Below are positions 1 through 59,732 of a DNA stretch of 59,732 nucleotides, piece by piece (within the stretch, counting starts at the first letter, position 1; the number at the start of each line of letters is the position of its first letter). This stretch comes from Methylococcaceae bacterium. Its GTDB lineage: Bacteria > Pseudomonadota > Gammaproteobacteria > Methylococcales > Methylomonadaceae. The notes under the pieces were generated by a model. The model saw only the letters and a list, made by a program, of their open reading frames with translations, did not search any database and had not been told where the DNA came from. The stretch is taken from assembly GCA_947505105.1 (NCBI GenBank), contig CANNKG010000008.1, forward strand, positions 1-59,732, read 5' to 3'. Made by a program: the position numbers and the translations under genes.

Positions 1-108
1 CAAAAAGGCGTGAAGATGAGTAAAATGGCATTTAAAGCTATTAGCCATAGGATAGAAAGAGACGCATCCCTACCGAAATACTACATGACTATCCAGCCTC
101 AAATTTAA
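1..108 (+). mobile_element. C-terminal tail of an IS110-like transposase (partial)
   Basis: An open frame enters from the window edge and ends at TAA 106–108. Its last residues include GVKMSKMAFKAISHRIERDA, which resembles the basic C-terminal end of IS110-type transposases (usually KM..KA..HKLARA.YY..RDQ). The frame overlaps the stop of the truncated ppsA on the other strand by a few bases, so the element boundary probably lies within about 60 bases of that stop. IS110 elements often lack obvious terminal inverted repeats, which fits the absence of one here. Only 35 codons are visible, so the family assignment is tentative. Confidence 0.4.
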
Positions 109-2162
109 ACAGAATTAATGGAGGTTATTTTTTGCGAGTTACCTAAGCTGAGTTCGGCCATATAGTTTAAGACCCGTTCTGCTTCTTCGACCCGTCGACA
201 AAACGGAATCATAAGTATGACATTGGTTAAGCCCATTTGTTCACGCACATAACGCATTGCGGCGCATTCGAGTGCGAAACCTTCCGCATACGCGGGATGG
301 ACGTAGCGCGACGCACCCCGAAAACCTATCATTGGATTGGCTTCTTCAAATTCAAACCAGCGTCCGCCTAGCAAGGTCGCATATTCATTGGTCTTGAAAT
401 CGGACATACGCACGACGACGGGTTTGGGATAGAACGCGGCAGCAATGGTACCGACGCCTTCAGCGAGTCGACGGATGAAAAATGCTTCGGCGGATTTATC
501 GTTACGGGTGAGCAGTTGTAATTGAGCAAGTTCATCGGCGTCTTTAACCCGATCAGGATGAATCAAGGCCATTGGATGAGCCTTGATATATTCGGTAATA
601 ATGAACTCCATCCGCGCTAAGCCGACGCCGTCATTGGGCAAGAAGCTGGTTTTGAAGGCCAATTCGGGATTGCCGAGATTCAGCATGATTTTGGTATGCG
701 GACGTTTAAGGCCGGTCAGGTCGGTACGTTTGACTTCGTAGTCGAGTAAGCCTGTATAAACATGTCCTTGATCGCCTTCGGCACAAGATACGGTAATTGG
801 CGCATTATTTGCGATCGCTGTGGTGGCGTGGTCGCAGCCGATCACTGCCGGCACTCCAAGTTCGCGCGCGATGATGGCGGCGTGACAGGTGCGTCCGCCG
901 CGATTGGTGACAATTGCCGACGCTATTTTCATTACCGGTTCCCAGTCGGGCGTGGTGATATCGGCAACCAGTACTTCGCCAGCTTTAAAATTCGCCAATT
1001 GGTCTAGGTTTTCAATGACGCGGGCAACGCCGGAGGCGATTTTATTACCCACCGCATGCCCTGAGATAATGACGGGTGAGCTCTGCTGCAGATAATAATT
1101 TTCGAGTAGCATTCCTTGTTGTTGGGAGACGACGGTTTCGGGACGCGCTTGGACAATGTAGAGTTTACCGTCCAGGCCGTCTTTGGCCCATTCCATGTCC
1201 ATAGGTCTTGCTTGTCCGGCTTTTTGGCTGTAATGTTTTTCGATTTTGATGGCGTAGTCGGCAAGGGTCAGTACGTCTTGGTCATTAATGCAAAAGCGTT
1301 CGCGCTCTTGTTCGGAAGTCACGATATTGCGCACGGCTTCGCGAGTTCGACCATCGCTATAGACCATTTTGATTTTTTTTGCGCCGAGGCTGCGTTTTAG
1401 GACGGCGCGGTAACCTTGTTCAAAGGTGGCTTTGTGGACGTAAAATTCATCCGGATCGACCGCGCCCTGCACCACGTTCTCGCCGAGGCCATAAGCGCCG
1501 GTAATGAAGATAACGTCTCTGAAGCCCGATTCGGTATCGAGTGAGAACATGACGCCGCTGGCATCGAGATCGGAGCGCACCATTTTCATAATACCGATCG
1601 ACAGGGCGATTTTAAAATGATCAAAACCCTGATCGATACGATAATGAATCGCCCGATCGGTAAACAGGCTCGCAAAACAGCGTTTACAGGCCTCCAGTAG
1701 CGCCTGTTCGCCGCGAATGTTGAGGTAAGTGTCCTGTTGCCCGGCAAAGCTTGCGGTTGGCAAGTCTTCGGCAGTAGCGGAACTTCGCACGGCGACGCTG
1801 AGATCTTCGCCATATTCTGCTTGCAACTGGGCATAGGCGGCAATAATTTGTTGTTCCATCCTTTCCGGAATCGGGGCGGCGTAAATAATTTCGCGCGCAC
1901 GTCGAGCGCGGCGGGCGAGATCCTGCACATTTTCCGGGTCCAGATCGTCAAGTGCTTGATGAAGCGCAGTCCAGGCGTTGGCTTCGGTGAGTAATGTGCG
2001 ATAGGCTTGAGCGGTGATGGCGAAACCATTGGGAACGTTGACGCCCTGTTGAGTCAGTTCACGGTAAAGTTCGCCTAATGAGGCATTTTTTCCACCTACC
2101 GATGCCACATCCGTAATCGTTAATTCATTAAACCAACGAATATAATTGGGTTGATCCGACAT
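105..2162 (-). pseudogene. ppsA: Phosphoenolpyruvate synthase, C-terminally truncated
   Basis: Pyruvate, water dikinase makes PEP from pyruvate and ATP (gluconeogenesis). The N-terminal ATP-binding domain (about 15–345) starts with the FNELTITDVASVGGKNASLG signature. The phosphohistidine swivel domain carries GGRTCHAAIIAREL, with the catalytic His near residue 427. The PEP/pyruvate-binding barrel begins at about 485 but stops at 685, while the family is about 790–810 residues long. The missing part holds the SNDxTQ region and the catalytic Cys of the C-G-x-G-P-S motif. The last dozen residues (GNSQKITSINSV) do not look like PpsA, which suggests a junction with inserted DNA. The product should lack activity. 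The truncation could also be an assembly join. Confidence 0.85.
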
Positions 2163-2491
2163 AAATCACCTCTCTATCTAGCTTAAGATTCTGAAAGATA
2201 TGGAATAATTCTCGATGGCTAAAATACTCCGAGAATATTGATTTTTCTGGAGCTTAGCGCCGGATAATTCTACATCAGTTCATCCATAAATATTTTTTCA
2301 TTGTGTAAACTCTGAATGGCTTCTATTATGGTTCATAATATCGATTCGATATTTTGTTGACAAAGGTAAAAATCATCACGTATAGTATCGTTTCGCTATT
2401 AAAAAGTCAGGTTTTTTGTTCAATAATAGCGAAAGGATGTTGCAACTGTTTGCAATCGCTTTTACCCTCATAATTAATAACGGAAAATCCT
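2163..2491. other. Intergenic region between ppsA and the small membrane protein gene
   Basis: This 329-base gap separates divergent genes. The left half (2163–2340) is AT-rich with no gene seen and would hold the ppsA promoter. The right half carries the promoter of the next gene and a leader of about 100 bases. The leader contains an inverted repeat, CGCTATT at about 2395 with AATAGCG at about 2425, and a second short one (TTGCAA). Confidence 0.6.
2357..2386 (+). promoter_or_regulatory. Sigma-70 promoter for the small membrane protein gene
   Basis: A perfect -35 box TTGACA (2357–2362) is followed after 18 bases by TATAGT (2381–2386). Transcription would start near 2393 and give an untranslated leader of about 100 bases. 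This is the best promoter match seen by eye in the window. Confidence 0.7.
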
Positions 2492-2665
2492 ATGACTACT
2501 GAAGAACAAAAATCAGATAAATTTTGGTTAGTTGTCGGTGCAATTACTCTGACGCTGGTGACTGTACTGGTTTTGGTGAAAAAGAACGAAGACGATAAAT
2601 TTGCGCCCATCAAGCAGCAACTGGATGAAGAAGTGCAACAAATGAATATTCGAGTGTTGAATTAA
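2492..2665 (+). CDS. Small single-span membrane protein (57 aa)
   Basis: An ATG frame of 57 residues with a short charged N-terminus (MTTEEQKSDK), one hydrophobic segment (about 11–29) and a charged, probably amphipathic tail (KKNEDDKFAPIKQQLDEEVQ). The layout suggests an inner-membrane protein with a cytoplasmic or periplasmic helix. I do not recognise a family. Support for it being real comes from the strong promoter and long leader directly upstream and from its position co-directional with the next small secreted gene. The ribosome binding site (GGAAAA, about 4 bases before the ATG) is weak. Confidence 0.6.
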   Translation: MTTEEQKSDKFWLVVGAITLTLVTVLVLVKKNEDDKFAPIKQQLDEEVQQMNIRVLN

Positions 2666-2760
2666 AAAATAATAATAAAAAAAGCAAAGTTCACCGATAT
2701 GATTGATTTTCATGGGTTGAGCTAAAGCAAATAATGGCTAACGCCAATTTGGGAGAATTT

Positions 2761-3126
2761 ATGCGCACTATGGTATTAACACTTATTTTGGCTGGTTTAT
2801 ATACCACCAGCAGTTACGCAACTGAATATATCTACAGAGATTTGATGGCGAATACCTTGCCGTCAGCCAAATGTGAAGATAAGCCTTCAGCAATTGCGAC
2901 CGCGTCCAAACCTTATAATATGAACCGTTTTACCAAGAGATTTTGTCAATCCCAGGGTTATGGCTGGCATGTTGAACAAGTCAAGGATAATGGTAAACCG
3001 GTATGTGAGGTGTGTGAAGACAGCAAAACCGGTGAGCAGCGCTGTCATATGGAAGATGTGGTTGTCACCTGTAAATTGATTAAGCCGGGTTCTGTAGGTA
3101 TGTTGCCGGGGAAAGGCGTAGAGTAG
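2761..3126 (+). CDS. Small secreted cysteine-containing protein (121 aa)
   Basis: The start is placed at the ATG of MRTMVLTLILAGLYTTSSYA because GGGAGA lies about 7 bases upstream. An in-frame ATG at 2734 would add nine residues in front of the signal peptide. Cleavage is expected after SYA (about residue 20), giving a mature protein of about 100 residues. The mature part has six cysteines, including a C-x-x-C pair (VCEVCED) and a later C-H, so disulfides or metal binding are possible. No family is recognised. It probably shares the upstream promoter with the 57-residue membrane protein gene. Confidence 0.65.
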   Translation: MRTMVLTLILAGLYTTSSYATEYIYRDLMANTLPSAKCEDKPSAIATASKPYNMNRFTKRFCQSQGYGWHVEQVKDNGKPVCEVCEDSKTGEQRCHMEDVVVTCKLIKPGSVGMLPGKGVE

Positions 3127-3260
3127 GGCGAAACAGTTAGCACTGTATAATTTAAGTGTCTCGGAATGTTATCTTATCCATTCGAGTTATTTTGAGCTCA
3201 ATCAGCCTTTCAGGTTTTAAGTCGATGGATTCATGAGATCCGATTAAATGAAGTTGGCTT

Positions 3261-3291
3261 TATAAAAATCCCTCTCTTGCTCGGAGAGGGG
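3261..3291 (-). terminator. Rho-independent terminator of the dnaX–beta-lactamase operon
   Basis: On the minus strand a hairpin with seven perfect base pairs (CCCTCTC/GAGAGGG, 3270–3290, 7-base loop) is followed by ATTTTTATA. It lies only about 5 bases beyond the beta-lactamase stop codon, the expected place for the operon terminator. Confidence 0.75.
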
Positions 3292-3295
3292 GATC

Positions 3296-4099
3296 TCATT
3301 GGATAATACCCTTTTCTTGCAAAGCTGACCGAGTCAGTTGTTGGCGCAACGGTAACTCATTTTTGTTGCGAATTTCGAGGTTAGTCGCAAAAAACCAAAT
3401 GTCTTTAGCGGTTTCGACATAACCGACATACCAGCCGACTTGGGGTGATGAGCGCGTTGCCCAGCCGGTTTTGGCATACAGCGTATAGTGGGGTGTTTGT
3501 TCAACTTGCATAATTTGCCGCACTGTCTCGTAGGTCTTTGTACTAAAGGGGAGTGTACGCAGATAAACTTTTTTAAGAAACTCAACTTGCTCAATCGCAC
3601 TGATCGTGAGCGCACCATCCAGCCAGAAACTCGTTGCTTCAAAAGGTTCGCGCAATTCACCAAATTCCAAGTTATGTAAATAGTTTCGATATTTTTCAGG
3701 GCCCACGCGCCGCGCTAACTCTTGATAGCACCAAACGCAGGATACTTTGAATGCGGTTGCAAGTGTTTGGTCGCGATTCCAGTCGGGAAAGTCATAGAGC
3801 TGACCATCCCATTTTAATACCTCATCTGTTCCGGAAATGGCGTGTTCTTCGAGCGCAATTAAGGAATTAAGTATTTTGAACGTAGATGCGATTGGGAAGC
3901 GGCGTTTGGCGCGCGGGTTATTGTATATAAAAGTCTTGTGCTCATGCAGCGATGCAATGACCATTGTGCCTTCGATATGCTGCTGGGCAAAAAGTTTCGC
4001 TATTGCCGGGTCTTTCGCATCTGCTTGAATCGAGAAAAATGCCAGAATTAGGTTAATTATCGCGGTTAGTACAAAGCTGCTGCTTTTTGAGCTAAGCAT
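3296..4099 (-). CDS. Class D (OXA-type) beta-lactamase
   Basis: A periplasmic serine beta-lactamase. An N-terminal hydrophobic signal (about 1–28, ending SIQADA) is followed by the class D motifs in order: catalytic S72-T-F-K75 in PIASTFKILNSLIALEE, S120-C-V, W159 in SFWLDG, and K210-T-G in YAKTGWA. The usual Y/F-G-N motif reads F-G-E here (146–148), so the substrate range or rate may differ. Length (267 aa) is typical. The gene is last in the dnaX operon: its ATG lies 3 bases after the hinT stop, which suggests translational coupling, and a terminator follows directly. A resistance role is not shown by the sequence. Confidence 0.92.
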   Translation of the reverse strand: MLSSKSSSFVLTAIINLILAFFSIQADAKDPAIAKLFAQQHIEGTMVIASLHEHKTFIYNNPRAKRRFPIASTFKILNSLIALEEHAISGTDEVLKWDGQLYDFPDWNRDQTLATAFKVSCVWCYQELARRVGPEKYRNYLHNLEFGELREPFEATSFWLDGALTISAIEQVEFLKKVYLRTLPFSTKTYETVRQIMQVEQTPHYTLYAKTGWATRSSPQVGWYVGYVETAKDIWFFATNLEIRNKNELPLRQQLTRSALQEKGIIQ

Positions 4100-4102
4100 T
4101 AT

Positions 4103-4441
4103 TTAACCCGGCGGCCAAGATAGTTTTCGACCGCCCAGCAGATGAATGTGCAAGTGATACACTTCCTGGCCGCCATTACTGTTGCAATTGATTACGGTGC
4201 GGTAACCGTCGGGCGCGATGCCTTGTTGTTTAGCGATCGCGGGTACAATTTGTAACAGCTTGCCTGCTAAAGTCGCGTCTTCCAGATCGTTCAGGGTTGC
4301 TACATGTTGTTTGGGGATGATCAGAATATGGACGGGTGCTCGAGGGTTTATATCTCGAAAAGCCAGTAGATATTCGTTTTCAAAAACCACGTCAGGCTTG
4401 ATTTCACCTGAAGCCATTTTACAAAAAAGACACTCGGTCAT
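4103..4441 (-). CDS. hinT: HIT-family nucleotide hydrolase (HinT-like)
   Basis: A histidine-triad protein, cytoplasmic, acting as a purine nucleoside phosphoramidase. The H-x-H-x-H triad is at residues 96–100 (YHLHIHLLGGR), and the N-terminus CLFCKMASGEI with VFENEYLLAFRDINPRAPVH is the typical HIT fold opening. Length (112 aa) fits. It sits 10 bases after recR and 3 bases before the beta-lactamase gene, in one transcription unit. Confidence 0.93.
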   Translation of the reverse strand: MTECLFCKMASGEIKPDVVFENEYLLAFRDINPRAPVHILIIPKQHVATLNDLEDATLAGKLLQIVPAIAKQQGIAPDGYRTVINCNSNGGQEVYHLHIHLLGGRKLSWPPG

Positions 4442-4451
4442 AGGTTACCTC

Positions 4452-5054
4452 TCAGGTTAATTGTTTTCGGCCACTAAATGCTTGCGATAGGGTGCTGCTA
4501 TCGATATATTCGAGCTCTCCGCCTATCGGAACGCCTTGAGCAATTCTGCTTGCTTGTAGTTGATATTTTCGGGCAAGTTCGCTAATGAAATAAGCGGTTG
4601 CTTCGCCTTCTACGGTTGAGTTGGTCGCAAGGATAATTTCTTTAATGACGCCTTGTTCAAAACGCTGTTCCAGTAGATCCAGGCCCAATTCGTCAGGGCC
4701 GATGCCGTCCAAAGGTGACAGGCGGCCATGTAATACAAAATAGACGCCTCTGAAGAAGCCTCCCTGTTCGACCACCCAGGCATCCGAAGGGCTTTCTACA
4801 ACGCATAGTAAGGCCGGGTCGCGACGTTCGTCTGCGCAAATTTCACAAACCGTCAGTTCGGTGAGGGTTCGGCAATGCTGGCAATGACCGATTTTGCTTA
4901 GGGCTTCAACAAGCGTCTCCGCCAGCAATTGGGCGCCTTGACGATTGCGTTGAACTAGATGAAACGCCATTCGTTGCGCAGATTTTGGGCCGACACCGGG
5001 CAGGCAGCACAAATTTTGAATCAAGCGTCCTAATAAGCCTTTATGCATGGTCAT
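4452..5054 (-). CDS. recR: Recombination mediator protein RecR
   Basis: RecR works with RecF and RecO to load RecA on SSB-coated gapped DNA. The 200-residue protein has the N-terminal helix-hairpin-helix ([16 protein letters not shown]), the four-cysteine zinc finger (C58, C61, C70, C73), a Toprim domain ([12 protein letters not shown]) and the C-terminal [12 protein letters not shown] motif. Its start codon overlaps the ybaB stop by one base, and the order dnaX–ybaB–recR is the conserved gammaproteobacterial one. Confidence 0.97.
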
Positions 5055-5377
5055 TAGAATGGCATTTGGAATCCTGGTGGAATCGGAATGCCCGCGGTAA
5101 CGCTGGACATCTTATCTTTCTTAAGTTTGGCGACTTTAAATACCGCGTCGTTGACGGCGGCGGCAATTAAGTCTTCAAGCATGTCTCGATCATCGCCGAT
5201 CAAAGAGTCGTCGATAGTGACTTTTTTAACTTCGCGTTTGCCGTTCATGATAATTTTAACCAGACCGCCACCAGATTCTCCTAGGATTTCGAGGCTTGCT
5301 ATTTCTTCTTGAGCCCTCTTGATGTCATCCTGGATCTTCTGGGCTTGTTGCATAAGATTACCCAAGGCATTTTTCAT
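5054..5377 (-). CDS. ybaB: YbaB/EbfC nucleoid-associated protein
   Basis: A small DNA-binding protein (107 aa) of the YbaB/EbfC family. It has the opening [21 protein letters not shown], the centre [21 protein letters not shown] and the glycine/proline-rich end [12 protein letters not shown]. It lies between dnaX (18-base gap) and recR (1-base overlap), as in most relatives. Confidence 0.96.
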
Positions 5378-5395
5378 TTGTATTCTCCAATTAAT

Positions 5396-7048
5396 TTATA
5401 GGGGTTCTATCGTGCCGGGCATTATGCGGGCATCAAATTGTTCTTTCAACGCTTGTACGTTGGGATCGCGGTTAATTGCATCGACCGCGGCTTGTTGCCG
5501 ATCTTCGCGGGCTTTGTGTTCTGCGACCGCTGGCGTCTCCAGAGTGTTTTGGGAAATTTTCAGGGTGATTTTGACAGCATTGCCCAGTAGTTTCTGGAGT
5601 GCGGTTTTTAATTTTTCTTCAGGAACTCCACCGCATAAATGTTGGTGGCCGAGATCGACCAGCAGCGTACAGGCGTTATGGTCGATAGTTTCCAATATAC
5701 AATTATTCGCCAGTTGGCGGGTCATGCCTTCAAGTTTCATTGCTTGTATCATATCAGGCCAGCCGTCTTTGGTATAAACAATGTCGCTGGCTATTACGGT
5801 ACTGATCTTGGTCGTTGCGGGCTCTGATGTGATGGTGGCGGCGGGCGTTGGAGCTTGGACGATAGATTCGGCTTTTATGACTGGTTTCGGCGTTGGGACT
5901 TGAGAAGGTTGCGAATCGCTTGGCGTTGCCGGTTTAATTCGTGATGTAGGAGGTGTAGTTATCTTATTGACGGGTTTGAACGCTAACATGCGTAATAACA
6001 ACATTTCAAAACCGAGTCGTGGATCAGGTGCTAGGTCAAGATCTTTCTGTCCAAGTAAGGCAATTTGATAGTACAACTGGACATCTTCGGGTGGTATTAA
6101 TTTTGCGAGTTCCGAAATCACAAGGGTATCGTCATCGTCTGTGAAAGCTTGGGGGACGACTTGAAATAAGGCAATGCGGTGCAAAAGCTGCAGCATATCT
6201 GCGACAAGGCTGGCAAAATCCGGATTTAAATCGGCTATTTCGGAAACTTTGCCAAGCAGGGTTTCGGCATCTTGGCGCGCTAAGGCTTGTAGTATCTGAT
6301 CTACAGGTTCTTGGGCAATGGTGCCGAGCATCGTCTGGACGATATCTTGCGCTACCGACCCGTTACCGAAGACAATCGCCTGATCCAGTAAGCTGAGTCC
6401 ATCACGTAAACTGCCATCGGCGGCACGCGCTAATAATTTTAAGGCCTGGGGTTCGAAATTAATCTGTTCCTGGCCCAGAATAAATTCCATCTGGGTACTG
6501 ATTTCAGTCGGGCGCAGGCGTTTAAGATTAAACTGCAGGCAGCGTGACAGTACCGTAACCGGAATTTTATGAGGATCGGTGGTCGCGAGTAAAAACTTTA
6601 CATGTTCGGGGGGTTCTTCCAGAGTCTTTAATAGCGCGTTGAAGCTATGTCCTGAGAGCATATGGACTTCATCGATCAAATAGACTTTGTAACGACCTCG
6701 ATTAGGCGCATATTGGGCATTGTCAAGCAACTCGCGTGTGTCTTCAACCTTGGTGCGAGAAGCGGCATCCACTTCGATTAAATCGAGAAAGCTGCCTTGA
6801 TCGACCGCTGTGCAAATATCGCAAACGCCGCAAGGGTTGTAATCCTGCAAATTTTCGCAATTAATTGCTTTGGCGAGGATTCTGGCAATAGTTGTTTTGC
6901 CTACGCCTCGGGTGCCGGTAAATAAATAGGCATGATGAAGGCGTTGATGTTGCAAGGCATTGATAAGCGATTGCACAACATGGTTTTGGCCAACAATCTC
7001 GGTGAAATTATGCGGACGCCATTTTCTGGCAAGTACCTGATAAGCCAT
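5396..7048 (-). CDS. dnaX: DNA polymerase III subunits gamma/tau
   Basis: Clamp-loader ATPase. Residues 1–370 hold the AAA+ module with Walker A GTRGVGKT (45–52), zinc-binding Cys 64, 73, 76 and 79, Walker B IDEVHML and the SRC motif (VLSRCLQF). A proline/threonine-rich linker (about 365–420) leads to a short C-terminal domain like the tau part that contacts the polymerase alpha subunit. At 550 residues it is shorter than E. coli tau (643), mainly in the linker. I did not find an A-AAA-AAG slippage site, so production of a separate gamma form is not evident. It starts 34 bases after the SRP RNA. Confidence 0.96.
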   Translation of the reverse strand: MAYQVLARKWRPHNFTEIVGQNHVVQSLINALQHQRLHHAYLFTGTRGVGKTTIARILAKAINCENLQDYNPCGVCDICTAVDQGSFLDLIEVDAASRTKVEDTRELLDNAQYAPNRGRYKVYLIDEVHMLSGHSFNALLKTLEEPPEHVKFLLATTDPHKIPVTVLSRCLQFNLKRLRPTEISTQMEFILGQEQINFEPQALKLLARAADGSLRDGLSLLDQAIVFGNGSVAQDIVQTMLGTIAQEPVDQILQALARQDAETLLGKVSEIADLNPDFASLVADMLQLLHRIALFQVVPQAFTDDDDTLVISELAKLIPPEDVQLYYQIALLGQKDLDLAPDPRLGFEMLLLRMLAFKPVNKITTPPTSRIKPATPSDSQPSQVPTPKPVIKAESIVQAPTPAATITSEPATTKISTVIASDIVYTKDGWPDMIQAMKLEGMTRQLANNCILETIDHNACTLLVDLGHQHLCGGVPEEKLKTALQKLLGNAVKITLKISQNTLETPAVAEHKAREDRQQAAVDAINRDPNVQALKEQFDARIMPGTIEPL

Positions 7049-7082
7049 AAAAGACTCGAGAGGTCAAAAAAGAGGATTGGGT

Positions 7083-7192
7083 GGAAATCATGCCAGCCAC
7101 ATCCCGGCACACGAATCTTCTACTACCGCTGCTTCCTTCCGGACCTGACGGGGTTTGCAGAATATCGTTGCGAGAGGACCGACACGACTTCC
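7083..7192 (-). ncRNA. ffs: Signal recognition particle 4.5S RNA
   Basis: The minus strand contains the SRP RNA core GGTCCGGAAGGAAGCAGC with the matching lower strand around GTGTGCCGGGATGTGGCTGG. The proposed ends pair over ten positions (GGAAGTCGTG at the 5' end with CATGATTTCC at the 3' end, with G-U pairs), giving a 110-nt hairpin. With Ffh, the RNA targets nascent membrane proteins to SecYEG. Placement just upstream of dnaX is common in gammaproteobacteria. A run of six T at about 7065–7070 beyond the 3' end may help termination. Confidence 0.95.
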
Positions 7193-7265
7193 ATAACAGC
7201 TTAGATGTAAGCACCTAAGCCGCACATTATTATTCAATTCGACAAAAAATACAACAAAAAGATAT

Positions 7266-7309
7266 TTTTTATTGCTTTGGATATTAAATTTTTATTGCTT
7301 TGGATATTA
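7266..7309. repeat. Tandem 21-bp direct repeat upstream of ffs
   Basis: Two perfect 21-base copies (7266–7286 and 7289–7309), each containing ATTGCTTTGGATATTA, are separated by two bases (23-bp period). They lie 75–120 bases upstream of the SRP RNA start on its strand, between ffs and the stop of the DUF1566 gene. A TATAAT box on the minus strand lies at the distal copy. They could be an activator site or a chance duplication. Confidence 0.6.
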
Positions 7310-7342
7310 TAGCCATGTATTTTGTTATTAAAGCGACTGTTT

Positions 7343-9940
7343 TTAATAAAGTTTTGTGTAATCCTTCAAATAAAAAGTCCAAGTAAGATCATTTTCTAAA
7401 TGTACTTGCCAAGTCGAATTGAATGCGAAAACGGTTGGTAAGGTGGCGACTCTGGTTAGGTCGTCGTAACTTGCAGGCTGAGCATGGATCAGGCTTGAAA
7501 TGGCGCTATAACGTTCCAGTTTGAAGCGAAAACCGCCAATATCGCGTAATTCGGCGTAAAAAATTTGGCCGAGAGCTTGAACATCTCGAATGATTAATAG
7601 TCCGGTCTTATCGTCATAGACCGATACTGCTTGCTGTTCTTGCAAGATCGGGTCAAGGGGCGGCGCTTGATAATTTTCACAACTGCTCGTCGGACGTTGG
7701 AGCAGTTGAACGTTGGAAATTTCCTCCAAACTTACCTGAACGGGTCCGATGATTTTATCGAGATAGCTGGTGGCTACGCTTTTGAGATTATAGTTATCCG
7801 GGTTAAGAGGGATGCTGAATTGGCCGGTACTGAAACTTAAGGTCGAATCATTGACTATGCCATTTAGCATGCTGGACACTTCAGCTTCACTAATGCCGCC
7901 CAATACACATTCGTTCAATACGAAGCCCTTGATAATGCCTTGTTGAGGCTGATCGGTCAAAAACACCTGCAATTGGTAGGAAGTGGTCGTTAAATCCTCG
8001 GTCGAGCAATCGGCGTCTCTCGGAAAAATCTTTTTGCTGCTTGGGCTTATGTTGTTTGGAATACCGGTGGAGCATAGAGACGGATTACTATTGGTAATTT
8101 TGATCATTAGCATCTGATTACCGGTGCCGGTAAAAATTAATTGTTGGCCTCTGCCGGTGATGCCGTTCAGGCCATTAAGGATGAGATTGCCACTCGCATC
8201 ATAGAGAGCGATGCTTGGCGCAATACTTTTTCCGACTGAACTGTCCGGAATGTTGATGGTGTACCGAACACCCGGTTTGGTGTAGAACGTAAACCAAGCG
8301 TCAGGGTTAGCCAAGGTAAAGAAATGTTGTTGTGGATAATCATTGACTAATACTGGAAGGGCCTGCTTTAACGTGAAGTTAGGACCGCCGAAACTTCCGA
8401 ACGCTAATTGTGTGGTCGTTTTTGGATAATCTTTACCTAACAACCAATCTTTTGGCGTGTTGGAGGCTCGAAAGGTGTCGACTACGCCTTCAAAACCATT
8501 GTATTCGATAATGTTTGAAGCGACGGGGACCGCCTCACCCATAGTGGGGGTCGCGTTAGCCAGATTTGAAGTCCCACCGGCAGCGATTTCGCGGGTGTTT
8601 TTTAGATTTTCGGCGACTACTTGATGGTCAACTGAAATGGCTTGACCGCTTTTACCGTATGAAAAACTGACTACGTGCCATTCACCAAAACGGAACCCGG
8701 TATTCTTAGCGATCAGTTGTTGAGGTGCACCGTCGCCTCCGAACACAGTTTCGATATTTAAGGTAATGTCGCCGTTTTGACACGCGGTAAATGTTGCGCT
8801 GCCCGGCCAGATGAAATCACTGGGCGCCAAGGTTTGAAAAATGATTGCGCAATTGTCGTTTATTGAGAGTTGTCTATTCACAAAACTGTAGGCAGAACCA
8901 ATATTCAGGCGGAATTCCAGCGTACCAGAGGTCGGTAGGTCGGTGCTAAACGGATAAGTCACCCGGCTTTTGGCAAGGCGTGAAAATTTTGCGCCCTGTC
9001 CTAATGGTGTTTGTTCATAACTTAGCCCAGTCGATGTTCCGGGGGTGGTCATATTGGTAAATTCTTCGCGCCATACCTCTCCCTCTTTCGGCAGGGTAGG
9101 TGGTGCAGTATCTGTGGGAGTTGGGTCAGTTGTTGTGGGTGTAGTAGGTGTTGTAGGTGTTGTAGGTGTGGTTGGCGGTGTTTCTACTAATGGACTGAAT
9201 TTTTTACCGTCCCGCACCAAACGCACTAAATGTGGAATACTTTTGCTTTCGGAGAGACTGGTCGCTTGTTCAAAAGATAAATACCAAGCCTTGCTGACTG
9301 GAGCGGCTGTCGCTTTAAGTAACAGATTTGGGCTGGTCGTTAGAATCGGACTAATCAATAAATTTGGATTACTGATAAGGGTCGGGTTAATGCTTGTAAT
9401 AGGTGTCAAAATGGTCTGAGAGAAATAAGTGCTTGACCAGAATCCGGACACTGGGACAGTTGTGACCAAGCTAACAGAAGCAGTTTTAATATCCGGAAAA
9501 AACGTGCTATCAATTGCCGGTGTGTAACTTGAGTTAAGCAGGGTTTTTAATTCATTAAGGGTCGGCAAGCGCCAGTCATTAGCGCCGCACAGACCGACTT
9601 TATTCACTCGTTGGGTGAATTTTTCGGTATCGCAATTGCCGCGATCGGAACATTGTCCGCCATTGGCTGTTCCTACATTGCCACCATTGGTATTCGGATC
9701 GGAGTTGTACCAAGTATAGCTTGAAAAGGGGCTGCGCAGACTCACATTAGCGTTTTTGACCTCCCAGATGAGTTGAGTGTTGCTGTCATATGTACAACCC
9801 CACATACTTGACGTAGTGCCAAGGGTTGTCGAATCTGTTAACGCCGAACCATCATTGGCTACTTTACTATATTTTGCCGCCGCATAATTGGGCAAACTAA
9901 GGAGGAGTAATATCCCTAAATATTTAGGAAAAACGTTCAT
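7343..9940 (-). CDS. Large exported protein with DUF1566 (Lcl-type) and LamG-like domains
   Basis: A signal peptide (about 1–22, ending YAAA) is followed by a DUF1566/Lcl C-terminal-type domain (about 42–245: VGLCGANDWRLPTLNELKTL, FWSSTY, LVRLVRDG). A Thr/Pro linker (about 254–284) leads to a beta-rich region (about 300–490) that looks like a concanavalin/LamG-type fold. The C-terminus (500–865) is beta-rich with no family I can name. The DUF1566 domain is interrupted by a low-complexity Asn/Leu/Ser stretch (about 177–210). Such proteins are usually secreted or surface-bound, some binding glycans. The function here is unknown. It is a single gene with no operon partner. Confidence 0.75.
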   Translation of the reverse strand: MNVFPKYLGILLLLSLPNYAAAKYSKVANDGSALTDSTTLGTTSSMWGCTYDSNTQLIWEVKNANVSLRSPFSSYTWYNSDPNTNGGNVGTANGGQCSDRGNCDTEKFTQRVNKVGLCGANDWRLPTLNELKTLLNSSYTPAIDSTFFPDIKTASVSLVTTVPVSGFWSSTYFSQTILTPITSINPTLISNPNLLISPILTTSPNLLLKATAAPVSKAWYLSFEQATSLSESKSIPHLVRLVRDGKKFSPLVETPPTTPTTPTTPTTPTTTDPTPTDTAPPTLPKEGEVWREEFTNMTTPGTSTGLSYEQTPLGQGAKFSRLAKSRVTYPFSTDLPTSGTLEFRLNIGSAYSFVNRQLSINDNCAIIFQTLAPSDFIWPGSATFTACQNGDITLNIETVFGGDGAPQQLIAKNTGFRFGEWHVVSFSYGKSGQAISVDHQVVAENLKNTREIAAGGTSNLANATPTMGEAVPVASNIIEYNGFEGVVDTFRASNTPKDWLLGKDYPKTTTQLAFGSFGGPNFTLKQALPVLVNDYPQQHFFTLANPDAWFTFYTKPGVRYTINIPDSSVGKSIAPSIALYDASGNLILNGLNGITGRGQQLIFTGTGNQMLMIKITNSNPSLCSTGIPNNISPSSKKIFPRDADCSTEDLTTTSYQLQVFLTDQPQQGIIKGFVLNECVLGGISEAEVSSMLNGIVNDSTLSFSTGQFSIPLNPDNYNLKSVATSYLDKIIGPVQVSLEEISNVQLLQRPTSSCENYQAPPLDPILQEQQAVSVYDDKTGLLIIRDVQALGQIFYAELRDIGGFRFKLERYSAISSLIHAQPASYDDLTRVATLPTVFAFNSTWQVHLENDLTWTFYLKDYTKLY
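9136..9177 (-). repeat. 9-bp tandem repeat coding the Thr-Thr-Pro linker
   Basis: Copies of a 9-base unit (plus strand GTAGGTGTT with small variations) encode the repeated TPT/TTP linker of the exported DUF1566 protein. The unit is a multiple of three, so copy-number change would lengthen or shorten the linker without breaking the frame. Confidence 0.65.
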
Positions 9941-10233
9941 GGTGCGTACCTATAAATATTTAATTCAATAGTAAAAAACCAATAAGCTCAATATTATAGA
10001 AGGAAATTTAGTTTACGTTGCGAGTCTAATTGTCTTTACGGCTCAGTGTAGCAAAAAGTAAAGTTTTGAGGGGGTAAATTTTGGGTATTGATACGGAAAT
10101 AATCGGCACTTAGTAACATCCAAAGAATATTTGAGTAACTTAAATTGCTTCACCCCAAGTTTCTTAGGGCGAAAGGGGCGTGATGTGCAAGTTTTTTTCT
10201 GCACGTTACTTAAGTTATAGGAGGGAGTTATCC

Positions 10234-10296
10234 ATGAAGCATCGATATGGGCTAAAAAATAATGACTTGATGGTAAAAAAGGCACCCCATCCGTAG
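10234..10296 (+). CDS. Possible 20-residue peptide with a strong ribosome binding site
   Basis: An ATG frame of 20 codons begins 8 bases after AGGAGGG, one of the best Shine-Dalgarno sequences in the window. The peptide is basic (MKHRYGLKNNDLMVKKAPHP). Nothing obvious follows that it could lead into, and no family is recognised. It may be a decayed gene start or a chance frame. Confidence 0.25.
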   Translation: MKHRYGLKNNDLMVKKAPHP

Positions 10297-10660
10297 TCCC
10301 CGACGACCACAAACGGGATGCCATTACCCTAACTGAAATAACTATGAGGAGAACTACAAATATTCTAATGCATCAATAATGCCAAGATGAGTCTTGAGCG
10401 AACATGGTTGCTTTACGCCGGATAGCTGTTTATGACCAAGTTCAATAGTTGCTTATTGATGGTGCATGTTCGAATATTGCGCACCAATAGTAACCAGGTT
10501 TTTCTGGAATATTCTGAGAAGGGCATGAGCAATTTTGTTATCGGTAATCGGTATGATCAAGGTCACTCCAAGCGCTTAATCATCAGGTTGACTAACAAGC
10601 CAAATTTATCAAATACTTTGATGTTAAGCGGGGCTATAGTCAAATCTGGCGTACAGAAAT

Positions 10661-10773
10661 TTAAGCGGCTTGCTGTTGTTGCACCCTCTCCTCAGTTTGT
10701 TTAATGTCATTGGTAAATTTCACGCCGGTAATGACATCCGCTAAATGTTGAAAGCCCTTTAATGTAAAGCATC
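10661..10773 (-). pseudogene. Remnant resembling a transposase C-terminus
   Basis: A minus-strand frame of about 36 codons without a start ends in a stop at 10661. It reads KGFQHLADVITGVKF followed by a polar, Gln-rich tail. The look is that of a transposase C-terminus, but I cannot name the IS family. Upstream in the same direction the frame is broken by stops. Confidence 0.25.
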
Positions 10774-10934
10774 GTTATTTTCGATGATTCCAATCTATTC
10801 TTTCTATTTTACAATGTAAATTTCTATCTGTAAGTTATGCCAAGGATAGTCACCGGATCGAGAATTTTGTCATGCAGGCTTCTCTTTTGTGTATGGCTCA
10901 AACAAGCTAACTCTCAAACTCAAGGGAATATTTA

Positions 10935-12512
10935 ATGAAATCCATTAAATCTTTGATTAAATTAGAAAATATTGGCATGAACTGGAAAGAAGATTTACTC
11001 GCTTCTTTCGTCGTCTTTTTGGTGGCGTTGCCTCTCTCGATGGGAGTTGCAATTGCATCCGGTGTTCCGATGGATAAAGCCGCTTCGGTCGGGCTTTTAA
11101 CCGCGATCGTTGGTGGAATCGTAGCTGGTCCGTTATCAGGATGTCCTTTGCAGGTTAGAGGTCCGGCAGCCGGTCTTGCAGTAATGGTGGCGTTATTCAT
11201 TGAAGAACAAAGTTTTCAGACTCTAGGCCTCATTATTGTAATCGGTGGACTCATCCAGCTGTCGGCAGGCTTTTTGGGTGTGGGGCAAATGTTTCGGGCT
11301 GTATCCCCTGCATTGATTCAAGGCATGTTAGCAGGTATTGGAATATCCATATTAGCCTCTCAATTTCACATTATGCTGGACCATGCGCCCCCAGGAACCG
11401 GCAAAGCGTTTGCAGGAGTAATCAACTTGCTGACAATACCGCGTGCTGTATTGCATAGCTTTCATGAGCAGGGTGAACAATCAGCAGAGCTGATCGGTTT
11501 GTTAACGATAGCCACACTCTTCTTATGGATGAATTTCGCACCCAAAAAACTCAAACTGCTGCCGGCTCCACTCATTGGCATTCTGATGGCTACAGCATCT
11601 ACCTTGATACTGGATCTTCAAATCAAGTTTGTGCCCATTCCTGATCATTTATCAGATGCCATTAGTTGGCCGACGGGTCTTTGGTTGGAACGATTATCGG
11701 ATCTTTCGATTTGGCTGGGTGGATTATCCCTCGCCTTCGTTGCCAGTGCAGAATCATTATTAACGGCAACAGCGGTGGATTCAATGCAGCAGCGTACGCC
11801 AAAGACTCAGTATAACCGGGAACTGGTTGCGGAAGGTTTGGGTAATGTCGTCTGCGGCATATTAGGCGTGCTGCCGGTCACGGGCGTAATCGTGCGTAGC
11901 ACTGCCAATGTGAATGCAGGTGCCAGAACCCGGTTGTCCGGTTTTCTTCACGGTGTCTGGCTGTTGCTGTTCGTTATGTTTATGCCGGGCGTGTTATCCC
12001 ATATCCCGGTTGCGGCGTTGGCTGCAATACTCGTATTCACCGGAATAAAACTTACCAAATTTCAATTCGCCAAAATTCTCTGGCGCCAAGATAAGGGAGA
12101 AGCGCTGATTTACCTGGCAACCCTATGTTCGGTGGTGGTTGTAGATCTGTTTACAGGAATCGCCATAGGCATTACGATGGCGTTGGCGAAATTGTTGTAT
12201 TCGTTCTCTCACCTCGACATTGAAGTGAGAGAAGATCGTGAAAACGGTCAGACTTATATTCATCTGAAGGGTGCTGCAAGTTTTATGCGTCTCCCAATTT
12301 TGGCGAATACCCTGGAGAAACTCCCCGCCAACGCGCATGTGCATATATTGATCCGCGATTTGAATTTTATCGACCATGCCTGTCTTGACTTGCTGGTCAA
12401 TTGGGAACAGCAACACCAGGCAGCAGGCGGTGAGTTGGTTTTTGACTGGGATGCCCTGCATAGCGTATTTCAACGACACGCATGGGGTAACGGCAAACAA
12501 GCACTGTTTTAA
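10935..12512 (+). CDS. SulP-family inorganic anion transporter
   Basis: An inner-membrane permease of 525 residues. It opens with NWKEDLLASFVVFLVALPLSMGVAIASG and PLSGCPLQVRGPAAGLAVMVA, the SulP signature, has about 11–12 hydrophobic segments up to residue 415, and ends in a C-terminal STAS-like domain (about 425–525, containing HILIRDLNFIDHACLDLLVNWE). SulP members carry sulfate, bicarbonate or other anions. The intact cysD gene 620 bases downstream hints at sulfate. No carbonic anhydrase gene is near, so bicarbonate is less supported but not excluded. The lipoprotein gene 30 bases downstream is probably cotranscribed. Confidence 0.9.
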   Translation: MKSIKSLIKLENIGMNWKEDLLASFVVFLVALPLSMGVAIASGVPMDKAASVGLLTAIVGGIVAGPLSGCPLQVRGPAAGLAVMVALFIEEQSFQTLGLIIVIGGLIQLSAGFLGVGQMFRAVSPALIQGMLAGIGISILASQFHIMLDHAPPGTGKAFAGVINLLTIPRAVLHSFHEQGEQSAELIGLLTIATLFLWMNFAPKKLKLLPAPLIGILMATASTLILDLQIKFVPIPDHLSDAISWPTGLWLERLSDLSIWLGGLSLAFVASAESLLTATAVDSMQQRTPKTQYNRELVAEGLGNVVCGILGVLPVTGVIVRSTANVNAGARTRLSGFLHGVWLLLFVMFMPGVLSHIPVAALAAILVFTGIKLTKFQFAKILWRQDKGEALIYLATLCSVVVVDLFTGIAIGITMALAKLLYSFSHLDIEVREDRENGQTYIHLKGAASFMRLPILANTLEKLPANAHVHILIRDLNFIDHACLDLLVNWEQQHQAAGGELVFDWDALHSVFQRHAWGNGKQALF

Positions 12513-12542
12513 CAACTTTTGTTTTTTCTATGGAGATAGCTT

Positions 12543-12902
12543 ATGAATCTAAAAAAATTATTGATTTTAATTGTTGTATCGACTTCCTTGAGCGCTTGCG
12601 CTACCCGGGAAAAATCCCCTACTCCTCACAATTGGGCACTGTCGGTTCAGACTGCGGAAACGCGTGAAAATCACGAAGCCTTGGCGAAACATTATGATGA
12701 GGTCGCTCAAGAAATGCTGGTGGATGCCGAAGAGGAAAAAGCCATGCTTGAGCAATATCAGGCCCAGCCCTATAAATACGGTAAACGCATCCTCGATTTG
12801 AAAGCGCACGCTACCGCCATGATTCGCGATTTTGAGCTTGCCGCCGAGGAGAGCAAGCAAATGGCCAATTATCATCGACAGTTGGCAACCGCAATCGAAT
12901 AA
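12543..12902 (+). CDS. Small lipoprotein with a helical domain
   Basis: A lipoprotein signal peptide with lipobox L-S-A-C (Cys19 of MNLKKLLILIVVSTSLSAC) leads into about 100 mostly helical, Glu/Ala/Lys-rich residues that probably form a coiled coil (LAKHYDEVAQEMLVDAEEEK and onward). GGAGATAG stands 5–8 bases before the ATG. It follows the SulP gene by 30 bases in the same direction. No specific function is known. It could lie in the outer membrane or periplasm. Confidence 0.75.
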   Translation: MNLKKLLILIVVSTSLSACATREKSPTPHNWALSVQTAETRENHEALAKHYDEVAQEMLVDAEEEKAMLEQYQAQPYKYGKRILDLKAHATAMIRDFELAAEESKQMANYHRQLATAIE

Positions 12903-13135
12903 TCCAAGTTGTTAGCCTCCTGCTGAAAGGATTTATTCGGGGGTAGCCTATCCACCAAAGAAGCTAAAGCCGATATTCATCGCAGTGTGCGTTGCCGCTA
13001 TCAAATAGTGGTGGCGCATTCAACACGTTTGCAACGCCAGTTCAATGCGATTAATGCAATTGCTGGATCGACTTTGTAAGCAAATTAACCGGCAACTGTA
13101 GTGTCAATCGTGTGCTTTTTACCCAGGATTTCATC

Positions 13136-14044
13136 ATGACAAGTCACCATTTAACCCATTTAAAGCAACTGGAAGCCGAGAGCATCCACATCATCCGTGA
13201 AGTGGCGGCGGAATTCGAAAAACCGGTGATGCTGTATTCCATCGGCAAAGATTCGGCAGTAATGCTGGATTTGGCCATGAAAGCATTTTATCCCGGCAAA
13301 CCGCCGTTTCCGTTACTGCATATCGACACTACCTGGAAATTCCGAGAAATGATCGAATTTCGTGATCGCTATACCCGTGAACTGGGTCTGGAGTTGCTGG
13401 TATATACCAATCAGGAAGGCGTCCGCATGGGCGTCAACCCATTCAGCTATGGCAGCCAAAAACACACCGATATCATGAAGACGCAGGCGTTAAAACAGGC
13501 GCTGGATTTGTATCGTTTCGATGCAGCGTTTGGCGGTGCACGGCGCGACGAAGAAAAATCTCGCGCCAAGGAGCGGGTCTATTCATTCCGCGACAAGCAC
13601 CATCGCTGGGATCCTAAAAACCAGCGTCCGGAGCTCTGGAATATCTACAACGGCAAGATCGACAATGGCGAATCGATCCGGGTCTTTCCGCTGTCAAACT
13701 GGACCGAACTCGATGTTTGGCAATATATCCACTTGGAACACATTCCCATCGTGCCGTTGTATTTCGCCAAGGAACGGCCGGTTGTCGAGCGCGATGGCAT
13801 GCTGATCATGGTGGATGACGAACGCATGCCTTTAGGCCCGGAAGATAAGGTCGAAATGAAAAGGGTGCGATTCCGTACTTTGGGTTGCTACCCACTCACC
13901 GGTGCAGTCGAGTCCAATGCTACTACCCTGCCGGAAATTATCCAGGAAATGCTGCTGACTACCACCTCCGAACGCCAAGGTCGCTTGATCGATCATGATC
14001 AGGCTGGCTCGATGGAACGGAAGAAACGTGAAGGCTATTTCTAA
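13136..14044 (+). CDS. cysD: Sulfate adenylyltransferase subunit 2
   Basis: The catalytic subunit of the ATP sulfurylase CysDN, which makes adenosine 5'-phosphosulfate. From the ATG at 13136 it is 302 residues, the usual length. A start at 13112 would add eight unconserved residues. The PP-loop SIGKDS is at 35–40, and the family sequences [35 protein letters not shown] and [12 protein letters not shown] are intact. Its normal partner cysN follows by 19 bases but survives only as a fragment, so this CysD would need a CysN from elsewhere. Confidence 0.95.
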
Positions 14045-14063
14045 TCAACCTGCAGAGAATTCC

Positions 14064-14264
14064 ATGCCCGACCAATCCGCTTTAAACGCCTCCGACACCA
14101 ACGCCTATTTGGCGCAACACAGGCGCAAGAAACTGCTGCACCTTTTAACCTGCGGCAACGGCAACGACCGGCATGTTCTTCGATCGCAACCTTCTCGGTA
14201 TCGACGGAATTTATGCGCCATTGAAGCCGAGCGGGGTGAATCATTGAAAATCAATAGACCATAA
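14064..14264 (+). pseudogene. cysN: Remnant of the 5' end of cysN
   Basis: The frame starts at the expected place after cysD and reads SALNASDTNAYLAQHRRKKL followed by LHLLTCGN, matching the CysN N-terminus (…I..YLAQHE.K.LLRFLTCGSVDDGKST). It departs before the GTP-binding G1 loop, so no GTPase domain exists. The remaining codons to the stop at 14264 are unrelated, as expected for a deletion or frameshift join. CysN normally has about 470–640 residues. Confidence 0.75.
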
Positions 14265-14275
14265 GGATACTTGCC

Positions 14276-14443
14276 ATGGTTAGTTCCATTCAGCGCGGAC
14301 TGTTCGTGACCGGGACCGGGACCGGTGACGGCAAGACTCACATCGCCGCGATTCTGGCGCATCAACAAGAATCGCAACCTAGTTGCCCACCCCGGCAATC
14401 GATCAACACCATTCAACTAAAAAATAGTCATGAAAATACATAG
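14276..14443 (+). pseudogene. bioD: Remnant of the 5' end of bioD (dethiobiotin synthetase)
   Basis: A 55-codon frame opens with RGLFVTGTGTGDGKTHIAAI, matching the BioD N-terminus (usually G.FVTGTDTGVGKT), including the phosphate-binding Gly/Lys/Thr residues. After about 30 residues the similarity ends and the sequence becomes polar and unstructured. BioD is about 220–230 residues. No other bio gene is present. The stop overlaps the start of the methyltransferase gene. Confidence 0.6.
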
Positions 14444-15437
14444 CCCTGTACAACAAGAATTATGCTCAATTCCGTGCAACCTTTGTGGCAGCAAGGAGGT
14501 GAATCTTCTTGCAAATCACAGTCGGAGCGGAGAGCCGCTTCGAACATTAATTTGCAGAGAATGTGGCCTAGTGTGGTCTGATCCTTTACCACACCATCCC
14601 CGTGACTTTTATGAAAATGACTATCGCATTAGCTACAAAGGCAACTATTCTCCGAAGCCAAAGCACATTTTACGCGCTGGAAACGTAGCTTTAACTCGTC
14701 ATCGAAAAATCGAACGATTGCTTGCAACTCCATGCGCGATTCTCGATGTCGGTTCAGGTGGAGGCGAATTTGCTTATTTGCTCCAGACTCTCGGACATCA
14801 GGTGCAAGGCATCGAACCCAATAAGGGCTATGCCGAATATTCCATAGGCGAATATGGACTCAATGTTCACGTCGGTTTTGTTCAGGACGTTATCATTCCT
14901 CAACACAGTTTCGATCTAATTACTATCTGGCATGTTTTGGAACACACCGATAATCCATTTGCAGTGCTCACAAAATTGCACACGTTATTGAAATCACAAG
15001 GAATTCTTATTGTTGAAGTCCCCAATATTGAGGCCATCTGTCAGTCACCGAAGAGCACCTTCCATGAAGCCCATATTTTTCACTTTAATATTGCCACACT
15101 CACCAGACTGGCCGAGAAAGCGGGTTTCAACAAAATATCTGCCGAGGTTTCCGCTGATGGTGGAAATATTACACTGTTTCTCCTCAAGGCAATAAAGGAC
15201 AGCAATGAAGAAAGTGAACTGACTATCAAAGGTAACGCCGAAAGCATTTCCAAAATCATCCGCAATCACACATCCCTAAAACACTATTTAACGTCATACC
15301 CTTACCGCCGATTATTCCATCGCATTCTCAGATATTGTATCGAGCTAAAACACAACAGTAGCTTCACTGGCGGTCGACGATTGCTGGATCGACACTATCG
15401 GCATTTATTGCAACAGCTTCTGGAGGTCAGGAGCTGA
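14430..15437 (+). CDS. SAM-dependent methyltransferase with N-terminal zinc ribbon
   Basis: A 335-residue class I methyltransferase. The N-terminus carries a four-cysteine zinc ribbon (CNLCGSKE and later CRECGLVW, residues 16–45). The SAM motif I is ILDVGSGGGEFAYLLQTLGHQVQGIEP (about 108–134), followed by ITIWHVLEHTDNP. This domain pair is common in enzymes methylating sugars in surface polysaccharides. It stands alone on the plus strand between gene remnants and does not join the opposite-strand polysaccharide operon. It overlaps the bioD remnant by 14 bases, so the start is not certain. Confidence 0.85.
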   Translation: MKIHSPVQQELCSIPCNLCGSKEVNLLANHSRSGEPLRTLICRECGLVWSDPLPHHPRDFYENDYRISYKGNYSPKPKHILRAGNVALTRHRKIERLLATPCAILDVGSGGGEFAYLLQTLGHQVQGIEPNKGYAEYSIGEYGLNVHVGFVQDVIIPQHSFDLITIWHVLEHTDNPFAVLTKLHTLLKSQGILIVEVPNIEAICQSPKSTFHEAHIFHFNIATLTRLAEKAGFNKISAEVSADGGNITLFLLKAIKDSNEESELTIKGNAESISKIIRNHTSLKHYLTSYPYRRLFHRILRYCIELKHNSSFTGGRRLLDRHYRHLLQQLLEVRS

Positions 15438-15484
15438 TTTTAATTAATGTCATAACTGGCTATACTAAGCTTTTGTATCATGGA

Positions 15485-16113
15485 ATGAAAAATGAAGCGG
15501 AAGTTATTGCCTATGATGGCGAAGAGTTCACCCTCCAAGTAAAAGTAAAAATAACCGGCTCTCCGTTTAAGATAGAGCATGCGATATTAAATGCTTGCAA
15601 TGAGAAGGGAAAGCTCGCCACGTTGAATGCGATTAAAAAATTTGACACCGATGGTAGTCCGATTCATATAGCCGGAATCAAGTTGACGGCTGAGGCTCCT
15701 ATCCCTTAATTCTATGAAACACTGTATGGTGCCGTTGAAGTATCGCGTTACGTTTACCAAACGTCCAAAGGAGGTAAGGCATATTGTCCCCTGGAAGGCT
15801 CAGCGCGAATCATTCGCAGTGTGACGCCAAGATTTGCTCAACAAATTTCACATAAATATGCCAAGTTGAATGCCCCTGCAGTTTGTCGTGATTTAGAGGA
15901 TATCCGTCACCGGAAAATCGCCCATTCTTATGTGCAAGATGTGGCTGATTGGGTTGGGGCGATTGCCAGAAAAGTTGGGAATATACGACGCCCGCTCTCA
16001 ATGAGGCCCTTACCAGTATCGTAATCAGTATGAACGGTGCCTATGTTCTGATGCATGAAGACGGCTATCGAGAAGCGATACATCGACGAGCAGAGTTCTG
16101 TCTTCGTCGCTGA
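15485..16113 (+). pseudogene. Broken ISKra4-family transposase
   Basis: The sequence reads as an ISKra4-type transposase: KKFDTDGSPIHIAGIKLTAE, then a TAA at 15707, then in the same frame YETLYGAVEVSRYVYQTSKG, KAYCPLEGSARII and TPRFAQQISHKYAKLN. Near 15990 the frame shifts and continues as ALTSIVISMNGAYVLMHEDG to a stop at 16113. The N-terminal part and most of the catalytic core are missing. It is an inactive fragment of the element, with at least one nonsense change and one frameshift. Terminal repeats were not found. Confidence 0.8.
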
Positions 16114-16428
16114 TTTTTGGTAACTGTGGCTTGAGAGAATCCATCTAGCTTTTCTAACTTGTTTTTTAAGTTGTTAACTACAATTAATGAGAAGTTACAG
16201 ATTCATTAGCCAATTTTACAGCTGATTATTTAAATTCTGAAGTATAGATTTTGTGCTTTTCTTTGCTCATGTTAGACACACTTTATCGTTTAGGATATTT
16301 TTATTTGTGTGTCCGGTTTAGGTGTAGCCGCATCTTAGCAACCTGAATTCACTAACTTGCACAACGGGTCCCCTTTGGAAGAAAGGATTTAAGTTGTTCA
16401 AGTTCTTTCGGGCATGTTATTTAGCCTG
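16114..16428. other. Intergenic region downstream of the heptose genes
   Basis: These 315 AT-rich bases lie between the decayed transposase and the 3' end of hddC. I see no gene and no convincing terminator. Confidence 0.5.
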
Positions 16429-17118
16429 TTAAATCAAAATGAGTAATTCGGTTTGGGCCCGTAAATAATCTTCTGGAATACCGATATCAATAAAATGTCC
16501 ATAGGATATAAATAACTCGAAATGTTGCTGTTTAACAGCCTGAGTTAAAAAATCATTTTCTAATGAAAATGCTTGAGCAACTTTAAAATCGTCCAGAAGA
16601 TTAAGCGGGAAAACGTAACATCCGGCATTGATCAAGCCGATGCCGGTTTGTCCTTTTTCGGAAAAGCCGGTGACTCGGTTATCGATATGTTCAAGACGAC
16701 CATAACGTTCGGTATTGGATAACTGACAGGCGACTATAATGGGTTTTTGGGCGGTTAACCATTGTTGCTCTACGATCTGGGCATTAAATTCAAGAAAAGT
16801 GTCGCCATTAAAAATGAAAACATGATCACTGTTGCATTTTTGCATTGCTTGTCTAATTGCGCCGCCCGTTCCAAGCGGCGTTTGTTCTATTTCATACTCA
16901 AGATCCATACCTGCGAAGGTATCGCCAAAATGGTCAATGATCGTATGAGCTAAATAGCCTAACGATAAAATGATTCGAGTAAAACCTTGTTGGGCAAGAG
17001 AAGCTAAGAGTATTTCAAGAAATGGCCGTCCGGCAATCGGCGCCATGGGTTTTGGCAAATCCGAAACGACGGATTGCAATCGGGTACCAAAGCCGCCGGC
17101 AAGAATAATTGCTTCCAT
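16429..17118 (-). CDS. hddC: Heptose-1-phosphate guanylyltransferase (HddC-like nucleotidyltransferase)
   Basis: A sugar-phosphate nucleotidyltransferase of 229 residues. It has the signature EAIILAGGFGTRLQSVVSDL followed by PKPMAPI (1–27), the acceptor-side GTGGAIRQA and the metal-binding FNGDTFLE. Length and the adjacent gmhA and hddA point to the last step of GDP-D-glycero-alpha-D-manno-heptose synthesis. Its start overlaps the gmhA stop by one base. Specificity for GTP rather than another NTP is inferred from the neighbours. Confidence 0.85.
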   Translation of the reverse strand: MEAIILAGGFGTRLQSVVSDLPKPMAPIAGRPFLEILLASLAQQGFTRIILSLGYLAHTIIDHFGDTFAGMDLEYEIEQTPLGTGGAIRQAMQKCNSDHVFIFNGDTFLEFNAQIVEQQWLTAQKPIIVACQLSNTERYGRLEHIDNRVTGFSEKGQTGIGLINAGCYVFPLNLLDDFKVAQAFSLENDFLTQAVKQQHFELFISYGHFIDIGIPEDYLRAQTELLILI

Positions 17119-17717
17119 TATTCCAATTCCTTGAACAAAGCGCGTTCAACTAAACCACATAAAGTATGGCCTAAAATCAAATGGCCCTCCTGAATTTTTG
17201 GAGTATCAAGCGAAGGGGTTCTTAATAAATAGTCACACAAGTCGGCCATTGGGTTATTTTCTTGATGGCCGGTCAAACCAAGGGTGACTAATTTTTTGTT
17301 TTTCGCGGTTTTTAACGCGGTCAAAATATTCGGAGACTTACCGGAGGTTGAATAAGCGATAAATAGATCTCCAGGATTCGCTTGAGCTTCAATTTGTCTG
17401 GCAAATAACATTTCAAAACCATAATCATTTCCGATAGATGTCAGAATTGAACTATCCGTCGTTAACGCCATGGCGGGCAAACCAGGACGATCAAAGGCAA
17501 AACGGCTGACCAGTTCCCCGGCAATGTGTTGGGCATCTGCTGCACTACCGCCGTTACCGGCAATCAGAATTTTACCGCCTTTTTGCAAACACTCAATACA
17601 GGCAAGGGCAGCTTGGGCAAGCGTAGCGAGTAATTGCTCGTCTGCCAACATGGTCGAGACGATTCGTTGCGATTCTGTAAATTGATTGACGATGTAGGAA
17701 TGCATCAAATTCTCCAA
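17118..17717 (-). CDS. gmhA: Sedoheptulose-7-phosphate isomerase
   Basis: GmhA turns sedoheptulose 7-phosphate into D-glycero-D-manno-heptose 7-phosphate. The 199-residue SIS-domain protein has the family motifs GGKILIAGNGGSAADAQHIA and ELVSRF, GNDYGFEMLFARQ and the end IQEGHLILGHTLCGLVERAL. It overlaps hddA by 13 bases and hddC by one, a tight heptose cassette. Confidence 0.93.
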   Translation of the reverse strand: MENLMHSYIVNQFTESQRIVSTMLADEQLLATLAQAALACIECLQKGGKILIAGNGGSAADAQHIAGELVSRFAFDRPGLPAMALTTDSSILTSIGNDYGFEMLFARQIEAQANPGDLFIAYSTSGKSPNILTALKTAKNKKLVTLGLTGHQENNPMADLCDYLLRTPSLDTPKIQEGHLILGHTLCGLVERALFKELE

Positions 17718-18730
17718 GCCTGGGTTCCGTATTTAGTAAAATGACAATTACTGACTTGTCCTTCAAAAGCGTTCAAGGTTCTCATGACGGCCATACGTTT
17801 GTCGGGTGGCACAAAAAACATCATAAAGCCCCCTCCGCCCGCACCGGAGACTTTACCCGCGAGGGCACCGGATGAGATCGCCGCCGTGTAAATTTCCTCG
17901 ATATGTGAATTGGAAACCGATTTTGCAGAACGTTTTTTGCTTTCCCAACCTAGGCGCATCGATTCGACAATGCCCTCGAAATCGCCTTTTAATAGACACT
18001 CTTTCATAACTAGGGCTTCTTGTTTAATACCGTGCATTGCTTCAATGGCCGGGATTGAACCAGATTCAACATTGCCTTTTTGGTCGGCAATGATTTTTGC
18101 CGATTCTCGAGACACTCCGGTATAGAACAGCACTAACGAGGCTTCTAGTTCACAGATAATCCAATTTTTGATGCGCAACGGATTAATCACGGCACGTTCG
18201 TCGGCATAAAACTCCATGAAATTAAAGCCACCGAATGTCGCTGAATATTGATCCTGGCGTCCACCGCCTAAGCCGCAATCGATGCGTTCGATTTGAAAAG
18301 CCAAGTGCGCGATAGTGTAGTCGTCCAACGGTAAATTCAGTAATTCCGCGAAGACTCGAATCATCACCACCACTAAAGTTGATGATGAACCTAAACCAGA
18401 ACCCGCAGGTGCATCGCAAAACGTGCTCAGTTCCATCGGGATCAATTTTCCATTATTATAATGATTAATCATATGGTTATATACCGCTTTATGCAGATCG
18501 AGCTTGCCGTTTAATTCGAGTGGTTCGGTAATAGCCTTTACATTTTCGGTTTGTTGGTCAGTAGCGACAAACCGGACGATGGGTTCATCCAGCGTTTTAA
18601 TAACCGCATAAGCGTAACGATCAATGGTGGCGTTAAGGACATAACCACCATGAATATCGCAATAGGGTGAAACGTCGGTTCCGCCACCGGCAAGACCAAG
18701 GCGCAACGGAGCGCGAGAGCGAACTATCAT
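17705..18730 (-). CDS. hddA: D-glycero-D-manno-heptose 7-phosphate kinase
   Basis: A GHMP-family kinase of 341 residues: N-terminal RSRAPLRLGLAGGGTDVSPY, the ATP loop DAPAGSGLGSSST (about 107–119) and the C-terminal GKVSGAGGGGFMMFF. It phosphorylates heptose 7-phosphate at C1 in the GDP-heptose branch. The next enzyme, the GmhB phosphatase, is not in this window and would have to come from elsewhere. It is transcribed with gmhA and hddC. Confidence 0.92.
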   Translation of the reverse strand: MIVRSRAPLRLGLAGGGTDVSPYCDIHGGYVLNATIDRYAYAVIKTLDEPIVRFVATDQQTENVKAITEPLELNGKLDLHKAVYNHMINHYNNGKLIPMELSTFCDAPAGSGLGSSSTLVVVMIRVFAELLNLPLDDYTIAHLAFQIERIDCGLGGGRQDQYSATFGGFNFMEFYADERAVINPLRIKNWIICELEASLVLFYTGVSRESAKIIADQKGNVESGSIPAIEAMHGIKQEALVMKECLLKGDFEGIVESMRLGWESKKRSAKSVSNSHIEEIYTAAISSGALAGKVSGAGGGGFMMFFVPPDKRMAVMRTLNAFEGQVSNCHFTKYGTQAWRI

Positions 18731-18736
18731 ATTGAC

Positions 18737-18976
18737 TTACCTCGTTAGAAAACGTTGACTTAAATTAAAGTGATCCTGCATCGGTTGATCAACAGGAATG
18801 ATGGGCCTCCAACCCTTGACTGTTTTAAGCTTCACTTTAGTCGGCATTCGTAAATCAGCCTCAATTGCAACCAAAATATCTTTGCGTGTTGACATCGATA
18901 ATAGGGTGATGAGCATTTGTGCAATGGTGGATATGTAAGTGTTGCCAACATAACCGGATGCGCCAACAATAATCAT
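18737..18976 (-). pseudogene. Collapsed NDP-sugar epimerase/dehydratase gene
   Basis: A 79-codon frame fuses the two ends of a Rossmann-fold NDP-sugar enzyme: the N-terminus MIIVGASGYVGNTYI (G-x-x-G-x-x-G loop) and a C-terminus like GDP-mannose dehydratase/reductase family members (ILVAIEADLRMPTKVKLKTV then GWRPIIPVDQPMQDHFN, cf. G.RP.D...L.GWQP.IP.EQTL.D). The roughly 200 residues between, with the catalytic YxxxK, are missing. The frame stayed open, so it is either an in-frame internal deletion or a chance survivor. Beside the heptose genes it may once have modified GDP-heptose. Confidence 0.55.
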
Positions 18977-18988
18977 GTAATAGTCTCT

Positions 18989-21400
18989 TTAATGAGTAAG
19001 TAATAAAAGCTTTGGATTAGAAAATGCCAACCATTGGCTGCTAATATCGTTACCTGTGGGTTGGGCAACAAAAGTGATCGTGACCGATTTACCCGCATAA
19101 GCATCTATCGCTACTGAGATTGACTGAAATTGCAGTTTTTGATCCGCTTTGGGAGGTATCACTTCCTGCGAAAATAGTACTTGTTGGCTTGCGCTTTGAT
19201 GATCGTCGATTAAGACCGAGGCTTTCATCGCTTCTTTAGCCGGATAAACCATACTCAGTCCAAAAACGAGATGGGTATTCGGCTCGATGCGCACATTATC
19301 AAATCGGTATGAAAAACCTGAAATCAGCGTTAGTGAATTTTCAGCGCCTAACCTCGATTCCCACGGGAGAATCAGCGCACCTTTGCCGGATGGGGTATCT
19401 ACATGGACGGGGTCATTGATGTGACCTTGAGGAAATTCGGTAATAAAGTCATATAAAACAGGATGATTTTGCGCGAGTGATTTGGCATGCCAATCGGCGG
19501 TGACGTCAGTGAGATGCCCCGGCGTCGTTTCTGCAAATATCTGCGTGTCTTGCCGATCATCTTTGATCGCCCCTGTGTTTAAACTGATACATTCAAGTGG
19601 TCGTGAATGGCCACCGTAAATCTGAAAAAAACTACCGCCGAAGAGCGACCATTGGCAATGTTCCGGATGGGCTAATAATTTCAGTGGGGCAGAGGATTTA
19701 GGATCTTTGTCAACAATATCACGTTTGACCATTTCGGCGTAACGACTGCTATACACAAAAAATATCTGATTGAAGTGTTTCAACAGCAGCGAGTCTAAAC
19801 TGATTGAAGCGGTGGCTAGAAATATTAACAACAGCCATATCGGCACTCGACTTCGTTGAGATTGTTGACCCACCGCCCAAGCGCCGATTAGCAGCATTAG
19901 AATAAACGGCGCGAATAACCAACGCTGTTCAAGTCGAGTCGTTGCAATTGGCGGAATTAGCAAAATCAATGCCAATATGAATAACGCAACTGGCCAGCGT
20001 AATGCTAGCCAAACAGACGATGAAAATGAAGCTTTGTTGACAATAACGTTTCTGACGCCTAATGCAGCCGATAATAAGAACATTCCCAGAATCAGTGAGG
20101 CCAGGAGCCAACTAGGAAACCAGGGTAAAGAGGCTAGGTTGACGCCAGCCAGATACTCAGGCCCCTCGTTGAAACCAAAGATGGAATGCATTGCTTGTCT
20201 TAAATGTGTAAAGATGATTTGGAAATCAAATTTTGGGCGTTCTCTCTCAGTGCCTACTAAAAAGGGAGTGGACAAGATTAGGTTTTTGTAACCGATATAG
20301 AAAATCGGTAAAGCGATGCTGGCGCTTAATAATGCGCTTAGACGCTTTACCGATAATTGCCGAAAGTGCGGAAAAATGATGAATACCGCAGCCAGCCAGG
20401 GAGCGATCACAATATAACGTTCATGATTGTGGATCACCAAAAATGCGAGAATAATCATCAACCCGCCATTTTGCCAAGCAGATTTTGGCTGCGCATCGGT
20501 GCTTTGAATAAGATAAATAATCGCAAGAAACATCGGTAAGGCCAAACCTTCCACCGGGCCAATCACCTGTGTCACCTGATAGGCACCAAATCTCGATGTT
20601 GCAACCGCAAGGGTGAGTGCCAACGCTACCGCAATGCGTCCTTGACTAAAGCGATAGGCAATTAAGTAAAAAATCACTGCGCTTAAGGTTTGTAATAGCC
20701 TATTAACCAATTGGTAATAGGGCATCGAGGTATCAAATAAATTGAAAAGCAGCAAAATAAATCCTGCTGCGACGGGTCGAAATTTATCCTGACATACCAC
20801 TGTCAGTAATTGACTGAATTTTGTGCCGCAGCTTTCGGCTTTGAATGCCAATAAATAAAGTAAATTATCGCCGAAAAAAACGCTGGGTGTGATTGGAGCA
20901 AACCGCCAAAGGATACAAGCAAATGCTAATAAACTAACTAGCGGTAATTGAAATTTCATTTGCTTCAGCCATTGGTAATGACTGGGTTTTTGACGGGTTT
21001 CTGAATGGAATGACGCCGGTTTTAAAGACCAAAATTTGGCAGTTGAAAAATTGAAGACCACAATCAAGGGTATCAACGCTGTTTGTACATAAAAAGGATC
21101 GAAACCGGTATTTTCAACAATATAAGCCAACGTTAAAGTATTCAAACCAATGGATACCAAGCCGGCAAATACATATTTATAGAGTCGTCCTTTGAAAGAT
21201 AATTGCTCTTCTGGTTTGAAAACCCATACATGATTCAGGGAGTAGGTGAGGATCATCCCTAATAATGAGACTGCTATGAGGGAGAATAAATAATTAACGT
21301 GCAATATTTTGACGAGGAGAAAAAATAAAATAAAAGTGAAAACAAAATTTAGGGCGCCGACGACGGTAAATTTCGAAAATTCAATTTTTAAATTATGCAT
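18989..21400 (-). CDS. GtrA domain fused to a GT-C-type membrane glycosyltransferase
   Basis: The start is set at the ATG of MHNLKIEFSKFTVVGALNFV because GAGGAG lies 5 bases upstream. A TTG 12 bases earlier is less likely. Residues about 5–125 form a GtrA-like domain with four membrane spans. Residues about 150–560 form a second multi-span module with FGDNLLYLLAFKAESCG, resembling GT39/GT-C enzymes that use lipid-linked sugars. The C-terminal about 150 residues look like a periplasmic beta-sandwich. The GtrB-like glycosyltransferase gene follows the methyltransferase just upstream in the operon, so this protein probably uses the polyprenyl-phosphate sugar that enzyme makes. Confidence 0.75.
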   Translation of the reverse strand: MHNLKIEFSKFTVVGALNFVFTFILFFLLVKILHVNYLFSLIAVSLLGMILTYSLNHVWVFKPEEQLSFKGRLYKYVFAGLVSIGLNTLTLAYIVENTGFDPFYVQTALIPLIVVFNFSTAKFWSLKPASFHSETRQKPSHYQWLKQMKFQLPLVSLLAFACILWRFAPITPSVFFGDNLLYLLAFKAESCGTKFSQLLTVVCQDKFRPVAAGFILLLFNLFDTSMPYYQLVNRLLQTLSAVIFYLIAYRFSQGRIAVALALTLAVATSRFGAYQVTQVIGPVEGLALPMFLAIIYLIQSTDAQPKSAWQNGGLMIILAFLVIHNHERYIVIAPWLAAVFIIFPHFRQLSVKRLSALLSASIALPIFYIGYKNLILSTPFLVGTERERPKFDFQIIFTHLRQAMHSIFGFNEGPEYLAGVNLASLPWFPSWLLASLILGMFLLSAALGVRNVIVNKASFSSSVWLALRWPVALFILALILLIPPIATTRLEQRWLFAPFILMLLIGAWAVGQQSQRSRVPIWLLLIFLATASISLDSLLLKHFNQIFFVYSSRYAEMVKRDIVDKDPKSSAPLKLLAHPEHCQWSLFGGSFFQIYGGHSRPLECISLNTGAIKDDRQDTQIFAETTPGHLTDVTADWHAKSLAQNHPVLYDFITEFPQGHINDPVHVDTPSGKGALILPWESRLGAENSLTLISGFSYRFDNVRIEPNTHLVFGLSMVYPAKEAMKASVLIDDHQSASQQVLFSQEVIPPKADQKLQFQSISVAIDAYAGKSVTITFVAQPTGNDISSQWLAFSNPKLLLLTH

Positions 21401-21440
21401 TTTGCTCCTCAATCAAAGGTAATAGCTATTGGTCAGACAA

Positions 21441-22361
21441 TTAAAGAAACTTATCTCGAATCAAATAATTGGGACGTTTGCGTACTTCTTCGTTAATCCG
21501 CCAGACATATTCGCCGATCACGCCCAACATAATCATAATCAATCCGCCCACTAATAAGATCACGATCATCAGCGGTGCCCAACCTGAAAACGGGGTGGCC
21601 CCCATAAACCAACTATAAATAATCGTGAGACTGTAGAGCACACCAAGAGCAGACGTGATGAGTCCAACCAGGGAGATAAAGCGAATAGGGAGGTAGGAGG
21701 CATCAAGCACGGCATCCAGAAAGTTTTTAAGTTTTTTGCCGAAATTGTATTGAGATTTACCGATGGTGCGTTTTAAGCGGACATACGGGATAAAACTGGT
21801 CCGATAACCGGTCCAGAGTAAATCGCCCTGGAAAAAACGATGTCTGACATCAATCGCGTTAAAAACATCCATCACTTTTCGATCCATCAATACAAAATCA
21901 AAGCCACCGGGAGGGATTTGCGGCAGCGACATACGCAACACGCCATAGGCTAAACGTGAAAACAGTTTGGCCGATAAGGTATCCGAACGATCGGTTCGAT
22001 AGCAAATGACGATTTCGGAGCCGGTTTGCCAATGTTCGACCATCTGAGGGATTAGTTCAACCGGATCTTGGAGATCGGCCGAAATATTGATAATCGCGTC
22101 GCCAGTGGCTTCCTGAAAGCCTGCAATCATTGCGGCCATTTGACCGAAATTACGGGTGAAAGTAATCACCTTCACTTGCGAATCATGTTCGCGTAGGCTC
22201 AGCGCCTCTTTAAGCGAACCATCTTTAGAACCGTCATCGATAAACACGATTTCATATTCGTGATCTTTGAGGTCGGTTGAAAAGACCTGGTGGATTTTTT
22301 CATAAGTTTTAGTCAGTGCGCCTTCATTATGATAGACAGCGACCACAAAAGAGATTTTCAT
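21441..22361 (-). CDS. GtrB-like polyprenyl-phosphate glycosyltransferase (GT2)
   Basis: A GT2 enzyme of 306 residues: ISFVVAVYHNEGAL, FIDDGSKDGSL, the metal-binding-type region ISADLQDPVELIPQM, then two C-terminal membrane helices (about 230–250 and 262–285) and the ending GEYVWRINEEVRKRPNYLI seen in GtrB/DPM1-type proteins. It should move a sugar from a nucleotide donor to undecaprenyl phosphate. Its start overlaps the methyltransferase stop by 4 bases (ATGA). The neighbouring GtrA/GT-C fusion is the natural partner. Confidence 0.88.
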   Translation of the reverse strand: MKISFVVAVYHNEGALTKTYEKIHQVFSTDLKDHEYEIVFIDDGSKDGSLKEALSLREHDSQVKVITFTRNFGQMAAMIAGFQEATGDAIINISADLQDPVELIPQMVEHWQTGSEIVICYRTDRSDTLSAKLFSRLAYGVLRMSLPQIPPGGFDFVLMDRKVMDVFNAIDVRHRFFQGDLLWTGYRTSFIPYVRLKRTIGKSQYNFGKKLKNFLDAVLDASYLPIRFISLVGLITSALGVLYSLTIIYSWFMGATPFSGWAPLMIVILLVGGLIMIMLGVIGEYVWRINEEVRKRPNYLIRDKFL

Positions 22362-23107
22362 CGACGGTCTCCTCGTTCACACATCAGAAAAATACTGGAA
22401 CATAAATCCGGATAATGCTGCCCAAGTTTAAAGCAGCCGTCCAAATAGTCTTGAGAAATAATATCCGTTTGCAAGAGGCGGTCCCATTGGAAATTCGCTA
22501 AGGCTTTAAAAAAGATGCCTGAGCGATGGACGACTTTTAAACCAGCCGCCACGGTATCGCGTTCGAGGGTGTCCAAAGTATAAGTGCAACGATGACCGTG
22601 TTCGGCTTCGGCAGGCGTGACGGCGGCATTGTGACTGATTAAACCCATTTTGACTGCAATTTGGCGCGAAGGCGCATTGGCATTGGGACAAACCAGAAAA
22701 AAACGTCCGTGCTCACTTAACCATTCTTCATTAACGCGTTTCAAGACTCGGACCGGATCATCTAAATGTTCCAAAACATGGGTGAGCACAATATTGTCAT
22801 AGCGTTTTGGCAGGGTAACACTTTCAAAGACTGCGTTGATAAACTGAATTTTGGGATCAAGTTTTTGTTTTGCCTCGCTCATGGCTTGGTCGGAGGCTTC
22901 GACGCAGGTAATGTCTTCAAAAAGAGGTTGGAGCCTGCGCGTAAAATCACCTTTGAAACTACCCAGTTCAAGGATGCTGCCGGGGTTGAAAAAGGGTTCA
23001 AACGCTTGGATCATGAAAGGATGCATTACATCGAAATCAAAACCGTAAGCGTACTTGTGATTATGGGAATCTTTTATTTCGTCATTATAATCACGCTGAC
23101 TGTTCAT
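22358..23107 (-). CDS. Class I SAM-dependent methyltransferase
   Basis: 249 residues with motif I SILELGSFKGDFTRRL (about 42–57), VEASDQAMSEAKQ and IVLTHVLEHLDDPVRVLKRV, typical of the methyltransferase-11/23 group acting on sugars or small molecules in polysaccharide loci. The first 16 bases overlap the acetyltransferase gene and the end overlaps the GT2 start by 4, so it is co-translated within the operon. The substrate is unknown. Confidence 0.87.
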   Translation of the reverse strand: MNSQRDYNDEIKDSHNHKYAYGFDFDVMHPFMIQAFEPFFNPGSILELGSFKGDFTRRLQPLFEDITCVEASDQAMSEAKQKLDPKIQFINAVFESVTLPKRYDNIVLTHVLEHLDDPVRVLKRVNEEWLSEHGRFFLVCPNANAPSRQIAVKMGLISHNAAVTPAEAEHGHRCTYTLDTLERDTVAAGLKVVHRSGIFFKALANFQWDRLLQTDIISQDYLDGCFKLGQHYPDLCSSIFLMCERGDRR

Positions 23108-23570
23108 GCTTTGCCTCGTCGGTTAAATTGAGTTTCATGGTCACAAATTCGTTATTCGTGGATTCTTCATTAAATTCGAATTTTTTATATAAATTAATAG
23201 CCGCTTGGTTGTCTTTACCAACTTCCAAACCAATTTGCCGCGCCTCGTGGGTTTTTGCGTAATCTATGCACTGTTTAAGTAGCATAGCGGCGATACCGTG
23301 ACCGGTCCAGGGGCTGAGGACACTGACATGGGTAATAAAAGCTTTGTGGGTGAGCTGATCGTTGCAATAGGCTGCAACGAACCCAACCAAACGACGTTGA
23401 ACCCACGCTTCAAAACGGAGCGACCGGTTGATGATTTTAGTAGTGTAGTCATGGAGTTGGACTCGGCTACTGAGCGGTGGAACAAATTGCGAATCACATA
23501 GCGCCAGATGTTCGAGAATTTCCGGAGCAGAAGCCTGATTGCAAGAAAATTCAAGGTCAGGTGGCATCAT
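23091..23570 (-). CDS. GNAT-family N-acetyltransferase
   Basis: 159 residues with the GNAT core: FITHVSVLSPWTGHGIAAMLL (motif A, acetyl-CoA loop near G-H-G-I-A) and IGLEVGKDNQAAINLYKKFEF (motif B). In this setting it probably N-acetylates an amino sugar, perhaps the product of the DegT aminotransferase farther upstream. That link is inferred from co-location. It overlaps the upstream beta-propeller gene by 4 bases and the methyltransferase by 17. Confidence 0.87.
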   Translation of the reverse strand: MMPPDLEFSCNQASAPEILEHLALCDSQFVPPLSSRVQLHDYTTKIINRSLRFEAWVQRRLVGFVAAYCNDQLTHKAFITHVSVLSPWTGHGIAAMLLKQCIDYAKTHEARQIGLEVGKDNQAAINLYKKFEFNEESTNNEFVTMKLNLTDEAKHEQSA

Positions 23571-24532
23571 TCTAATACCGCCGCGCCAAAGCCATGTCGC
23601 CCAAATTCGTTACCGTTATAAAGTAAATATACTTTGCCATCCATTTCAAAGACATGGGGATAGCACAACATATCGGAATCCCAGGAGTCCGGAGTGACAT
23701 CAAGTAGCAGTTGATCATCGTCGCGGGTCCAATCTTTTAAATCTTTTGACCACGCATGGCCGATCCGATAGCCTCGATCCTTATTTTTTCTAAAGTCGAA
23801 GGATTGGCGGTAGCAGAAAAACATATGATAGGTGTCGTCAATCGCAACCACGGTCGGTAAGGCTTGACTTTCATCCGGTCCAAGACGATCCGTAATTATT
23901 TGTCTGGCTTCTTCTTTGACCCAATCGATGCCATTGCTTGACGTGGCATGACCAATTTTATAGGTGCGATCGGGGGCTTGATCCGGGTTAAATTGTTGCC
24001 AGCCGGTCCCGAAAATGTACCACATATGAAATACGCCATCGATCACTTTTACAAAGCCATCGCCCACCAAACAAGGTTCATGCAAGGACGCCGCTAATAC
24101 CGGGCCCGGACCGATCTTCTCAAAGGTCAGGCCATTGTCACGACTCAGTGCCAAGCCGATCCCGGTGTCTACCGACACTGAAACACGCCGGTTCCAGCCA
24201 CAGGTGTAACCATAGATCAAATCGCCATGGCGTAGGATATTCATCGGAAAGATACCATGTTCGTCGAAACAGCCCAATTCACCTAGGGGGATGACCGGCT
24301 GTTCGGCAACGCGTAAAACCCGTTGCAACAATTTATCCATATCGACAAAAGCGATATGGCTTAAATATTTACCATTGTTTGGATCGAGGGCGCGGGTCGA
24401 AAAATAAATGCGCACGAAGTCATCAAACACCAGTGCTTGCGGTGATTGAGCAAATTGTAGGCACTGATTAGGCAATTGATGTGCGGTAGGATCAAAAATT
24501 TTGCCGAGTTTTTTCCATTGCATCTGTTTCAT
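23567..24532 (-). CDS. Glycosidase-like beta-propeller protein (copy 2)
   Basis: 321 residues with repeated propeller-blade sequences (VRIYFSTRALDPNNGKYLSH, DGVFHMWYIFGTGWQ, KDLKDWTRDDDQ) like the five-bladed fold of GH43/GH32/GH130-related proteins. It is paralogous to the next gene upstream (both start WKKLGK.FDP and end in …GRHGFG.A.LE). Such proteins occur in polysaccharide loci near WbqC and may bind or trim sugars, or may not be glycosidases at all. There is no signal peptide, so it should be cytoplasmic. Confidence 0.7.
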   Translation of the reverse strand: MKQMQWKKLGKIFDPTAHQLPNQCLQFAQSPQALVFDDFVRIYFSTRALDPNNGKYLSHIAFVDMDKLLQRVLRVAEQPVIPLGELGCFDEHGIFPMNILRHGDLIYGYTCGWNRRVSVSVDTGIGLALSRDNGLTFEKIGPGPVLAASLHEPCLVGDGFVKVIDGVFHMWYIFGTGWQQFNPDQAPDRTYKIGHATSSNGIDWVKEEARQIITDRLGPDESQALPTVVAIDDTYHMFFCYRQSFDFRKNKDRGYRIGHAWSKDLKDWTRDDDQLLLDVTPDSWDSDMLCYPHVFEMDGKVYLLYNGNEFGRHGFGAAVLE

Positions 24533-24538
24533 GGCAGC

Positions 24539-25501
24539 TTACTCCAATATTCCGTCGAGTTCTGCCAAACCAAAACCGTGACGTCCGACTTGATTGCCCA
24601 GATAAGCCATATAAGTCTTACCATCGAGTTCAAAAACATGCGGATAACTTTGCATTTCAGAATCCCAACCTTCTTCGGAAATAGTGATACCGGCGCGGCT
24701 ATCATCGCGCGTCCAGTCCAGCAAATTATGACTATGAGCATAGCCAATCCGGTAACCGTTTTGTTTGCCGCGATAATGACTGCTGTAACGGTAACAAAAG
24801 AACATATGATAAACGCCATTGGCAAAGAAGACATCCGGGCTCGCCTGGGCTTCATCTTCTTCAATACGGCTTTCGATCAGGTCTTTGTTCACTTTACGCC
24901 AAGTGATGCCGTCATCTGAAATCGCCATGCGTATTTTATAAACGGGTTCAGCGCGGCCATCGACCAGTTTCCATTTGCGCCCAGCGATATACCAAAGATA
25001 CCAAGTGTCATTGAAACGTCTGATTTTTGGGCCACTCAATACGAAAGGTTCATCGGGGGAATAGCTCAATACTGGGCCATTACCGATTTTGGTGAAGTGT
25101 TTTCCTTGATCGGTACTGACCGCGACACCGATTGCGACGTTGAACGGGACTGATTCGCAGCGGGTCCAGCCCGCATAATAGGCACGTAATTCATTGCCGT
25201 GTCGAATCACCGATACCGGATAGGTACCAAATTCATCAAATTCACCCAATCCGCCTAAATTAAGAATCGGTTGCTCACTGACTTCAAGAATGTTGAACAA
25301 ATTGTTCCGATCAAGATCGACATAGGCCGAATAACTGACATATTGGCCATTCTGGTCGGCAGGCGGGCGGCACGAAAAATAGACGCGCACTCTGTCGTCG
25401 AACATCAAGGTGGCAGGCGCTTGGGCAAATTCTTTCAACCAACTGCGTCCGGTGACTGTTTGTGGGTCAAATACTTTGCCCAGTTTTTTCCAGGTGAACA
25501 T
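24539..25501 (-). CDS. Glycosidase-like beta-propeller protein (copy 1)
   Basis: The start is set at the Met of MFTWKKLGKVFDPQ (25501). An upstream in-frame start at 25537 would add 12 residues overlapping wbqC and has no counterpart in the paralogue. The 320-residue product shows blades with acidic residues at equivalent places (DRVRVYFSCRPP, DEPFVLSGPKIRRF, GWDSEMQSYPHVF) as in its neighbour. The role is inferred as sugar binding or cleavage in surface glycan assembly. No signal peptide is present. Confidence 0.7.
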   Translation of the reverse strand: MFTWKKLGKVFDPQTVTGRSWLKEFAQAPATLMFDDRVRVYFSCRPPADQNGQYVSYSAYVDLDRNNLFNILEVSEQPILNLGGLGEFDEFGTYPVSVIRHGNELRAYYAGWTRCESVPFNVAIGVAVSTDQGKHFTKIGNGPVLSYSPDEPFVLSGPKIRRFNDTWYLWYIAGRKWKLVDGRAEPVYKIRMAISDDGITWRKVNKDLIESRIEEDEAQASPDVFFANGVYHMFFCYRYSSHYRGKQNGYRIGYAHSHNLLDWTRDDSRAGITISEEGWDSEMQSYPHVFELDGKTYMAYLGNQVGRHGFGLAELDGILE

Positions 25502-25506
25502 ATAAA

Positions 25507-26205
25507 TCAGCTCAAATCGTAATGGGTGGTAAGACAAGTTTGAATAGTCGGCATGGGGTTAAACATCATGACGTCAAGGATCGATAACCAAGGGACAAAA
25601 GGGTGGTCAAATTGGGCATATTCAAACGGTTTAGCCTGAATAAATTGTAATTCGAGGCCTTGAGACTTAAAAATGTCTTTTGAATATAATTCTTTCCCGC
25701 CGATAGCATTGATATAAACATCGGCTTTACATGCCGAGCATAAGGCGAGCACTTTTTCTTGGCCTTTTAAGTCATGGTCGATGTTAATTTCAGACGAGAT
25801 CAGAATCTGGGTTTGAATTCCCAAATGTTGACAGAGCATAATCAGCGAATGGTGGATAAAACCAAATAGATTATTATCCTCGTAGTTGAGGATGCGTTCC
25901 AAAACCGGCAAGGTTTCATGATAATACGGGGCTTTACGGTAGGCGCCCTTAAATTGTTGTAACAGTTTGGCGCGCTTGAAATCCGGTGCGAGTTCGCGGG
26001 CACAGACGTCTAAAAAGTCCGAATCTTTTTTTAACGGCAGCGAAAATAACACGTCCTTGCCATTTTGGAGTAGACGATTACGATTAATCCAACCCTTTTT
26101 GGTGTATTGGATATTGTCGTAAACAATAAATTGGTCCACTGCCGCAAGCAGTTGAAAATATCCCACGTAGGGCAAAAAATAAGGCTGCATGATCGCAAGC
26201 TTCAT
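25507..26205 (-). CDS. wbqC: WbqC-family protein
   Basis: 232 residues with the WbqC opening KLAIMQPYFLPYVGYFQLLA and VDQFIVYDNIQYTKKGWINR. Members sit in O-antigen and capsule loci beside DegT-type aminotransferases and are thought to act on amino-sugar acylation. The precise reaction is not settled. Here it directly follows the aminotransferase (32 bases) in the operon. Confidence 0.9.
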   Translation of the reverse strand: MKLAIMQPYFLPYVGYFQLLAAVDQFIVYDNIQYTKKGWINRNRLLQNGKDVLFSLPLKKDSDFLDVCARELAPDFKRAKLLQQFKGAYRKAPYYHETLPVLERILNYEDNNLFGFIHHSLIMLCQHLGIQTQILISSEINIDHDLKGQEKVLALCSACKADVYINAIGGKELYSKDIFKSQGLELQFIQAKPFEYAQFDHPFVPWLSILDVMMFNPMPTIQTCLTTHYDLS

Positions 26206-26237
26206 ACCGATAATCCTGAAAATATACGTCAGTTTGA

Positions 26238-27344
26238 TTATTGAATAGCAATCAGGCTCGTGATTTCGGTCACCAAAGCTTCATCGAGATCAGGGTAAAT
26301 AGGTAAACACAGCACTTGATAGGCGGCGGTGGTTGCAACCGGCAAATTATCGCGATGCGCGGAAGAAAGTCCCCGGTACATCGGAAACTCTGAAATTAAT
26401 GGATAAAAATAGCGGCGTGGGTGAATATTGTTATCTTTGAGTTTTTGGTAGAGCGCATCCCGGCTGATCGGATAGTCCGGCCCGACCAGAATCGGAAAAT
26501 AAGCGTAATTGGCGACCGTCTCGCCCGCATCCTGGAGGCAACGAATGCCTTTAACGCTCGCTAATTGCTCGCGGTAGAGCGCATCGATTTTTTGTCGTTT
26601 GGCAATCGCTTGATCGACATATTTGATCTGTAACAGTCCTAACGCGGCGTTGAATTCACTCATTTTGCCGTTGATGCCGGGCGCGACGACCGAGACTTCA
26701 CCGACGTGACCGAAATTCTTCAATTGATCGATACGCACTTTCGATTTGGCGTCCGGGCAAATGATTGCGCCGCCCTCGAAGGTATTGAAGACTTTGGTGG
26801 CGTGGAAACTCAGCACCGACAGATCGCCGTGCCTAAGAATACTGCCTGATGCATCTTGGACGCCAAAGGCGTGCGCGGCATCGTAAATGACTTTCAAGTT
26901 ATAGTTGTCGGCGATTTTTTGAATAGCATCCACATCGCATGGATGTCCATAACAATGAACCGGCATAATGCAGGTCGTATGCGGTGTTATTGCCGCTTCA
27001 ATCTTACTCGGGTCTAAATTAAGGGTATTGGGATCGATATCAACAAATACCGGTTTTATGCCGTTCCATAATAAGGAGTGCGAGGTTGCGACGAAAGAAT
27101 AGGGAGTTGTGATAACTTCCCCGGTGATTCGTAAGGATTGCAAAGCTGTTACTAGGGCAATGGTGCCGTTGGTAAACAGGCAAATATGTTCAACGCCCAG
27201 ATACTCGCACAGCGCCTCCTCGAGTTGATGATGGAAGGGTCCGCAATTGGTAAGGACCTTGTTTTCCCAAATTTGCTCCAAATAAGGGATAAATTCTTCA
27301 AGTGGAGGAAGGTAGGGTTGGGTAACAAAAGTCGTTTTTTTCAT
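26238..27344 (-). CDS. DegT/DnrJ/EryC1/StrS-type sugar aminotransferase
   Basis: A PLP-dependent enzyme of 368 residues. It has the fold-type-I features: FTNGTIALVTAL for phosphate binding, VIYDAAHAFG with Asp155, and the Schiff-base Lys184 in LSFHATKVFNTFEGGAI. The family makes amino sugars on nucleotide carriers. An adjacent WbqC and a GNAT gene in the same operon suggest an N-acylated amino sugar. The ketosugar-producing dehydratase is not seen intact in this window. Confidence 0.93.
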   Translation of the reverse strand: MKKTTFVTQPYLPPLEEFIPYLEQIWENKVLTNCGPFHHQLEEALCEYLGVEHICLFTNGTIALVTALQSLRITGEVITTPYSFVATSHSLLWNGIKPVFVDIDPNTLNLDPSKIEAAITPHTTCIMPVHCYGHPCDVDAIQKIADNYNLKVIYDAAHAFGVQDASGSILRHGDLSVLSFHATKVFNTFEGGAIICPDAKSKVRIDQLKNFGHVGEVSVVAPGINGKMSEFNAALGLLQIKYVDQAIAKRQKIDALYREQLASVKGIRCLQDAGETVANYAYFPILVGPDYPISRDALYQKLKDNNIHPRRYFYPLISEFPMYRGLSSAHRDNLPVATTAAYQVLCLPIYPDLDEALVTEITSLIAIQ

Positions 27345-27393
27345 GATAATTCTACTTAATTGACTATTAGACAGGAAATCGCAGATCGAACAT

Positions 27394-30300
27394 TTATTTG
27401 ATAAGTCTGAACACTAATAATCCAGGCCCCAAATGGCCCATTTCTGGCGAGTTATAGCTTTCAACGTATGCCTCAGAGAAATCGCTCAGTTGCATTTCAT
27501 CCAAAACGTCCCAGCCAAAATCAGTAAACACCAGCGCCCCGTCGGCTGAAACCGGATTGCCATGAAAAAGGGGTGGCAACAGCTGTTCGAGCTGACCATC
27601 GACAAGTTTGGCGCGCGTAACCGAGTTATCGTACTGACTGTGAAATGGCAGGGTAGCGAGCATTACGCCGCCGGGTTTCAAAACCCGGGCGCATTCCTTA
27701 AATGCTTTTGCCGGGTGTGGAACATGTTCAAACACATCATTGCTCACGATAAGATCCAGGGAGGCATCAGCGAAACTCAACTGCTCTACATCTTCATGGC
27801 GAATGCCGTTGATTATCGCACCGCCTTCATATTCATGTCCCAAATATTCACTGCCGATAATGTTATGGTGACTGAAGTGAGATGTCACCCACACAAAAAT
27901 AGGCGTGACTTGCTCCATAAAATAAACTTCTTGCTGCGGGTCAGTGTTTAGCTGCTGCATAATAATTGCAGCGATCAAGCGTTGCCGATTGTTCATATGG
28001 CAAGATGGGCATTCCAGACGCTCACGCCAATTGGGTAACCAGCCATTTTTGAGCTGTGTGCCGCCGAATAGCATATCGACTAAAAAGTCTACTTTTTTAT
28101 GGCACGGAATGCAGAATCCCTCGACGGTGAAGCTTTGAGTCTTGGCGCTACCAAGTAAATCCCGTTCCAACTGCCGACTTTGGGCTAACGCATCGCTATG
28201 CGTAAAGGCATCAAATTCTTGCCGATTATGAAATGTCGCCAACGGTGTCAGATGGGTCAAATGATGCTTAATAATCCGCTGCGACGTATCCGAGCCCGAA
28301 AAGAGCGACAGCGGGTAGAGTCCGGGAAGGGTAGGGATACCGATATCCGCTAAAATATTATGCAATATTTTCCAGGCAGCTTCGGCGCCCCAGGTTTTCT
28401 TTGCAAAATTCAAGCTATTTTGACTGATGTTCGACCAAAGTTTCTCGTCAGAATAGACCTTCACAATTGCCTCGGCAAACTGTTCAGCATCATCGGCAAC
28501 CAGAATGTTTTCCCCTTCGGATAAAAACATACCTTCTGCGGCTAGCGAGGTTCCAACGACTGGCAAGCCAATCGCCATCGAAAAGCCAATTTTGCCCTTG
28601 ATACCGGCACCATAACGCAACGGGGCGACCGATAAGCGCATTTGATCAAACAAGCTATTGAGATCTTCTACGAAACCTTTAATAATTACATCTTTACCGG
28701 CAAGCGCCTCGATTTCAGGCGGCACTTGACTGCCAACGGCGAAAAACCGAACGCCCGGCAAGCGGGGGCGCAACAACGGCATGATTTCGCCGACAAAATA
28801 TTTCACCGCATCGACATTGGGTGGGTGTTGATAGCCACCTACGAAGACAATATCTTTTCTAGTCGAGAATCCTTGGCTGGTGCCGGGAATATCCATTATT
28901 AACGGAAAAACATGGATTTTTGCATCGGGTAATTCTTGACTCAGTATTTCCAGTTCAGTTGCGCTCACGACAATAGAAGAATCAACTGTACCTAGAATCG
29001 CCAATTCACGTTGTTTCATTTCATCCGCTTTTCTTTTCAGTGTCGGACTTTTCAACAAGTCGGCCTCGCGCGTCATTCTTAAATAGTGCAAATCCTGCGT
29101 GTGGTAGAGAATTTTAGCGTTCGGAGTGTATTTATGTATCACACTCAGATGCTTTTCAACGACTTTGGGACGAAATAAAAACACCAAATCATATTGTCTC
29201 GCAGTTTCTCTTAAATGTTGCTCAACCGATGTGCAATAAGGCGCATAAATCACTTCAATGCCGTTGCGTTGCAAATTCGGGGTGTAGTCAGGCATATAAA
29301 GAAAATTATCTTCAGGAATAAAGGTAACCTGAAAATCCATTTCACGGAGTAATAACAAAATATTAAATGCCGTAATTGAACCCGCATCCTGGTTCGGGGT
29401 AGGGGTGCAATGATCAAGAACCAGTACTCGGCGTTTTGCCATGCGATCTTTTGCATTGTCCGCATCTTGCCCTGGAAGTTGATGCGTGCTTAATTGAGTT
29501 TGCCAGCGTTGAAACAGCTTTTGGGAGTTTTCGATCTGATAACTCTTGGCACCTGAGTTTAAGTCAGTCCCCGAAGTAATGCCTTCATAATGAATGACGA
29601 CCGATAGCGGTTGATAAATCACCCGATAACCACGCTCGCGAATCTTCAGCGCCAAATCCGAATCCTCGCAATAGGCTGGCAAATAGTGCTCATCGAAACC
29701 GCCCAGTTCGTCAAAGAGTTGTTTAGGCACCATGATCGATGCGCCCGAACAGTAGTCAACTTCACGGGCATAATTGTATTGAGGCAGCAGCGGGTCTTGA
29801 TTGCGGCCGAAATTCCAGGCCGAGCCGTCTTGCCAGATAATCCCTCCTGCTTCTTGTAACTCACCGTTAGGGTAGACTAATTTTGAGCCGACAAAACCGG
29901 TGCCGGGTAAAAAAGTAAAGGTGCGCACCAGTTCATCCAGCCAGTGACCGGTAACTTCCGTATCGTTATTCAGAAAATGCAAGTAACTGCCTTTCGCAGC
30001 GGCAGCGCCGATATTACAAGAACGAATAAAACCTTGGTTTTTTGCATTGTTAATGAGCTTAAGGCCAGTAATTTGACGTAGTAATTCCTCTGAATCATCA
30101 GGCGAGCAATCATTGACCACGATAATTTCAAAAGCGCATTCGGGTAAATTTTGGGCGATGGAGTATAAACAGCGTAAGGTATAGTCGGATTTGCCATAGA
30201 TAGGAATGATGACCGATACCAGAGGCTCTAGATAACTTGCCAATTTGATAGACTGCGTGTCTATTTGCTGACTTTGAGGGAGTAACACCGGCACACTGGG

Positions 30301-32028
30301 CGAAAATGTTTGGGTAGCGGGTTGGCCTTCGCTGACGCGAAGAATCGAGGGCACATATTTAGCCATAATCGCCCGATGTTTGGCACGGGTATGACGACTC
30401 AACGGCAAGCTGACATAAGCTTTACCGGTGAGACGAATCATCGTTTTCGGAAGAGGGCGATCTAAGAGTCGGCGACTAGTGTTTTTTATCCCGTTTGGTA
30501 TCGTAGTGACGAGTTTAGGGCTGGTCAATTGCTGGATTGTGTTGCGTGCTTCGTTAAGCTGCCGATCTAAATCAAGCGCCCAGTGTCCGCGGTTAACGAC
30601 TTCAGTATTTAAGTCTACAAGTTGGGCTTCGAGTGCTGCTATTTTGGATTGATATTCAGTGATTTGAGATTCAAGCACCATGGCTTTTGAACCATAGCGC
30701 ACAATTTCGGCATCTAATGTCTCAAGCTCAGTCTCTCGTTCGCTTAATGCCAGTTCTAAAGCAGAGGCTTTTGCGGTGATATCGCCGATTTCTTGAGTCA
30801 GCTGGGTGTTTGTAGCTTGACATGTCGTTAATTGTTGGTTGAGCGTTAATGCCCATTCGCCATGTTTAGTGACTTCCCGATTCAATTCGGCGATGGTTGC
30901 ATCGTGTTCAATGGATTGTCGTTCCAAATTTAATGCCCACTCACCCACTTTGGTCAATTCGGCGTTCAATTCGGCGATCAGCGTGTCACGTTCAGCAAGC
31001 GACTCATGAAAGCAGTCAATTTCTAGCGTGTTGTGATCAATGGTTTGGTGAGCGCTTTCAAGCACTCTCGCTTGTTTATCAGCCAAACGCAGTGGGTAGC
31101 TTAATTTTGCAAAGCTATCGCTCCACTGCTGCAATTTCGCAACAAACTCCTGATCGTCTAAAGAAGCCTGGTTAAGCGCAATCGCGAGCAGTTCGTTATA
31201 GAGTTCTCGAGCCAATGGCGGACAATCAATATCTAACAATAAGTCATTCGCCGTGTAAGTGGTATGGCGTAATCCTGCATCGAGAAATTCATTTTGATAG
31301 CTCTCAAATTTAGCATCATCCATTTTCAGCGACAACGCGTCAGCAATTCGCGTCAGTTCCCGCTTGGGGGTTTGCATTAACTGATCGTAATCGACCACGA
31401 CCCGTTTGCTATTCAGGGTGTGATTCAAACCGGCCAGGACATGGCCAAGCCACAGTAAATAGCTTTTTTCAGCCTCGAAACCATCGCGCTTGGCGATGGA
31501 TTTGACCACGCTGAGCGGATTGCGAATCATCAATACATAGCTGATATTCCAATCCAAATGATCAAACACTTCTTTCCAAAACGGGATCAATTTTGCGACG
31601 CGTGGGTCTTTGAAACCAAAAAAAACTGAATTCCCCATTTTTTGGCGCAACAGTTCGGTGGCTCTCAGAATATAGCCCTTAGCGCGCAGCGTTTCCACAT
31701 CACTTGCTTGAATACTGCTTAGAAAGTGCCAATCGCTTTCCAGGACATTTAACATTTCAATATTGAAAGCATTAAGATCAAGATCTTCCCAAAAACCTTT
31801 AGTATTTACCTCTTTCGCGGGTGCTAGGGTATCGCCCAGTTCTACGCCCAACACCTGCAAGCCTCGCGTGATGGCGCTTGTTCCACTCCGATGCATTCCT
31901 AAGACGACAACCAGGGTAGGGGTTTTATGGCTGCTATCGTTTGGGGGTATGCGGGTATTTGTGGCTTTGACCACTGCTTTGCGATGGACGGATTGCATAT
32001 ACTCTGTAAGTTTGGGTATTTTAATCAA
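27394..32028 (-). CDS. Multidomain glycan enzyme: sulfotransferase-like, coiled coil, GT2, GT4, methyltransferase
   Basis: A 1,544-residue protein with five recognisable parts. (1) About 38–260: sulfotransferase-like, PAPS-loop-type GMHRSGTS (44–51) and MIRNPLSVVKSIAKRDGF. (2) About 315–500: coiled coil holding three variants of a GEWALxLxxQ module. (3) About 603–840: GT2 with VSVIIPIYGKSDYTLRCLYS, LHFLNNDTEVTG and YCEDSDLALKIRERG. (4) About 867–1225: GT4-like with DIVFVGGYQHPPNVDAVKYF and PLRYGAGIKGKIGFSMAIGL. (5) About 1300–1544: methyltransferase with CxxC pairs (CIPCHKK, CPSCHMN) and DLIVSNDVFEHVPHPAKAF. No signal peptide or clear membrane span. It probably assembles and modifies a glycan as one cytoplasmic machine; acceptor and sugars are unknown. 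Confidence 0.85.
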   Translation of the reverse strand: MIKIPKLTEYMQSVHRKAVVKATNTRIPPNDSSHKTPTLVVVLGMHRSGTSAITRGLQVLGVELGDTLAPAKEVNTKGFWEDLDLNAFNIEMLNVLESDWHFLSSIQASDVETLRAKGYILRATELLRQKMGNSVFFGFKDPRVAKLIPFWKEVFDHLDWNISYVLMIRNPLSVVKSIAKRDGFEAEKSYLLWLGHVLAGLNHTLNSKRVVVDYDQLMQTPKRELTRIADALSLKMDDAKFESYQNEFLDAGLRHTTYTANDLLLDIDCPPLARELYNELLAIALNQASLDDQEFVAKLQQWSDSFAKLSYPLRLADKQARVLESAHQTIDHNTLEIDCFHESLAERDTLIAELNAELTKVGEWALNLERQSIEHDATIAELNREVTKHGEWALTLNQQLTTCQATNTQLTQEIGDITAKASALELALSERETELETLDAEIVRYGSKAMVLESQITEYQSKIAALEAQLVDLNTEVVNRGHWALDLDRQLNEARNTIQQLTSPKLVTTIPNGIKNTSRRLLDRPLPKTMIRLTGKAYVSLPLSRHTRAKHRAIMAKYVPSILRVSEGQPATQTFSPSVPVLLPQSQQIDTQSIKLASYLEPLVSVIIPIYGKSDYTLRCLYSIAQNLPECAFEIIVVNDCSPDDSEELLRQITGLKLINNAKNQGFIRSCNIGAAAAKGSYLHFLNNDTEVTGHWLDELVRTFTFLPGTGFVGSKLVYPNGELQEAGGIIWQDGSAWNFGRNQDPLLPQYNYAREVDYCSGASIMVPKQLFDELGGFDEHYLPAYCEDSDLALKIRERGYRVIYQPLSVVIHYEGITSGTDLNSGAKSYQIENSQKLFQRWQTQLSTHQLPGQDADNAKDRMAKRRVLVLDHCTPTPNQDAGSITAFNILLLLREMDFQVTFIPEDNFLYMPDYTPNLQRNGIEVIYAPYCTSVEQHLRETARQYDLVFLFRPKVVEKHLSVIHKYTPNAKILYHTQDLHYLRMTREADLLKSPTLKRKADEMKQRELAILGTVDSSIVVSATELEILSQELPDAKIHVFPLIMDIPGTSQGFSTRKDIVFVGGYQHPPNVDAVKYFVGEIMPLLRPRLPGVRFFAVGSQVPPEIEALAGKDVIIKGFVEDLNSLFDQMRLSVAPLRYGAGIKGKIGFSMAIGLPVVGTSLAAEGMFLSEGENILVADDAEQFAEAIVKVYSDEKLWSNISQNSLNFAKKTWGAEAAWKILHNILADIGIPTLPGLYPLSLFSGSDTSQRIIKHHLTHLTPLATFHNRQEFDAFTHSDALAQSRQLERDLLGSAKTQSFTVEGFCIPCHKKVDFLVDMLFGGTQLKNGWLPNWRERLECPSCHMNNRQRLIAAIIMQQLNTDPQQEVYFMEQVTPIFVWVTSHFSHHNIIGSEYLGHEYEGGAIINGIRHEDVEQLSFADASLDLIVSNDVFEHVPHPAKAFKECARVLKPGGVMLATLPFHSQYDNSVTRAKLVDGQLEQLLPPLFHGNPVSADGALVFTDFGWDVLDEMQLSDFSEAYVESYNSPEMGHLGPGLLVFRLIK

Positions 32029-32091
32029 ACCTGCAATTATACAGATTCTTCTAAGGGCTTAATAATTTTGATGAGTGTATGCTAAAAAAAT

Positions 32092-33060
32092 TTATTTCAT
32101 CAACAAAAAGCTAACAATATTACTAAGATTTTGACTTAAGCTGTTCGCGTAAAATTTATAGGTAAAGATTAAGGCTAATTTTTTTATGAAATTATAATGC
32201 CCAAGATTTGAATACGCAAAGATCATGCCGTGAATTTCTTGGTCGAGCAAGCTTTCAAATTGTCGCCCAAATGCAGACGCTTGGCGCTGAGTTGCTAACA
32301 AGAATCGATGGGCATTGAGTTGCAGCAGTTTTTGGAGAAGCTTCTGAAGCTTAAACGTTTTGGCCCCGATGGCGTTATGAGAATGTTGTCGATACAAGAT
32401 GGTCGGTTGCTTAACGGCAATAATCTTTCCAAACGCCGCACCGATTAGAGCCAGCCACCAATCGTGCATGATTGCTGCTTCTGGAATCGGCAGTGCCAGT
32501 TGTTTGGTCGCCTGATTGATCATAAGGGTGTTGCCGGTAATTACATTTTGGACTAAAAGCTGGTGAAGCTCGGCATGATCGGGATTTAGCTTCGCATAAG
32601 CCCAGAAAGAAGACGCGATGATCTGCAAATCACGGTTAACCACCTTTAAGTCGGTATGGACCAGCAACGGCGTGGTGGGGGTGTTGAGTTCCGCTACATG
32701 CATCGCGTCCAGTGTTAAGGCAATTTTTTCAGGAAGCCAGATGTCATCCTGATCGCAAAACATGAGGTAAGGCGCATCGGCGGCACTTAGCAGCGTGGCA
32801 AAGCTGGCGCAGCATCCGAGTCGGCCTGACTCGGAGTCAAGCCATAAAGCTTGCTTGGGATGCTGCTGCACAAAACGTTCAATCAAAACCCGTGTCTGAT
32901 CCGAGGAACCGTCGTCGCGGATGATCAGACGCCAGTGTGGGTAACTTTGAGCTACTAATGAATCCAGCAGCGCCTCAAGATATTCAGCGCCTTGATAGGT
33001 TGATAACAGAATATCGATTCGGGAAATATCTTGTGATGATAGTAAGTGGTTGGATTTCAT
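32092..33060 (-). CDS. GT2 glycosyltransferase (rhamnosyltransferase-like)
   Basis: The start is taken as the ATG of MKSNHLLSS (33060) rather than a TTG 15 bases upstream. 322 residues: IDILLSTYQGAEYLEALLDS and IIRDDGSSDQTRVLI (nucleotide binding), then FCDQDDIW (DxD-type metal site) and MHDWWLALIGAAFG (acceptor region), as in bacterial rhamnosyl- and related transferases. It lies between wzt and the multidomain gene in the same direction. Confidence 0.88.
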   Translation of the reverse strand: MKSNHLLSSQDISRIDILLSTYQGAEYLEALLDSLVAQSYPHWRLIIRDDGSSDQTRVLIERFVQQHPKQALWLDSESGRLGCCASFATLLSAADAPYLMFCDQDDIWLPEKIALTLDAMHVAELNTPTTPLLVHTDLKVVNRDLQIIASSFWAYAKLNPDHAELHQLLVQNVITGNTLMINQATKQLALPIPEAAIMHDWWLALIGAAFGKIIAVKQPTILYRQHSHNAIGAKTFKLQKLLQKLLQLNAHRFLLATQRQASAFGRQFESLLDQEIHGMIFAYSNLGHYNFIKKLALIFTYKFYANSLSQNLSNIVSFLLMK

Positions 33061-33081
33061 GAATTCAAAAAGCAAAAAAAC

Positions 33082-34446
33082 TTATCTTGGTGTTACCGAT
33101 GCTCTACATTTAAAATCGACAATTCCGGTGGTGATACTTGTTTGTTCAGAAATTACCCGAAACATCGCTATATCAATAAGACGATGTAAATAAGTTTCGT
33201 TGCCATTGATTTCGCCTACAACTCCCGCATTAAGAAAGTAAACAGCTGGATTGAGGTTGCAACAGAATTGAAACTCAACTTGATAAATTGAGCCTGCTTC
33301 GACATAGACAACACTGTCTCTTGCTGACGGAGCAGAGACTCCCCCGCCTAGTTCAATCCCTGAAGTAGTTTTGATAAGCATGCCAAAGCGAACATTTCTG
33401 GCACTTTGAGTAAATGAAACTGCGTATGTATAGAGATAGGTTCTTCCGCGAATAAGGTTGTTCACGGGGGTATGGGTCAGCGTTAAAATTTGAGGATGTT
33501 TAATGTAAGCGCCATAAGATTCGTACTCAATTGTGCTACTGGGGCATAAATTGGGATCGAAACTTTCAGGAAGCTCTTCCGGGATAGTTTTATCAATATC
33601 CTGAATAGTCGGCGTCTCGTCGAGATCATGGTCAATGTGAATAAGCTCTGATAATGTGCATTCTTGTCGAATCATTGCACGGATCGCTTCACGCTTATCG
33701 GGTGGTGTATATAATAATTTTTGATAACGTCCGACAATTTGTTTCGGAGAGCCGCTAGCCAACATTTCTCCAGCATCTATCAAAATTGCTCGGTCACACA
33801 ATTCGACGATAGTAGTGCCAGAGTGGGATACAAATAAGATGGTAGCCCCTTGGGCTCGTATTTGCTCTATTTTTGAAAAGCATTTGCGCTGAAATAACTC
33901 ATCGCCGACCGAAAGTGCCTCATCGACCACCAGGATTTGTGGGTTGACATTAATCGCGACCGCAAAGGCAAGACGGACGCTCATACCGCTGGAATAGGTT
34001 TTAACCGGTTGCTCGATGAAATCACCAATATCCGCAAACGCCACGATATCTTCATACCGTTCAGCAATTTCCGCCTGACTTAAGCCGAGTACTGTCGCAT
34101 TCATATAAATATTTTCACGTCCCGAAAATTCAGGATTAAAGCCGGATCCGAGTTCTAACAAGGCCGCGACGCGTCCATAGGTTTCTACGCTGCCGTGAGT
34201 AGGTGTGAGAGTTCCGCAGATAAGTTGTAAGAGCGTCGATTTGCCTGAACCGTTGCGCCCGACGATTCCGACAGTTTCGCCGGTTTTAATTTCGAATGAA
34301 ATATCGCGTAGCGCCCAGAACTCCTTGAAATATTGTTTTTTACTGCCCAGAAAACCTTGAAATAAGCGTTGATGTGGTTTGTCGTAAATTTGATAGCATT
34401 TACTCAATTGATTGACATTAATCGCAATTTCGGTGGTTTTTGTCAT
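33082..34446 (-). CDS. wzt: ABC transporter ATP-binding protein for polysaccharide export (Wzt-type)
   Basis: 454 residues. The ATPase part (about 1–245) has Walker A GRNGSGKS (63–70), the signature YSSGMSVRLAFAV and Walker B ILVVDEALSVGD. The C-terminal domain (about 300–454) is a beta-sandwich like the carbohydrate-binding Wzt-C domain (GMLIKTTSGIELGGGVS, GSIYQVEFQF). Such proteins recognise the finished O-polysaccharide and power its export through the permease Wzm. No ABC-2 permease gene is found on either side in this window. Confidence 0.93.
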   Translation of the reverse strand: MTKTTEIAINVNQLSKCYQIYDKPHQRLFQGFLGSKKQYFKEFWALRDISFEIKTGETVGIVGRNGSGKSTLLQLICGTLTPTHGSVETYGRVAALLELGSGFNPEFSGRENIYMNATVLGLSQAEIAERYEDIVAFADIGDFIEQPVKTYSSGMSVRLAFAVAINVNPQILVVDEALSVGDELFQRKCFSKIEQIRAQGATILFVSHSGTTIVELCDRAILIDAGEMLASGSPKQIVGRYQKLLYTPPDKREAIRAMIRQECTLSELIHIDHDLDETPTIQDIDKTIPEELPESFDPNLCPSSTIEYESYGAYIKHPQILTLTHTPVNNLIRGRTYLYTYAVSFTQSARNVRFGMLIKTTSGIELGGGVSAPSARDSVVYVEAGSIYQVEFQFCCNLNPAVYFLNAGVVGEINGNETYLHRLIDIAMFRVISEQTSITTGIVDFKCRASVTPR

Positions 34447-34539
34447 GTTGTTTTATAAGTTTAATGAGTCAGTAAGCGAATCTGTAGAGATGGCTTGATT
34501 ATATATTTGTAACAGTCATTATGACCAGAGAAAGGCGCA

Positions 34540-35556
34540 TTAGAGTTTTGTTAATGGCGCTTCGATGCAGCGATAGGAAATAAATGCTGTTAATGCCGTC
34601 AATACAAAAAAAACCAAACACTTGCCAATATCGTTAAGCCAAAATGGGGCGTGCTGTAAAACTAAATCTAATACTAAGATGTGGCCTAAATAGGCGCTAA
34701 AGCTGACTTTGCCCCAAAATACAAGAAAGCGCGATTCTAACAGGCTACGAATACTGTTCGTGCAATGACTGGCGCAAATAATCAATAGTGCGCTCAATAC
34801 TGCAAATAATAGAAACTGATCGTGAAAAAAGTTTTGAGCAACCGTTTGACCAGTAACGATACGGTAAACCATTGGACTTAAAACAAATTCAGCTGTCAGG
34901 CAAAGCCAAACGCCGATGTTAAATAATCGATTGTAAAGTTTAGATTCAAAGATCATTTGATAATGTTCGACAATGAAAGCGCTCAAACATCCTGTAACAA
35001 AGATGGGTAGAAATGGCAACAATTCTGGTATGGGTTGCGCGGTGGGTGGATAAAACAGCTGCCACTGAGAACAAAATATTAGACTCATAAACATAGTGGT
35101 TTTCGGCCAAAGGCTAAAGGCAAATGCTAGCCAAGGCAGTATGAAATAAAACTTAAACTCGACCGGAATTGTCCAAAAAAAACTCTTACCGTCAAGCAGT
35201 AGCAAGCTATATCCAATATCCCTGGGAGTGAGTACTAAACTACCCTGGCCGTATTTAAAAAAACCATAATAGGTGAGTAGTGACAATAGAAAGAGTGGGT
35301 AGATCCGTAATATGCGGCGCTTGGCATAATGTAATAGTAAGGTAATTTTGAGGGGGTGTTGCGCCTCGGCTTGAATGATTTGCCGAGTTAATAGAAATGC
35401 GCTGAGTACGAAAAACAAATACACGCCATTATGCCCGACGCCAGCAAAACTTAAGCCAGGTAATAAATATAACCCGACATTCGAAGAATGCGAAAGCAAT
35501 ACGAGTAATACCGCAGAGCCGCGAACACCAGTTAATACGTTAATTTGTGATTTCAT
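34540..35556 (-). CDS. Acyltransferase-3 family membrane protein (OafA-like)
   Basis: A 338-residue integral membrane protein with about ten hydrophobic segments. It has the family opening LTGVRGSAVLLVLLSHSS, an R-R-I-L-R-I-Y-P motif (KRRILRIYPLFLLSLLTYYG) and a C-terminal ISYRCIEAPLTKL. These enzymes O-acetylate surface sugars using cytoplasmic acetyl-CoA. It is the first gene of the polysaccharide operon in the direction of transcription, 93 bases before wzt. Confidence 0.9.
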   Translation of the reverse strand: MKSQINVLTGVRGSAVLLVLLSHSSNVGLYLLPGLSFAGVGHNGVYLFFVLSAFLLTRQIIQAEAQHPLKITLLLHYAKRRILRIYPLFLLSLLTYYGFFKYGQGSLVLTPRDIGYSLLLLDGKSFFWTIPVEFKFYFILPWLAFAFSLWPKTTMFMSLIFCSQWQLFYPPTAQPIPELLPFLPIFVTGCLSAFIVEHYQMIFESKLYNRLFNIGVWLCLTAEFVLSPMVYRIVTGQTVAQNFFHDQFLLFAVLSALLIICASHCTNSIRSLLESRFLVFWGKVSFSAYLGHILVLDLVLQHAPFWLNDIGKCLVFFVLTALTAFISYRCIEAPLTKL

Positions 35557-35640
35557 TAAAGTTTCTGTGTTGCGTTTTGATAGGATGAGAGAAAAATATT
35601 CGTTAAGTAGGGAAAGTTGTGTTCAACTCGGATGATAAGC

Positions 35641-35705
35641 CCGTAGAAATCCAGGAATAGCGTAGGCCTTATTTCCCCGGATTCCGCAGGCTCCATCCAG
35701 GCTAC
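35641..35705. repeat. REP-like repeat, copy 1
   Basis: A copy of the local repeat: ATCCAGGAATAGCG at the left, CCCCGGATTCCGCAGGCTCC in the middle and CATCCAGGCTACC at the right, so the ends (ATCCAGG and its near-complement) can pair. It and copy 2 form a tandem pair at about 118-bp period. Confidence 0.75.
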
Positions 35706-35756
35706 CCTGTTCGAATAAGGGGAAATGTTTTTCCAGACTCAGTCCATAGTCCGTCT

Positions 35757-35825
35757 CCTGGATGAAATCCAGGAACAGCGTAGGCCTTATTTCCCCGGAT
35801 TCCGTAAGCTCCATCCAGGCTACCT
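35757..35825. repeat. REP-like repeat, copy 2
   Basis: The same repeat as copy 1 with a fuller left end (CCTGGATGAAATCCAGG, an imperfect palindrome) and GCTCCATCCAGGCTACC at the right. It immediately follows the 3' tail of the RAYT gene. The 35706–35756 spacer repeats that tail. Confidence 0.78.
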
Positions 35826-35855
35826 TGTTCGAACAGGGGGAAAGTTTCTCCATAC

Positions 35856-36356
35856 TCAGATTCCGGTTTGGCTATGCCCCCAGTCCAATCTGGAGCTAAT
35901 AGACCACAGCGGATATACCGGTGGAACATCTGCCAAGTATTGCACTAAATCATGTTTGATAGGATTCCAGTGACAATAATCAACATGGTGTGCATAGTCA
36001 TGTTCATCACGTATCGTGTGTTCCCAGAACCGTCGTTGCCACAGCAGATATTCACCGCGATTATCGCGGATTAACGATACGTCAGTTGCACGTACCGAAT
36101 GCGTGAAACGGGATTTTATTGCCTGCCAGTGCCTAGAATAATCAGAATCACCTTGAGGCAAAGTCCAAACGGTGTGTAAATGTTCGGGCAATAACACAAT
36201 GGCATCAATAGTAAAAGGTCGCTCAGTCCGAACCGAACGAAAAGCATCGCGAAGTAGATCAACATGCTGTACTAAAATATCAGAAGACCGGTCGCGCAAG
36301 GTTACCGTAAAAAAATAAGTCCCACCCGCAATGCGATTTCGCCGATACAATACCAT
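35856..36356 (-). pseudogene. REP-associated tyrosine transposase (RAYT), frameshifted near the C-terminus
   Basis: A Y1/HUH-type single-strand transposase of the IS200-related RAYT group. It opens RNRIAGGTYFFTVTLRDR, has the metal-binding H-x-H (59–61, in LLPEHLHTVWTLP) and the nucleophile Tyr127 in HHVDYCHWNPIKH. After about residue 143 this frame ends in atypical sequence. The expected C-terminus (FHRYIRCGLLAPDWTGGI and onward) lies in another frame starting near 35929, so a small deletion or insertion sits near 35930–35945. The catalytic core is complete. REP-like repeats flank it on both sides, the usual arrangement of a RAYT and its substrates. Confidence 0.85.
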
Positions 36357-36407
36357 GTCAATTCAATCGGAAAGTTAAAAGGAAATATCCACATTTTACA
36401 AGCTCCA

Positions 36408-36477
36408 TAGCCTGGATGAAATCCAGGAACAGCCGTGGCGTCACTCCCCAGATTCCGCAAGCTCCATCCAGGTTACC
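36408..36477. repeat. REP-like repeat, copy 3
   Basis: This copy runs from TAGCCTGGATGAAATCCAGG to GCTCCATCCAGGTTACC. It sits about 50 bases upstream of the RAYT start and is followed (36478–36500) by a copy of the 3' end of the neighbouring secreted-protein gene. Confidence 0.78.
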
Positions 36478-36505
36478 TTTATTTAAACGAGATATCCCAG
36501 ACCCG

Positions 36506-36575
36506 TACCCTGGATGAAATCCAGGAATAGCGGTGACATTGCTCCCCGGATTCCGCAAGCTCCATCCAGGCTACC
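36506..36575. repeat. REP-like repeat, copy 4
   Basis: The same repeat 98 bases after copy 3, directly abutting the stop codon of the secreted-protein gene at 36577. Copies 3 and 4 are the tandem duplication on the right side of the RAYT gene. Confidence 0.78.
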
Positions 36576-36576
36576 T

Positions 36577-37035
36577 TTATTTAAACGAAATATCCCAGGA
36601 TTCGGTCGAAACGGTTATTTTTTGCGGATCGGGCGCTTGGTTGCTTTCAAATTGAATGGCATTGGCATCAGTAAAGGCATTGCTCTTGGCTATGCCGGTG
36701 GGGAGATCAACCGTGGTGACATAGAGTTTGGGGCCAGTAAACTTGGGATCTTCCGAATAGGCATAATAATTTGAAATAATCGCGGAGTTGTTGGTAGGGT
36801 TATAAGTTCCGCCGACCACGAACGATCCGGCGGCAGGGGAGGGATTGGTGCAATCGGCGCGTTTGCCGAGGCCGTAAATCGTATTGCCTTCAAGATAGAG
36901 TTGCATCGTAATGCAAGTATTTAAGGTGGCAACTTTGTTTTTTAAGGTCACATTAAATGGCCCAATCGGATTCGATAGGGCTGCAAAGCTTGTGCACATC
37001 AGACCACTTAATGTTAGTACTTTAGTTATGTTCAT
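36577..37035 (-). CDS. Small exported protein, unknown function (152 aa)
   Basis: The start is set at the ATG of MNITKVL because AAGGA lies 7 bases upstream. A TTG two codons earlier is in frame but has worse spacing. The signal peptide is about 1–21 (LSGLMCTSFAALS). The mature part is beta-strand-rich with two cysteines that may form a disulfide. No family is recognised. The stop codon is part of a sequence duplicated with REP copy 3. Confidence 0.65.
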   Translation of the reverse strand: MNITKVLTLSGLMCTSFAALSNPIGPFNVTLKNKVATLNTCITMQLYLEGNTIYGLGKRADCTNPSPAAGSFVVGGTYNPTNNSAIISNYYAYSEDPKFTGPKLYVTTVDLPTGIAKSNAFTDANAIQFESNQAPDPQKITVSTESWDISFK

Positions 37036-37100
37036 AGTCAATTCCTTAGAAATAGGGTTTGGTGGTTAATATAAAAATTTAAGTATCGCCAGGATCTAAT

Positions 37101-37230
37101 CGTAGCCTGGATGCAATCCAGGAGCAGTGATGGCATCATCCACGGCGATTTCCGTAAGCCCCGTCCGGGTTTCCAGGTTGAAACGCGGTGAGGTTATCCC
37201 CCGGATTCCGCAGGCTCCATCCAGGCTACG
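37101..37230. repeat. REP-like repeat, copy 5 (long form)
   Basis: It begins CGTAGCCTGGATGCAATCC and ends GCTCCATCCAGGCTACGG, the same ends as copies 1–4, but with a longer centre (about 130 bases in all) that contains a second, diverged half (CCGTAAGCCCCGTCCGGGTT). The two outer ends are inverted, so the whole can fold as a large hairpin. Confidence 0.7.
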
Positions 37231-37259
37231 GAAAGCGACGAGATCTGAACAACAGGCAT

Positions 37260-37300
37260 AAAAAAACCGCCCAGGCTAGGCAAGGGCGGTTTTATTTTGG
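37260..37300 (-). terminator. Rho-independent terminator of the surface-protein gene
   Basis: On the minus strand AACCGCCC pairs with GGGCGGTT across an 11-base loop and is followed by TTTT. It lies about 60 bases past the stop of the 37358–38776 gene. A T-rich run on the other side means it could also act on the plus strand. Confidence 0.8.
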
Positions 37301-37357
37301 GTTTGTATCGATTAATAAATTAGTCGATCATCATCCAAACCAGCAATTTACTTAAGC

Positions 37358-38776
37358 TTAGTTGGTGCCTGGGCGTACTAAGTTAGAAACGCTGATTGAA
37401 CCAGTGGTTTGGTTCACAATGTTGTACACGCCTTGAATGGTGTTATTAGGTGCGGCAACTGAGAACTGAACCGAAGCACGGCTTAAGCTGCTCAATGAGC
37501 TGCAGATAGCGCTAGCATCAATTACCAATTGTTGACCTGCAGCAATGGTTCCTGTTGAAGCTGAACCTGATGTGCAAACGTTACCGCTTTCAGTAATTAC
37601 ACGGCTAGTATATGGTGCAGCAGCAGTGCCAGAGTTAACTAACACAAAACGACTGATATAGCCGCCAGCAGTGCTGAACCATGGTGATTGTAATTCGGTA
37701 CCGTCGTGAGTGATAATGCCTGCTGTACCAGAAGCATTAGCAATGCTAGCCGGGGAAACCTGGCCAGTGAAACTTAATACACCAGAAATTGTTTGAGCAG
37801 GAATTACAGTCAAGCCGTCAGTGGTAAAGCAAATATATTTTTTAGCTGGGACTAAAGTATTTCCAGCAAAACCAGTGAACGTAGCAGTTGTTTTCCCTGA
37901 ATCTAAAACAGCCGCTGTAGGAACAGTACAGTCTGTTGCAGTTGAAGCAAATACAGCGCTGGCATTAGAACCCGCTGCACCAAATTGACCTGTGAGTACT
38001 AAATTGCTAGCCGTAGCAAGAGCTGATGCTAGAACCTGGGCACCAGTAGCAGGATTAAGAACAGGAAGAGGAACTGTGCCATTAATGACTGTTGCGACAG
38101 AGCCTAGTAATGCAGTTGTGCCCGCTCCAGGTACTACTCCTGGGGTGTGCGAACTTGCACCAAATTCTTTATAATCTTTTGCAACCAGGGCTACTGATGT
38201 GTCTGGTGTGTAAGTTGTAGTTAACGCCGCAGATGGGCTAACGAAAGTACCGGTCAAGGTGGATAGTGCTGTGCCATTTGTCGCAGCTAAAGTTGAATCA
38301 GTAAAGAACTTAACGCTTACTGTGATTGATTGTGTTGGGTCAACAATAGTTAAGTCTTTAGTTGCTAAAACAAAGCTTTCCGTTAGAGCGATAGGAACTA
38401 GAGTGTCAGATACATCAAAAATTACAGAAGTAGAAGCAGCAGCGCCTCCGTTTGCAACACTGCTAGTAAATGATGCGCTAGCACTTGAATTTGTAACATC
38501 GCCAGCTGATAAAGCATTCTTAAACTTACCGTTGACTAAGTCAATACGGATATAAAGGTGATTGTTTGCTGCGACGCCCCAACCAAATTTACCTTGTAGA
38601 TTTAATACGTTAATTGTATTAGCTATATTAGTGTTTGCTGATAAAAGCTCTTTTGCAACAAGTGCAGGTGCTGGAGTAGTAGCAGATAAATCAACAGCGG
38701 CCAATGCTGCTGAAGAACCCGCTGAAAACAACATAGTGGCAACGGCAGTTGCTAAAATATTTCTAGTAAATTTCAT
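37358..38776 (-). CDS. Exported Ala/Thr/Ser-rich surface protein
   Basis: The start is set at the ATG of MKFTRNILATAVATMLFSAG because AAGGA stands 7 bases upstream. The 472-residue product has a signal peptide (about 1–26, ending ALAA) and a mature part rich in Ala, Thr, Ser, Val and Gly, poor in charged and aromatic residues, with a few cysteines near the C-terminal half. This composition is typical of beta-rich surface-layer or pilus-like proteins. No specific family is recognised. A strong terminator and a structured leader suggest a highly expressed single gene. Confidence 0.7.
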   Translation of the reverse strand: MKFTRNILATAVATMLFSAGSSAALAAVDLSATTPAPALVAKELLSANTNIANTINVLNLQGKFGWGVAANNHLYIRIDLVNGKFKNALSAGDVTNSSASASFTSSVANGGAAASTSVIFDVSDTLVPIALTESFVLATKDLTIVDPTQSITVSVKFFTDSTLAATNGTALSTLTGTFVSPSAALTTTYTPDTSVALVAKDYKEFGASSHTPGVVPGAGTTALLGSVATVINGTVPLPVLNPATGAQVLASALATASNLVLTGQFGAAGSNASAVFASTATDCTVPTAAVLDSGKTTATFTGFAGNTLVPAKKYICFTTDGLTVIPAQTISGVLSFTGQVSPASIANASGTAGIITHDGTELQSPWFSTAGGYISRFVLVNSGTAAAPYTSRVITESGNVCTSGSASTGTIAAGQQLVIDASAICSSLSSLSRASVQFSVAAPNNTIQGVYNIVNQTTGSISVSNLVRPGTN

Positions 38777-38811
38777 ATTTTTTTCCTTCATGGTGATTAA
38801 AAACAAAAAAC

Positions 38812-38846
38812 TATCTATGCATAGATATTCGCTAATCGTCGAATAT
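38812..38846 (-). promoter_or_regulatory. Overlapping palindromes upstream of the surface-protein gene
   Basis: A perfect 16-base palindrome TATCTATGCATAGATA (38812–38827) overlaps a second inverted repeat, ATATTCG/CGAATAT (38825–38846, 8-base loop). They lie 36–70 bases before the ATG, in the leader or promoter. They could be a repressor site or two alternative mRNA hairpins that stabilise the transcript. Confidence 0.4.
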
Positions 38847-39295
38847 GTTTACAACTATATCAAACCGTAATTTTTTTACAAGCATTTAATTGTCATAACA
38901 AGATTGCGGTTTGTTGCGTGCGTTGAACATTGCATAGCGATTGAAATGCTTACATGTAATGATCGTCCAGCCCAAGCCTCCGAAATTTATAGAAAAGTGC
39001 GTAACGGACAAAGGCCCTATATTAAAACGAGTTAAATAACAATTTCGAGTATAGACATACAATGAAATATTGTCCAGTGATCAGCCGATCTAAAGATTAT
39101 TGGACCAATGGCGATCATTCGCTTTCAACCGTCTGTTTGATACTACATGATTATACAAGGCATAAAATATGCCATTAATCCTTGGTGGCGAAATAATTCG
39201 CATAGCAGGCCCCATCTCGTTTCGGCAGATGGGATGGGGGGAGGGAATTTGGGTCAATTTAAGTTATTTCGTGCAAATTGTTTAGCTTAAGCGTC

Positions 39296-39336
39296 AAAAA
39301 TTGCAGACTTTTACTAAGTAAGTCTGCAATTTTTGT
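39296..39336. terminator. Bidirectional Rho-independent terminator
   Basis: A perfect 15-bp stem (AAAAATTGCAGACTT / AAGTCTGCAATTTTT) with a 9-base loop, flanked by A and T runs so that it works on both strands. It serves the gspE–D operon, whose last stop is at 39509. Confidence 0.85.
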
Positions 39337-39390
39337 AGGTAGAGTTTGCAAATCTATAGCGGCGTAGGGTTATAAGGCAGCCTTGTTATC

Positions 39391-39480
39391 TCCCTCACCC
39401 CGGCCCTCTCCCTGAGGGAGAGGGAGGAGATGTTGTAGGCTTTTTAGCCTCTAACCCCGGCCTTCTCCGCGAGGAGCGAG
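39391..39480. repeat. CCCTC-rich palindromic repeat, two imperfect units
   Basis: Unit one contains a perfect 21-base palindrome, ten-base arms CCCTCTCCCT and AGGGAGAGGG around a single G (39404–39424), preceded by CCTCACCCCGG. A second, diverged unit (CTAACCCCGGCCTTCTCCGC) follows about 45 bases later. A similar hairpin (TTTCCCTCAGGGAAA) is found near 59530. Such intergenic palindromes are common in many proteobacterial genomes. Confidence 0.6.
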
Positions 39481-39508
39481 GGACGCTGATATTATTTAGA
39501 CAGTAGCC

Positions 39509-41683
39509 TTATCGTGCAGTCGCATCCCAATGCATTTGATTTTGAAACGCATCGGTTAAATAAGTCGCATCGGCGGTGGCGGTAACGATATGCGGCGTAA
39601 TCAAGACCACCATTTCGGTAATCCGGTCACTGCGGGTATCATTTCTAAATAATTGACCCAGCCAGGGGAGGTCGCCTAAATAGGGAATTTTATTTTGGGT
39701 TCGGCCTTCGTTATGGGTAATTAAGCCGCCAATCATCACGGTTTGTCCCGAGTCAGAAACCAATACAGTTTGGACATGACGTTTAAAAATCGGCGGGGTA
39801 TTGTTGGTTGAATCGCCCGCTTCGCTGACTTCCTGGCTGATTTCTAATTCCACTTGGCCGCCCTGCAAGATTGTCGGGGTAAATTTTAAGATCACCCCGG
39901 TATCGACATATTTATAGCTATTGAGCTGATTGAGCTGGCCTGAACTGCTGGTGCCCGATTGCGCGCTGCCGATTGAGGAGGACAGAACCGCGACTTGAGT
40001 ACCGACCTGAATCGAGGCGGATTCATTGTCTTTGGTCAAGAGACGCGGGCTCGACAGAATTTTGGCGCTGCCGTCTTTGACCATCGCCGAGATGCGCGCC
40101 ATAATGCCGGCGGCACCATTAACATAGGCATAGCTGATGCCACCGGTCATTGCGCCTAAACCGAGTCCGGTCAGCGCGTTGACGATACCGCCTTCGGAGG
40201 TAGGGTCGTCGTGTTGGAAACGCCATTCCACGCCGAGTTGCGAGGCTTTATCGAGAGTGATGTCGGCGACGGTGGCTTCGATTAAGACTTGGCGCGGCAC
40301 CCGGTCCAGTTGTTGCAGCATGGTGTAGGCAGCGCGATAGGCGCGCGAAGGACCGACAAAAATCAGGGCATTACGTTCGTTATCGACAATAACGCGCAGG
40401 CCATTGCCTTCCAGAACATCGACGCCGTTTTTAGTGTTTTTGCCTGATTTGATCGTGGCGGCGCTTTGCAGCCCGCCAGTGCTTGAACCTTGGGTGCCGC
40501 CCATGCCGTCGCGGTTGTTGGTGCCTCCTTGATTGGCAAACGAACCTGCCAGCGGTGATTCGCTGGTATCGGGCTGATTTTGTTGCCCCTTATCTTTACC
40601 GAGGATGCCGCCTAGCACTTGGCCGAGTCCTTTGGCATTACTGTGTTTGACAAAATAAATAAAGGTGTTGTTCTCCTCGCCGGCGGCCTCCACGGTATCG
40701 ACACTTTCGAGCCATTGGTCGACCATATGGGTCCAGGTCGAATCCGGTGAGACTACGACGACCGCATTAATCGGTTCGACGACCAGTAAATGGACGCCAT
40801 ATTCGGTGCCGGTTTTACTGACCGGGATACTTTGGGCGGCAAGAAACTCCGTTAAGAGTTTGGCGAGCGGCGCGGCTTGCCAATAGACCGGGCGAATCAG
40901 GGTCAGTTTTTTATGCGCAAAGCCGGGTCGGTCAATTAATTTAATCGCCTGTTGATAGGTGGCAATGCGATCCGGCATGCCAATCACGACCAGCGCGTTG
41001 AGGCGTTTATTAGGGAGGACTTCACCGGTTTGTCCGGTATCCATAAAGTGGCGGGTAAACACCATGGCTTCTTCGGGAGTGGTGTAGCGCAATGGAATAA
41101 TGGTCATCGCGCGGCCCAACTTTAACAGTAGTTTGGCGTTTTCACTGAGTACCTGTGGTGAGCTGTTCTGGGTTTTGCTGGTCGGTAGTACCCGTAAGCC
41201 GCCCTGAGGTGACCAGGCCAGAAATATGTCGTAGGCGCGGAGCGCTTGTTCGACCATGTCCAGTAAGGGGCGTGGCTGAAGCGGTTCGGTGACATGGATG
41301 GTCACCGGGTCCTCGCGGTTGGTGATGGTCGCGTCCAATTCGAAGGTAAGGCCTAAAATTTCGCCGAGCGCCAGATGAATAAAGTCATTGAGCGGCATCG
41401 CATCGATATTGATGGTGACCGGATGGTCGGGGAGTTTTAATTGCGCGCTGGCTTCCGGGGTTAAGGCTTTCCATTCATGCTCGGGTAAACCCGACAAGGC
41501 CTGGAGTCGGTCTTTTTTGGAGAGTTCTTGAACTTCAGGCTGAACATCCGCCAGACTGGTTTTGTGCGGCGCTTCGGGAAGTTGTTGAGGGAGATCCATA
41601 CGCACCGGCTTGATAAAATCGCAAGCGCTGAGCAGGGCAATACAGGCAATCAGGTTAAGGCTTTTTACCGAATAAGTAGACAT
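39509..41683 (-). CDS. gspD: Type II secretion secretin GspD
   Basis: The outer-membrane channel of the type II secretion system. A lipoprotein signal (LIACIALLSAC, Cys21) is followed by an N0 domain (about 88–180), N1–N3 repeats (about 190–460, with a Gln/Gly/Ser-rich loop in N3) and the secretin core (about 465–710: VPRQVLIEATVADITLDKAS, GLITHNEGRTQNKIPYLGDL, VVLITPHIV). At 724 residues it is of normal size. It overlaps the gspC-like gene by 29 bases and is last in the operon. Confidence 0.93.
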   Translation of the reverse strand: MSTYSVKSLNLIACIALLSACDFIKPVRMDLPQQLPEAPHKTSLADVQPEVQELSKKDRLQALSGLPEHEWKALTPEASAQLKLPDHPVTINIDAMPLNDFIHLALGEILGLTFELDATITNREDPVTIHVTEPLQPRPLLDMVEQALRAYDIFLAWSPQGGLRVLPTSKTQNSSPQVLSENAKLLLKLGRAMTIIPLRYTTPEEAMVFTRHFMDTGQTGEVLPNKRLNALVVIGMPDRIATYQQAIKLIDRPGFAHKKLTLIRPVYWQAAPLAKLLTEFLAAQSIPVSKTGTEYGVHLLVVEPINAVVVVSPDSTWTHMVDQWLESVDTVEAAGEENNTFIYFVKHSNAKGLGQVLGGILGKDKGQQNQPDTSESPLAGSFANQGGTNNRDGMGGTQGSSTGGLQSAATIKSGKNTKNGVDVLEGNGLRVIVDNERNALIFVGPSRAYRAAYTMLQQLDRVPRQVLIEATVADITLDKASQLGVEWRFQHDDPTSEGGIVNALTGLGLGAMTGGISYAYVNGAAGIMARISAMVKDGSAKILSSPRLLTKDNESASIQVGTQVAVLSSSIGSAQSGTSSSGQLNQLNSYKYVDTGVILKFTPTILQGGQVELEISQEVSEAGDSTNNTPPIFKRHVQTVLVSDSGQTVMIGGLITHNEGRTQNKIPYLGDLPWLGQLFRNDTRSDRITEMVVLITPHIVTATADATYLTDAFQNQMHWDATAR

Positions 41684-42101
41684 TATGTTTTTCTGCGTTT
41701 TTTTCTAAGACGATACCGTCGATGAAGATGTTATGAAGTATTGCGCCATCCGGCAATTGGTCGTTGGCATGAAATTTTTTAAGTTTTTTATCGGTTTTTA
41801 CATAAACAGAATTCGGCAAGAGGATTCCTTTAAGCTGCCACTCGGTTACGATGGGTTGTTCGGTTTTGGTCGGATCTTGAGGCGCGCTGGCGGTTTTGGT
41901 TTCTGGAATTTGACCGCGCTGCTTGTCCCATAGGTTGTGCTGCAGAATTTGGTTTAATAAATCGGGATCCTGAGTTTCGGGTGATGTGGCAAGCGCTGGC
42001 GGTGCTATGGTCGGTAAGCCAGGAATTTCCTGCTCTTGCCATAATGTCATCAGCGGAATTCCGATCACCAATAACCAAAGGATTATAAAATATTTTTTCA
42101 C
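41655..42101 (-). CDS. gspC: GspC-like inner-membrane protein (short form)
   Basis: 148 residues: one N-terminal membrane span (about 4–20), a proline-rich linker with DLLNQILQHNLWDKQRGQIP and a homology-region-like domain (VTEWQLKGILLPNSVYVKTD). GspC links the inner-membrane platform to GspD. The C-terminal PDZ domain of classical GspC is missing. Placement just before gspD is the usual one. PilP-type proteins have a similar layout. Confidence 0.7.
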   Translation of the reverse strand: MKKYFIILWLLVIGIPLMTLWQEQEIPGLPTIAPPALATSPETQDPDLLNQILQHNLWDKQRGQIPETKTASAPQDPTKTEQPIVTEWQLKGILLPNSVYVKTDKKLKKFHANDQLPDGAILHNIFIDGIVLEKNAEKHNVYLFGKKP

Positions 42102-42196
42102 CGTTGCTCGTGTTTGTGTATTTTGGAGTTTATTCTACTACACTCCCCTTGCGCTTGCATGGCTGTGACCTGACGCTTAGATTCATTGTCGTTAAC

Positions 42197-42793
42197 TTAT
42201 GTTTTAGATTCAGGTGCTTTGGTCTTTGGGCGATAGCCGGCGATCGTCATTTGTAACACCGCGCCATCGCTCGATTTAAAAAGTTGCAGCATCGGAAAGC
42301 TTAATAGTTTTTGATGGTGAGCGAAAATATCGATGATCCGAACCAGATCAGCTAATGCCCCTTGAATCGAGAGTTCTACAGACAGTTCTTCACCGATTGG
42401 GGTGTCGCTACTTTCTGCAAAGCTATGGGATATTATTTTCAAATGGTTGGCTTCTGCGGCGCTGTTAATTAAATTGTAGAGCTCTTGTTGCGCTTGGGTA
42501 TAGCTTGCCGCAATAAAAAATCCCTGTAAATCTTTTTCAACGGCGGCTTTCGCTTCAACATTCGATGCTTGCCAGGCTTTGGTTGAGCGTTGCAGGGCCT
42601 GTAATCTGGCGGCTTTTTGTAAGTTTTGTTCAATAAGGGTGTGTTGAGATTCTCGCCAGTCAACATAGGGTAGGATGAACCACGATAAAATTAATATGCT
42701 GATCAGGACAATGATTATCCAGTGCAGTAAGACATAGTAGGTTCCCGTTAAACGCCTGAGATGAGACAGATGTTGTAAAAAATAATTAATCAT
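42197..42793 (-). CDS. gspM: GspM-like type II secretion protein
   Basis: 198 residues with a short cytoplasmic part, one membrane span (about 25–45) and a periplasmic helical and ferredoxin-like region (ELYNLINSAAEANHLKIISH), as in GspM/PilO. It works with GspL in the inner-membrane platform. It overlaps gspL by 4 bases (ATGA). Confidence 0.78.
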   Translation of the reverse strand: MINYFLQHLSHLRRLTGTYYVLLHWIIIVLISILILSWFILPYVDWRESQHTLIEQNLQKAARLQALQRSTKAWQASNVEAKAAVEKDLQGFFIAASYTQAQQELYNLINSAAEANHLKIISHSFAESSDTPIGEELSVELSIQGALADLVRIIDIFAHHQKLLSFPMLQLFKSSDGAVLQMTIAGYRPKTKAPESKT

Positions 42794-44010
42794 AAATGCT
42801 TGAGTATTAATCGAATCTGAAAAAATTCTTCATTGGTTTCGCCCGCGCTGCGAATATCATTGGTTAATATGACTTTTTCAACGTCTTCCAGTTTTTCAAG
42901 CAAGACCATCAAACGGGCGACTTGATTACCCTGACCTTCTAAATCAAGCTCATCACCTTCATAATGCACGGTTTTTAAGTAGATATCTTTTGGAATTTCG
43001 ATGCTGAGTTGCGCCAGTACCCGTTCGAGTAGTAGTTGTTTTCGTTGAGTGTTCACAACGTGTTGATGGAATGACTGCGAGCTTTCTAATTGTTCACGTA
43101 ATGCTAAAACCTCATTTGCCGAATTCTGAATCAGATTTAATTGTTCTTGAATTTTCTGGGCTTGGTGGTTGAGGATCATTCCATCGACTAGCATCCAGCT
43201 GAAGATAAGTAATAAACACGCGCGAATAACAACATAATAGTTACTTGGGTCTATCCAATCCCGTACTTCGGGAATTCGGGTAATGCGCAGTAAATTGTCA
43301 TGCGGTACGCTAAGGTTGGGTAAGGCTTGCATAGTCACTGTTTCCGGCGCCCAATAGCCTTCGGGGTGATTAATTTCCCAGCCTTGGGTTATTTCTGGCA
43401 GCCCCCAGCCATGCCAACAACGTTTTGCTTGTTGTGGCGTGCTGATATGGGCGGTGGCGATCAGTTTACCCGCTTCGCCCAAGAGTAGGTAATTAAACAG
43501 GTTTTGTTCTCTGGCAATCAATAATGCGGGATGTTGCGGGGCAATGGCCGCATACCAAGCCAATTCAGGAATAATGTGGGTACAAAACGGTATGCGTTGC
43601 TGCATTGTCTGTGCATAGTGTCGATCCCATACCCAAATTGCCACGACCCACTCGTTTTCTTGCGCTTCATAATTGAAACAATAATTGCTTTCCGATCCCC
43701 AGGGCGACCAATGCGGAAAGTCCAAGGCAACGGCTTCGCCTAATTCCTTGGCAGTTACCATGTGTTTTGGAAAATGACGCATTCGATAAGCGCAAACGGA
43801 CGCCGGCAGTAAAATTACCACGGTTGCAAATACCGTCAGCGCCGGAAGTTCGTTGGCACTAGAGTCTATCCATTGACCCGCGCGTCGTACCGCATAGTTT
43901 TCCTGATCATCATCGGATAGGGTGACCTTAATCCAAGGAAGCCAGCGATCTTTTAAGGCAAAATAGTATTGACTTAGATCTGTTGGTTTAGTTTTGGCCT
44001 CGGTCATCAT
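42790..44010 (-). CDS. gspL: GspL-like type II secretion protein
   Basis: 406 residues. A long cytoplasmic region is followed by one membrane span (about 268–285, ACLLLIFSWMLVDGMIL), a coiled coil and a C-terminal PilN-like domain (LAQLSIEIPKDIYLKTVHYE). GspL binds the ATPase GspE. Similarity is in layout more than in sequence. It overlaps gspK by 23 bases. Confidence 0.78.
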   Translation of the reverse strand: MMTEAKTKPTDLSQYYFALKDRWLPWIKVTLSDDDQENYAVRRAGQWIDSSANELPALTVFATVVILLPASVCAYRMRHFPKHMVTAKELGEAVALDFPHWSPWGSESNYCFNYEAQENEWVVAIWVWDRHYAQTMQQRIPFCTHIIPELAWYAAIAPQHPALLIAREQNLFNYLLLGEAGKLIATAHISTPQQAKRCWHGWGLPEITQGWEINHPEGYWAPETVTMQALPNLSVPHDNLLRITRIPEVRDWIDPSNYYVVIRACLLLIFSWMLVDGMILNHQAQKIQEQLNLIQNSANEVLALREQLESSQSFHQHVVNTQRKQLLLERVLAQLSIEIPKDIYLKTVHYEGDELDLEGQGNQVARLMVLLEKLEDVEKVILTNDIRSAGETNEEFFQIRLILKHL

Positions 44011-44914
44011 CAGGATAGTACCATTGTTGTATTGAATAAGGAGGGTTACTGGCAGGCCTTAATTTTATGGTGACGCGCATCGATTTTTGCCCAGGAATTT
44101 TGAGAATTATTCGGAAGGTCGATGACGGAACAAAGCGGCCAAGATCACCTAGAGTTCCAGGAAAATGGGTTAATAATTTTTGTAATAATGGCCAATTTTC
44201 AGCAGTGCGTGCTGCCCATATAGCTTGAAATTGCTCATCCGTGCCCTCTAGATACGCGCGTAACACTTGTTGCGGTGCAGTAGCCGCATTTAGTGTCAGG
44301 TGGATTCCGGGAGTTACTAAATTGCGTAACGGTGGCTGTTCAGTTGTTCCATTATATAAGGTGTAAGTCATCGAAGGTAGTTCGAGTAGTTCATCAAGGC
44401 TGCGCAGCATTTTGTTTCTAGGGTAATACGAAAGGCCTGCTTGAAGATAATCTTGGGCTTCCATGCCATAACGTAGTTGCAGGTTATTTCGATCAATCCA
44501 ATCGCTAAGTTCTTGACTAATTTGTTGGGCGGCTCGAGTATCCGTCAATTGTAATAATAGCCGGTAAAAAACTTTTTCATTATAGACACCGAGTCCCATA
44601 AGTCCGGCGCTATCTTGAATTTGAACATTGACGCCGTCCAGGTTGATAGTGCGCCCATCGATTGGGAGTTGTTTTTGGTCGATGCGGACGTAATTGTAGG
44701 CTATTTTTCCGGTTAGTAAGCTATGAATAATTTTTTGCAGGACACTTCGATAGATCAGTTCATTTTGCCATTGGGTTTGGGTGCGTTGTAAGGCTTTAAT
44801 TTGGGTGCGAGCTTGATGACTCAGTCCTGTTGCTAACATGATCAGAATGCTGATTATAATCAGCGCAACAGGAATAATGAAACCGCTTTGTTTATAAGGC
44901 TTCATCTTCGACAA
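43988..44914 (-). CDS. gspK: Type II secretion minor pseudopilin GspK
   Basis: 308 residues with a prepilin-like N-terminus (QSGFIIPVALIIISILIML) lacking Glu5, as is usual for GspK, the tip of the pseudopilus. The large C-terminal part contains SDWIDRNNLQLRYGMEAQDY and the helical insert of the family. It overlaps gspJ and gspL. Confidence 0.87.
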   Translation of the reverse strand: MSKMKPYKQSGFIIPVALIIISILIMLATGLSHQARTQIKALQRTQTQWQNELIYRSVLQKIIHSLLTGKIAYNYVRIDQKQLPIDGRTINLDGVNVQIQDSAGLMGLGVYNEKVFYRLLLQLTDTRAAQQISQELSDWIDRNNLQLRYGMEAQDYLQAGLSYYPRNKMLRSLDELLELPSMTYTLYNGTTEQPPLRNLVTPGIHLTLNAATAPQQVLRAYLEGTDEQFQAIWAARTAENWPLLQKLLTHFPGTLGDLGRFVPSSTFRIILKIPGQKSMRVTIKLRPASNPPYSIQQWYYPDDDRGQN

Positions 44915-45635
44915 AACCCAGGTTGGTTACATCAGTATCGGTATTGAATAAAAATTGCCATTCATGAGGGTTATTCTGGGCATCGGTAAAGGTAAGTTTT
45001 ACCCGCCTTGGAAATAACCAAAGTTGCTGAGTATCATAATTATCGAGCCATTCGGTTTGATCTCGGTAGCGAAGCGCTGCGTATTTGCTTAAGGTGTTAG
45101 GATCGACTAACTGCGGTACTGGGAATGCGAAAGCTTCATAACTAAATTGCCCTTGTTTCAAATGCTCTAATAATGGTATCCAAGTATTGTCCCATTGTAA
45201 ATTTCGGTCGGGGTCGGAATGTAAACGCCCTTCCAGATAATAAAGGGTATGGTCGGAAGAGTTGGGTTCTGCTTGAAATTTGAGTTGAATCGGTTTGACT
45301 TGGCCGGGATTATCTAATAGTGGCGCGGCGGTCATCAATTTCATCGAAGAGGGGGTTCCCTGAAAATAGGGGACATATACACCTTCCTGAGATTTACTGT
45401 AATTACCCAGTAAAGTTTGACTAAATAATGTTTTTAACCATTGCTGGCGTAACAGTAGCGATTGCCAGATTTGTTCTTTTTTGACGCTTTGTTCCCACAT
45501 GGCTATGCCACGATAAAATCCTGACAGTAATGCGGTAATGAGCAAGGAAAATATGGCGAGAGACACCAGCATCTCGACTAAAGTAAAACCTTCGCGGTTA
45601 GGTTTCAGTTTTATTTCCAACCGAGTTGCTCCCAA
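44892..45635 (-). CDS. gspJ: Type II secretion minor pseudopilin GspJ
   Basis: 247 residues with the prepilin peptidase site G|FTLVEMLVSLAIFSLLITAL after a 15-residue leader, and a C-terminal beta-rich domain. GspJ joins GspI and GspK in the pseudopilus tip. It overlaps gspI by 25 bases and gspK by 23, so it is translationally coupled. Confidence 0.88.
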   Translation of the reverse strand: MGATRLEIKLKPNREGFTLVEMLVSLAIFSLLITALLSGFYRGIAMWEQSVKKEQIWQSLLLRQQWLKTLFSQTLLGNYSKSQEGVYVPYFQGTPSSMKLMTAAPLLDNPGQVKPIQLKFQAEPNSSDHTLYYLEGRLHSDPDRNLQWDNTWIPLLEHLKQGQFSYEAFAFPVPQLVDPNTLSKYAALRYRDQTEWLDNYDTQQLWLFPRRVKLTFTDAQNNPHEWQFLFNTDTDVTNLGFVEDEAL

Positions 45636-46027
45636 CGTAGGGTATGGAGATTTCCGTTAGCGTCATCGTAATTGGCATTGATTTCGTATAGACCTACGAA
45701 TTTTTCAATTTGGTCTTCTTGTTGAGTTAAGGGAATCACTTGTAGGTCATTTAATACTTTTACTTTCCAGTGGATTTTCTTGCCAGCGATAACGTTTTCC
45801 CCTTCGGTTCTGTTAGTAGGATTAATAATCGCTAGTTCTTGGATAATTTGTTGTTCAATAACGATGTCATGGGCAATATCACCCGTTTTTAGTATGCGAA
45901 GGATTGATGAGGAGAATAATTGCAAAATTACGCCCATACTGATTGTGACTATCGCAGATGCAATTAATACTTCTATCAAAGTAAATCCATCGGCTTGATT
46001 ATTCCTTAGATGCGAATATTTATCCAT
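45611..46027 (-). CDS. gspI: Type II secretion minor pseudopilin GspI
   Basis: 138 residues with the prepilin cleavage site G|FTLIEVLIASAIVTIS after a 14-residue leader (…NNQADG). Its length and place between gspH and gspJ fit GspI, which nucleates the pseudopilus tip. Confidence 0.87.
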   Translation of the reverse strand: MDKYSHLRNNQADGFTLIEVLIASAIVTISMGVILQLFSSSILRILKTGDIAHDIVIEQQIIQELAIINPTNRTEGENVIAGKKIHWKVKVLNDLQVIPLTQQEDQIEKFVGLYEINANYDDANGNLHTLRWEQLGWK

Positions 46028-46129
46028 GATGCTTATCGGTGTTGCTAAGAAATAAGAATGAAATCATTGTTGGGCAAGAATAAGCGATTATTTGCGGTGG
46101 ACAAGATGAATGTATTTCCCGCGATTTTA

Positions 46130-46588
46130 TCAATCTATCACTGATTTTTTTTCAGTTTCGTCTTGTAGTGGAGTGAATGCCATTTTACCGTCTAATGGTC
46201 TAATTTCGATTTGCCACAAGTGGTTGTTGTTTGATGATAATTTTATTTTTCCACCGTTCGTTATTCCAGTCGCCAATAATCGTAAAGCAGGCAGTTCTTG
46301 AGCTTGCCATCCTGCGGGTAGTTTGGGCCATTTTGATCCGCCGCCTTTGGGTAGAAATATGCTTTTGCCGGAATTCCAGGCTTCTATACGCAGCGCGTCG
46401 ATCTGTTCACTAAATTCAAGCAAAGCTTGTTGCTCTTGGGTTTTTATGAATAAATTCCAGAAATTTGGCGCGGCAACTCCGCTGATTACACTTATCAGCG
46501 TAAGCACTATTAAGAGCTCTATTAGCGTAAATCCGCTTACTTGATTTTTAGTTAAATTAAATTTGATGTTATTTTGTTTCTCTAGCAT
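46130..46588 (-). CDS. gspH: Type II secretion minor pseudopilin GspH
   Basis: The start is placed at the Met of MLEKQNNIKF (46588), with GGAAAG just upstream. A further 10 codons are open but overlap gspF. The prepilin site is G|FTLIELLIVLTLISVISGVA. The 152-residue length and GspH-type C-terminus (GKIKLSSNNNHLWQIEIRPL) favour GspH over the major pseudopilin GspG. Confidence 0.83.
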   Translation of the reverse strand: MLEKQNNIKFNLTKNQVSGFTLIELLIVLTLISVISGVAAPNFWNLFIKTQEQQALLEFSEQIDALRIEAWNSGKSIFLPKGGGSKWPKLPAGWQAQELPALRLLATGITNGGKIKLSSNNNHLWQIEIRPLDGKMAFTPLQDETEKKSVID

Positions 46589-46601
46589 TGCTTTCCGGGC
46601 G

Positions 46602-47783
46602 TCATAACGGCAAATCATTAATGCTCATAATCGCGCTCATCAGCGAGACCATAATCCCCCCGACCAGAAAGCCCATCACGGCAATCACCATCGGTTCCAA
46701 TAAGGATAAGGCTCTGCGCATGCCTTCCTGAAGAGTGCGTTGATAGAGTCGGGCAATTTCAGCCATGCTATCGGGTAAGTTTGCAGCGGCTTCGCCGGTT
46801 TCGATCATCCGTTGGGCCAAGGGGGTAAACAGGTTTTGTTCGCGCAGGGCGGCGCCCAAGGTGCCGCCTTGTTGAATGGTTTTGCTTACGAGTATTAATT
46901 TATCGCGAACTTCGTCTCGTCCTAAGGCTTCGGCGGATAGATTGACTGCTTCCAAGAGTTTGACGCCTTGCTTTAACAAGCGCTGCATACTGCCGCAAAA
47001 TTGCACGGTTTCCCAGGCCAGCACTAATTGTTTAATGCCGGATATTTTTTGGATGAGGCCCCAGATTGGAAATTTGCCTTGTTTTTGTAATGATCGAATT
47101 AAAAACCCTAAGGCAATTGAACCGGTGGTCCAAAACCAGATGTAATCGCGCAGCCAAAAGGAAATGGCGATTAACACTTGTAGAGACATTGAACTGCGTG
47201 CTCCCATGTCGCCGACCATCGCCGCAAAATTGGGAATGACCATCAAAAATAAAAACAGCACCACCACAATACTGATTACGATTAGGAAGGCTGGATAGGT
47301 CAGGGCGGTTCTGACTTCGGTGCGTAATTTAAGTTCTTCATCGAGTCGTTCAGCTGCTGAATTCAAAGCTGAACTTAATTGACCGTTGGCTTCACCGATT
47401 TTAACCAAGTGGGCGACAAAGCGCGGGAAGGTGTCCGGTAATGAGAGCATCGCCTCTGATAGGCTCATGCCTGAGCGGACCATGTTGCCGAGTTCTTTCC
47501 AGCTGGCTTGAATATGGCCGTTTTCGAGGGATTCCGCGATCATCGCAATCGCGCGCTCCAGGGGCATGCCGCTATTGCGTAGGCTGGAAAGTTCGTGCAA
47601 TGACGCGAGCAAGTCACGAATCGGAACGGTTAGGGCGATGTTGCCTTGGCCGGCTTGGACGGTGAAGGGTTTGATGCCGCGTTCGCTCAGTTGTTTTAAG
47701 GCTTCGGGCCGATCTTCCGCGAGGACCCAGCCTTTGACGGTCAGGCCATTGTTACGCACACCTTTATAATGATAATACTTCAA
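46602..47783 (-). CDS. gspF: Type II secretion inner-membrane platform protein GspF
   Basis: 393 residues with two GspF repeats, each ending in membrane spans (about 160–190, 205–225, 360–385), and the signature YRRTLQEG-like YQRTLQEGMRRALSLLEPMV. It anchors the ATPase GspE. The start overlaps the gspE stop by 4 bases. Confidence 0.94.
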   Translation of the reverse strand: MKYYHYKGVRNNGLTVKGWVLAEDRPEALKQLSERGIKPFTVQAGQGNIALTVPIRDLLASLHELSSLRNSGMPLERAIAMIAESLENGHIQASWKELGNMVRSGMSLSEAMLSLPDTFPRFVAHLVKIGEANGQLSSALNSAAERLDEELKLRTEVRTALTYPAFLIVISIVVVLFLFLMVIPNFAAMVGDMGARSSMSLQVLIAISFWLRDYIWFWTTGSIALGFLIRSLQKQGKFPIWGLIQKISGIKQLVLAWETVQFCGSMQRLLKQGVKLLEAVNLSAEALGRDEVRDKLILVSKTIQQGGTLGAALREQNLFTPLAQRMIETGEAAANLPDSMAEIARLYQRTLQEGMRRALSLLEPMVIAVMGFLVGGIMVSLMSAIMSINDLPL

Positions 47784-49441
47784 CCAGCAACCCTTAAGAC
47801 TTCATCAATAGTGGTTTGGCCGCTGGCGGCGAACAAAAAGCCGTCTTGTTGTAAGGAACGCATGCCTTTTTGGGTTAATTCAGCTTTTAGGCGGTCCGGC
47901 GCGACTGATAAGTTATGTCTGATAGCTTCGTCAGTGAAGAGCATCTCGAAAATGGGGCGACGGCTACGATAGCCTGAGCCCATGCATTCGGGGCAGCCCG
48001 CGCCTTGTTTGAATTGAATTTGATGGTTTATTAATGCGCCCCACTGCTGGCTGATTTCGGCCCAGCCCAAGGCGTTGGCCTGCTCGAGCGCATTGTCATC
48101 GGGAGCTGAACAATGCGGGCATACTTTTCGAACTAAGCGCTGGCCTAAGACGCCAACAATGGATGAGGCTAAAAGGTATGCGGGAATGCCCATATCCATG
48201 AGGCGCACAAATGCGCCCGGTGCATCGTTGGTGTGCAGGGTGGAGAGTACAAGATGGCCAGTCAGAGCCGCTTGAACTGCAATCTCGGCGGTTTCCCGGT
48301 CTCTAATTTCACCAATCAAAACGATATCGGGGTCTTGGCGTAACACTGAGCGCAAAATCGACGCGAACGTCAGGCCAATTTCAGCGTTGACCTGAATCTG
48401 GGTAATACCGGAAATTTGATATTCGACCGGATCTTCAACCGTGATGATTTTGCGTTCGTCACTGAATAAGTGCTGCAAAAAAGTGTACAAGGTTGTGCTT
48501 TTGCCGCTGCCGGTGGGGCCTGTGACCAGGATAATGCCGTTCGACTGTTGCAGCATTTTCTGAACCAACTGCTGATGGTCGTGATGTAAGCCGAGATCTG
48601 ATAACTGATTGACGCCTTCTTCGCTGACCAATAGTCTCATCACCACATCTTCGCCCATGACGCAGGGGGTGGTGGCGACGCGTAAGTCTAAACTGATGCC
48701 ACTTAAACGAATCCGAATGCGACCGTCTTGGGGCAGGCGTTTTTCGGAAATATCCAGTTTGGCCATTAGCTTGATGCGTGAAATAATCGGCGCTTGCATG
48801 CCGGGACCTGGACGATCGACTTCATGTAAGACGCCGTCCACGCGAAAGCGGACCCTGAAAACGCCGCGATAGGTTTCAAAATGAATATCCGAAGCCCTAG
48901 CGTCTAATGCTCTCTGGATGGTGTCGTTAACGTATTGAACGATCGGCGCGCCACTTGCCAAGTCTTGTAAGGAGTCGGTATCGTAGTCGTTGACGCCAAG
49001 TTCTTTTTTGTCAAACAATAACAAAAGTTGGCGTAATTCATGAGTGCTGACCAGAACCGGGCAAACCGGTTGCTTGACGCGCCGTTGAATAATATCCAAC
49101 ACAAATTCGTCGAACACATCGCCCATCACTACCCAGAACCGTTCGTTGCGAAATCCTAAAGGAAAAACCGCTTGTGCTTGCCACCATTCAGATTCCAGGC
49201 CCAATAAATTTAGCTCTTCGACATCAATCGGCAATTTATTTTCGTGGAGCCAATCGCTTAGACGAGGTAATTCCCACTGTTCAGCAACCAGCGGTAATAT
49301 GTCTTCTTCGGAACAACTGCCCAATTTAACTAGGGCCTGGCCAATGCGCCCACCGTGCTGTTTTTGAAAATCTAGCGCAACAGTCAGGTCGTGTTGGGTT
49401 ATCCGGCCAATGCCTATGAGTAATTCACCTAATGGTTGCAT
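47780..49441 (-). CDS. gspE: Type II secretion ATPase GspE
   Basis: A cytoplasmic hexameric ATPase, 553 residues. It has an N-terminal domain (1–150), Walker A GPTGSGKS (308–315), Walker B near 372–376 (DIVLIGEIRDRETAE), the histidine box LSTLHTNDAPGAFVR and a four-Cys zinc element (C441, C444, C483, C486). First gene of the operon. A TATAAT lies about 30 bases upstream of the start but has no clear -35 partner. Confidence 0.95.
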   Translation of the reverse strand: MQPLGELLIGIGRITQHDLTVALDFQKQHGGRIGQALVKLGSCSEEDILPLVAEQWELPRLSDWLHENKLPIDVEELNLLGLESEWWQAQAVFPLGFRNERFWVVMGDVFDEFVLDIIQRRVKQPVCPVLVSTHELRQLLLLFDKKELGVNDYDTDSLQDLASGAPIVQYVNDTIQRALDARASDIHFETYRGVFRVRFRVDGVLHEVDRPGPGMQAPIISRIKLMAKLDISEKRLPQDGRIRIRLSGISLDLRVATTPCVMGEDVVMRLLVSEEGVNQLSDLGLHHDHQQLVQKMLQQSNGIILVTGPTGSGKSTTLYTFLQHLFSDERKIITVEDPVEYQISGITQIQVNAEIGLTFASILRSVLRQDPDIVLIGEIRDRETAEIAVQAALTGHLVLSTLHTNDAPGAFVRLMDMGIPAYLLASSIVGVLGQRLVRKVCPHCSAPDDNALEQANALGWAEISQQWGALINHQIQFKQGAGCPECMGSGYRSRRPIFEMLFTDEAIRHNLSVAPDRLKAELTQKGMRSLQQDGFLFAASGQTTIDEVLRVAG

Positions 49442-49734
49442 GCTTTGAATTATAGTGTTTAGAGTGGCTGCAATTATATACTCTACTCTTAAGCGTATTG
49501 GATTTTTTGGGGAGTTAGTCGGAATCTATCTGGATGTTTTGGTGTGGATTAAACAACGCGTTAAACATTTAGCTTGTTGTCTGATTTGATCAATAGATCA
49601 GATGTGATTTACTCTGCCAAGGCATTTCTTTGGTTTCTATTGTTGTAATTGTCAAAAGCCTGTCGAATCATGAGCGGCTTAACCGTTCATCTTTCGACAA
49701 GCTCGTCCCAGCATTGAATTCTGGTTAGCTACCT

Positions 49735-49938
49735 TTACACGATATCTCTATTTTCCAATTCCCAATCGTTACGACAATCGGCATCACACCAGCGCCGGTT
49801 AGGTTCAGCTATCGGCTCACCGCAAAACAGACAAAAACCAGTGGCCGAAGCGGTTTCATGTGGTCGACGCGCTTGTTCAATTTGTGCTTGCAAAGTGATA
49901 TTGATAATTTCGTCTGCTAAATCGGTTTCGTCACTCAT
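49735..49938 (-). CDS. Small zinc-ribbon protein (67 aa)
   Basis: An acidic N-terminus is followed by a four-cysteine zinc ribbon, FCLFCGEPI and WCDADCRNDWE (about 35–60), like DUF2116-type or DksA-like small zinc proteins. No other domain is present. AGGA lies about 10 bases before the ATG. It follows nothing closely and is transcribed like gspE, to its right. Function unknown. Confidence 0.6.
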   Translation of the reverse strand: MSDETDLADEIINITLQAQIEQARRPHETASATGFCLFCGEPIAEPNRRWCDADCRNDWELENRDIV

Positions 49939-50562
49939 GATGTTCTATTCCTTTTTGAGTTTTATAGATAGCGGTATCTGACAGGCTTACTTGATTATGT
50001 AAGCACTATCTTAAAAATTTACTGATTAAGAGTATGAGTTGCCAACGAATGCATCAGTTGAATATACATTAAAGTTAAATGTTATTTGGGTTGAGTTTTC
50101 GAGGCTGTGTTGACGGTTGTTGAATGGTAGGTGTCGCAAGGCTACGCCATACGCTGTTATTAACCGCATGATTTAATGAATGATTCTGTGTCAGTATATT
50201 TAGTTGTTCACCACAAATAAAAAAGCACCTCTTCAAATAACTATCCGCACTGTTTTAAGATAAAAGTTAATGAATCTCATTGGATAATTAATTGGGCTTT
50301 GATCAAGGCATTCGTTATTTTTGTGGGCGGGGGATTATAGGTCGAATGCGAAATATTTTCTAGCGGTAAATTCTGCTGGAAGGCGTTGTTTGGAAATTTT
50401 CGGATCACGTTAAACGATTCGGCGTTATGCGAATCATGACCGATGTTAATGTTTTGAGGTTTGGAAATCGGCGCTAGAATTTAATATAGCAAGACTAGCC
50501 AATCACTATGTTTTGAAATCGAGAGCTAACTTATGAGTGATTTCGTGCCGATTCTGCTAAGC
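49939..50562. other. Intergenic region
   Basis: 624 AT-rich bases between the zinc-ribbon gene and the first GNAT–nitrilase gene. I see no gene and no convincing terminator, promoter or repeat. In the neighbouring gap (49442–49734) the sequence TTCGACAAGCTC (about 49696) also occurs in the MITE at 52723. Confidence 0.5.
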
Positions 50563-52089
50563 TCAAAGCCACTCCAGTCGATATAAATCGGTTCTGCGAT
50601 TGGCGATATTTCGAGACGCCCCGCGGGTGCGGGCTTGTTTGAGTAGATCCAGGTTGAGATCGGCAATCAGTGTCATCTCGGTGTTCGGGGTAGCTTCTGC
50701 TAGGATCGCGTCATGCGGAAAGGTAAAGTCGCTCGGACTAAAAATAGCCGCTTGCGCATATTGAATATCCATATTTTCAGCGTGGGGTAAATTGCCGACG
50801 CTGCCAGTAATCGCCACAAAACATTCATTTTCAATGGCGCGTGCTTGTGAGCAGTAGCGAACCCGCTGATAGGCGTTTTTGGTGTCGGTCCAGAACGGTA
50901 CAAAAATAATTTGGGCGCCTTGGAACATGGCTAAGCGCGCTAATTCCGGAAATTCCGAATCGTAGCAAATCAACACCGCAATCTTGCCGCAATCGGTATC
51001 GAACACTTTGAGAGCATCGCCGCCCTGAACGCCCCAGCAGTTGACCTCATCAATCGTGACGTGGATTTTATATTGCGCTTCAAAGGTTCCATCGCGTCTG
51101 AGTAGCCAGGAGACATTGTACAGTTCGTGGGCGCTATATTCGGGCAACGAGCCCGCAATGATGTTGATATTGTAGGACATGGCCATATTTAAAAGGCCAT
51201 TGCGAATTTCGCGGCTAAAACTGGCTAAGGCGCGGATCGCGTCGGGAGGGTTTTTGTCGTTAAATAAACCCATCAGCGGCGCGCTCATGTATTCCGGAAA
51301 CAGGACAAAGTCAGCTTGATATCCTGCGACAGCATCAATAAAAAATTCGGCATGTTTGAGTAATTCTTCAACACTCGAAAGCGTTCGCATTTGCCATTGC
51401 ACGACGCCGAGTCGGACAATATTTTTAGGGCTGCCGATTGACGGAACTTTCTCGACATAGTCCAGATTCACCCATTCGAGCAGGGTCGCATAGCCTTGGG
51501 AATCGGCATCGACCGGCAGATAACCGGTCAGGAGTTTTCGAACGTGAAAGCCATTGGCTAATTGAAACGACAAAACCGGATCGAAAATTTCTCGATTTTT
51601 GACTTCTTCAATATAACGAACGGGCGATAAGGTATCGGCATATTTGGCATAACCAGGGATTCGGCCTCCCGCGATAAAGCGGCGTAAGTTCAGATTCCGG
51701 CACAGTTCCTTGCGTGCATCGTACAATCTTCGTCCCAAACGCAGACCGCGAAATTTAGGATGGACAAAGATATCCACACCGTAAAGGGTATCGCCTAAGG
51801 GGTCGTGATAGGTAAGATAACCGTCGCCGGTAATCTGCGCATAGGTATGCTGGTCGCCAAAGCGAGCATAGTCAACGATCATTGACAGGGCTGCTGCGAC
51901 CAACTGGCCGTTATCTTCAATCGCGATCTGACCCTGCGGGAAACGGCTAATTTGGGAATTGTATTGATCGTGCTTCCAGGCTCCGCCCAGATTGCCGTAT
52001 ACACTTTCCATTAACACTGCAATGTTTTCGTAGTCTTCAAGGGTGAGCAGTCTAAGGAGTAATTTGTGTTTTTTATTTTTAGCTTTCAT
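50563..52089 (-). CDS. GNAT–nitrilase superfamily fusion protein, copy A
   Basis: 508 residues. An N-terminal GNAT acetyltransferase domain (about 8–210, acetyl-CoA loop in FRGLRLGRRLYDARKE) is joined to a carbon–nitrogen hydrolase domain (about 224–508) with the full catalytic triad: Glu266 (LFPEYMSA), Lys341 (EAQYKIHV) and Cys375 (LICYDSEFPE). The hydrolase half should cleave or transfer an amide and the GNAT half should acetylate. The natural substrate is not known. Copy B 4 kb away is about 85 % identical by eye. Confidence 0.88.
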   Translation of the reverse strand: MKAKNKKHKLLLRLLTLEDYENIAVLMESVYGNLGGAWKHDQYNSQISRFPQGQIAIEDNGQLVAAALSMIVDYARFGDQHTYAQITGDGYLTYHDPLGDTLYGVDIFVHPKFRGLRLGRRLYDARKELCRNLNLRRFIAGGRIPGYAKYADTLSPVRYIEEVKNREIFDPVLSFQLANGFHVRKLLTGYLPVDADSQGYATLLEWVNLDYVEKVPSIGSPKNIVRLGVVQWQMRTLSSVEELLKHAEFFIDAVAGYQADFVLFPEYMSAPLMGLFNDKNPPDAIRALASFSREIRNGLLNMAMSYNINIIAGSLPEYSAHELYNVSWLLRRDGTFEAQYKIHVTIDEVNCWGVQGGDALKVFDTDCGKIAVLICYDSEFPELARLAMFQGAQIIFVPFWTDTKNAYQRVRYCSQARAIENECFVAITGSVGNLPHAENMDIQYAQAAIFSPSDFTFPHDAILAEATPNTEMTLIADLNLDLLKQARTRGASRNIANRRTDLYRLEWL

Positions 52090-52185
52090 GATTATCGACT
52101 ATAGCTATACATCTTGACAATTTAATGACATTAGGGGGGGATTACCGGTAGTTAATGAACAAATAGTCGCTATTTACTCATGAAC

Positions 52186-52617
52186 TTAAGAATTCGGCCT
52201 GCCCGTTTTGACCTTTTCGACCTGTTCCACAGCCAGTATTAATTCCTCAATGCTTAGCTTTGATAGTAACAGAAGACCGGCTCGCAGTACTTCGCCTTTT
52301 TTAACATGAACGCCTTGTGAGAGACAGGTTTTCTTTAATTCGGTAATCTTTAAGTAATCATGTTCCGGAAACGAAAAGCTGTCGCGGATTACGTTCTTTT
52401 TCAAGGATTTTTTCTTTTTTTCAGTTAAAGCCTCATCGTTGATGTTGACTGCTTCAGGCGCTTCTATTTCAGATGTTGCCGAAGTTTTTGTGGGCGCCGA
52501 CTTTTTTGAAGTTGTTTTATGTGTCGTCTCAGGTAATGATTGGTCGGCTTCCGAAGTGATTATGACGTCTTGGGGAGCGGTTTCTGAGGGGAGGGATTTT
52601 GATTTTTTAGTGCTCAT
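52186..52617 (-). CDS. Lysine-rich protein with a C-terminal ribbon-helix-helix-like domain
   Basis: 143 residues. The first about 75 are disordered and rich in Ser, Thr, Lys and Glu. The end (RDSFSFPEHDYLKITELKKT, then GVHVKKGEVLRAGLLLLSKL) looks like an RHH-type DNA-binding domain as found in small nucleoid or plasmid-style proteins. There is no signal peptide. It stands alone upstream of copy A with AAGAGAA before the ATG. Its role is unknown but probably nucleic-acid-related. Confidence 0.55.
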   Translation of the reverse strand: MSTKKSKSLPSETAPQDVIITSEADQSLPETTHKTTSKKSAPTKTSATSEIEAPEAVNINDEALTEKKKKSLKKNVIRDSFSFPEHDYLKITELKKTCLSQGVHVKKGEVLRAGLLLLSKLSIEELILAVEQVEKVKTGRPNS

Positions 52618-52722
52618 CAGTATTCTCTTATATACAAAATAAAATAGTATATACCGTTTATATTGTTATGGGGAGCGTTTTATTTAATTTAAATGGCAAT
52701 ACAGCAAAATGTCGCAATTCTA

Positions 52723-52874
52723 CTAGTACTCAGTCAATTTAATTATGGCGGGTGTAGTTCAAAAAAAACCGTTCGTGGTGAGCTTGTCGAACCATGAACC
52801 ACAAATCCTTCGACAAGCTCAGGACGAACGGGGTATTTATAAGTACTCGACAAAACAAATTGACTGAGTACTAG
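52723..52874. mobile_element. Nested-palindrome MITE
   Basis: A 152-bp non-coding element bounded by perfect 18-bp inverted repeats, CTAGTACTCAGTCAATTT at 52723–52740 and its complement at 52857–52874. Inside lies a second inverted repeat (52769–52791 and 52809–52831, 20 of 23 positions paired) that includes GAGCTTGTCGAA/TTCGACAAGCTC. No target-site duplication is clear. Confidence 0.7.
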
Positions 52875-53080
52875 AACGCAAGGGGGTCTAAAATCGTGCT
52901 TTTACACGTCGATAAACAAAAAACCATTACCTTCCTGTAGTTTGGCCTGATGTTTCGCTTCTGAAGCCAGATCGGCGATATCAAAGTGATAATGGCATGT
53001 TAAGGCGTCTTGCTGCTTTGGGAAAAAAACGCAAATACAAGAGAGGGAAAAGGTTAAATGAACTTGAGCGGAAGAGCTAC

Positions 53081-53120
53081 TTGTCATTAAATTGTCGCCA
53101 TTTGGTCGTATTTTGGTCAT
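53081..53120 (+). promoter_or_regulatory. PhoB binding site (Pho box) with four half-sites
   Basis: Four 7-base half-sites repeat every 11 bases: TTGTCAT (53081), TTGTCGC (53092), TGGTCGT (53103) and TGGTCAT (53114), each followed by an AT-rich 4-base spacer. This is the structure of two adjacent Pho boxes (consensus half-site CTGTCAT). A -10-like TATTGC begins at 53125, five bases after the last half-site, as in PhoB-activated promoters. Confidence 0.85.
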
Positions 53121-53170
53121 ATCGTATTGCTAAGCTGGAGGAGTTAATAAATTAATTATTGGAGTCTGGA

Positions 53171-55438
53171 ATGCGTATTAAACCTCTTAGCCTATTGATA
53201 GGTTCAATGTTAGCGACGAGCATGTTGCCGAATTATGCGGTCGCAAAATCATTTGCCGCTAAAAGTTCCGTTAGTGGCGTTAATGTGTTGGCGGAGCTTG
53301 AAGTCGCTCAGAATGATGATGGTTTGGCGGGGCAAACGTTTCTCGCCGTTGAATTGAATGGCCAGTTTTACTTTTTTAATGGTTCAAAATGGCATGCTTA
53401 TCAGACCGGACAAACGCCCGCGCCTTACTATTCTGGTACGCTGGCGAAACGAATGATTACGGTATCGGAATTGAATAGCCAACCCTATGCTGGCGCACGG
53501 TTATATATTGGTTATGGTAGTAACTTTGATGACATGGTCAGGCATTCAAATTATAGCCTTGTTTTTGTGGTGCCACAGCAACCGGCAAGCAGTTCACGCA
53601 GTATGGTTTCGGTTGAGTTTTTACCGACGCCAGCACCGTCAACGCCTTTAGAGCGTGCGAGCGTTTTTACGCGTTCAAGCGTTGCGGTTAAATATAACGA
53701 CGGGAGTGTCGAAACGAGCCGCTTACAATACAACACACTGTTTAATAACACTGATACCTTTAACGGTGTAGCCGCAGGCGCAAGTTTCAATAGCAAAGGA
53801 CAGCAACTTAAAGGCGCCGATGGCAGTTACTTGGTTGCTGAGGCGCCGGATGGACAATCATTGATGCAGATTGCCGGGGCGCCTGCCACCAAGTTAGGCG
53901 GGAATCCATTATTTCTGGTTACCCAGTTCGAATATCAGTGGCGGAATCCGGGCGCCACTACCGGCTTATATGGCGAAGTACCGATGACACTTAAATTATC
54001 GACTCTGGACCAGAATAAAACTAATGGTCAGTTAAGTGTAGTCGAGCTTAAGAATATCGATATGAATCCGATCAATGGTTTGTGGGTGCCGTGCGCGGCC
54101 TCGTTATCGCCGTGGAATACTCATTTATCCAGCGAAGAATACGAACCCGATGCACGATCGATTGAAGAAAAACCTACTGCTGCGGCAAGTTTTTTAGCTG
54201 AAAATAAAACTAACAGCACACTCATGCAGTCGATGTTGACTTGGTTCGATGGTGACGCCTCAAAGGTTAAACCTTATAACTACGGCATTGTTCCTGAAGT
54301 GACTGTAAGTGCGACTGGCACTGCCAGTGTAGTAGGTCATCGTGCGCTAGGTCGGATTTCGCGTGAATTAATCCAGGTGATGCCGGATCAACGCACGGTT
54401 TACCAGGGTGATGATGGCACTTACAACGTACTCACCATGTTTGTGGCTGATAAAGCGACTGATTTATCAGCTGGAACACTGTATGCCGCCAAATGGAATC
54501 AAACCAGTGCGGATAATGGTGGTGCAGCAACTTTGACGTGGTTCAAGTTGGGACATGCGACTAATGCTGAGCTTGAGTCGTTGGCGAATACCTTAAAATT
54601 TAGCGATATTTTTACTACGGCAGCGGTTAAAGAAATCAAAGACAGCGCGGGTAAAGTGACCGGCTATGAACCGCCTCCTGCTGGATTTACCCAAATCATT
54701 GCCGGGCATGAAAAAGGCTTGGTGGAAAATCTGCAGTTAAAGCCGGGCATGGAAAAAGCGGCAGCGTTTCTTGAAACCAGACGTTATGCCGCTTATAGCG
54801 GAGCGACCACTGAATTCGAGAAATTTGAAGGCGTAACGGTCAATGCCAAGGATAATAAAGTTTATCTGGCAATGACCAGAATGCGCGATGGTATGGAAGA
54901 CAAATCCGTTGATCCGGTGAATCATATCCGTATCCCACGCTTGTTGGCAGGGGCCGTCTATGAAATGCCGCTGGCGAAAGCTCAAAACGACACGGCTGGT
55001 ACGATAATTGGCAGTGATTATGTTGGGACTTCGCTCAAAGCTTTAGTGCTGGGCGAGGATATTGCTAAAGATAGTGCGGGAAATACCGGTCATGTCGAAA
55101 AAATTGCCAATCCCGATAATCTTAAATATTCGGAAGCCATGCGCACATTATTTATTGGGGAAGACAGCAGTACCCTGCATATCAATAATTTTCTGTGGGC
55201 ATATAATGTCGACACGAAACGCCTGACCCGCATTTTATCGGTTCCGGCAGGTGCTGAATCGACCGGCTTACAAGCGGTCGATAATTTGAATGGCTATGCG
55301 TATGTGATGAGTAATTATCAGCATGCTGGTGATTTTAGTGCCAATATCAATGCCGATCTTAAAGCACAACTTGAGCCATTAATTGATAAGGCCAAGGCAG
55401 GTATCGGTTATATTTCTGGAATTCCCGCGTTGAAATAA
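53171..55438 (+). CDS. phoX: PhoX-family phosphatase
   Basis: The start is set at the ATG of MRIKPLSLLIGSMLATSMLP, preceded by GGAG. The protein is 755 residues with an N-terminal export signal (about 1–25, ending AVA). It is a DUF839/PhoX family beta-propeller phosphatase: PCAASLSPWNTHLSSEEYEP holds the characteristic Cys and metal-binding Glu/Asp, with later family regions GRISRELIQVMPDQRTVYQG, EKFEGVTVNAKDNKVYLAMT and LFIGEDSSTLHINNF. PhoX enzymes are Ca/Fe-dependent and release phosphate in the periplasm or outside. The Pho box upstream agrees. PhoX is often Tat-exported, but no twin arginine is seen here. Confidence 0.9.
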   Translation: MRIKPLSLLIGSMLATSMLPNYAVAKSFAAKSSVSGVNVLAELEVAQNDDGLAGQTFLAVELNGQFYFFNGSKWHAYQTGQTPAPYYSGTLAKRMITVSELNSQPYAGARLYIGYGSNFDDMVRHSNYSLVFVVPQQPASSSRSMVSVEFLPTPAPSTPLERASVFTRSSVAVKYNDGSVETSRLQYNTLFNNTDTFNGVAAGASFNSKGQQLKGADGSYLVAEAPDGQSLMQIAGAPATKLGGNPLFLVTQFEYQWRNPGATTGLYGEVPMTLKLSTLDQNKTNGQLSVVELKNIDMNPINGLWVPCAASLSPWNTHLSSEEYEPDARSIEEKPTAAASFLAENKTNSTLMQSMLTWFDGDASKVKPYNYGIVPEVTVSATGTASVVGHRALGRISRELIQVMPDQRTVYQGDDGTYNVLTMFVADKATDLSAGTLYAAKWNQTSADNGGAATLTWFKLGHATNAELESLANTLKFSDIFTTAAVKEIKDSAGKVTGYEPPPAGFTQIIAGHEKGLVENLQLKPGMEKAAAFLETRRYAAYSGATTEFEKFEGVTVNAKDNKVYLAMTRMRDGMEDKSVDPVNHIRIPRLLAGAVYEMPLAKAQNDTAGTIIGSDYVGTSLKALVLGEDIAKDSAGNTGHVEKIANPDNLKYSEAMRTLFIGEDSSTLHINNFLWAYNVDTKRLTRILSVPAGAESTGLQAVDNLNGYAYVMSNYQHAGDFSANINADLKAQLEPLIDKAKAGIGYISGIPALK

Positions 55439-55446
55439 CGACGGCG

Positions 55447-55490
55447 TTTCTCAAAGCGTGTCTGCCAGCATTGGCACGCTTTGAATTACC
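55447..55490 (+). terminator. Hairpin after phoX
   Basis: TCAAAGCGTG pairs with CACGCTTTGA (55451–55484), with an inner GCCA/TGGC, about 10 bases past the stop. There is no long T run, so termination by this hairpin alone is doubtful; mRNA stabilisation is possible. Confidence 0.45.
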
Positions 55491-55573
55491 TATTGAGAAT
55501 TTTGATGTGTTTGTGGTGAGCCAAAATTTTCGGAAGCATTATTGTTTACCTCCTCTGGGTCTTTTATAGACAC

Positions 55574-55610
55574 AAGTGCGAAGATTTTAGGGCTTCGCAC
55601 TTTTATTTTA
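55574..55610 (+). terminator. Rho-independent terminator downstream of phoX
   Basis: A perfect 10-bp stem, AAGTGCGAAG with CTTCGCACTT, 9-base loop, followed by TTATTTTA on the plus strand. It is the likely end of the phoX transcript and may also serve the minus-strand peptide gene. Confidence 0.75.
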
Positions 55611-55701
55611 TTACCATGAGTTTCGCTGCAACCATTGCGTGGTGCTTTAATTTCATAGGTTGAAATGTTACTAACAGATTAAGTTGGTTATGTTTAATCG
55701 A

Positions 55702-55851
55702 TTAGTGGCAGGTAACAATTCCATCAGCTTCGTGTACTACACAAACTTCAGAAGTGTTTTGATCTTGATCTCTGCTGCATTCTTGAGCAAACACCACGGA
55801 TGTGCTAATAACAGTAGAAACCATAGCAATTGCAAAGATTATGTTTTTCAT
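55702..55851 (-). CDS. Tiny secreted cysteine-containing protein (49 aa)
   Basis: An ATG frame with AGGAG 7 bases upstream encodes a signal peptide (MKNIIFAIAMVSTVISTSVV, cleavage after FA at about 22) and a mature peptide of about 27 residues with three cysteines (QECSRDQDQ, EVCVVHEADG, TCH end). The signal peptide and strong ribosome site argue for a real gene. No family is recognised. Confidence 0.6.
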   Translation of the reverse strand: MKNIIFAIAMVSTVISTSVVFAQECSRDQDQNTSEVCVVHEADGIVTCH

Positions 55852-56043
55852 TTTATTTCTCCTAACACTATTTAAAAGTGCCTAGTTAAATATTTATAAC
55901 TAACATCAATTCATAAAGGCAAATGAGCTAATTCTTGACTTAACAACAGATCGGGCAACATTTGCTGATCTGTAATAAAATCTTAACACAATTATGCTTT
56001 CAATTACCTTTAAAGGAGAACTATTTGGTGGTGGAGTGATGGG

Positions 56044-57567
56044 TTAAAGCCATTCCAAGCGATAGAGATCGGTTCTTCGATTCGCAAGATTTCGCACCGC
56101 TCCCCGAGTGCGCACCTGTCTTAACAGTTCCAGATTGACATCGGCAATTAGGGTCATTTCAGTATTTGGGGTCGCTTCTGCCAAGATTGCATCATGTGGA
56201 AAAGAAAAGTCGCTTGGGCTAAAGATTGCGGCCTGGGCGTACTGGATATCCATGTTCTCGGCGTTGGGCAAGTTGCCGACGCTGCCGGTAATCGCGACGA
56301 AGCATTCATTTTCAATCGCGCGCGCCTGTGAACAGTAGCGGACGCGTTGATAGGCATTTTTGGTGTCGGTCCAGAATGGCACAAACAGAAGTTGTGCGCC
56401 TTGGATGGTGGCTAAGCGCGCCAGTTCGGGAAATTCGGAATCGAAGCAAATTAAAATAGCAATTTTGCCGCAGTCGGTATCGAATACCTTGAGCGCATCG
56501 CCGCCTTGAACCCCCCAGCAGGTGACTTCGTCGACCGTTGCATGAATCTTGTATTGGGCTTCGAAGGTACCATTACGTCTTAGAAGCCACGAAACGTTAT
56601 AGAGTTCGTGGGAGCTATATTCAGGCAATGAGCCGGCAATAATATTAATATTGTAAGACATCGCCATATTAAGTAAGCCATTGCGAATTTCCCGGCTAAA
56701 CCCGGCTAAGGCTCGAATCGCGTCCGGGGGATTTTTGTCATTAAACAGGCCCATGAGTGGGGCACTCATGTATTCTGGAAATAAGACAAAGTCGGCTTGG
56801 TAACCGGCGATGGCATCAATAAAAAATTCAGCATGTTTAAGCAGTTCTTCGACGGAGGTTAAAGTGCGCATCTGCCATTGCACAACCCCTAAGCGGATAA
56901 TATTTTTGGGTCCGCCAATGGACGGAGTTTTATCCACATGATCCAGATTCACCCATTCCAGAAGGGTTGCAAACCCTTTCGACTCAACATCATTGGGCAG
57001 GTAGCCGGTCAATAATTTTCTGACATGAAAGCCGTTGGCAAGTTGAAAAGATAAAACCGGATCGTAAATTTCTCGAATTTTGACTTGCTCGATGTAACGA
57101 ACCGGCGTTAGCGTTTCGGCATAATTGGTGTAACCTGGAATTCGTCCACCGACAATAAAACGCCGTAAATTCAGATTCTGGCATAATTCTTTGTGCGCAT
57201 CGTACAATCGACGCCCCAAGCGTAAGCCGCGGTGACTGGGATGAACGAAGATATCTACACCGTATAGGGTATCGCCTGTAGCGTCATGATGTGTCAGGTA
57301 ACCATCGCCAGTAATTTGGGCGTAGGTATGGATGTCGCCGAAACGCGCATAATCGACAATCATCGTGAACGCAACTGCGACTAGTTGGCCATTATCCTCA
57401 ATCACAATCTGCCCTTGTGGAAACCGGGTAATTTGTGAAAGATATTGATCTTGATTCCACGCACCGCCCAGATTGCCATAGACGTTTTCCATCAATGCTG
57501 CAATAGCGGTGTAGTCTTCAGGTTTTAGAATCCGAAGTAATAGCTTATGTTTGGTTATCTTTTCCAT
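56044..57567 (-). CDS. GNAT–nitrilase superfamily fusion protein, copy B
   Basis: 507 residues, the paralogue of copy A with the same domain order and triad: Glu265, Lys340 (QYKIHAT) and Cys374 in LICFDSEFPE (Phe instead of Tyr after Cys). Differences are spread evenly, so it is an older duplication and not a recent assembly artefact. The DNA of the two copies differs at many third positions. It is a single gene, 192 bases downstream of the peptide gene in the same direction. Confidence 0.88.
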   Translation of the reverse strand: MEKITKHKLLLRILKPEDYTAIAALMENVYGNLGGAWNQDQYLSQITRFPQGQIVIEDNGQLVAVAFTMIVDYARFGDIHTYAQITGDGYLTHHDATGDTLYGVDIFVHPSHRGLRLGRRLYDAHKELCQNLNLRRFIVGGRIPGYTNYAETLTPVRYIEQVKIREIYDPVLSFQLANGFHVRKLLTGYLPNDVESKGFATLLEWVNLDHVDKTPSIGGPKNIIRLGVVQWQMRTLTSVEELLKHAEFFIDAIAGYQADFVLFPEYMSAPLMGLFNDKNPPDAIRALAGFSREIRNGLLNMAMSYNINIIAGSLPEYSSHELYNVSWLLRRNGTFEAQYKIHATVDEVTCWGVQGGDALKVFDTDCGKIAILICFDSEFPELARLATIQGAQLLFVPFWTDTKNAYQRVRYCSQARAIENECFVAITGSVGNLPNAENMDIQYAQAAIFSPSDFSFPHDAILAEATPNTEMTLIADVNLELLRQVRTRGAVRNLANRRTDLYRLEWL

Positions 57568-58115
57568 AGGGTGCTAATTTGAGTTTGTTTTGAGTTGATT
57601 ATGCCATGTAACCTACATGCGCGGGGTAAATGAGGGAAAAATTTACAGTCATGGCATGGCTTGAAGTGGAGTATTAACATCTATATCCTGTTAGCGTCGA
57701 TCATGGCGCCCAAAAATAGCCGTTAGAACAATAAAGCATTATGCAGGTATTATTTATATTTTGTATAAATACATCACTTTTTTCATTCAGGTAATCGTCG
57801 TTGGAAGTTGTAAATATGCTGTGGTTAGTTGCTATTTGCGATAAAGCAAAAATGGTTAAATAGTTATTGTACTACGATGAATTAATGCAGAAGTGAGTTA
57901 AAAAAATTGAGCAAGAATAGTATATTAAAAAATGTAACATCATAATACATATTTTAAATAAATTAGAAGTTTCCGTATTAAGCACTTAAGGCAATAAATA
58001 AAATATTAGTGTTCATTTGGCAATACAGGGTAACGTCTAAAAATACTCATTCTTTAAAGCAGAATGTGCGAAAATATCCGTAAATAATTCTATAGCTATT
58101 AGATGGTCATAACTT
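57568..58115. other. Intergenic region
   Basis: 548 very AT-rich bases between divergent genes. It must contain the promoters of copy B and of the DUF155 gene. I see no gene, repeat or strong promoter match. Confidence 0.5.
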
Positions 58116-58910
58116 ATGTCTGAAAGTCAAACAATTAAAAATTGCGCACTTTACTGCTTGGCACAACGCTTTGATATCAATGCGTTGTCAAAATTTTTAT
58201 CCGCTTCTACCTTAATTCGAATTATTAAAGGTTCGTTGTTAATCGAAGATGATCAATCGTGGTCTGTCGTTTTTGCCTATGGCGCGGTTGTGCATTGGAA
58301 TGTTAGTTCTGAGCAGCAAAGTAAATTACATCATATTTTATTAAATTATGCCGAAAATCCACTAAAAGTTATTGAAGAAGAAAACTTTACATTTTCTTTG
58401 AATAGCCATGTAACCCGTATTATAGAAGATCATATCGAAGTCGAATCCTGTGATCCGAAAGTAATTTTTGCCTTATCTCATGGAATGGCGCAATCAATTA
58501 AACTTGCTTCATTTGAAACAAATGCCATAACAACCATTAATAATACTAACTATATTCCAAAATCATTAGCGGAAAAAGGCAGTATAAAATTAAATAGTCA
58601 TAACATTGCTAAAATTCGCGGGCAATTATTTTTAACCAAAAGTGATATAATTTTGAATTACGATTTGCTGGATACCCCCGATTTTTTTTGGGAATACCCT
58701 GAATACGAAAATTTATATAGTATTACTGCTAAATATCTTGAAATATCTCAACGCACCGAAGTATTATCAAAAAAGCTTGAAACGATTCATGAGTTATTTC
58801 AAATGCTCGCCGATGAACAAAAACATCGACAATCATCATTTTTAGAATGGATTATTATCTGGTTAATTACTTGCGAAATTGGTATCACTATTCTCGAAAA
58901 ATTATTTTAA
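58116..58910 (+). CDS. RMD1/DUF155 family membrane protein
   Basis: 264 residues. The RMND1/Sif2-type (DUF155) domain spans most of the protein, with FAYGAVVHWN near the start and the conserved end DTPDFFWEYPEYENLYSITA, KYLEISQRTEVLSKKLETIH. A single C-terminal membrane span (about 243–260, EWIIIWLITCEIGITIL) anchors it. Eukaryotic relatives act in mitochondria; the bacterial role is unknown. Confidence 0.85.
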   Translation: MSESQTIKNCALYCLAQRFDINALSKFLSASTLIRIIKGSLLIEDDQSWSVVFAYGAVVHWNVSSEQQSKLHHILLNYAENPLKVIEEENFTFSLNSHVTRIIEDHIEVESCDPKVIFALSHGMAQSIKLASFETNAITTINNTNYIPKSLAEKGSIKLNSHNIAKIRGQLFLTKSDIILNYDLLDTPDFFWEYPEYENLYSITAKYLEISQRTEVLSKKLETIHELFQMLADEQKHRQSSFLEWIIIWLITCEIGITILEKLF

Positions 58911-58951
58911 TAAAATTACGCTAATTTTACTTTAGGACTCTGTGAGCGTAA

Positions 58952-59227
58952 TTAAAGTTTTATAGTATTTTCGTTGTGAGTCATTGGAGTTTGCTTCGAT
59001 AAGTTAGAACAAACCTTGTTTTTAGACTCTCGATTGCAGTCATCATTTCGATATTGGTAACAACAAACACACCGATTTAAGCGGCGTTGATAGCGACAAT
59101 AGGACCATTCAACCAAACTGTCAAGACGATCAAATTCGTTTTTGGTTTTAATATAAGATGCGTATTGTTGAATATACAATACTGCATAAAGTTGTCGTGC
59201 TTGATCTATTAAAATATCATTATTCAT
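58952..59227 (-). CDS. Hypothetical cysteine-rich protein (91 aa)
   Basis: The frame starts MNNDILIDQARQLYAVLYIQ and ends in a polar tail. The centre holds a cluster of cysteines (RCVCCYQYRNDDCNRESKN). GGAGATAGGG lies about 15 bases upstream of the ATG, farther than usual. Composition is protein-like in the first half, less so at the end. It is plausible but uncertain; no family is recognised. Confidence 0.4.
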   Translation of the reverse strand: MNNDILIDQARQLYAVLYIQQYASYIKTKNEFDRLDSLVEWSYCRYQRRLNRCVCCYQYRNDDCNRESKNKVCSNLSKQTPMTHNENTIKL

Positions 59228-59732
59228 GGGTGTTCAATCCCTATCTCCATCTAATATTCAACCTGATCTTGTTGGGCTGACAAAGTACTCTTTAAGCACA
59301 TTTTTACCGTTAAGAGTCTATCTGATTGTTCAAGAATGGCGGTTCTGATGTTAAAAGTTATGTGATCAACAACCGACTTGAATTCACATAAAATTAAATC
59401 GATTCTGTACTGGCTAGCCTATAGTGTGTAAATGACAGGATAATGACAGAAACTCGTAATGATGAATGTTTAGTGGTTCAGCAAGCCAGTGGTTTTTGTT
59501 TAAGAATGAATTTGTTCTGATAGTCCCCTTTCCCTCAGGGAAAGGGTTGGAATGAAGGGATAAATGTTCAAGTTATTTAATTTTTCATGAGTGTTTCCCT
59601 TAAAACCAAGGATAACAAGTAAATGCTCAGACAAATAGCTCTCTAAAGAGCGCAGTGAAATGTTTCTTTGTATTTTACAAAATAGGGTGACAGCTACAAT
59701 AAGGAAGGGTTTATAAGATAAATAAAAAAAGA
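59228..59732. other. Right-edge intergenic region
   Basis: 505 AT-rich bases without a clear gene. A palindrome CCCTTTCCCT/AGGGAAAGGG lies near 59525–59548 and resembles the repeat at 39404. Confidence 0.5.

Follow-up and report, generated by a model that had tools for sequence, protein, structure and literature searches.

Architecture and locus

What ends a glycan chain, and how an exporter recognises the finished end, are the questions raised by a locus in which one reading frame joins a sulfotransferase (ST), a coiled coil, two glycosyltransferase modules (GT2 and GT4) and a methyltransferase (MT)-like domain close to a wzt gene. A preliminary description of the window (the whole stretch of DNA analysed, 59,732 nucleotides) had read the encoded protein as a machine that caps an ABC-exported glycan and sets its chain length, the coiled-coil rod being a possible ruler. 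This part of the proposal is supported, as are the ST signatures and fold and the linkage to Wzt. The five-module combination given there, with its coordinates (Table 1), was also correct: the 1,544 codons make up one open frame with a TTG start and no internal stop, and Pfam places Sulfotransfer_3 at residues 40-238 (E 4e-7), Glycos_transf_2 at 605-732, Glyco_trans_1_4 (GT4) at 1058-1194 and Methyltransf_11 at 1409-1457. The true start of the protein may lie downstream of the TTG, because in close relatives about 10 residues precede the ST domain. The protein is of a known kind, the coiled-coil polymerase and chain terminator proteins of ABC-exported glycans, with the ST (39-256), the presumed terminator, at the far end of the coil (from residue 310) from the GT2 (602-843) and GT4 (867-1215) modules.

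The wzt product passes the Pfam cut-offs for both the ABC ATPase and Wzt_C, confirming a Wzt with its C-terminal domain two genes upstream of the large gene. On the same strand, downstream of the large gene, the DegT and WbqC genes are followed by two weak GH32-like genes, by GNAT, methyltransferase, GT2 and GtrA-domain genes, and then by a heptose-type set that may possibly provide GDP-heptose, its HddA, phosphoheptose isomerase and HddC matches being below the NCBIfam cut-offs. A RAYT gene (REP-associated tyrosine transposase) is found at 35856-36356, just upstream of the cluster.

Table 1. Position of the large protein, its modules and neighbouring genes in the window.
Feature	Coordinates	Strand	Basis
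1,544-aa protein, ST head-coiled coil-GT2-GT4-methyltransferase-like domain	27394..32028	(-)	
ST head, residues 39-256, proposed chain terminator	31261..31914	(-)	Sulfotransfer_3, family profile, motifs, fold
Coiled-coil rod, modelled helix, residues 310-473, proposed ruler	30610..31101	(-)	AlphaFold model, 3.5-residue period
Coil end and linker, residues 474-601	30226..30609	(-)	Mostly low model confidence
GT2 module, residues 602-843	29500..30225	(-)	Pfam and family profile
GT4 module, residues 867-1215	28384..29430	(-)	Pfam and family profile
Methyltransferase-like domain, residues 1260-1544	27397..28251	(-)	Pfam, family profile, fold
Stand-alone GT2 gene separating wzt from the large gene	32092..33075	(-)	Pfam
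wzt, ABC-transporter ATPase with C-terminal carbohydrate-binding domain	33082..34446	(-)	PF00005 86 bits, PF14524 94 bits
Wzt_C domain, sulfotransferase-associated type	33115..33531	(-)	Wzt_C comparisons
Acyl_transf_3 acyltransferase, upstream of wzt	34540..35556	(-)	Pfam
DegT/DnrJ/EryC1 sugar aminotransferase, downstream of the large gene	26238..27344	(-)	Profile match
WbqC-like protein, downstream of the large gene	25507..26205	(-)	Pfam
GHMP kinase, SIS isomerase, nucleotidyltransferase	16429..18730	(-)	Best NCBIfam: HddA, phosphoheptose isomerase, HddC

Sulfotransferase head and sulfate supply

The N-terminal domain, earlier called sulfotransferase-like, is predicted by its modelled fold and conserved signatures to be a PAPS-dependent ST. 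An M-H-x-S-G-x-S loop, K-D-P and R...S...R (R140...S148...R152 in alignment numbering) are invariant in 13 aligned ST heads, and nearly the same set of residues is conserved when 21 heads are aligned. The loop and the R...S...R we take to be the 5'-phosphosulfate-binding loop and the 3'-phosphate-binding motif, respectively. Residues for PAPS binding, whose absence had been named beforehand as grounds for rejecting the proposed system, are thus conserved across the aligned heads. The AlphaFold model of the domain is confident (about 95 pLDDT) and the nine best structural matches listed (Z 15.4-14.6 over 206-215 residues) are sulfotransferases, PAP being bound in several of them; PAP-bound TPST2 (3ap2) and the ST domain of an olefin synthase (4gox) match at Z 15.3-15.4 with 16-20% identity, both belonging to proteins with another function. 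Fold comparison is decisive here, the match to solved structures by sequence profile being weak (best E 0.0016).

The query genome (5.1 Mb) encodes an APS kinase on contig C21, and in the window, at a distance of 13-16 kb from the large gene, the opposite strand carries sulfate permease and CysD genes. CysD is encoded again on contig C15, in a copy interrupted by a stop. Two related loci have an APS kinase gene close to wzt: in L024 it separates wzm from wzt, and in L148 it neighbours both wzt and an ST-type gene. Loci that have an ST contain APS-kinase domains in 9 of 46 cases, those lacking one in 3 of 139 (Fisher 2e-4), the profile used having been built from L024 and L148, both of which are among the nine positive loci.

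Coiled-coil rod and C-terminal domain

Residues 310-473 form one helix of about 164 residues in the AlphaFold model, in which pLDDT is at least 70 up to about residue 420 and low beyond about 430, and hydrophobic residues recur between 315 and 505 with a 3.5-residue period matched by none of 2000 shuffles. The segment at 474-601 is the counterpart of an SxSWRLTxPLR-type segment present in 12 of 60 relatives and is possibly membrane-proximal. Three GEWALxLxxQ repeats had been reported in the coil, which was itself suggested as a ruler or trimerisation rod. Their number stands, G.WAL.L..Q occurring exactly three times in the protein (at 362, 390 and 481). Of the 60 proteins, the query among them, whose N-terminal part is long, 12 carry a GxWA-type motif, nine of these carriers having a single copy 127-137 residues ahead of the GT2 domain, and more than one copy is found only in the query and L020 (2 of 60); GEWAL was rejected as a counted ruler unit on these frequencies. 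The query's copies are nevertheless spaced by multiples of seven (28 and 91, or 56 and 35 via a degenerate copy).

The C-terminal domain is modelled with a class I methyltransferase-like fold (pLDDT 83), and the Foldseek matches listed for it are methyltransferases (E 6e-8 to 1e-5), to be regarded as distant because TM by target length is 0.23-0.57. CxxC...CxxC is present in 9 of 10 aligned relatives, the query included. The glycine-rich SAM-binding motif I, a trait of class I methyltransferases (PMC11231755, in part), was not found in the 10 aligned sequences, which have E-[QR]-x-T-x-x-[YF] after the first core strand, and for lack of these glycines we do not class the domain as a proven SAM enzyme. 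It is fused to the core in nine of the 77 proteins described below and is encoded by a separate gene in L079, L076 and L101.

Head exchange on a common GT2-GT4 core

A scan of species genomes identified 74 loci with the GT2-GT4 core, giving 77 proteins with the query and two second copies, most of which have the two modules about 24 residues apart. Heads assigned by hand comprise MT (20), ST (13), none (11), unknown or truncated (9), TPR (7), GT2-type (6), GT4-type (6), ST2 (2), DUF4915 (2) and GT99 (1). ST2 is a second ST-like head type; genes of this type in L014, L027 and L151 have no sulfotransferase Pfam match and that of L153 matches Sulfotransfer_3 only at 7e-4. The head is repeatedly swapped on the common core: in a tree of the 77 cores the ST label requires 11 changes, of which strongly supported branches force at least 7, the corresponding numbers for the MT label being 15 and at least 8, and the fully supported 27-row clade that includes the query holds MT (11), ST (6), DUF4915 (2) and GT2 (2) heads and four more groups. 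In L031 the head site of the same core type (core similarity to the query 0.73, normalised score) is occupied by GT99, the family of the experimentally known WbbB terminator (PMC11231755, in part).

A Wzt is encoded in the examined DNA of 39 of the 74 loci. Counting the query and leaving aside L130 and L142, which duplicate L039 and L026, 20 GT2-GT4 proteins have an ST head. A Wzt bearing a carbohydrate-binding module (CBM) accompanies three (query, L024 and, as a fragment, L009), only a short Wzt (224-326 aa) eight, and no Wzt in the locus DNA examined seven, the contigs of the remaining two being too short to judge. Recognition by Wzt_C can therefore not hold for all ST-headed proteins. The preliminary description had counted homologues unlinked to Wzt against its reading; for 7 of the 18 ST-headed proteins that could be judged no Wzt is found in the locus DNA examined, and this objection therefore applies in part.

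Wzt_C follows the head

Within Wzt, the chain end is read by Wzt_C (PMC9445017, in part). If the head makes that end, Wzt_C is expected to follow the head and not the core. Across 15 clade loci, incompletely independent, with neighbouring genes moving together and with same-head pairs that are mostly methyltransferase pairs (ST and ST2 contribute one pair each), Wzt_C similarity was 0.547 for the same head and 0.073 for different heads (0 of 5000 permutations as high), whereas the core gave 0.714 and 0.730 (4272 of 5000) and the Wzt ATPase part 0.821 and 0.685 (0 of 5000). The wider set of 19 loci, being 24 Wzt_C loci minus two 'unknown', two 'none' and L029 (a near-copy of L017), gave 0.402 against 0.065 for Wzt_C (0 of 5000), 0.737 against 0.628 for the ATPase part (34 of 5000) and 0.561 against 0.611 for the core. 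The ATPase part tracks the head more weakly than Wzt_C does, as whole-gene transfer would give.

The query Wzt_C is closest to that of L024 (0.553), the one further locus of that set to combine an ST head with a long Wzt, followed by DUF4915-headed L029 (0.37) and L017 (0.35), with all others at 0.13 or less. Both L017 and L029 combine an ST-type Wzt_C with an ST gene several kb downstream; a hidden ST was sought in the DUF4915 head of L017 and not found there. Three MT-headed loci added later (L102, L137 and L138) have MT-type Wzt_C, that of L128, whose core protein lacks a head, fits the MT block, and that of GT2-headed L106 fits no block (best 0.08). The other ST-headed protein of the 77 with a fused methyltransferase, from Thiomargarita (L009), has a truncated Wzt just upstream, the Wzt_C of which falls in the ST-associated group (best L024 at 0.355, query 0.338). 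A conserved basic patch or pocket was sought in the alignment of ST-type Wzt_C and none was clear.

In the reverse direction, a search with the query Wzt_C alone through 369 genomes from the class and 311 from the order, a few of which belong to both sets, gave 11 other places at E 1e-12: six share 45-70% identity with the query and five 27-31%. In each of the six close relatives, one of the first two downstream genes on the same strand is of ST type. Of 60 baseline Wzt_C loci, two have an ST within the first three same-strand downstream genes and four on either strand of the locus DNA examined (Fisher 3e-7 and 2e-6, respectively, against the six), a few baseline STs possibly having been missed because they were sought by motif and by profiles of the known-set STs and not by a Pfam scan of every gene. 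The baseline represents 60 of 90 Wzt_C places after leaving out 2 in the own genome, 8 already in the set, 1 at a contig end and the 19 lowest-scoring.

The ST belongs to the family of the query head in L145, L146, L147 and L149. It is joined to different GT modules in L145 and in L147, which runs off its contig, and is a separate gene in L146 (433 aa) and L149 (a complete 288-aa ORF). Short ST-type genes of a different kind from the query ST are found in L144 (248 aa) and L148 (239 aa); the latter matches Sulfotransfer_2 at 1e-4, and the former, without a Pfam match of its own, was counted as ST-type via its L148 homologue (E 2e-35, 1e-33). Since the ST is short or separate in L149, L144 and L148, its pairing with Wzt_C does not need the rod. 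The distant relatives are accompanied by Sulfotransfer_2 (L150), Sulfotransfer_3 (L152), an ST2-type gene (L151 and L153) or a methyltransferase (L154). In a ranking of 94 Wzt_C by how similar they are to that of the query, the top sixteen all come from loci with an ST-type gene, with the exception of MT-headed L154, whose Wzt_C (0.163) is as close to the query as the weaker ST cases.

Proposed mechanism and alternatives

On balance we favour a polymerase with a built-in terminator, in which the ST head caps the chain with sulfate and the linked Wzt_C reads the sulfated end. The GT2 and GT4 modules, at the membrane end, would build the glycan on its lipid, and the coiled coil would hold the PAPS-dependent ST up to about 25 nm away, a distance calculated from the 164 modelled helical residues at 1.5 A, of which the last third has low confidence. 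With the ST held at the length of the coil, only chains long enough to reach it would be capped. The head would then add sulfate to the growing, non-reducing end, elongation would stop, and the C-terminal domain of the linked Wzt would recognise the sulfated end and let the chain enter the ABC transporter. In this scheme the methyltransferase-like domain at the C-terminus would be accessory and may modify a chain sugar. Terminal sulfation, the ruler function, recognition of sulfate by Wzt_C and placement at the membrane are what we infer from the arrangement of modules and the comparisons above.

The ST could instead act inside the chain, sulfating residues within the repeating unit, with Wzt_C reading a repeated sulfated epitope or something unrelated and the rod only tethering the enzyme. 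Stand-alone STs of sulfated capsules have been proposed to act in this way. There are sulfated capsules with ABC transporters and PAPS genes (PMC11766843, in part), and the many ST-headed relatives without a CBM-bearing Wzt, like the short ST-type genes off the rod in L144, L148 and L149, fit such a role. We nevertheless regard it as unlikely, because the head site is shared with GT99, methyltransferase heads have a layout like that of WbdD and O7 ORF6 (PMC11231755, in part), the CBMs of Wzt are known to read cap-bearing chains (PMC9445017, in part) and Wzt_C tracks the head.

That tracking might be due to physical linkage if wzt recombined as one block with the neighbouring 5' end of the large gene, without functional pairing. 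Direct abutment of wzt on the large gene in many loci, with gaps of a few bases, would favour such a block, as would the tracking of the head by the Wzt ATPase part. It is quite improbable given that a GT2 gene separates the two genes in the query, that the ST lies several kb from the ST-type Wzt_C in L017 and L029, that the same type of Wzt_C meets the same ST family with other GT partners or alone in L145, L146 and L147, and that more distant Wzt_C accompany other ST types in L150-L153.

There is little to recommend the view that the locus is decayed or inactive in the query organism. No ABC2_membrane (wzm) match was found in the window at E 0.001 and no wzm lies beside its wzt, and the RAYT gene borders the cluster, but the large gene and wzt are intact open frames and the genome has an orphan wzm on contig C46. 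The closest matches of this wzm in our set are the wzm of CBM-type systems, and it is the nearest candidate for the permease partner of the Wzt in the window.

Least credible is a cap added by the C-terminal methyltransferase with the ST as decorator, as the preliminary description had it: methyl caps are known in the ABC export pathway (PMC9445017, in part), but we rejected this domain as the likelier cap. It is located at the polymerase end, either fused behind the GTs or encoded by a separate gene, it lacks the usual glycines at the motif I position, and its presence does not predict Wzt_C (4877 of 5000 shuffles as high), whereas the head does track Wzt_C.

Relation to known systems

A 2022 paper lists methylation, (methyl-)phosphorylation and unique sugars such as Kdo as export caps (PMC9445017, in part). 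Returning to the terminal sulfation that we favour, the wider generalisation is one towards which we lean only slightly: that sulfate joins methyl, methyl-phosphate and Kdo as a class of export cap that ends the chain, being set by rod-mounted and sometimes stand-alone STs and read by a dedicated Wzt_C lineage, with enzyme and reader exchanged jointly between conserved polymerases. If true, the list of export caps would gain a sulfate cap served by a separate family of Wzt readers, and bacteria could change the terminus and the export licence together while leaving the polymer unchanged. Co-exchange of head and Wzt_C offers a sequence-only way to predict the target of a Wzt carbohydrate-binding domain, and matched head and Wzt_C parts would serve glycan engineering. 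Among the matches listed for open-licence PubMed Central literature there was no paper on a sulfotransferase terminator or sulfate export cap, and an ST in terminator position would be a cap chemistry for which we found no description there.

In Aeromonas salmonicida, the wbsalmo cluster has wzt, a small sulfotransferase-domain ORF19 and wbbB, so that, as in the query, a sulfotransferase-domain gene adjoins a CBM-size wzt and a multi-GT enzyme (PMC4483657, in part). Unlike the query ST, ORF19 is a separate gene, and the likeness drawn here is one of gene layout. Its authors noted no such residue in the known O-antigen structure and left ORF19 unexplained (PMC4483657, in part).

WbdD of E. coli O9a, a kinase-methyltransferase with a coiled-coil ruler, resembles the query in having its capping enzyme, putative in the query, at the distal end of the coiled coil, but has no GT modules in the same chain and makes a methyl-phosphate cap (PMC11231755, in part). 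WbbB of K. pneumoniae O12 is a GT99 beta-Kdo terminator fused to two GTs and combines polymerization and termination in a single protein with a ruler, the latter proposed for the query, and a GT99 head is found on the query's own core type in L031; its cap is a Kdo sugar, and no ST or methyltransferase is described for it in the relevant part of the source (PMC11231755). The most similar layout is that of Klebsiella pneumoniae O7 ORF6, a methyltransferase-kinase/coiled coil/GT2-GT2 protein with linked Wzm/Wzt, in which an N-terminal terminator, a coiled-coil spacer and two polymerase GTs are likewise joined in one chain, whereas the query has a sulfotransferase in place of the methyltransferase and kinase, a GT2-GT4 polymerase and an extra C-terminal methyltransferase-like domain (PMC11231755, in part). 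The architecture being already of a known kind (PMC11231755, in part), 'undescribed system' was too strong a term; what is new is probably the sulfotransferase as terminator together with its matching Wzt_C lineage, set on a known coiled-coil polymerase-terminator with Wzm/Wzt export.

Transporter genes and clusters elsewhere in the genome

An orphan wzm is encoded on another contig of the same genome (C46), which also encodes a NifB-like protein (called by eye); no wzt was found near this wzm within the 9 kb read. It is possible that this gene is the partner of the orphan wzt of the window. Two further clusters of this genome place a CBM-type Wzt beside multi-domain GTs, one of which (on C84) features a methyltransferase-like N-terminus and an adjacent Wzm.

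Other gene groups of the window

A REP-associated tyrosine transposase lies just upstream of the wzt and acyltransferase genes, surrounded by short ORFs that resemble one another by eye and may reflect repeats matching this transposase. A sulfate permease gene neighbors cysD, no CysN was found among the scanned window genes, and the second CysD of the genome (contig C15) is interrupted by a stop. The window also encodes a Type II secretion/pseudopilin cluster and two proteins of identical architecture, between whose genes sits a PhoX-like gene on the opposite strand.

Features of the window and of compared loci
Feature	Locus	Position
Sulfate permease	window	10935-12512
CysD	window	13112-14044
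Short ORFs	window	35600-36560
REP-associated tyrosine transposase	window	35856-36356
Secretin, PilN-like, T2SSK, N-methylation pseudopilins, T2SSF, T2SSE	window	39509-49441
GNAT + carbon-nitrogen hydrolase	window	50563-52089
GNAT + carbon-nitrogen hydrolase	window	56044-57567
Orphan wzm	L215 (C46)	1203-2102
Wzt/GT cluster	L091 (C84)	10173-16592
Wzt/GT cluster	L092 (C208)	3-6705
DUF4915-headed protein, Pseudomonas	L017	8618-12811
DUF4915-headed protein, Pseudomonas	L029	8660-12811
Tandem-core protein	L102	11287-17868
Kinase-like-headed protein, Bacilli	L064	9263-12376

Other heads and layouts on the GT2-GT4 core

Two Pseudomonas core proteins carry a DUF4915 head (domain match made for L017); both loci encode a Wzt_C of the sulfotransferase-associated type, with a Sulfotransfer_3 gene several kb downstream. 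A 2,194-residue protein combines one methyltransferase head with at least two tandem GT2-GT4 cores, immediately downstream of a CBM-type Wzt. The head of a core protein from Bacilli had no match in a Pfam scan; judged by eye it resembles a small-molecule kinase, and is possibly a phosphate-type terminator.
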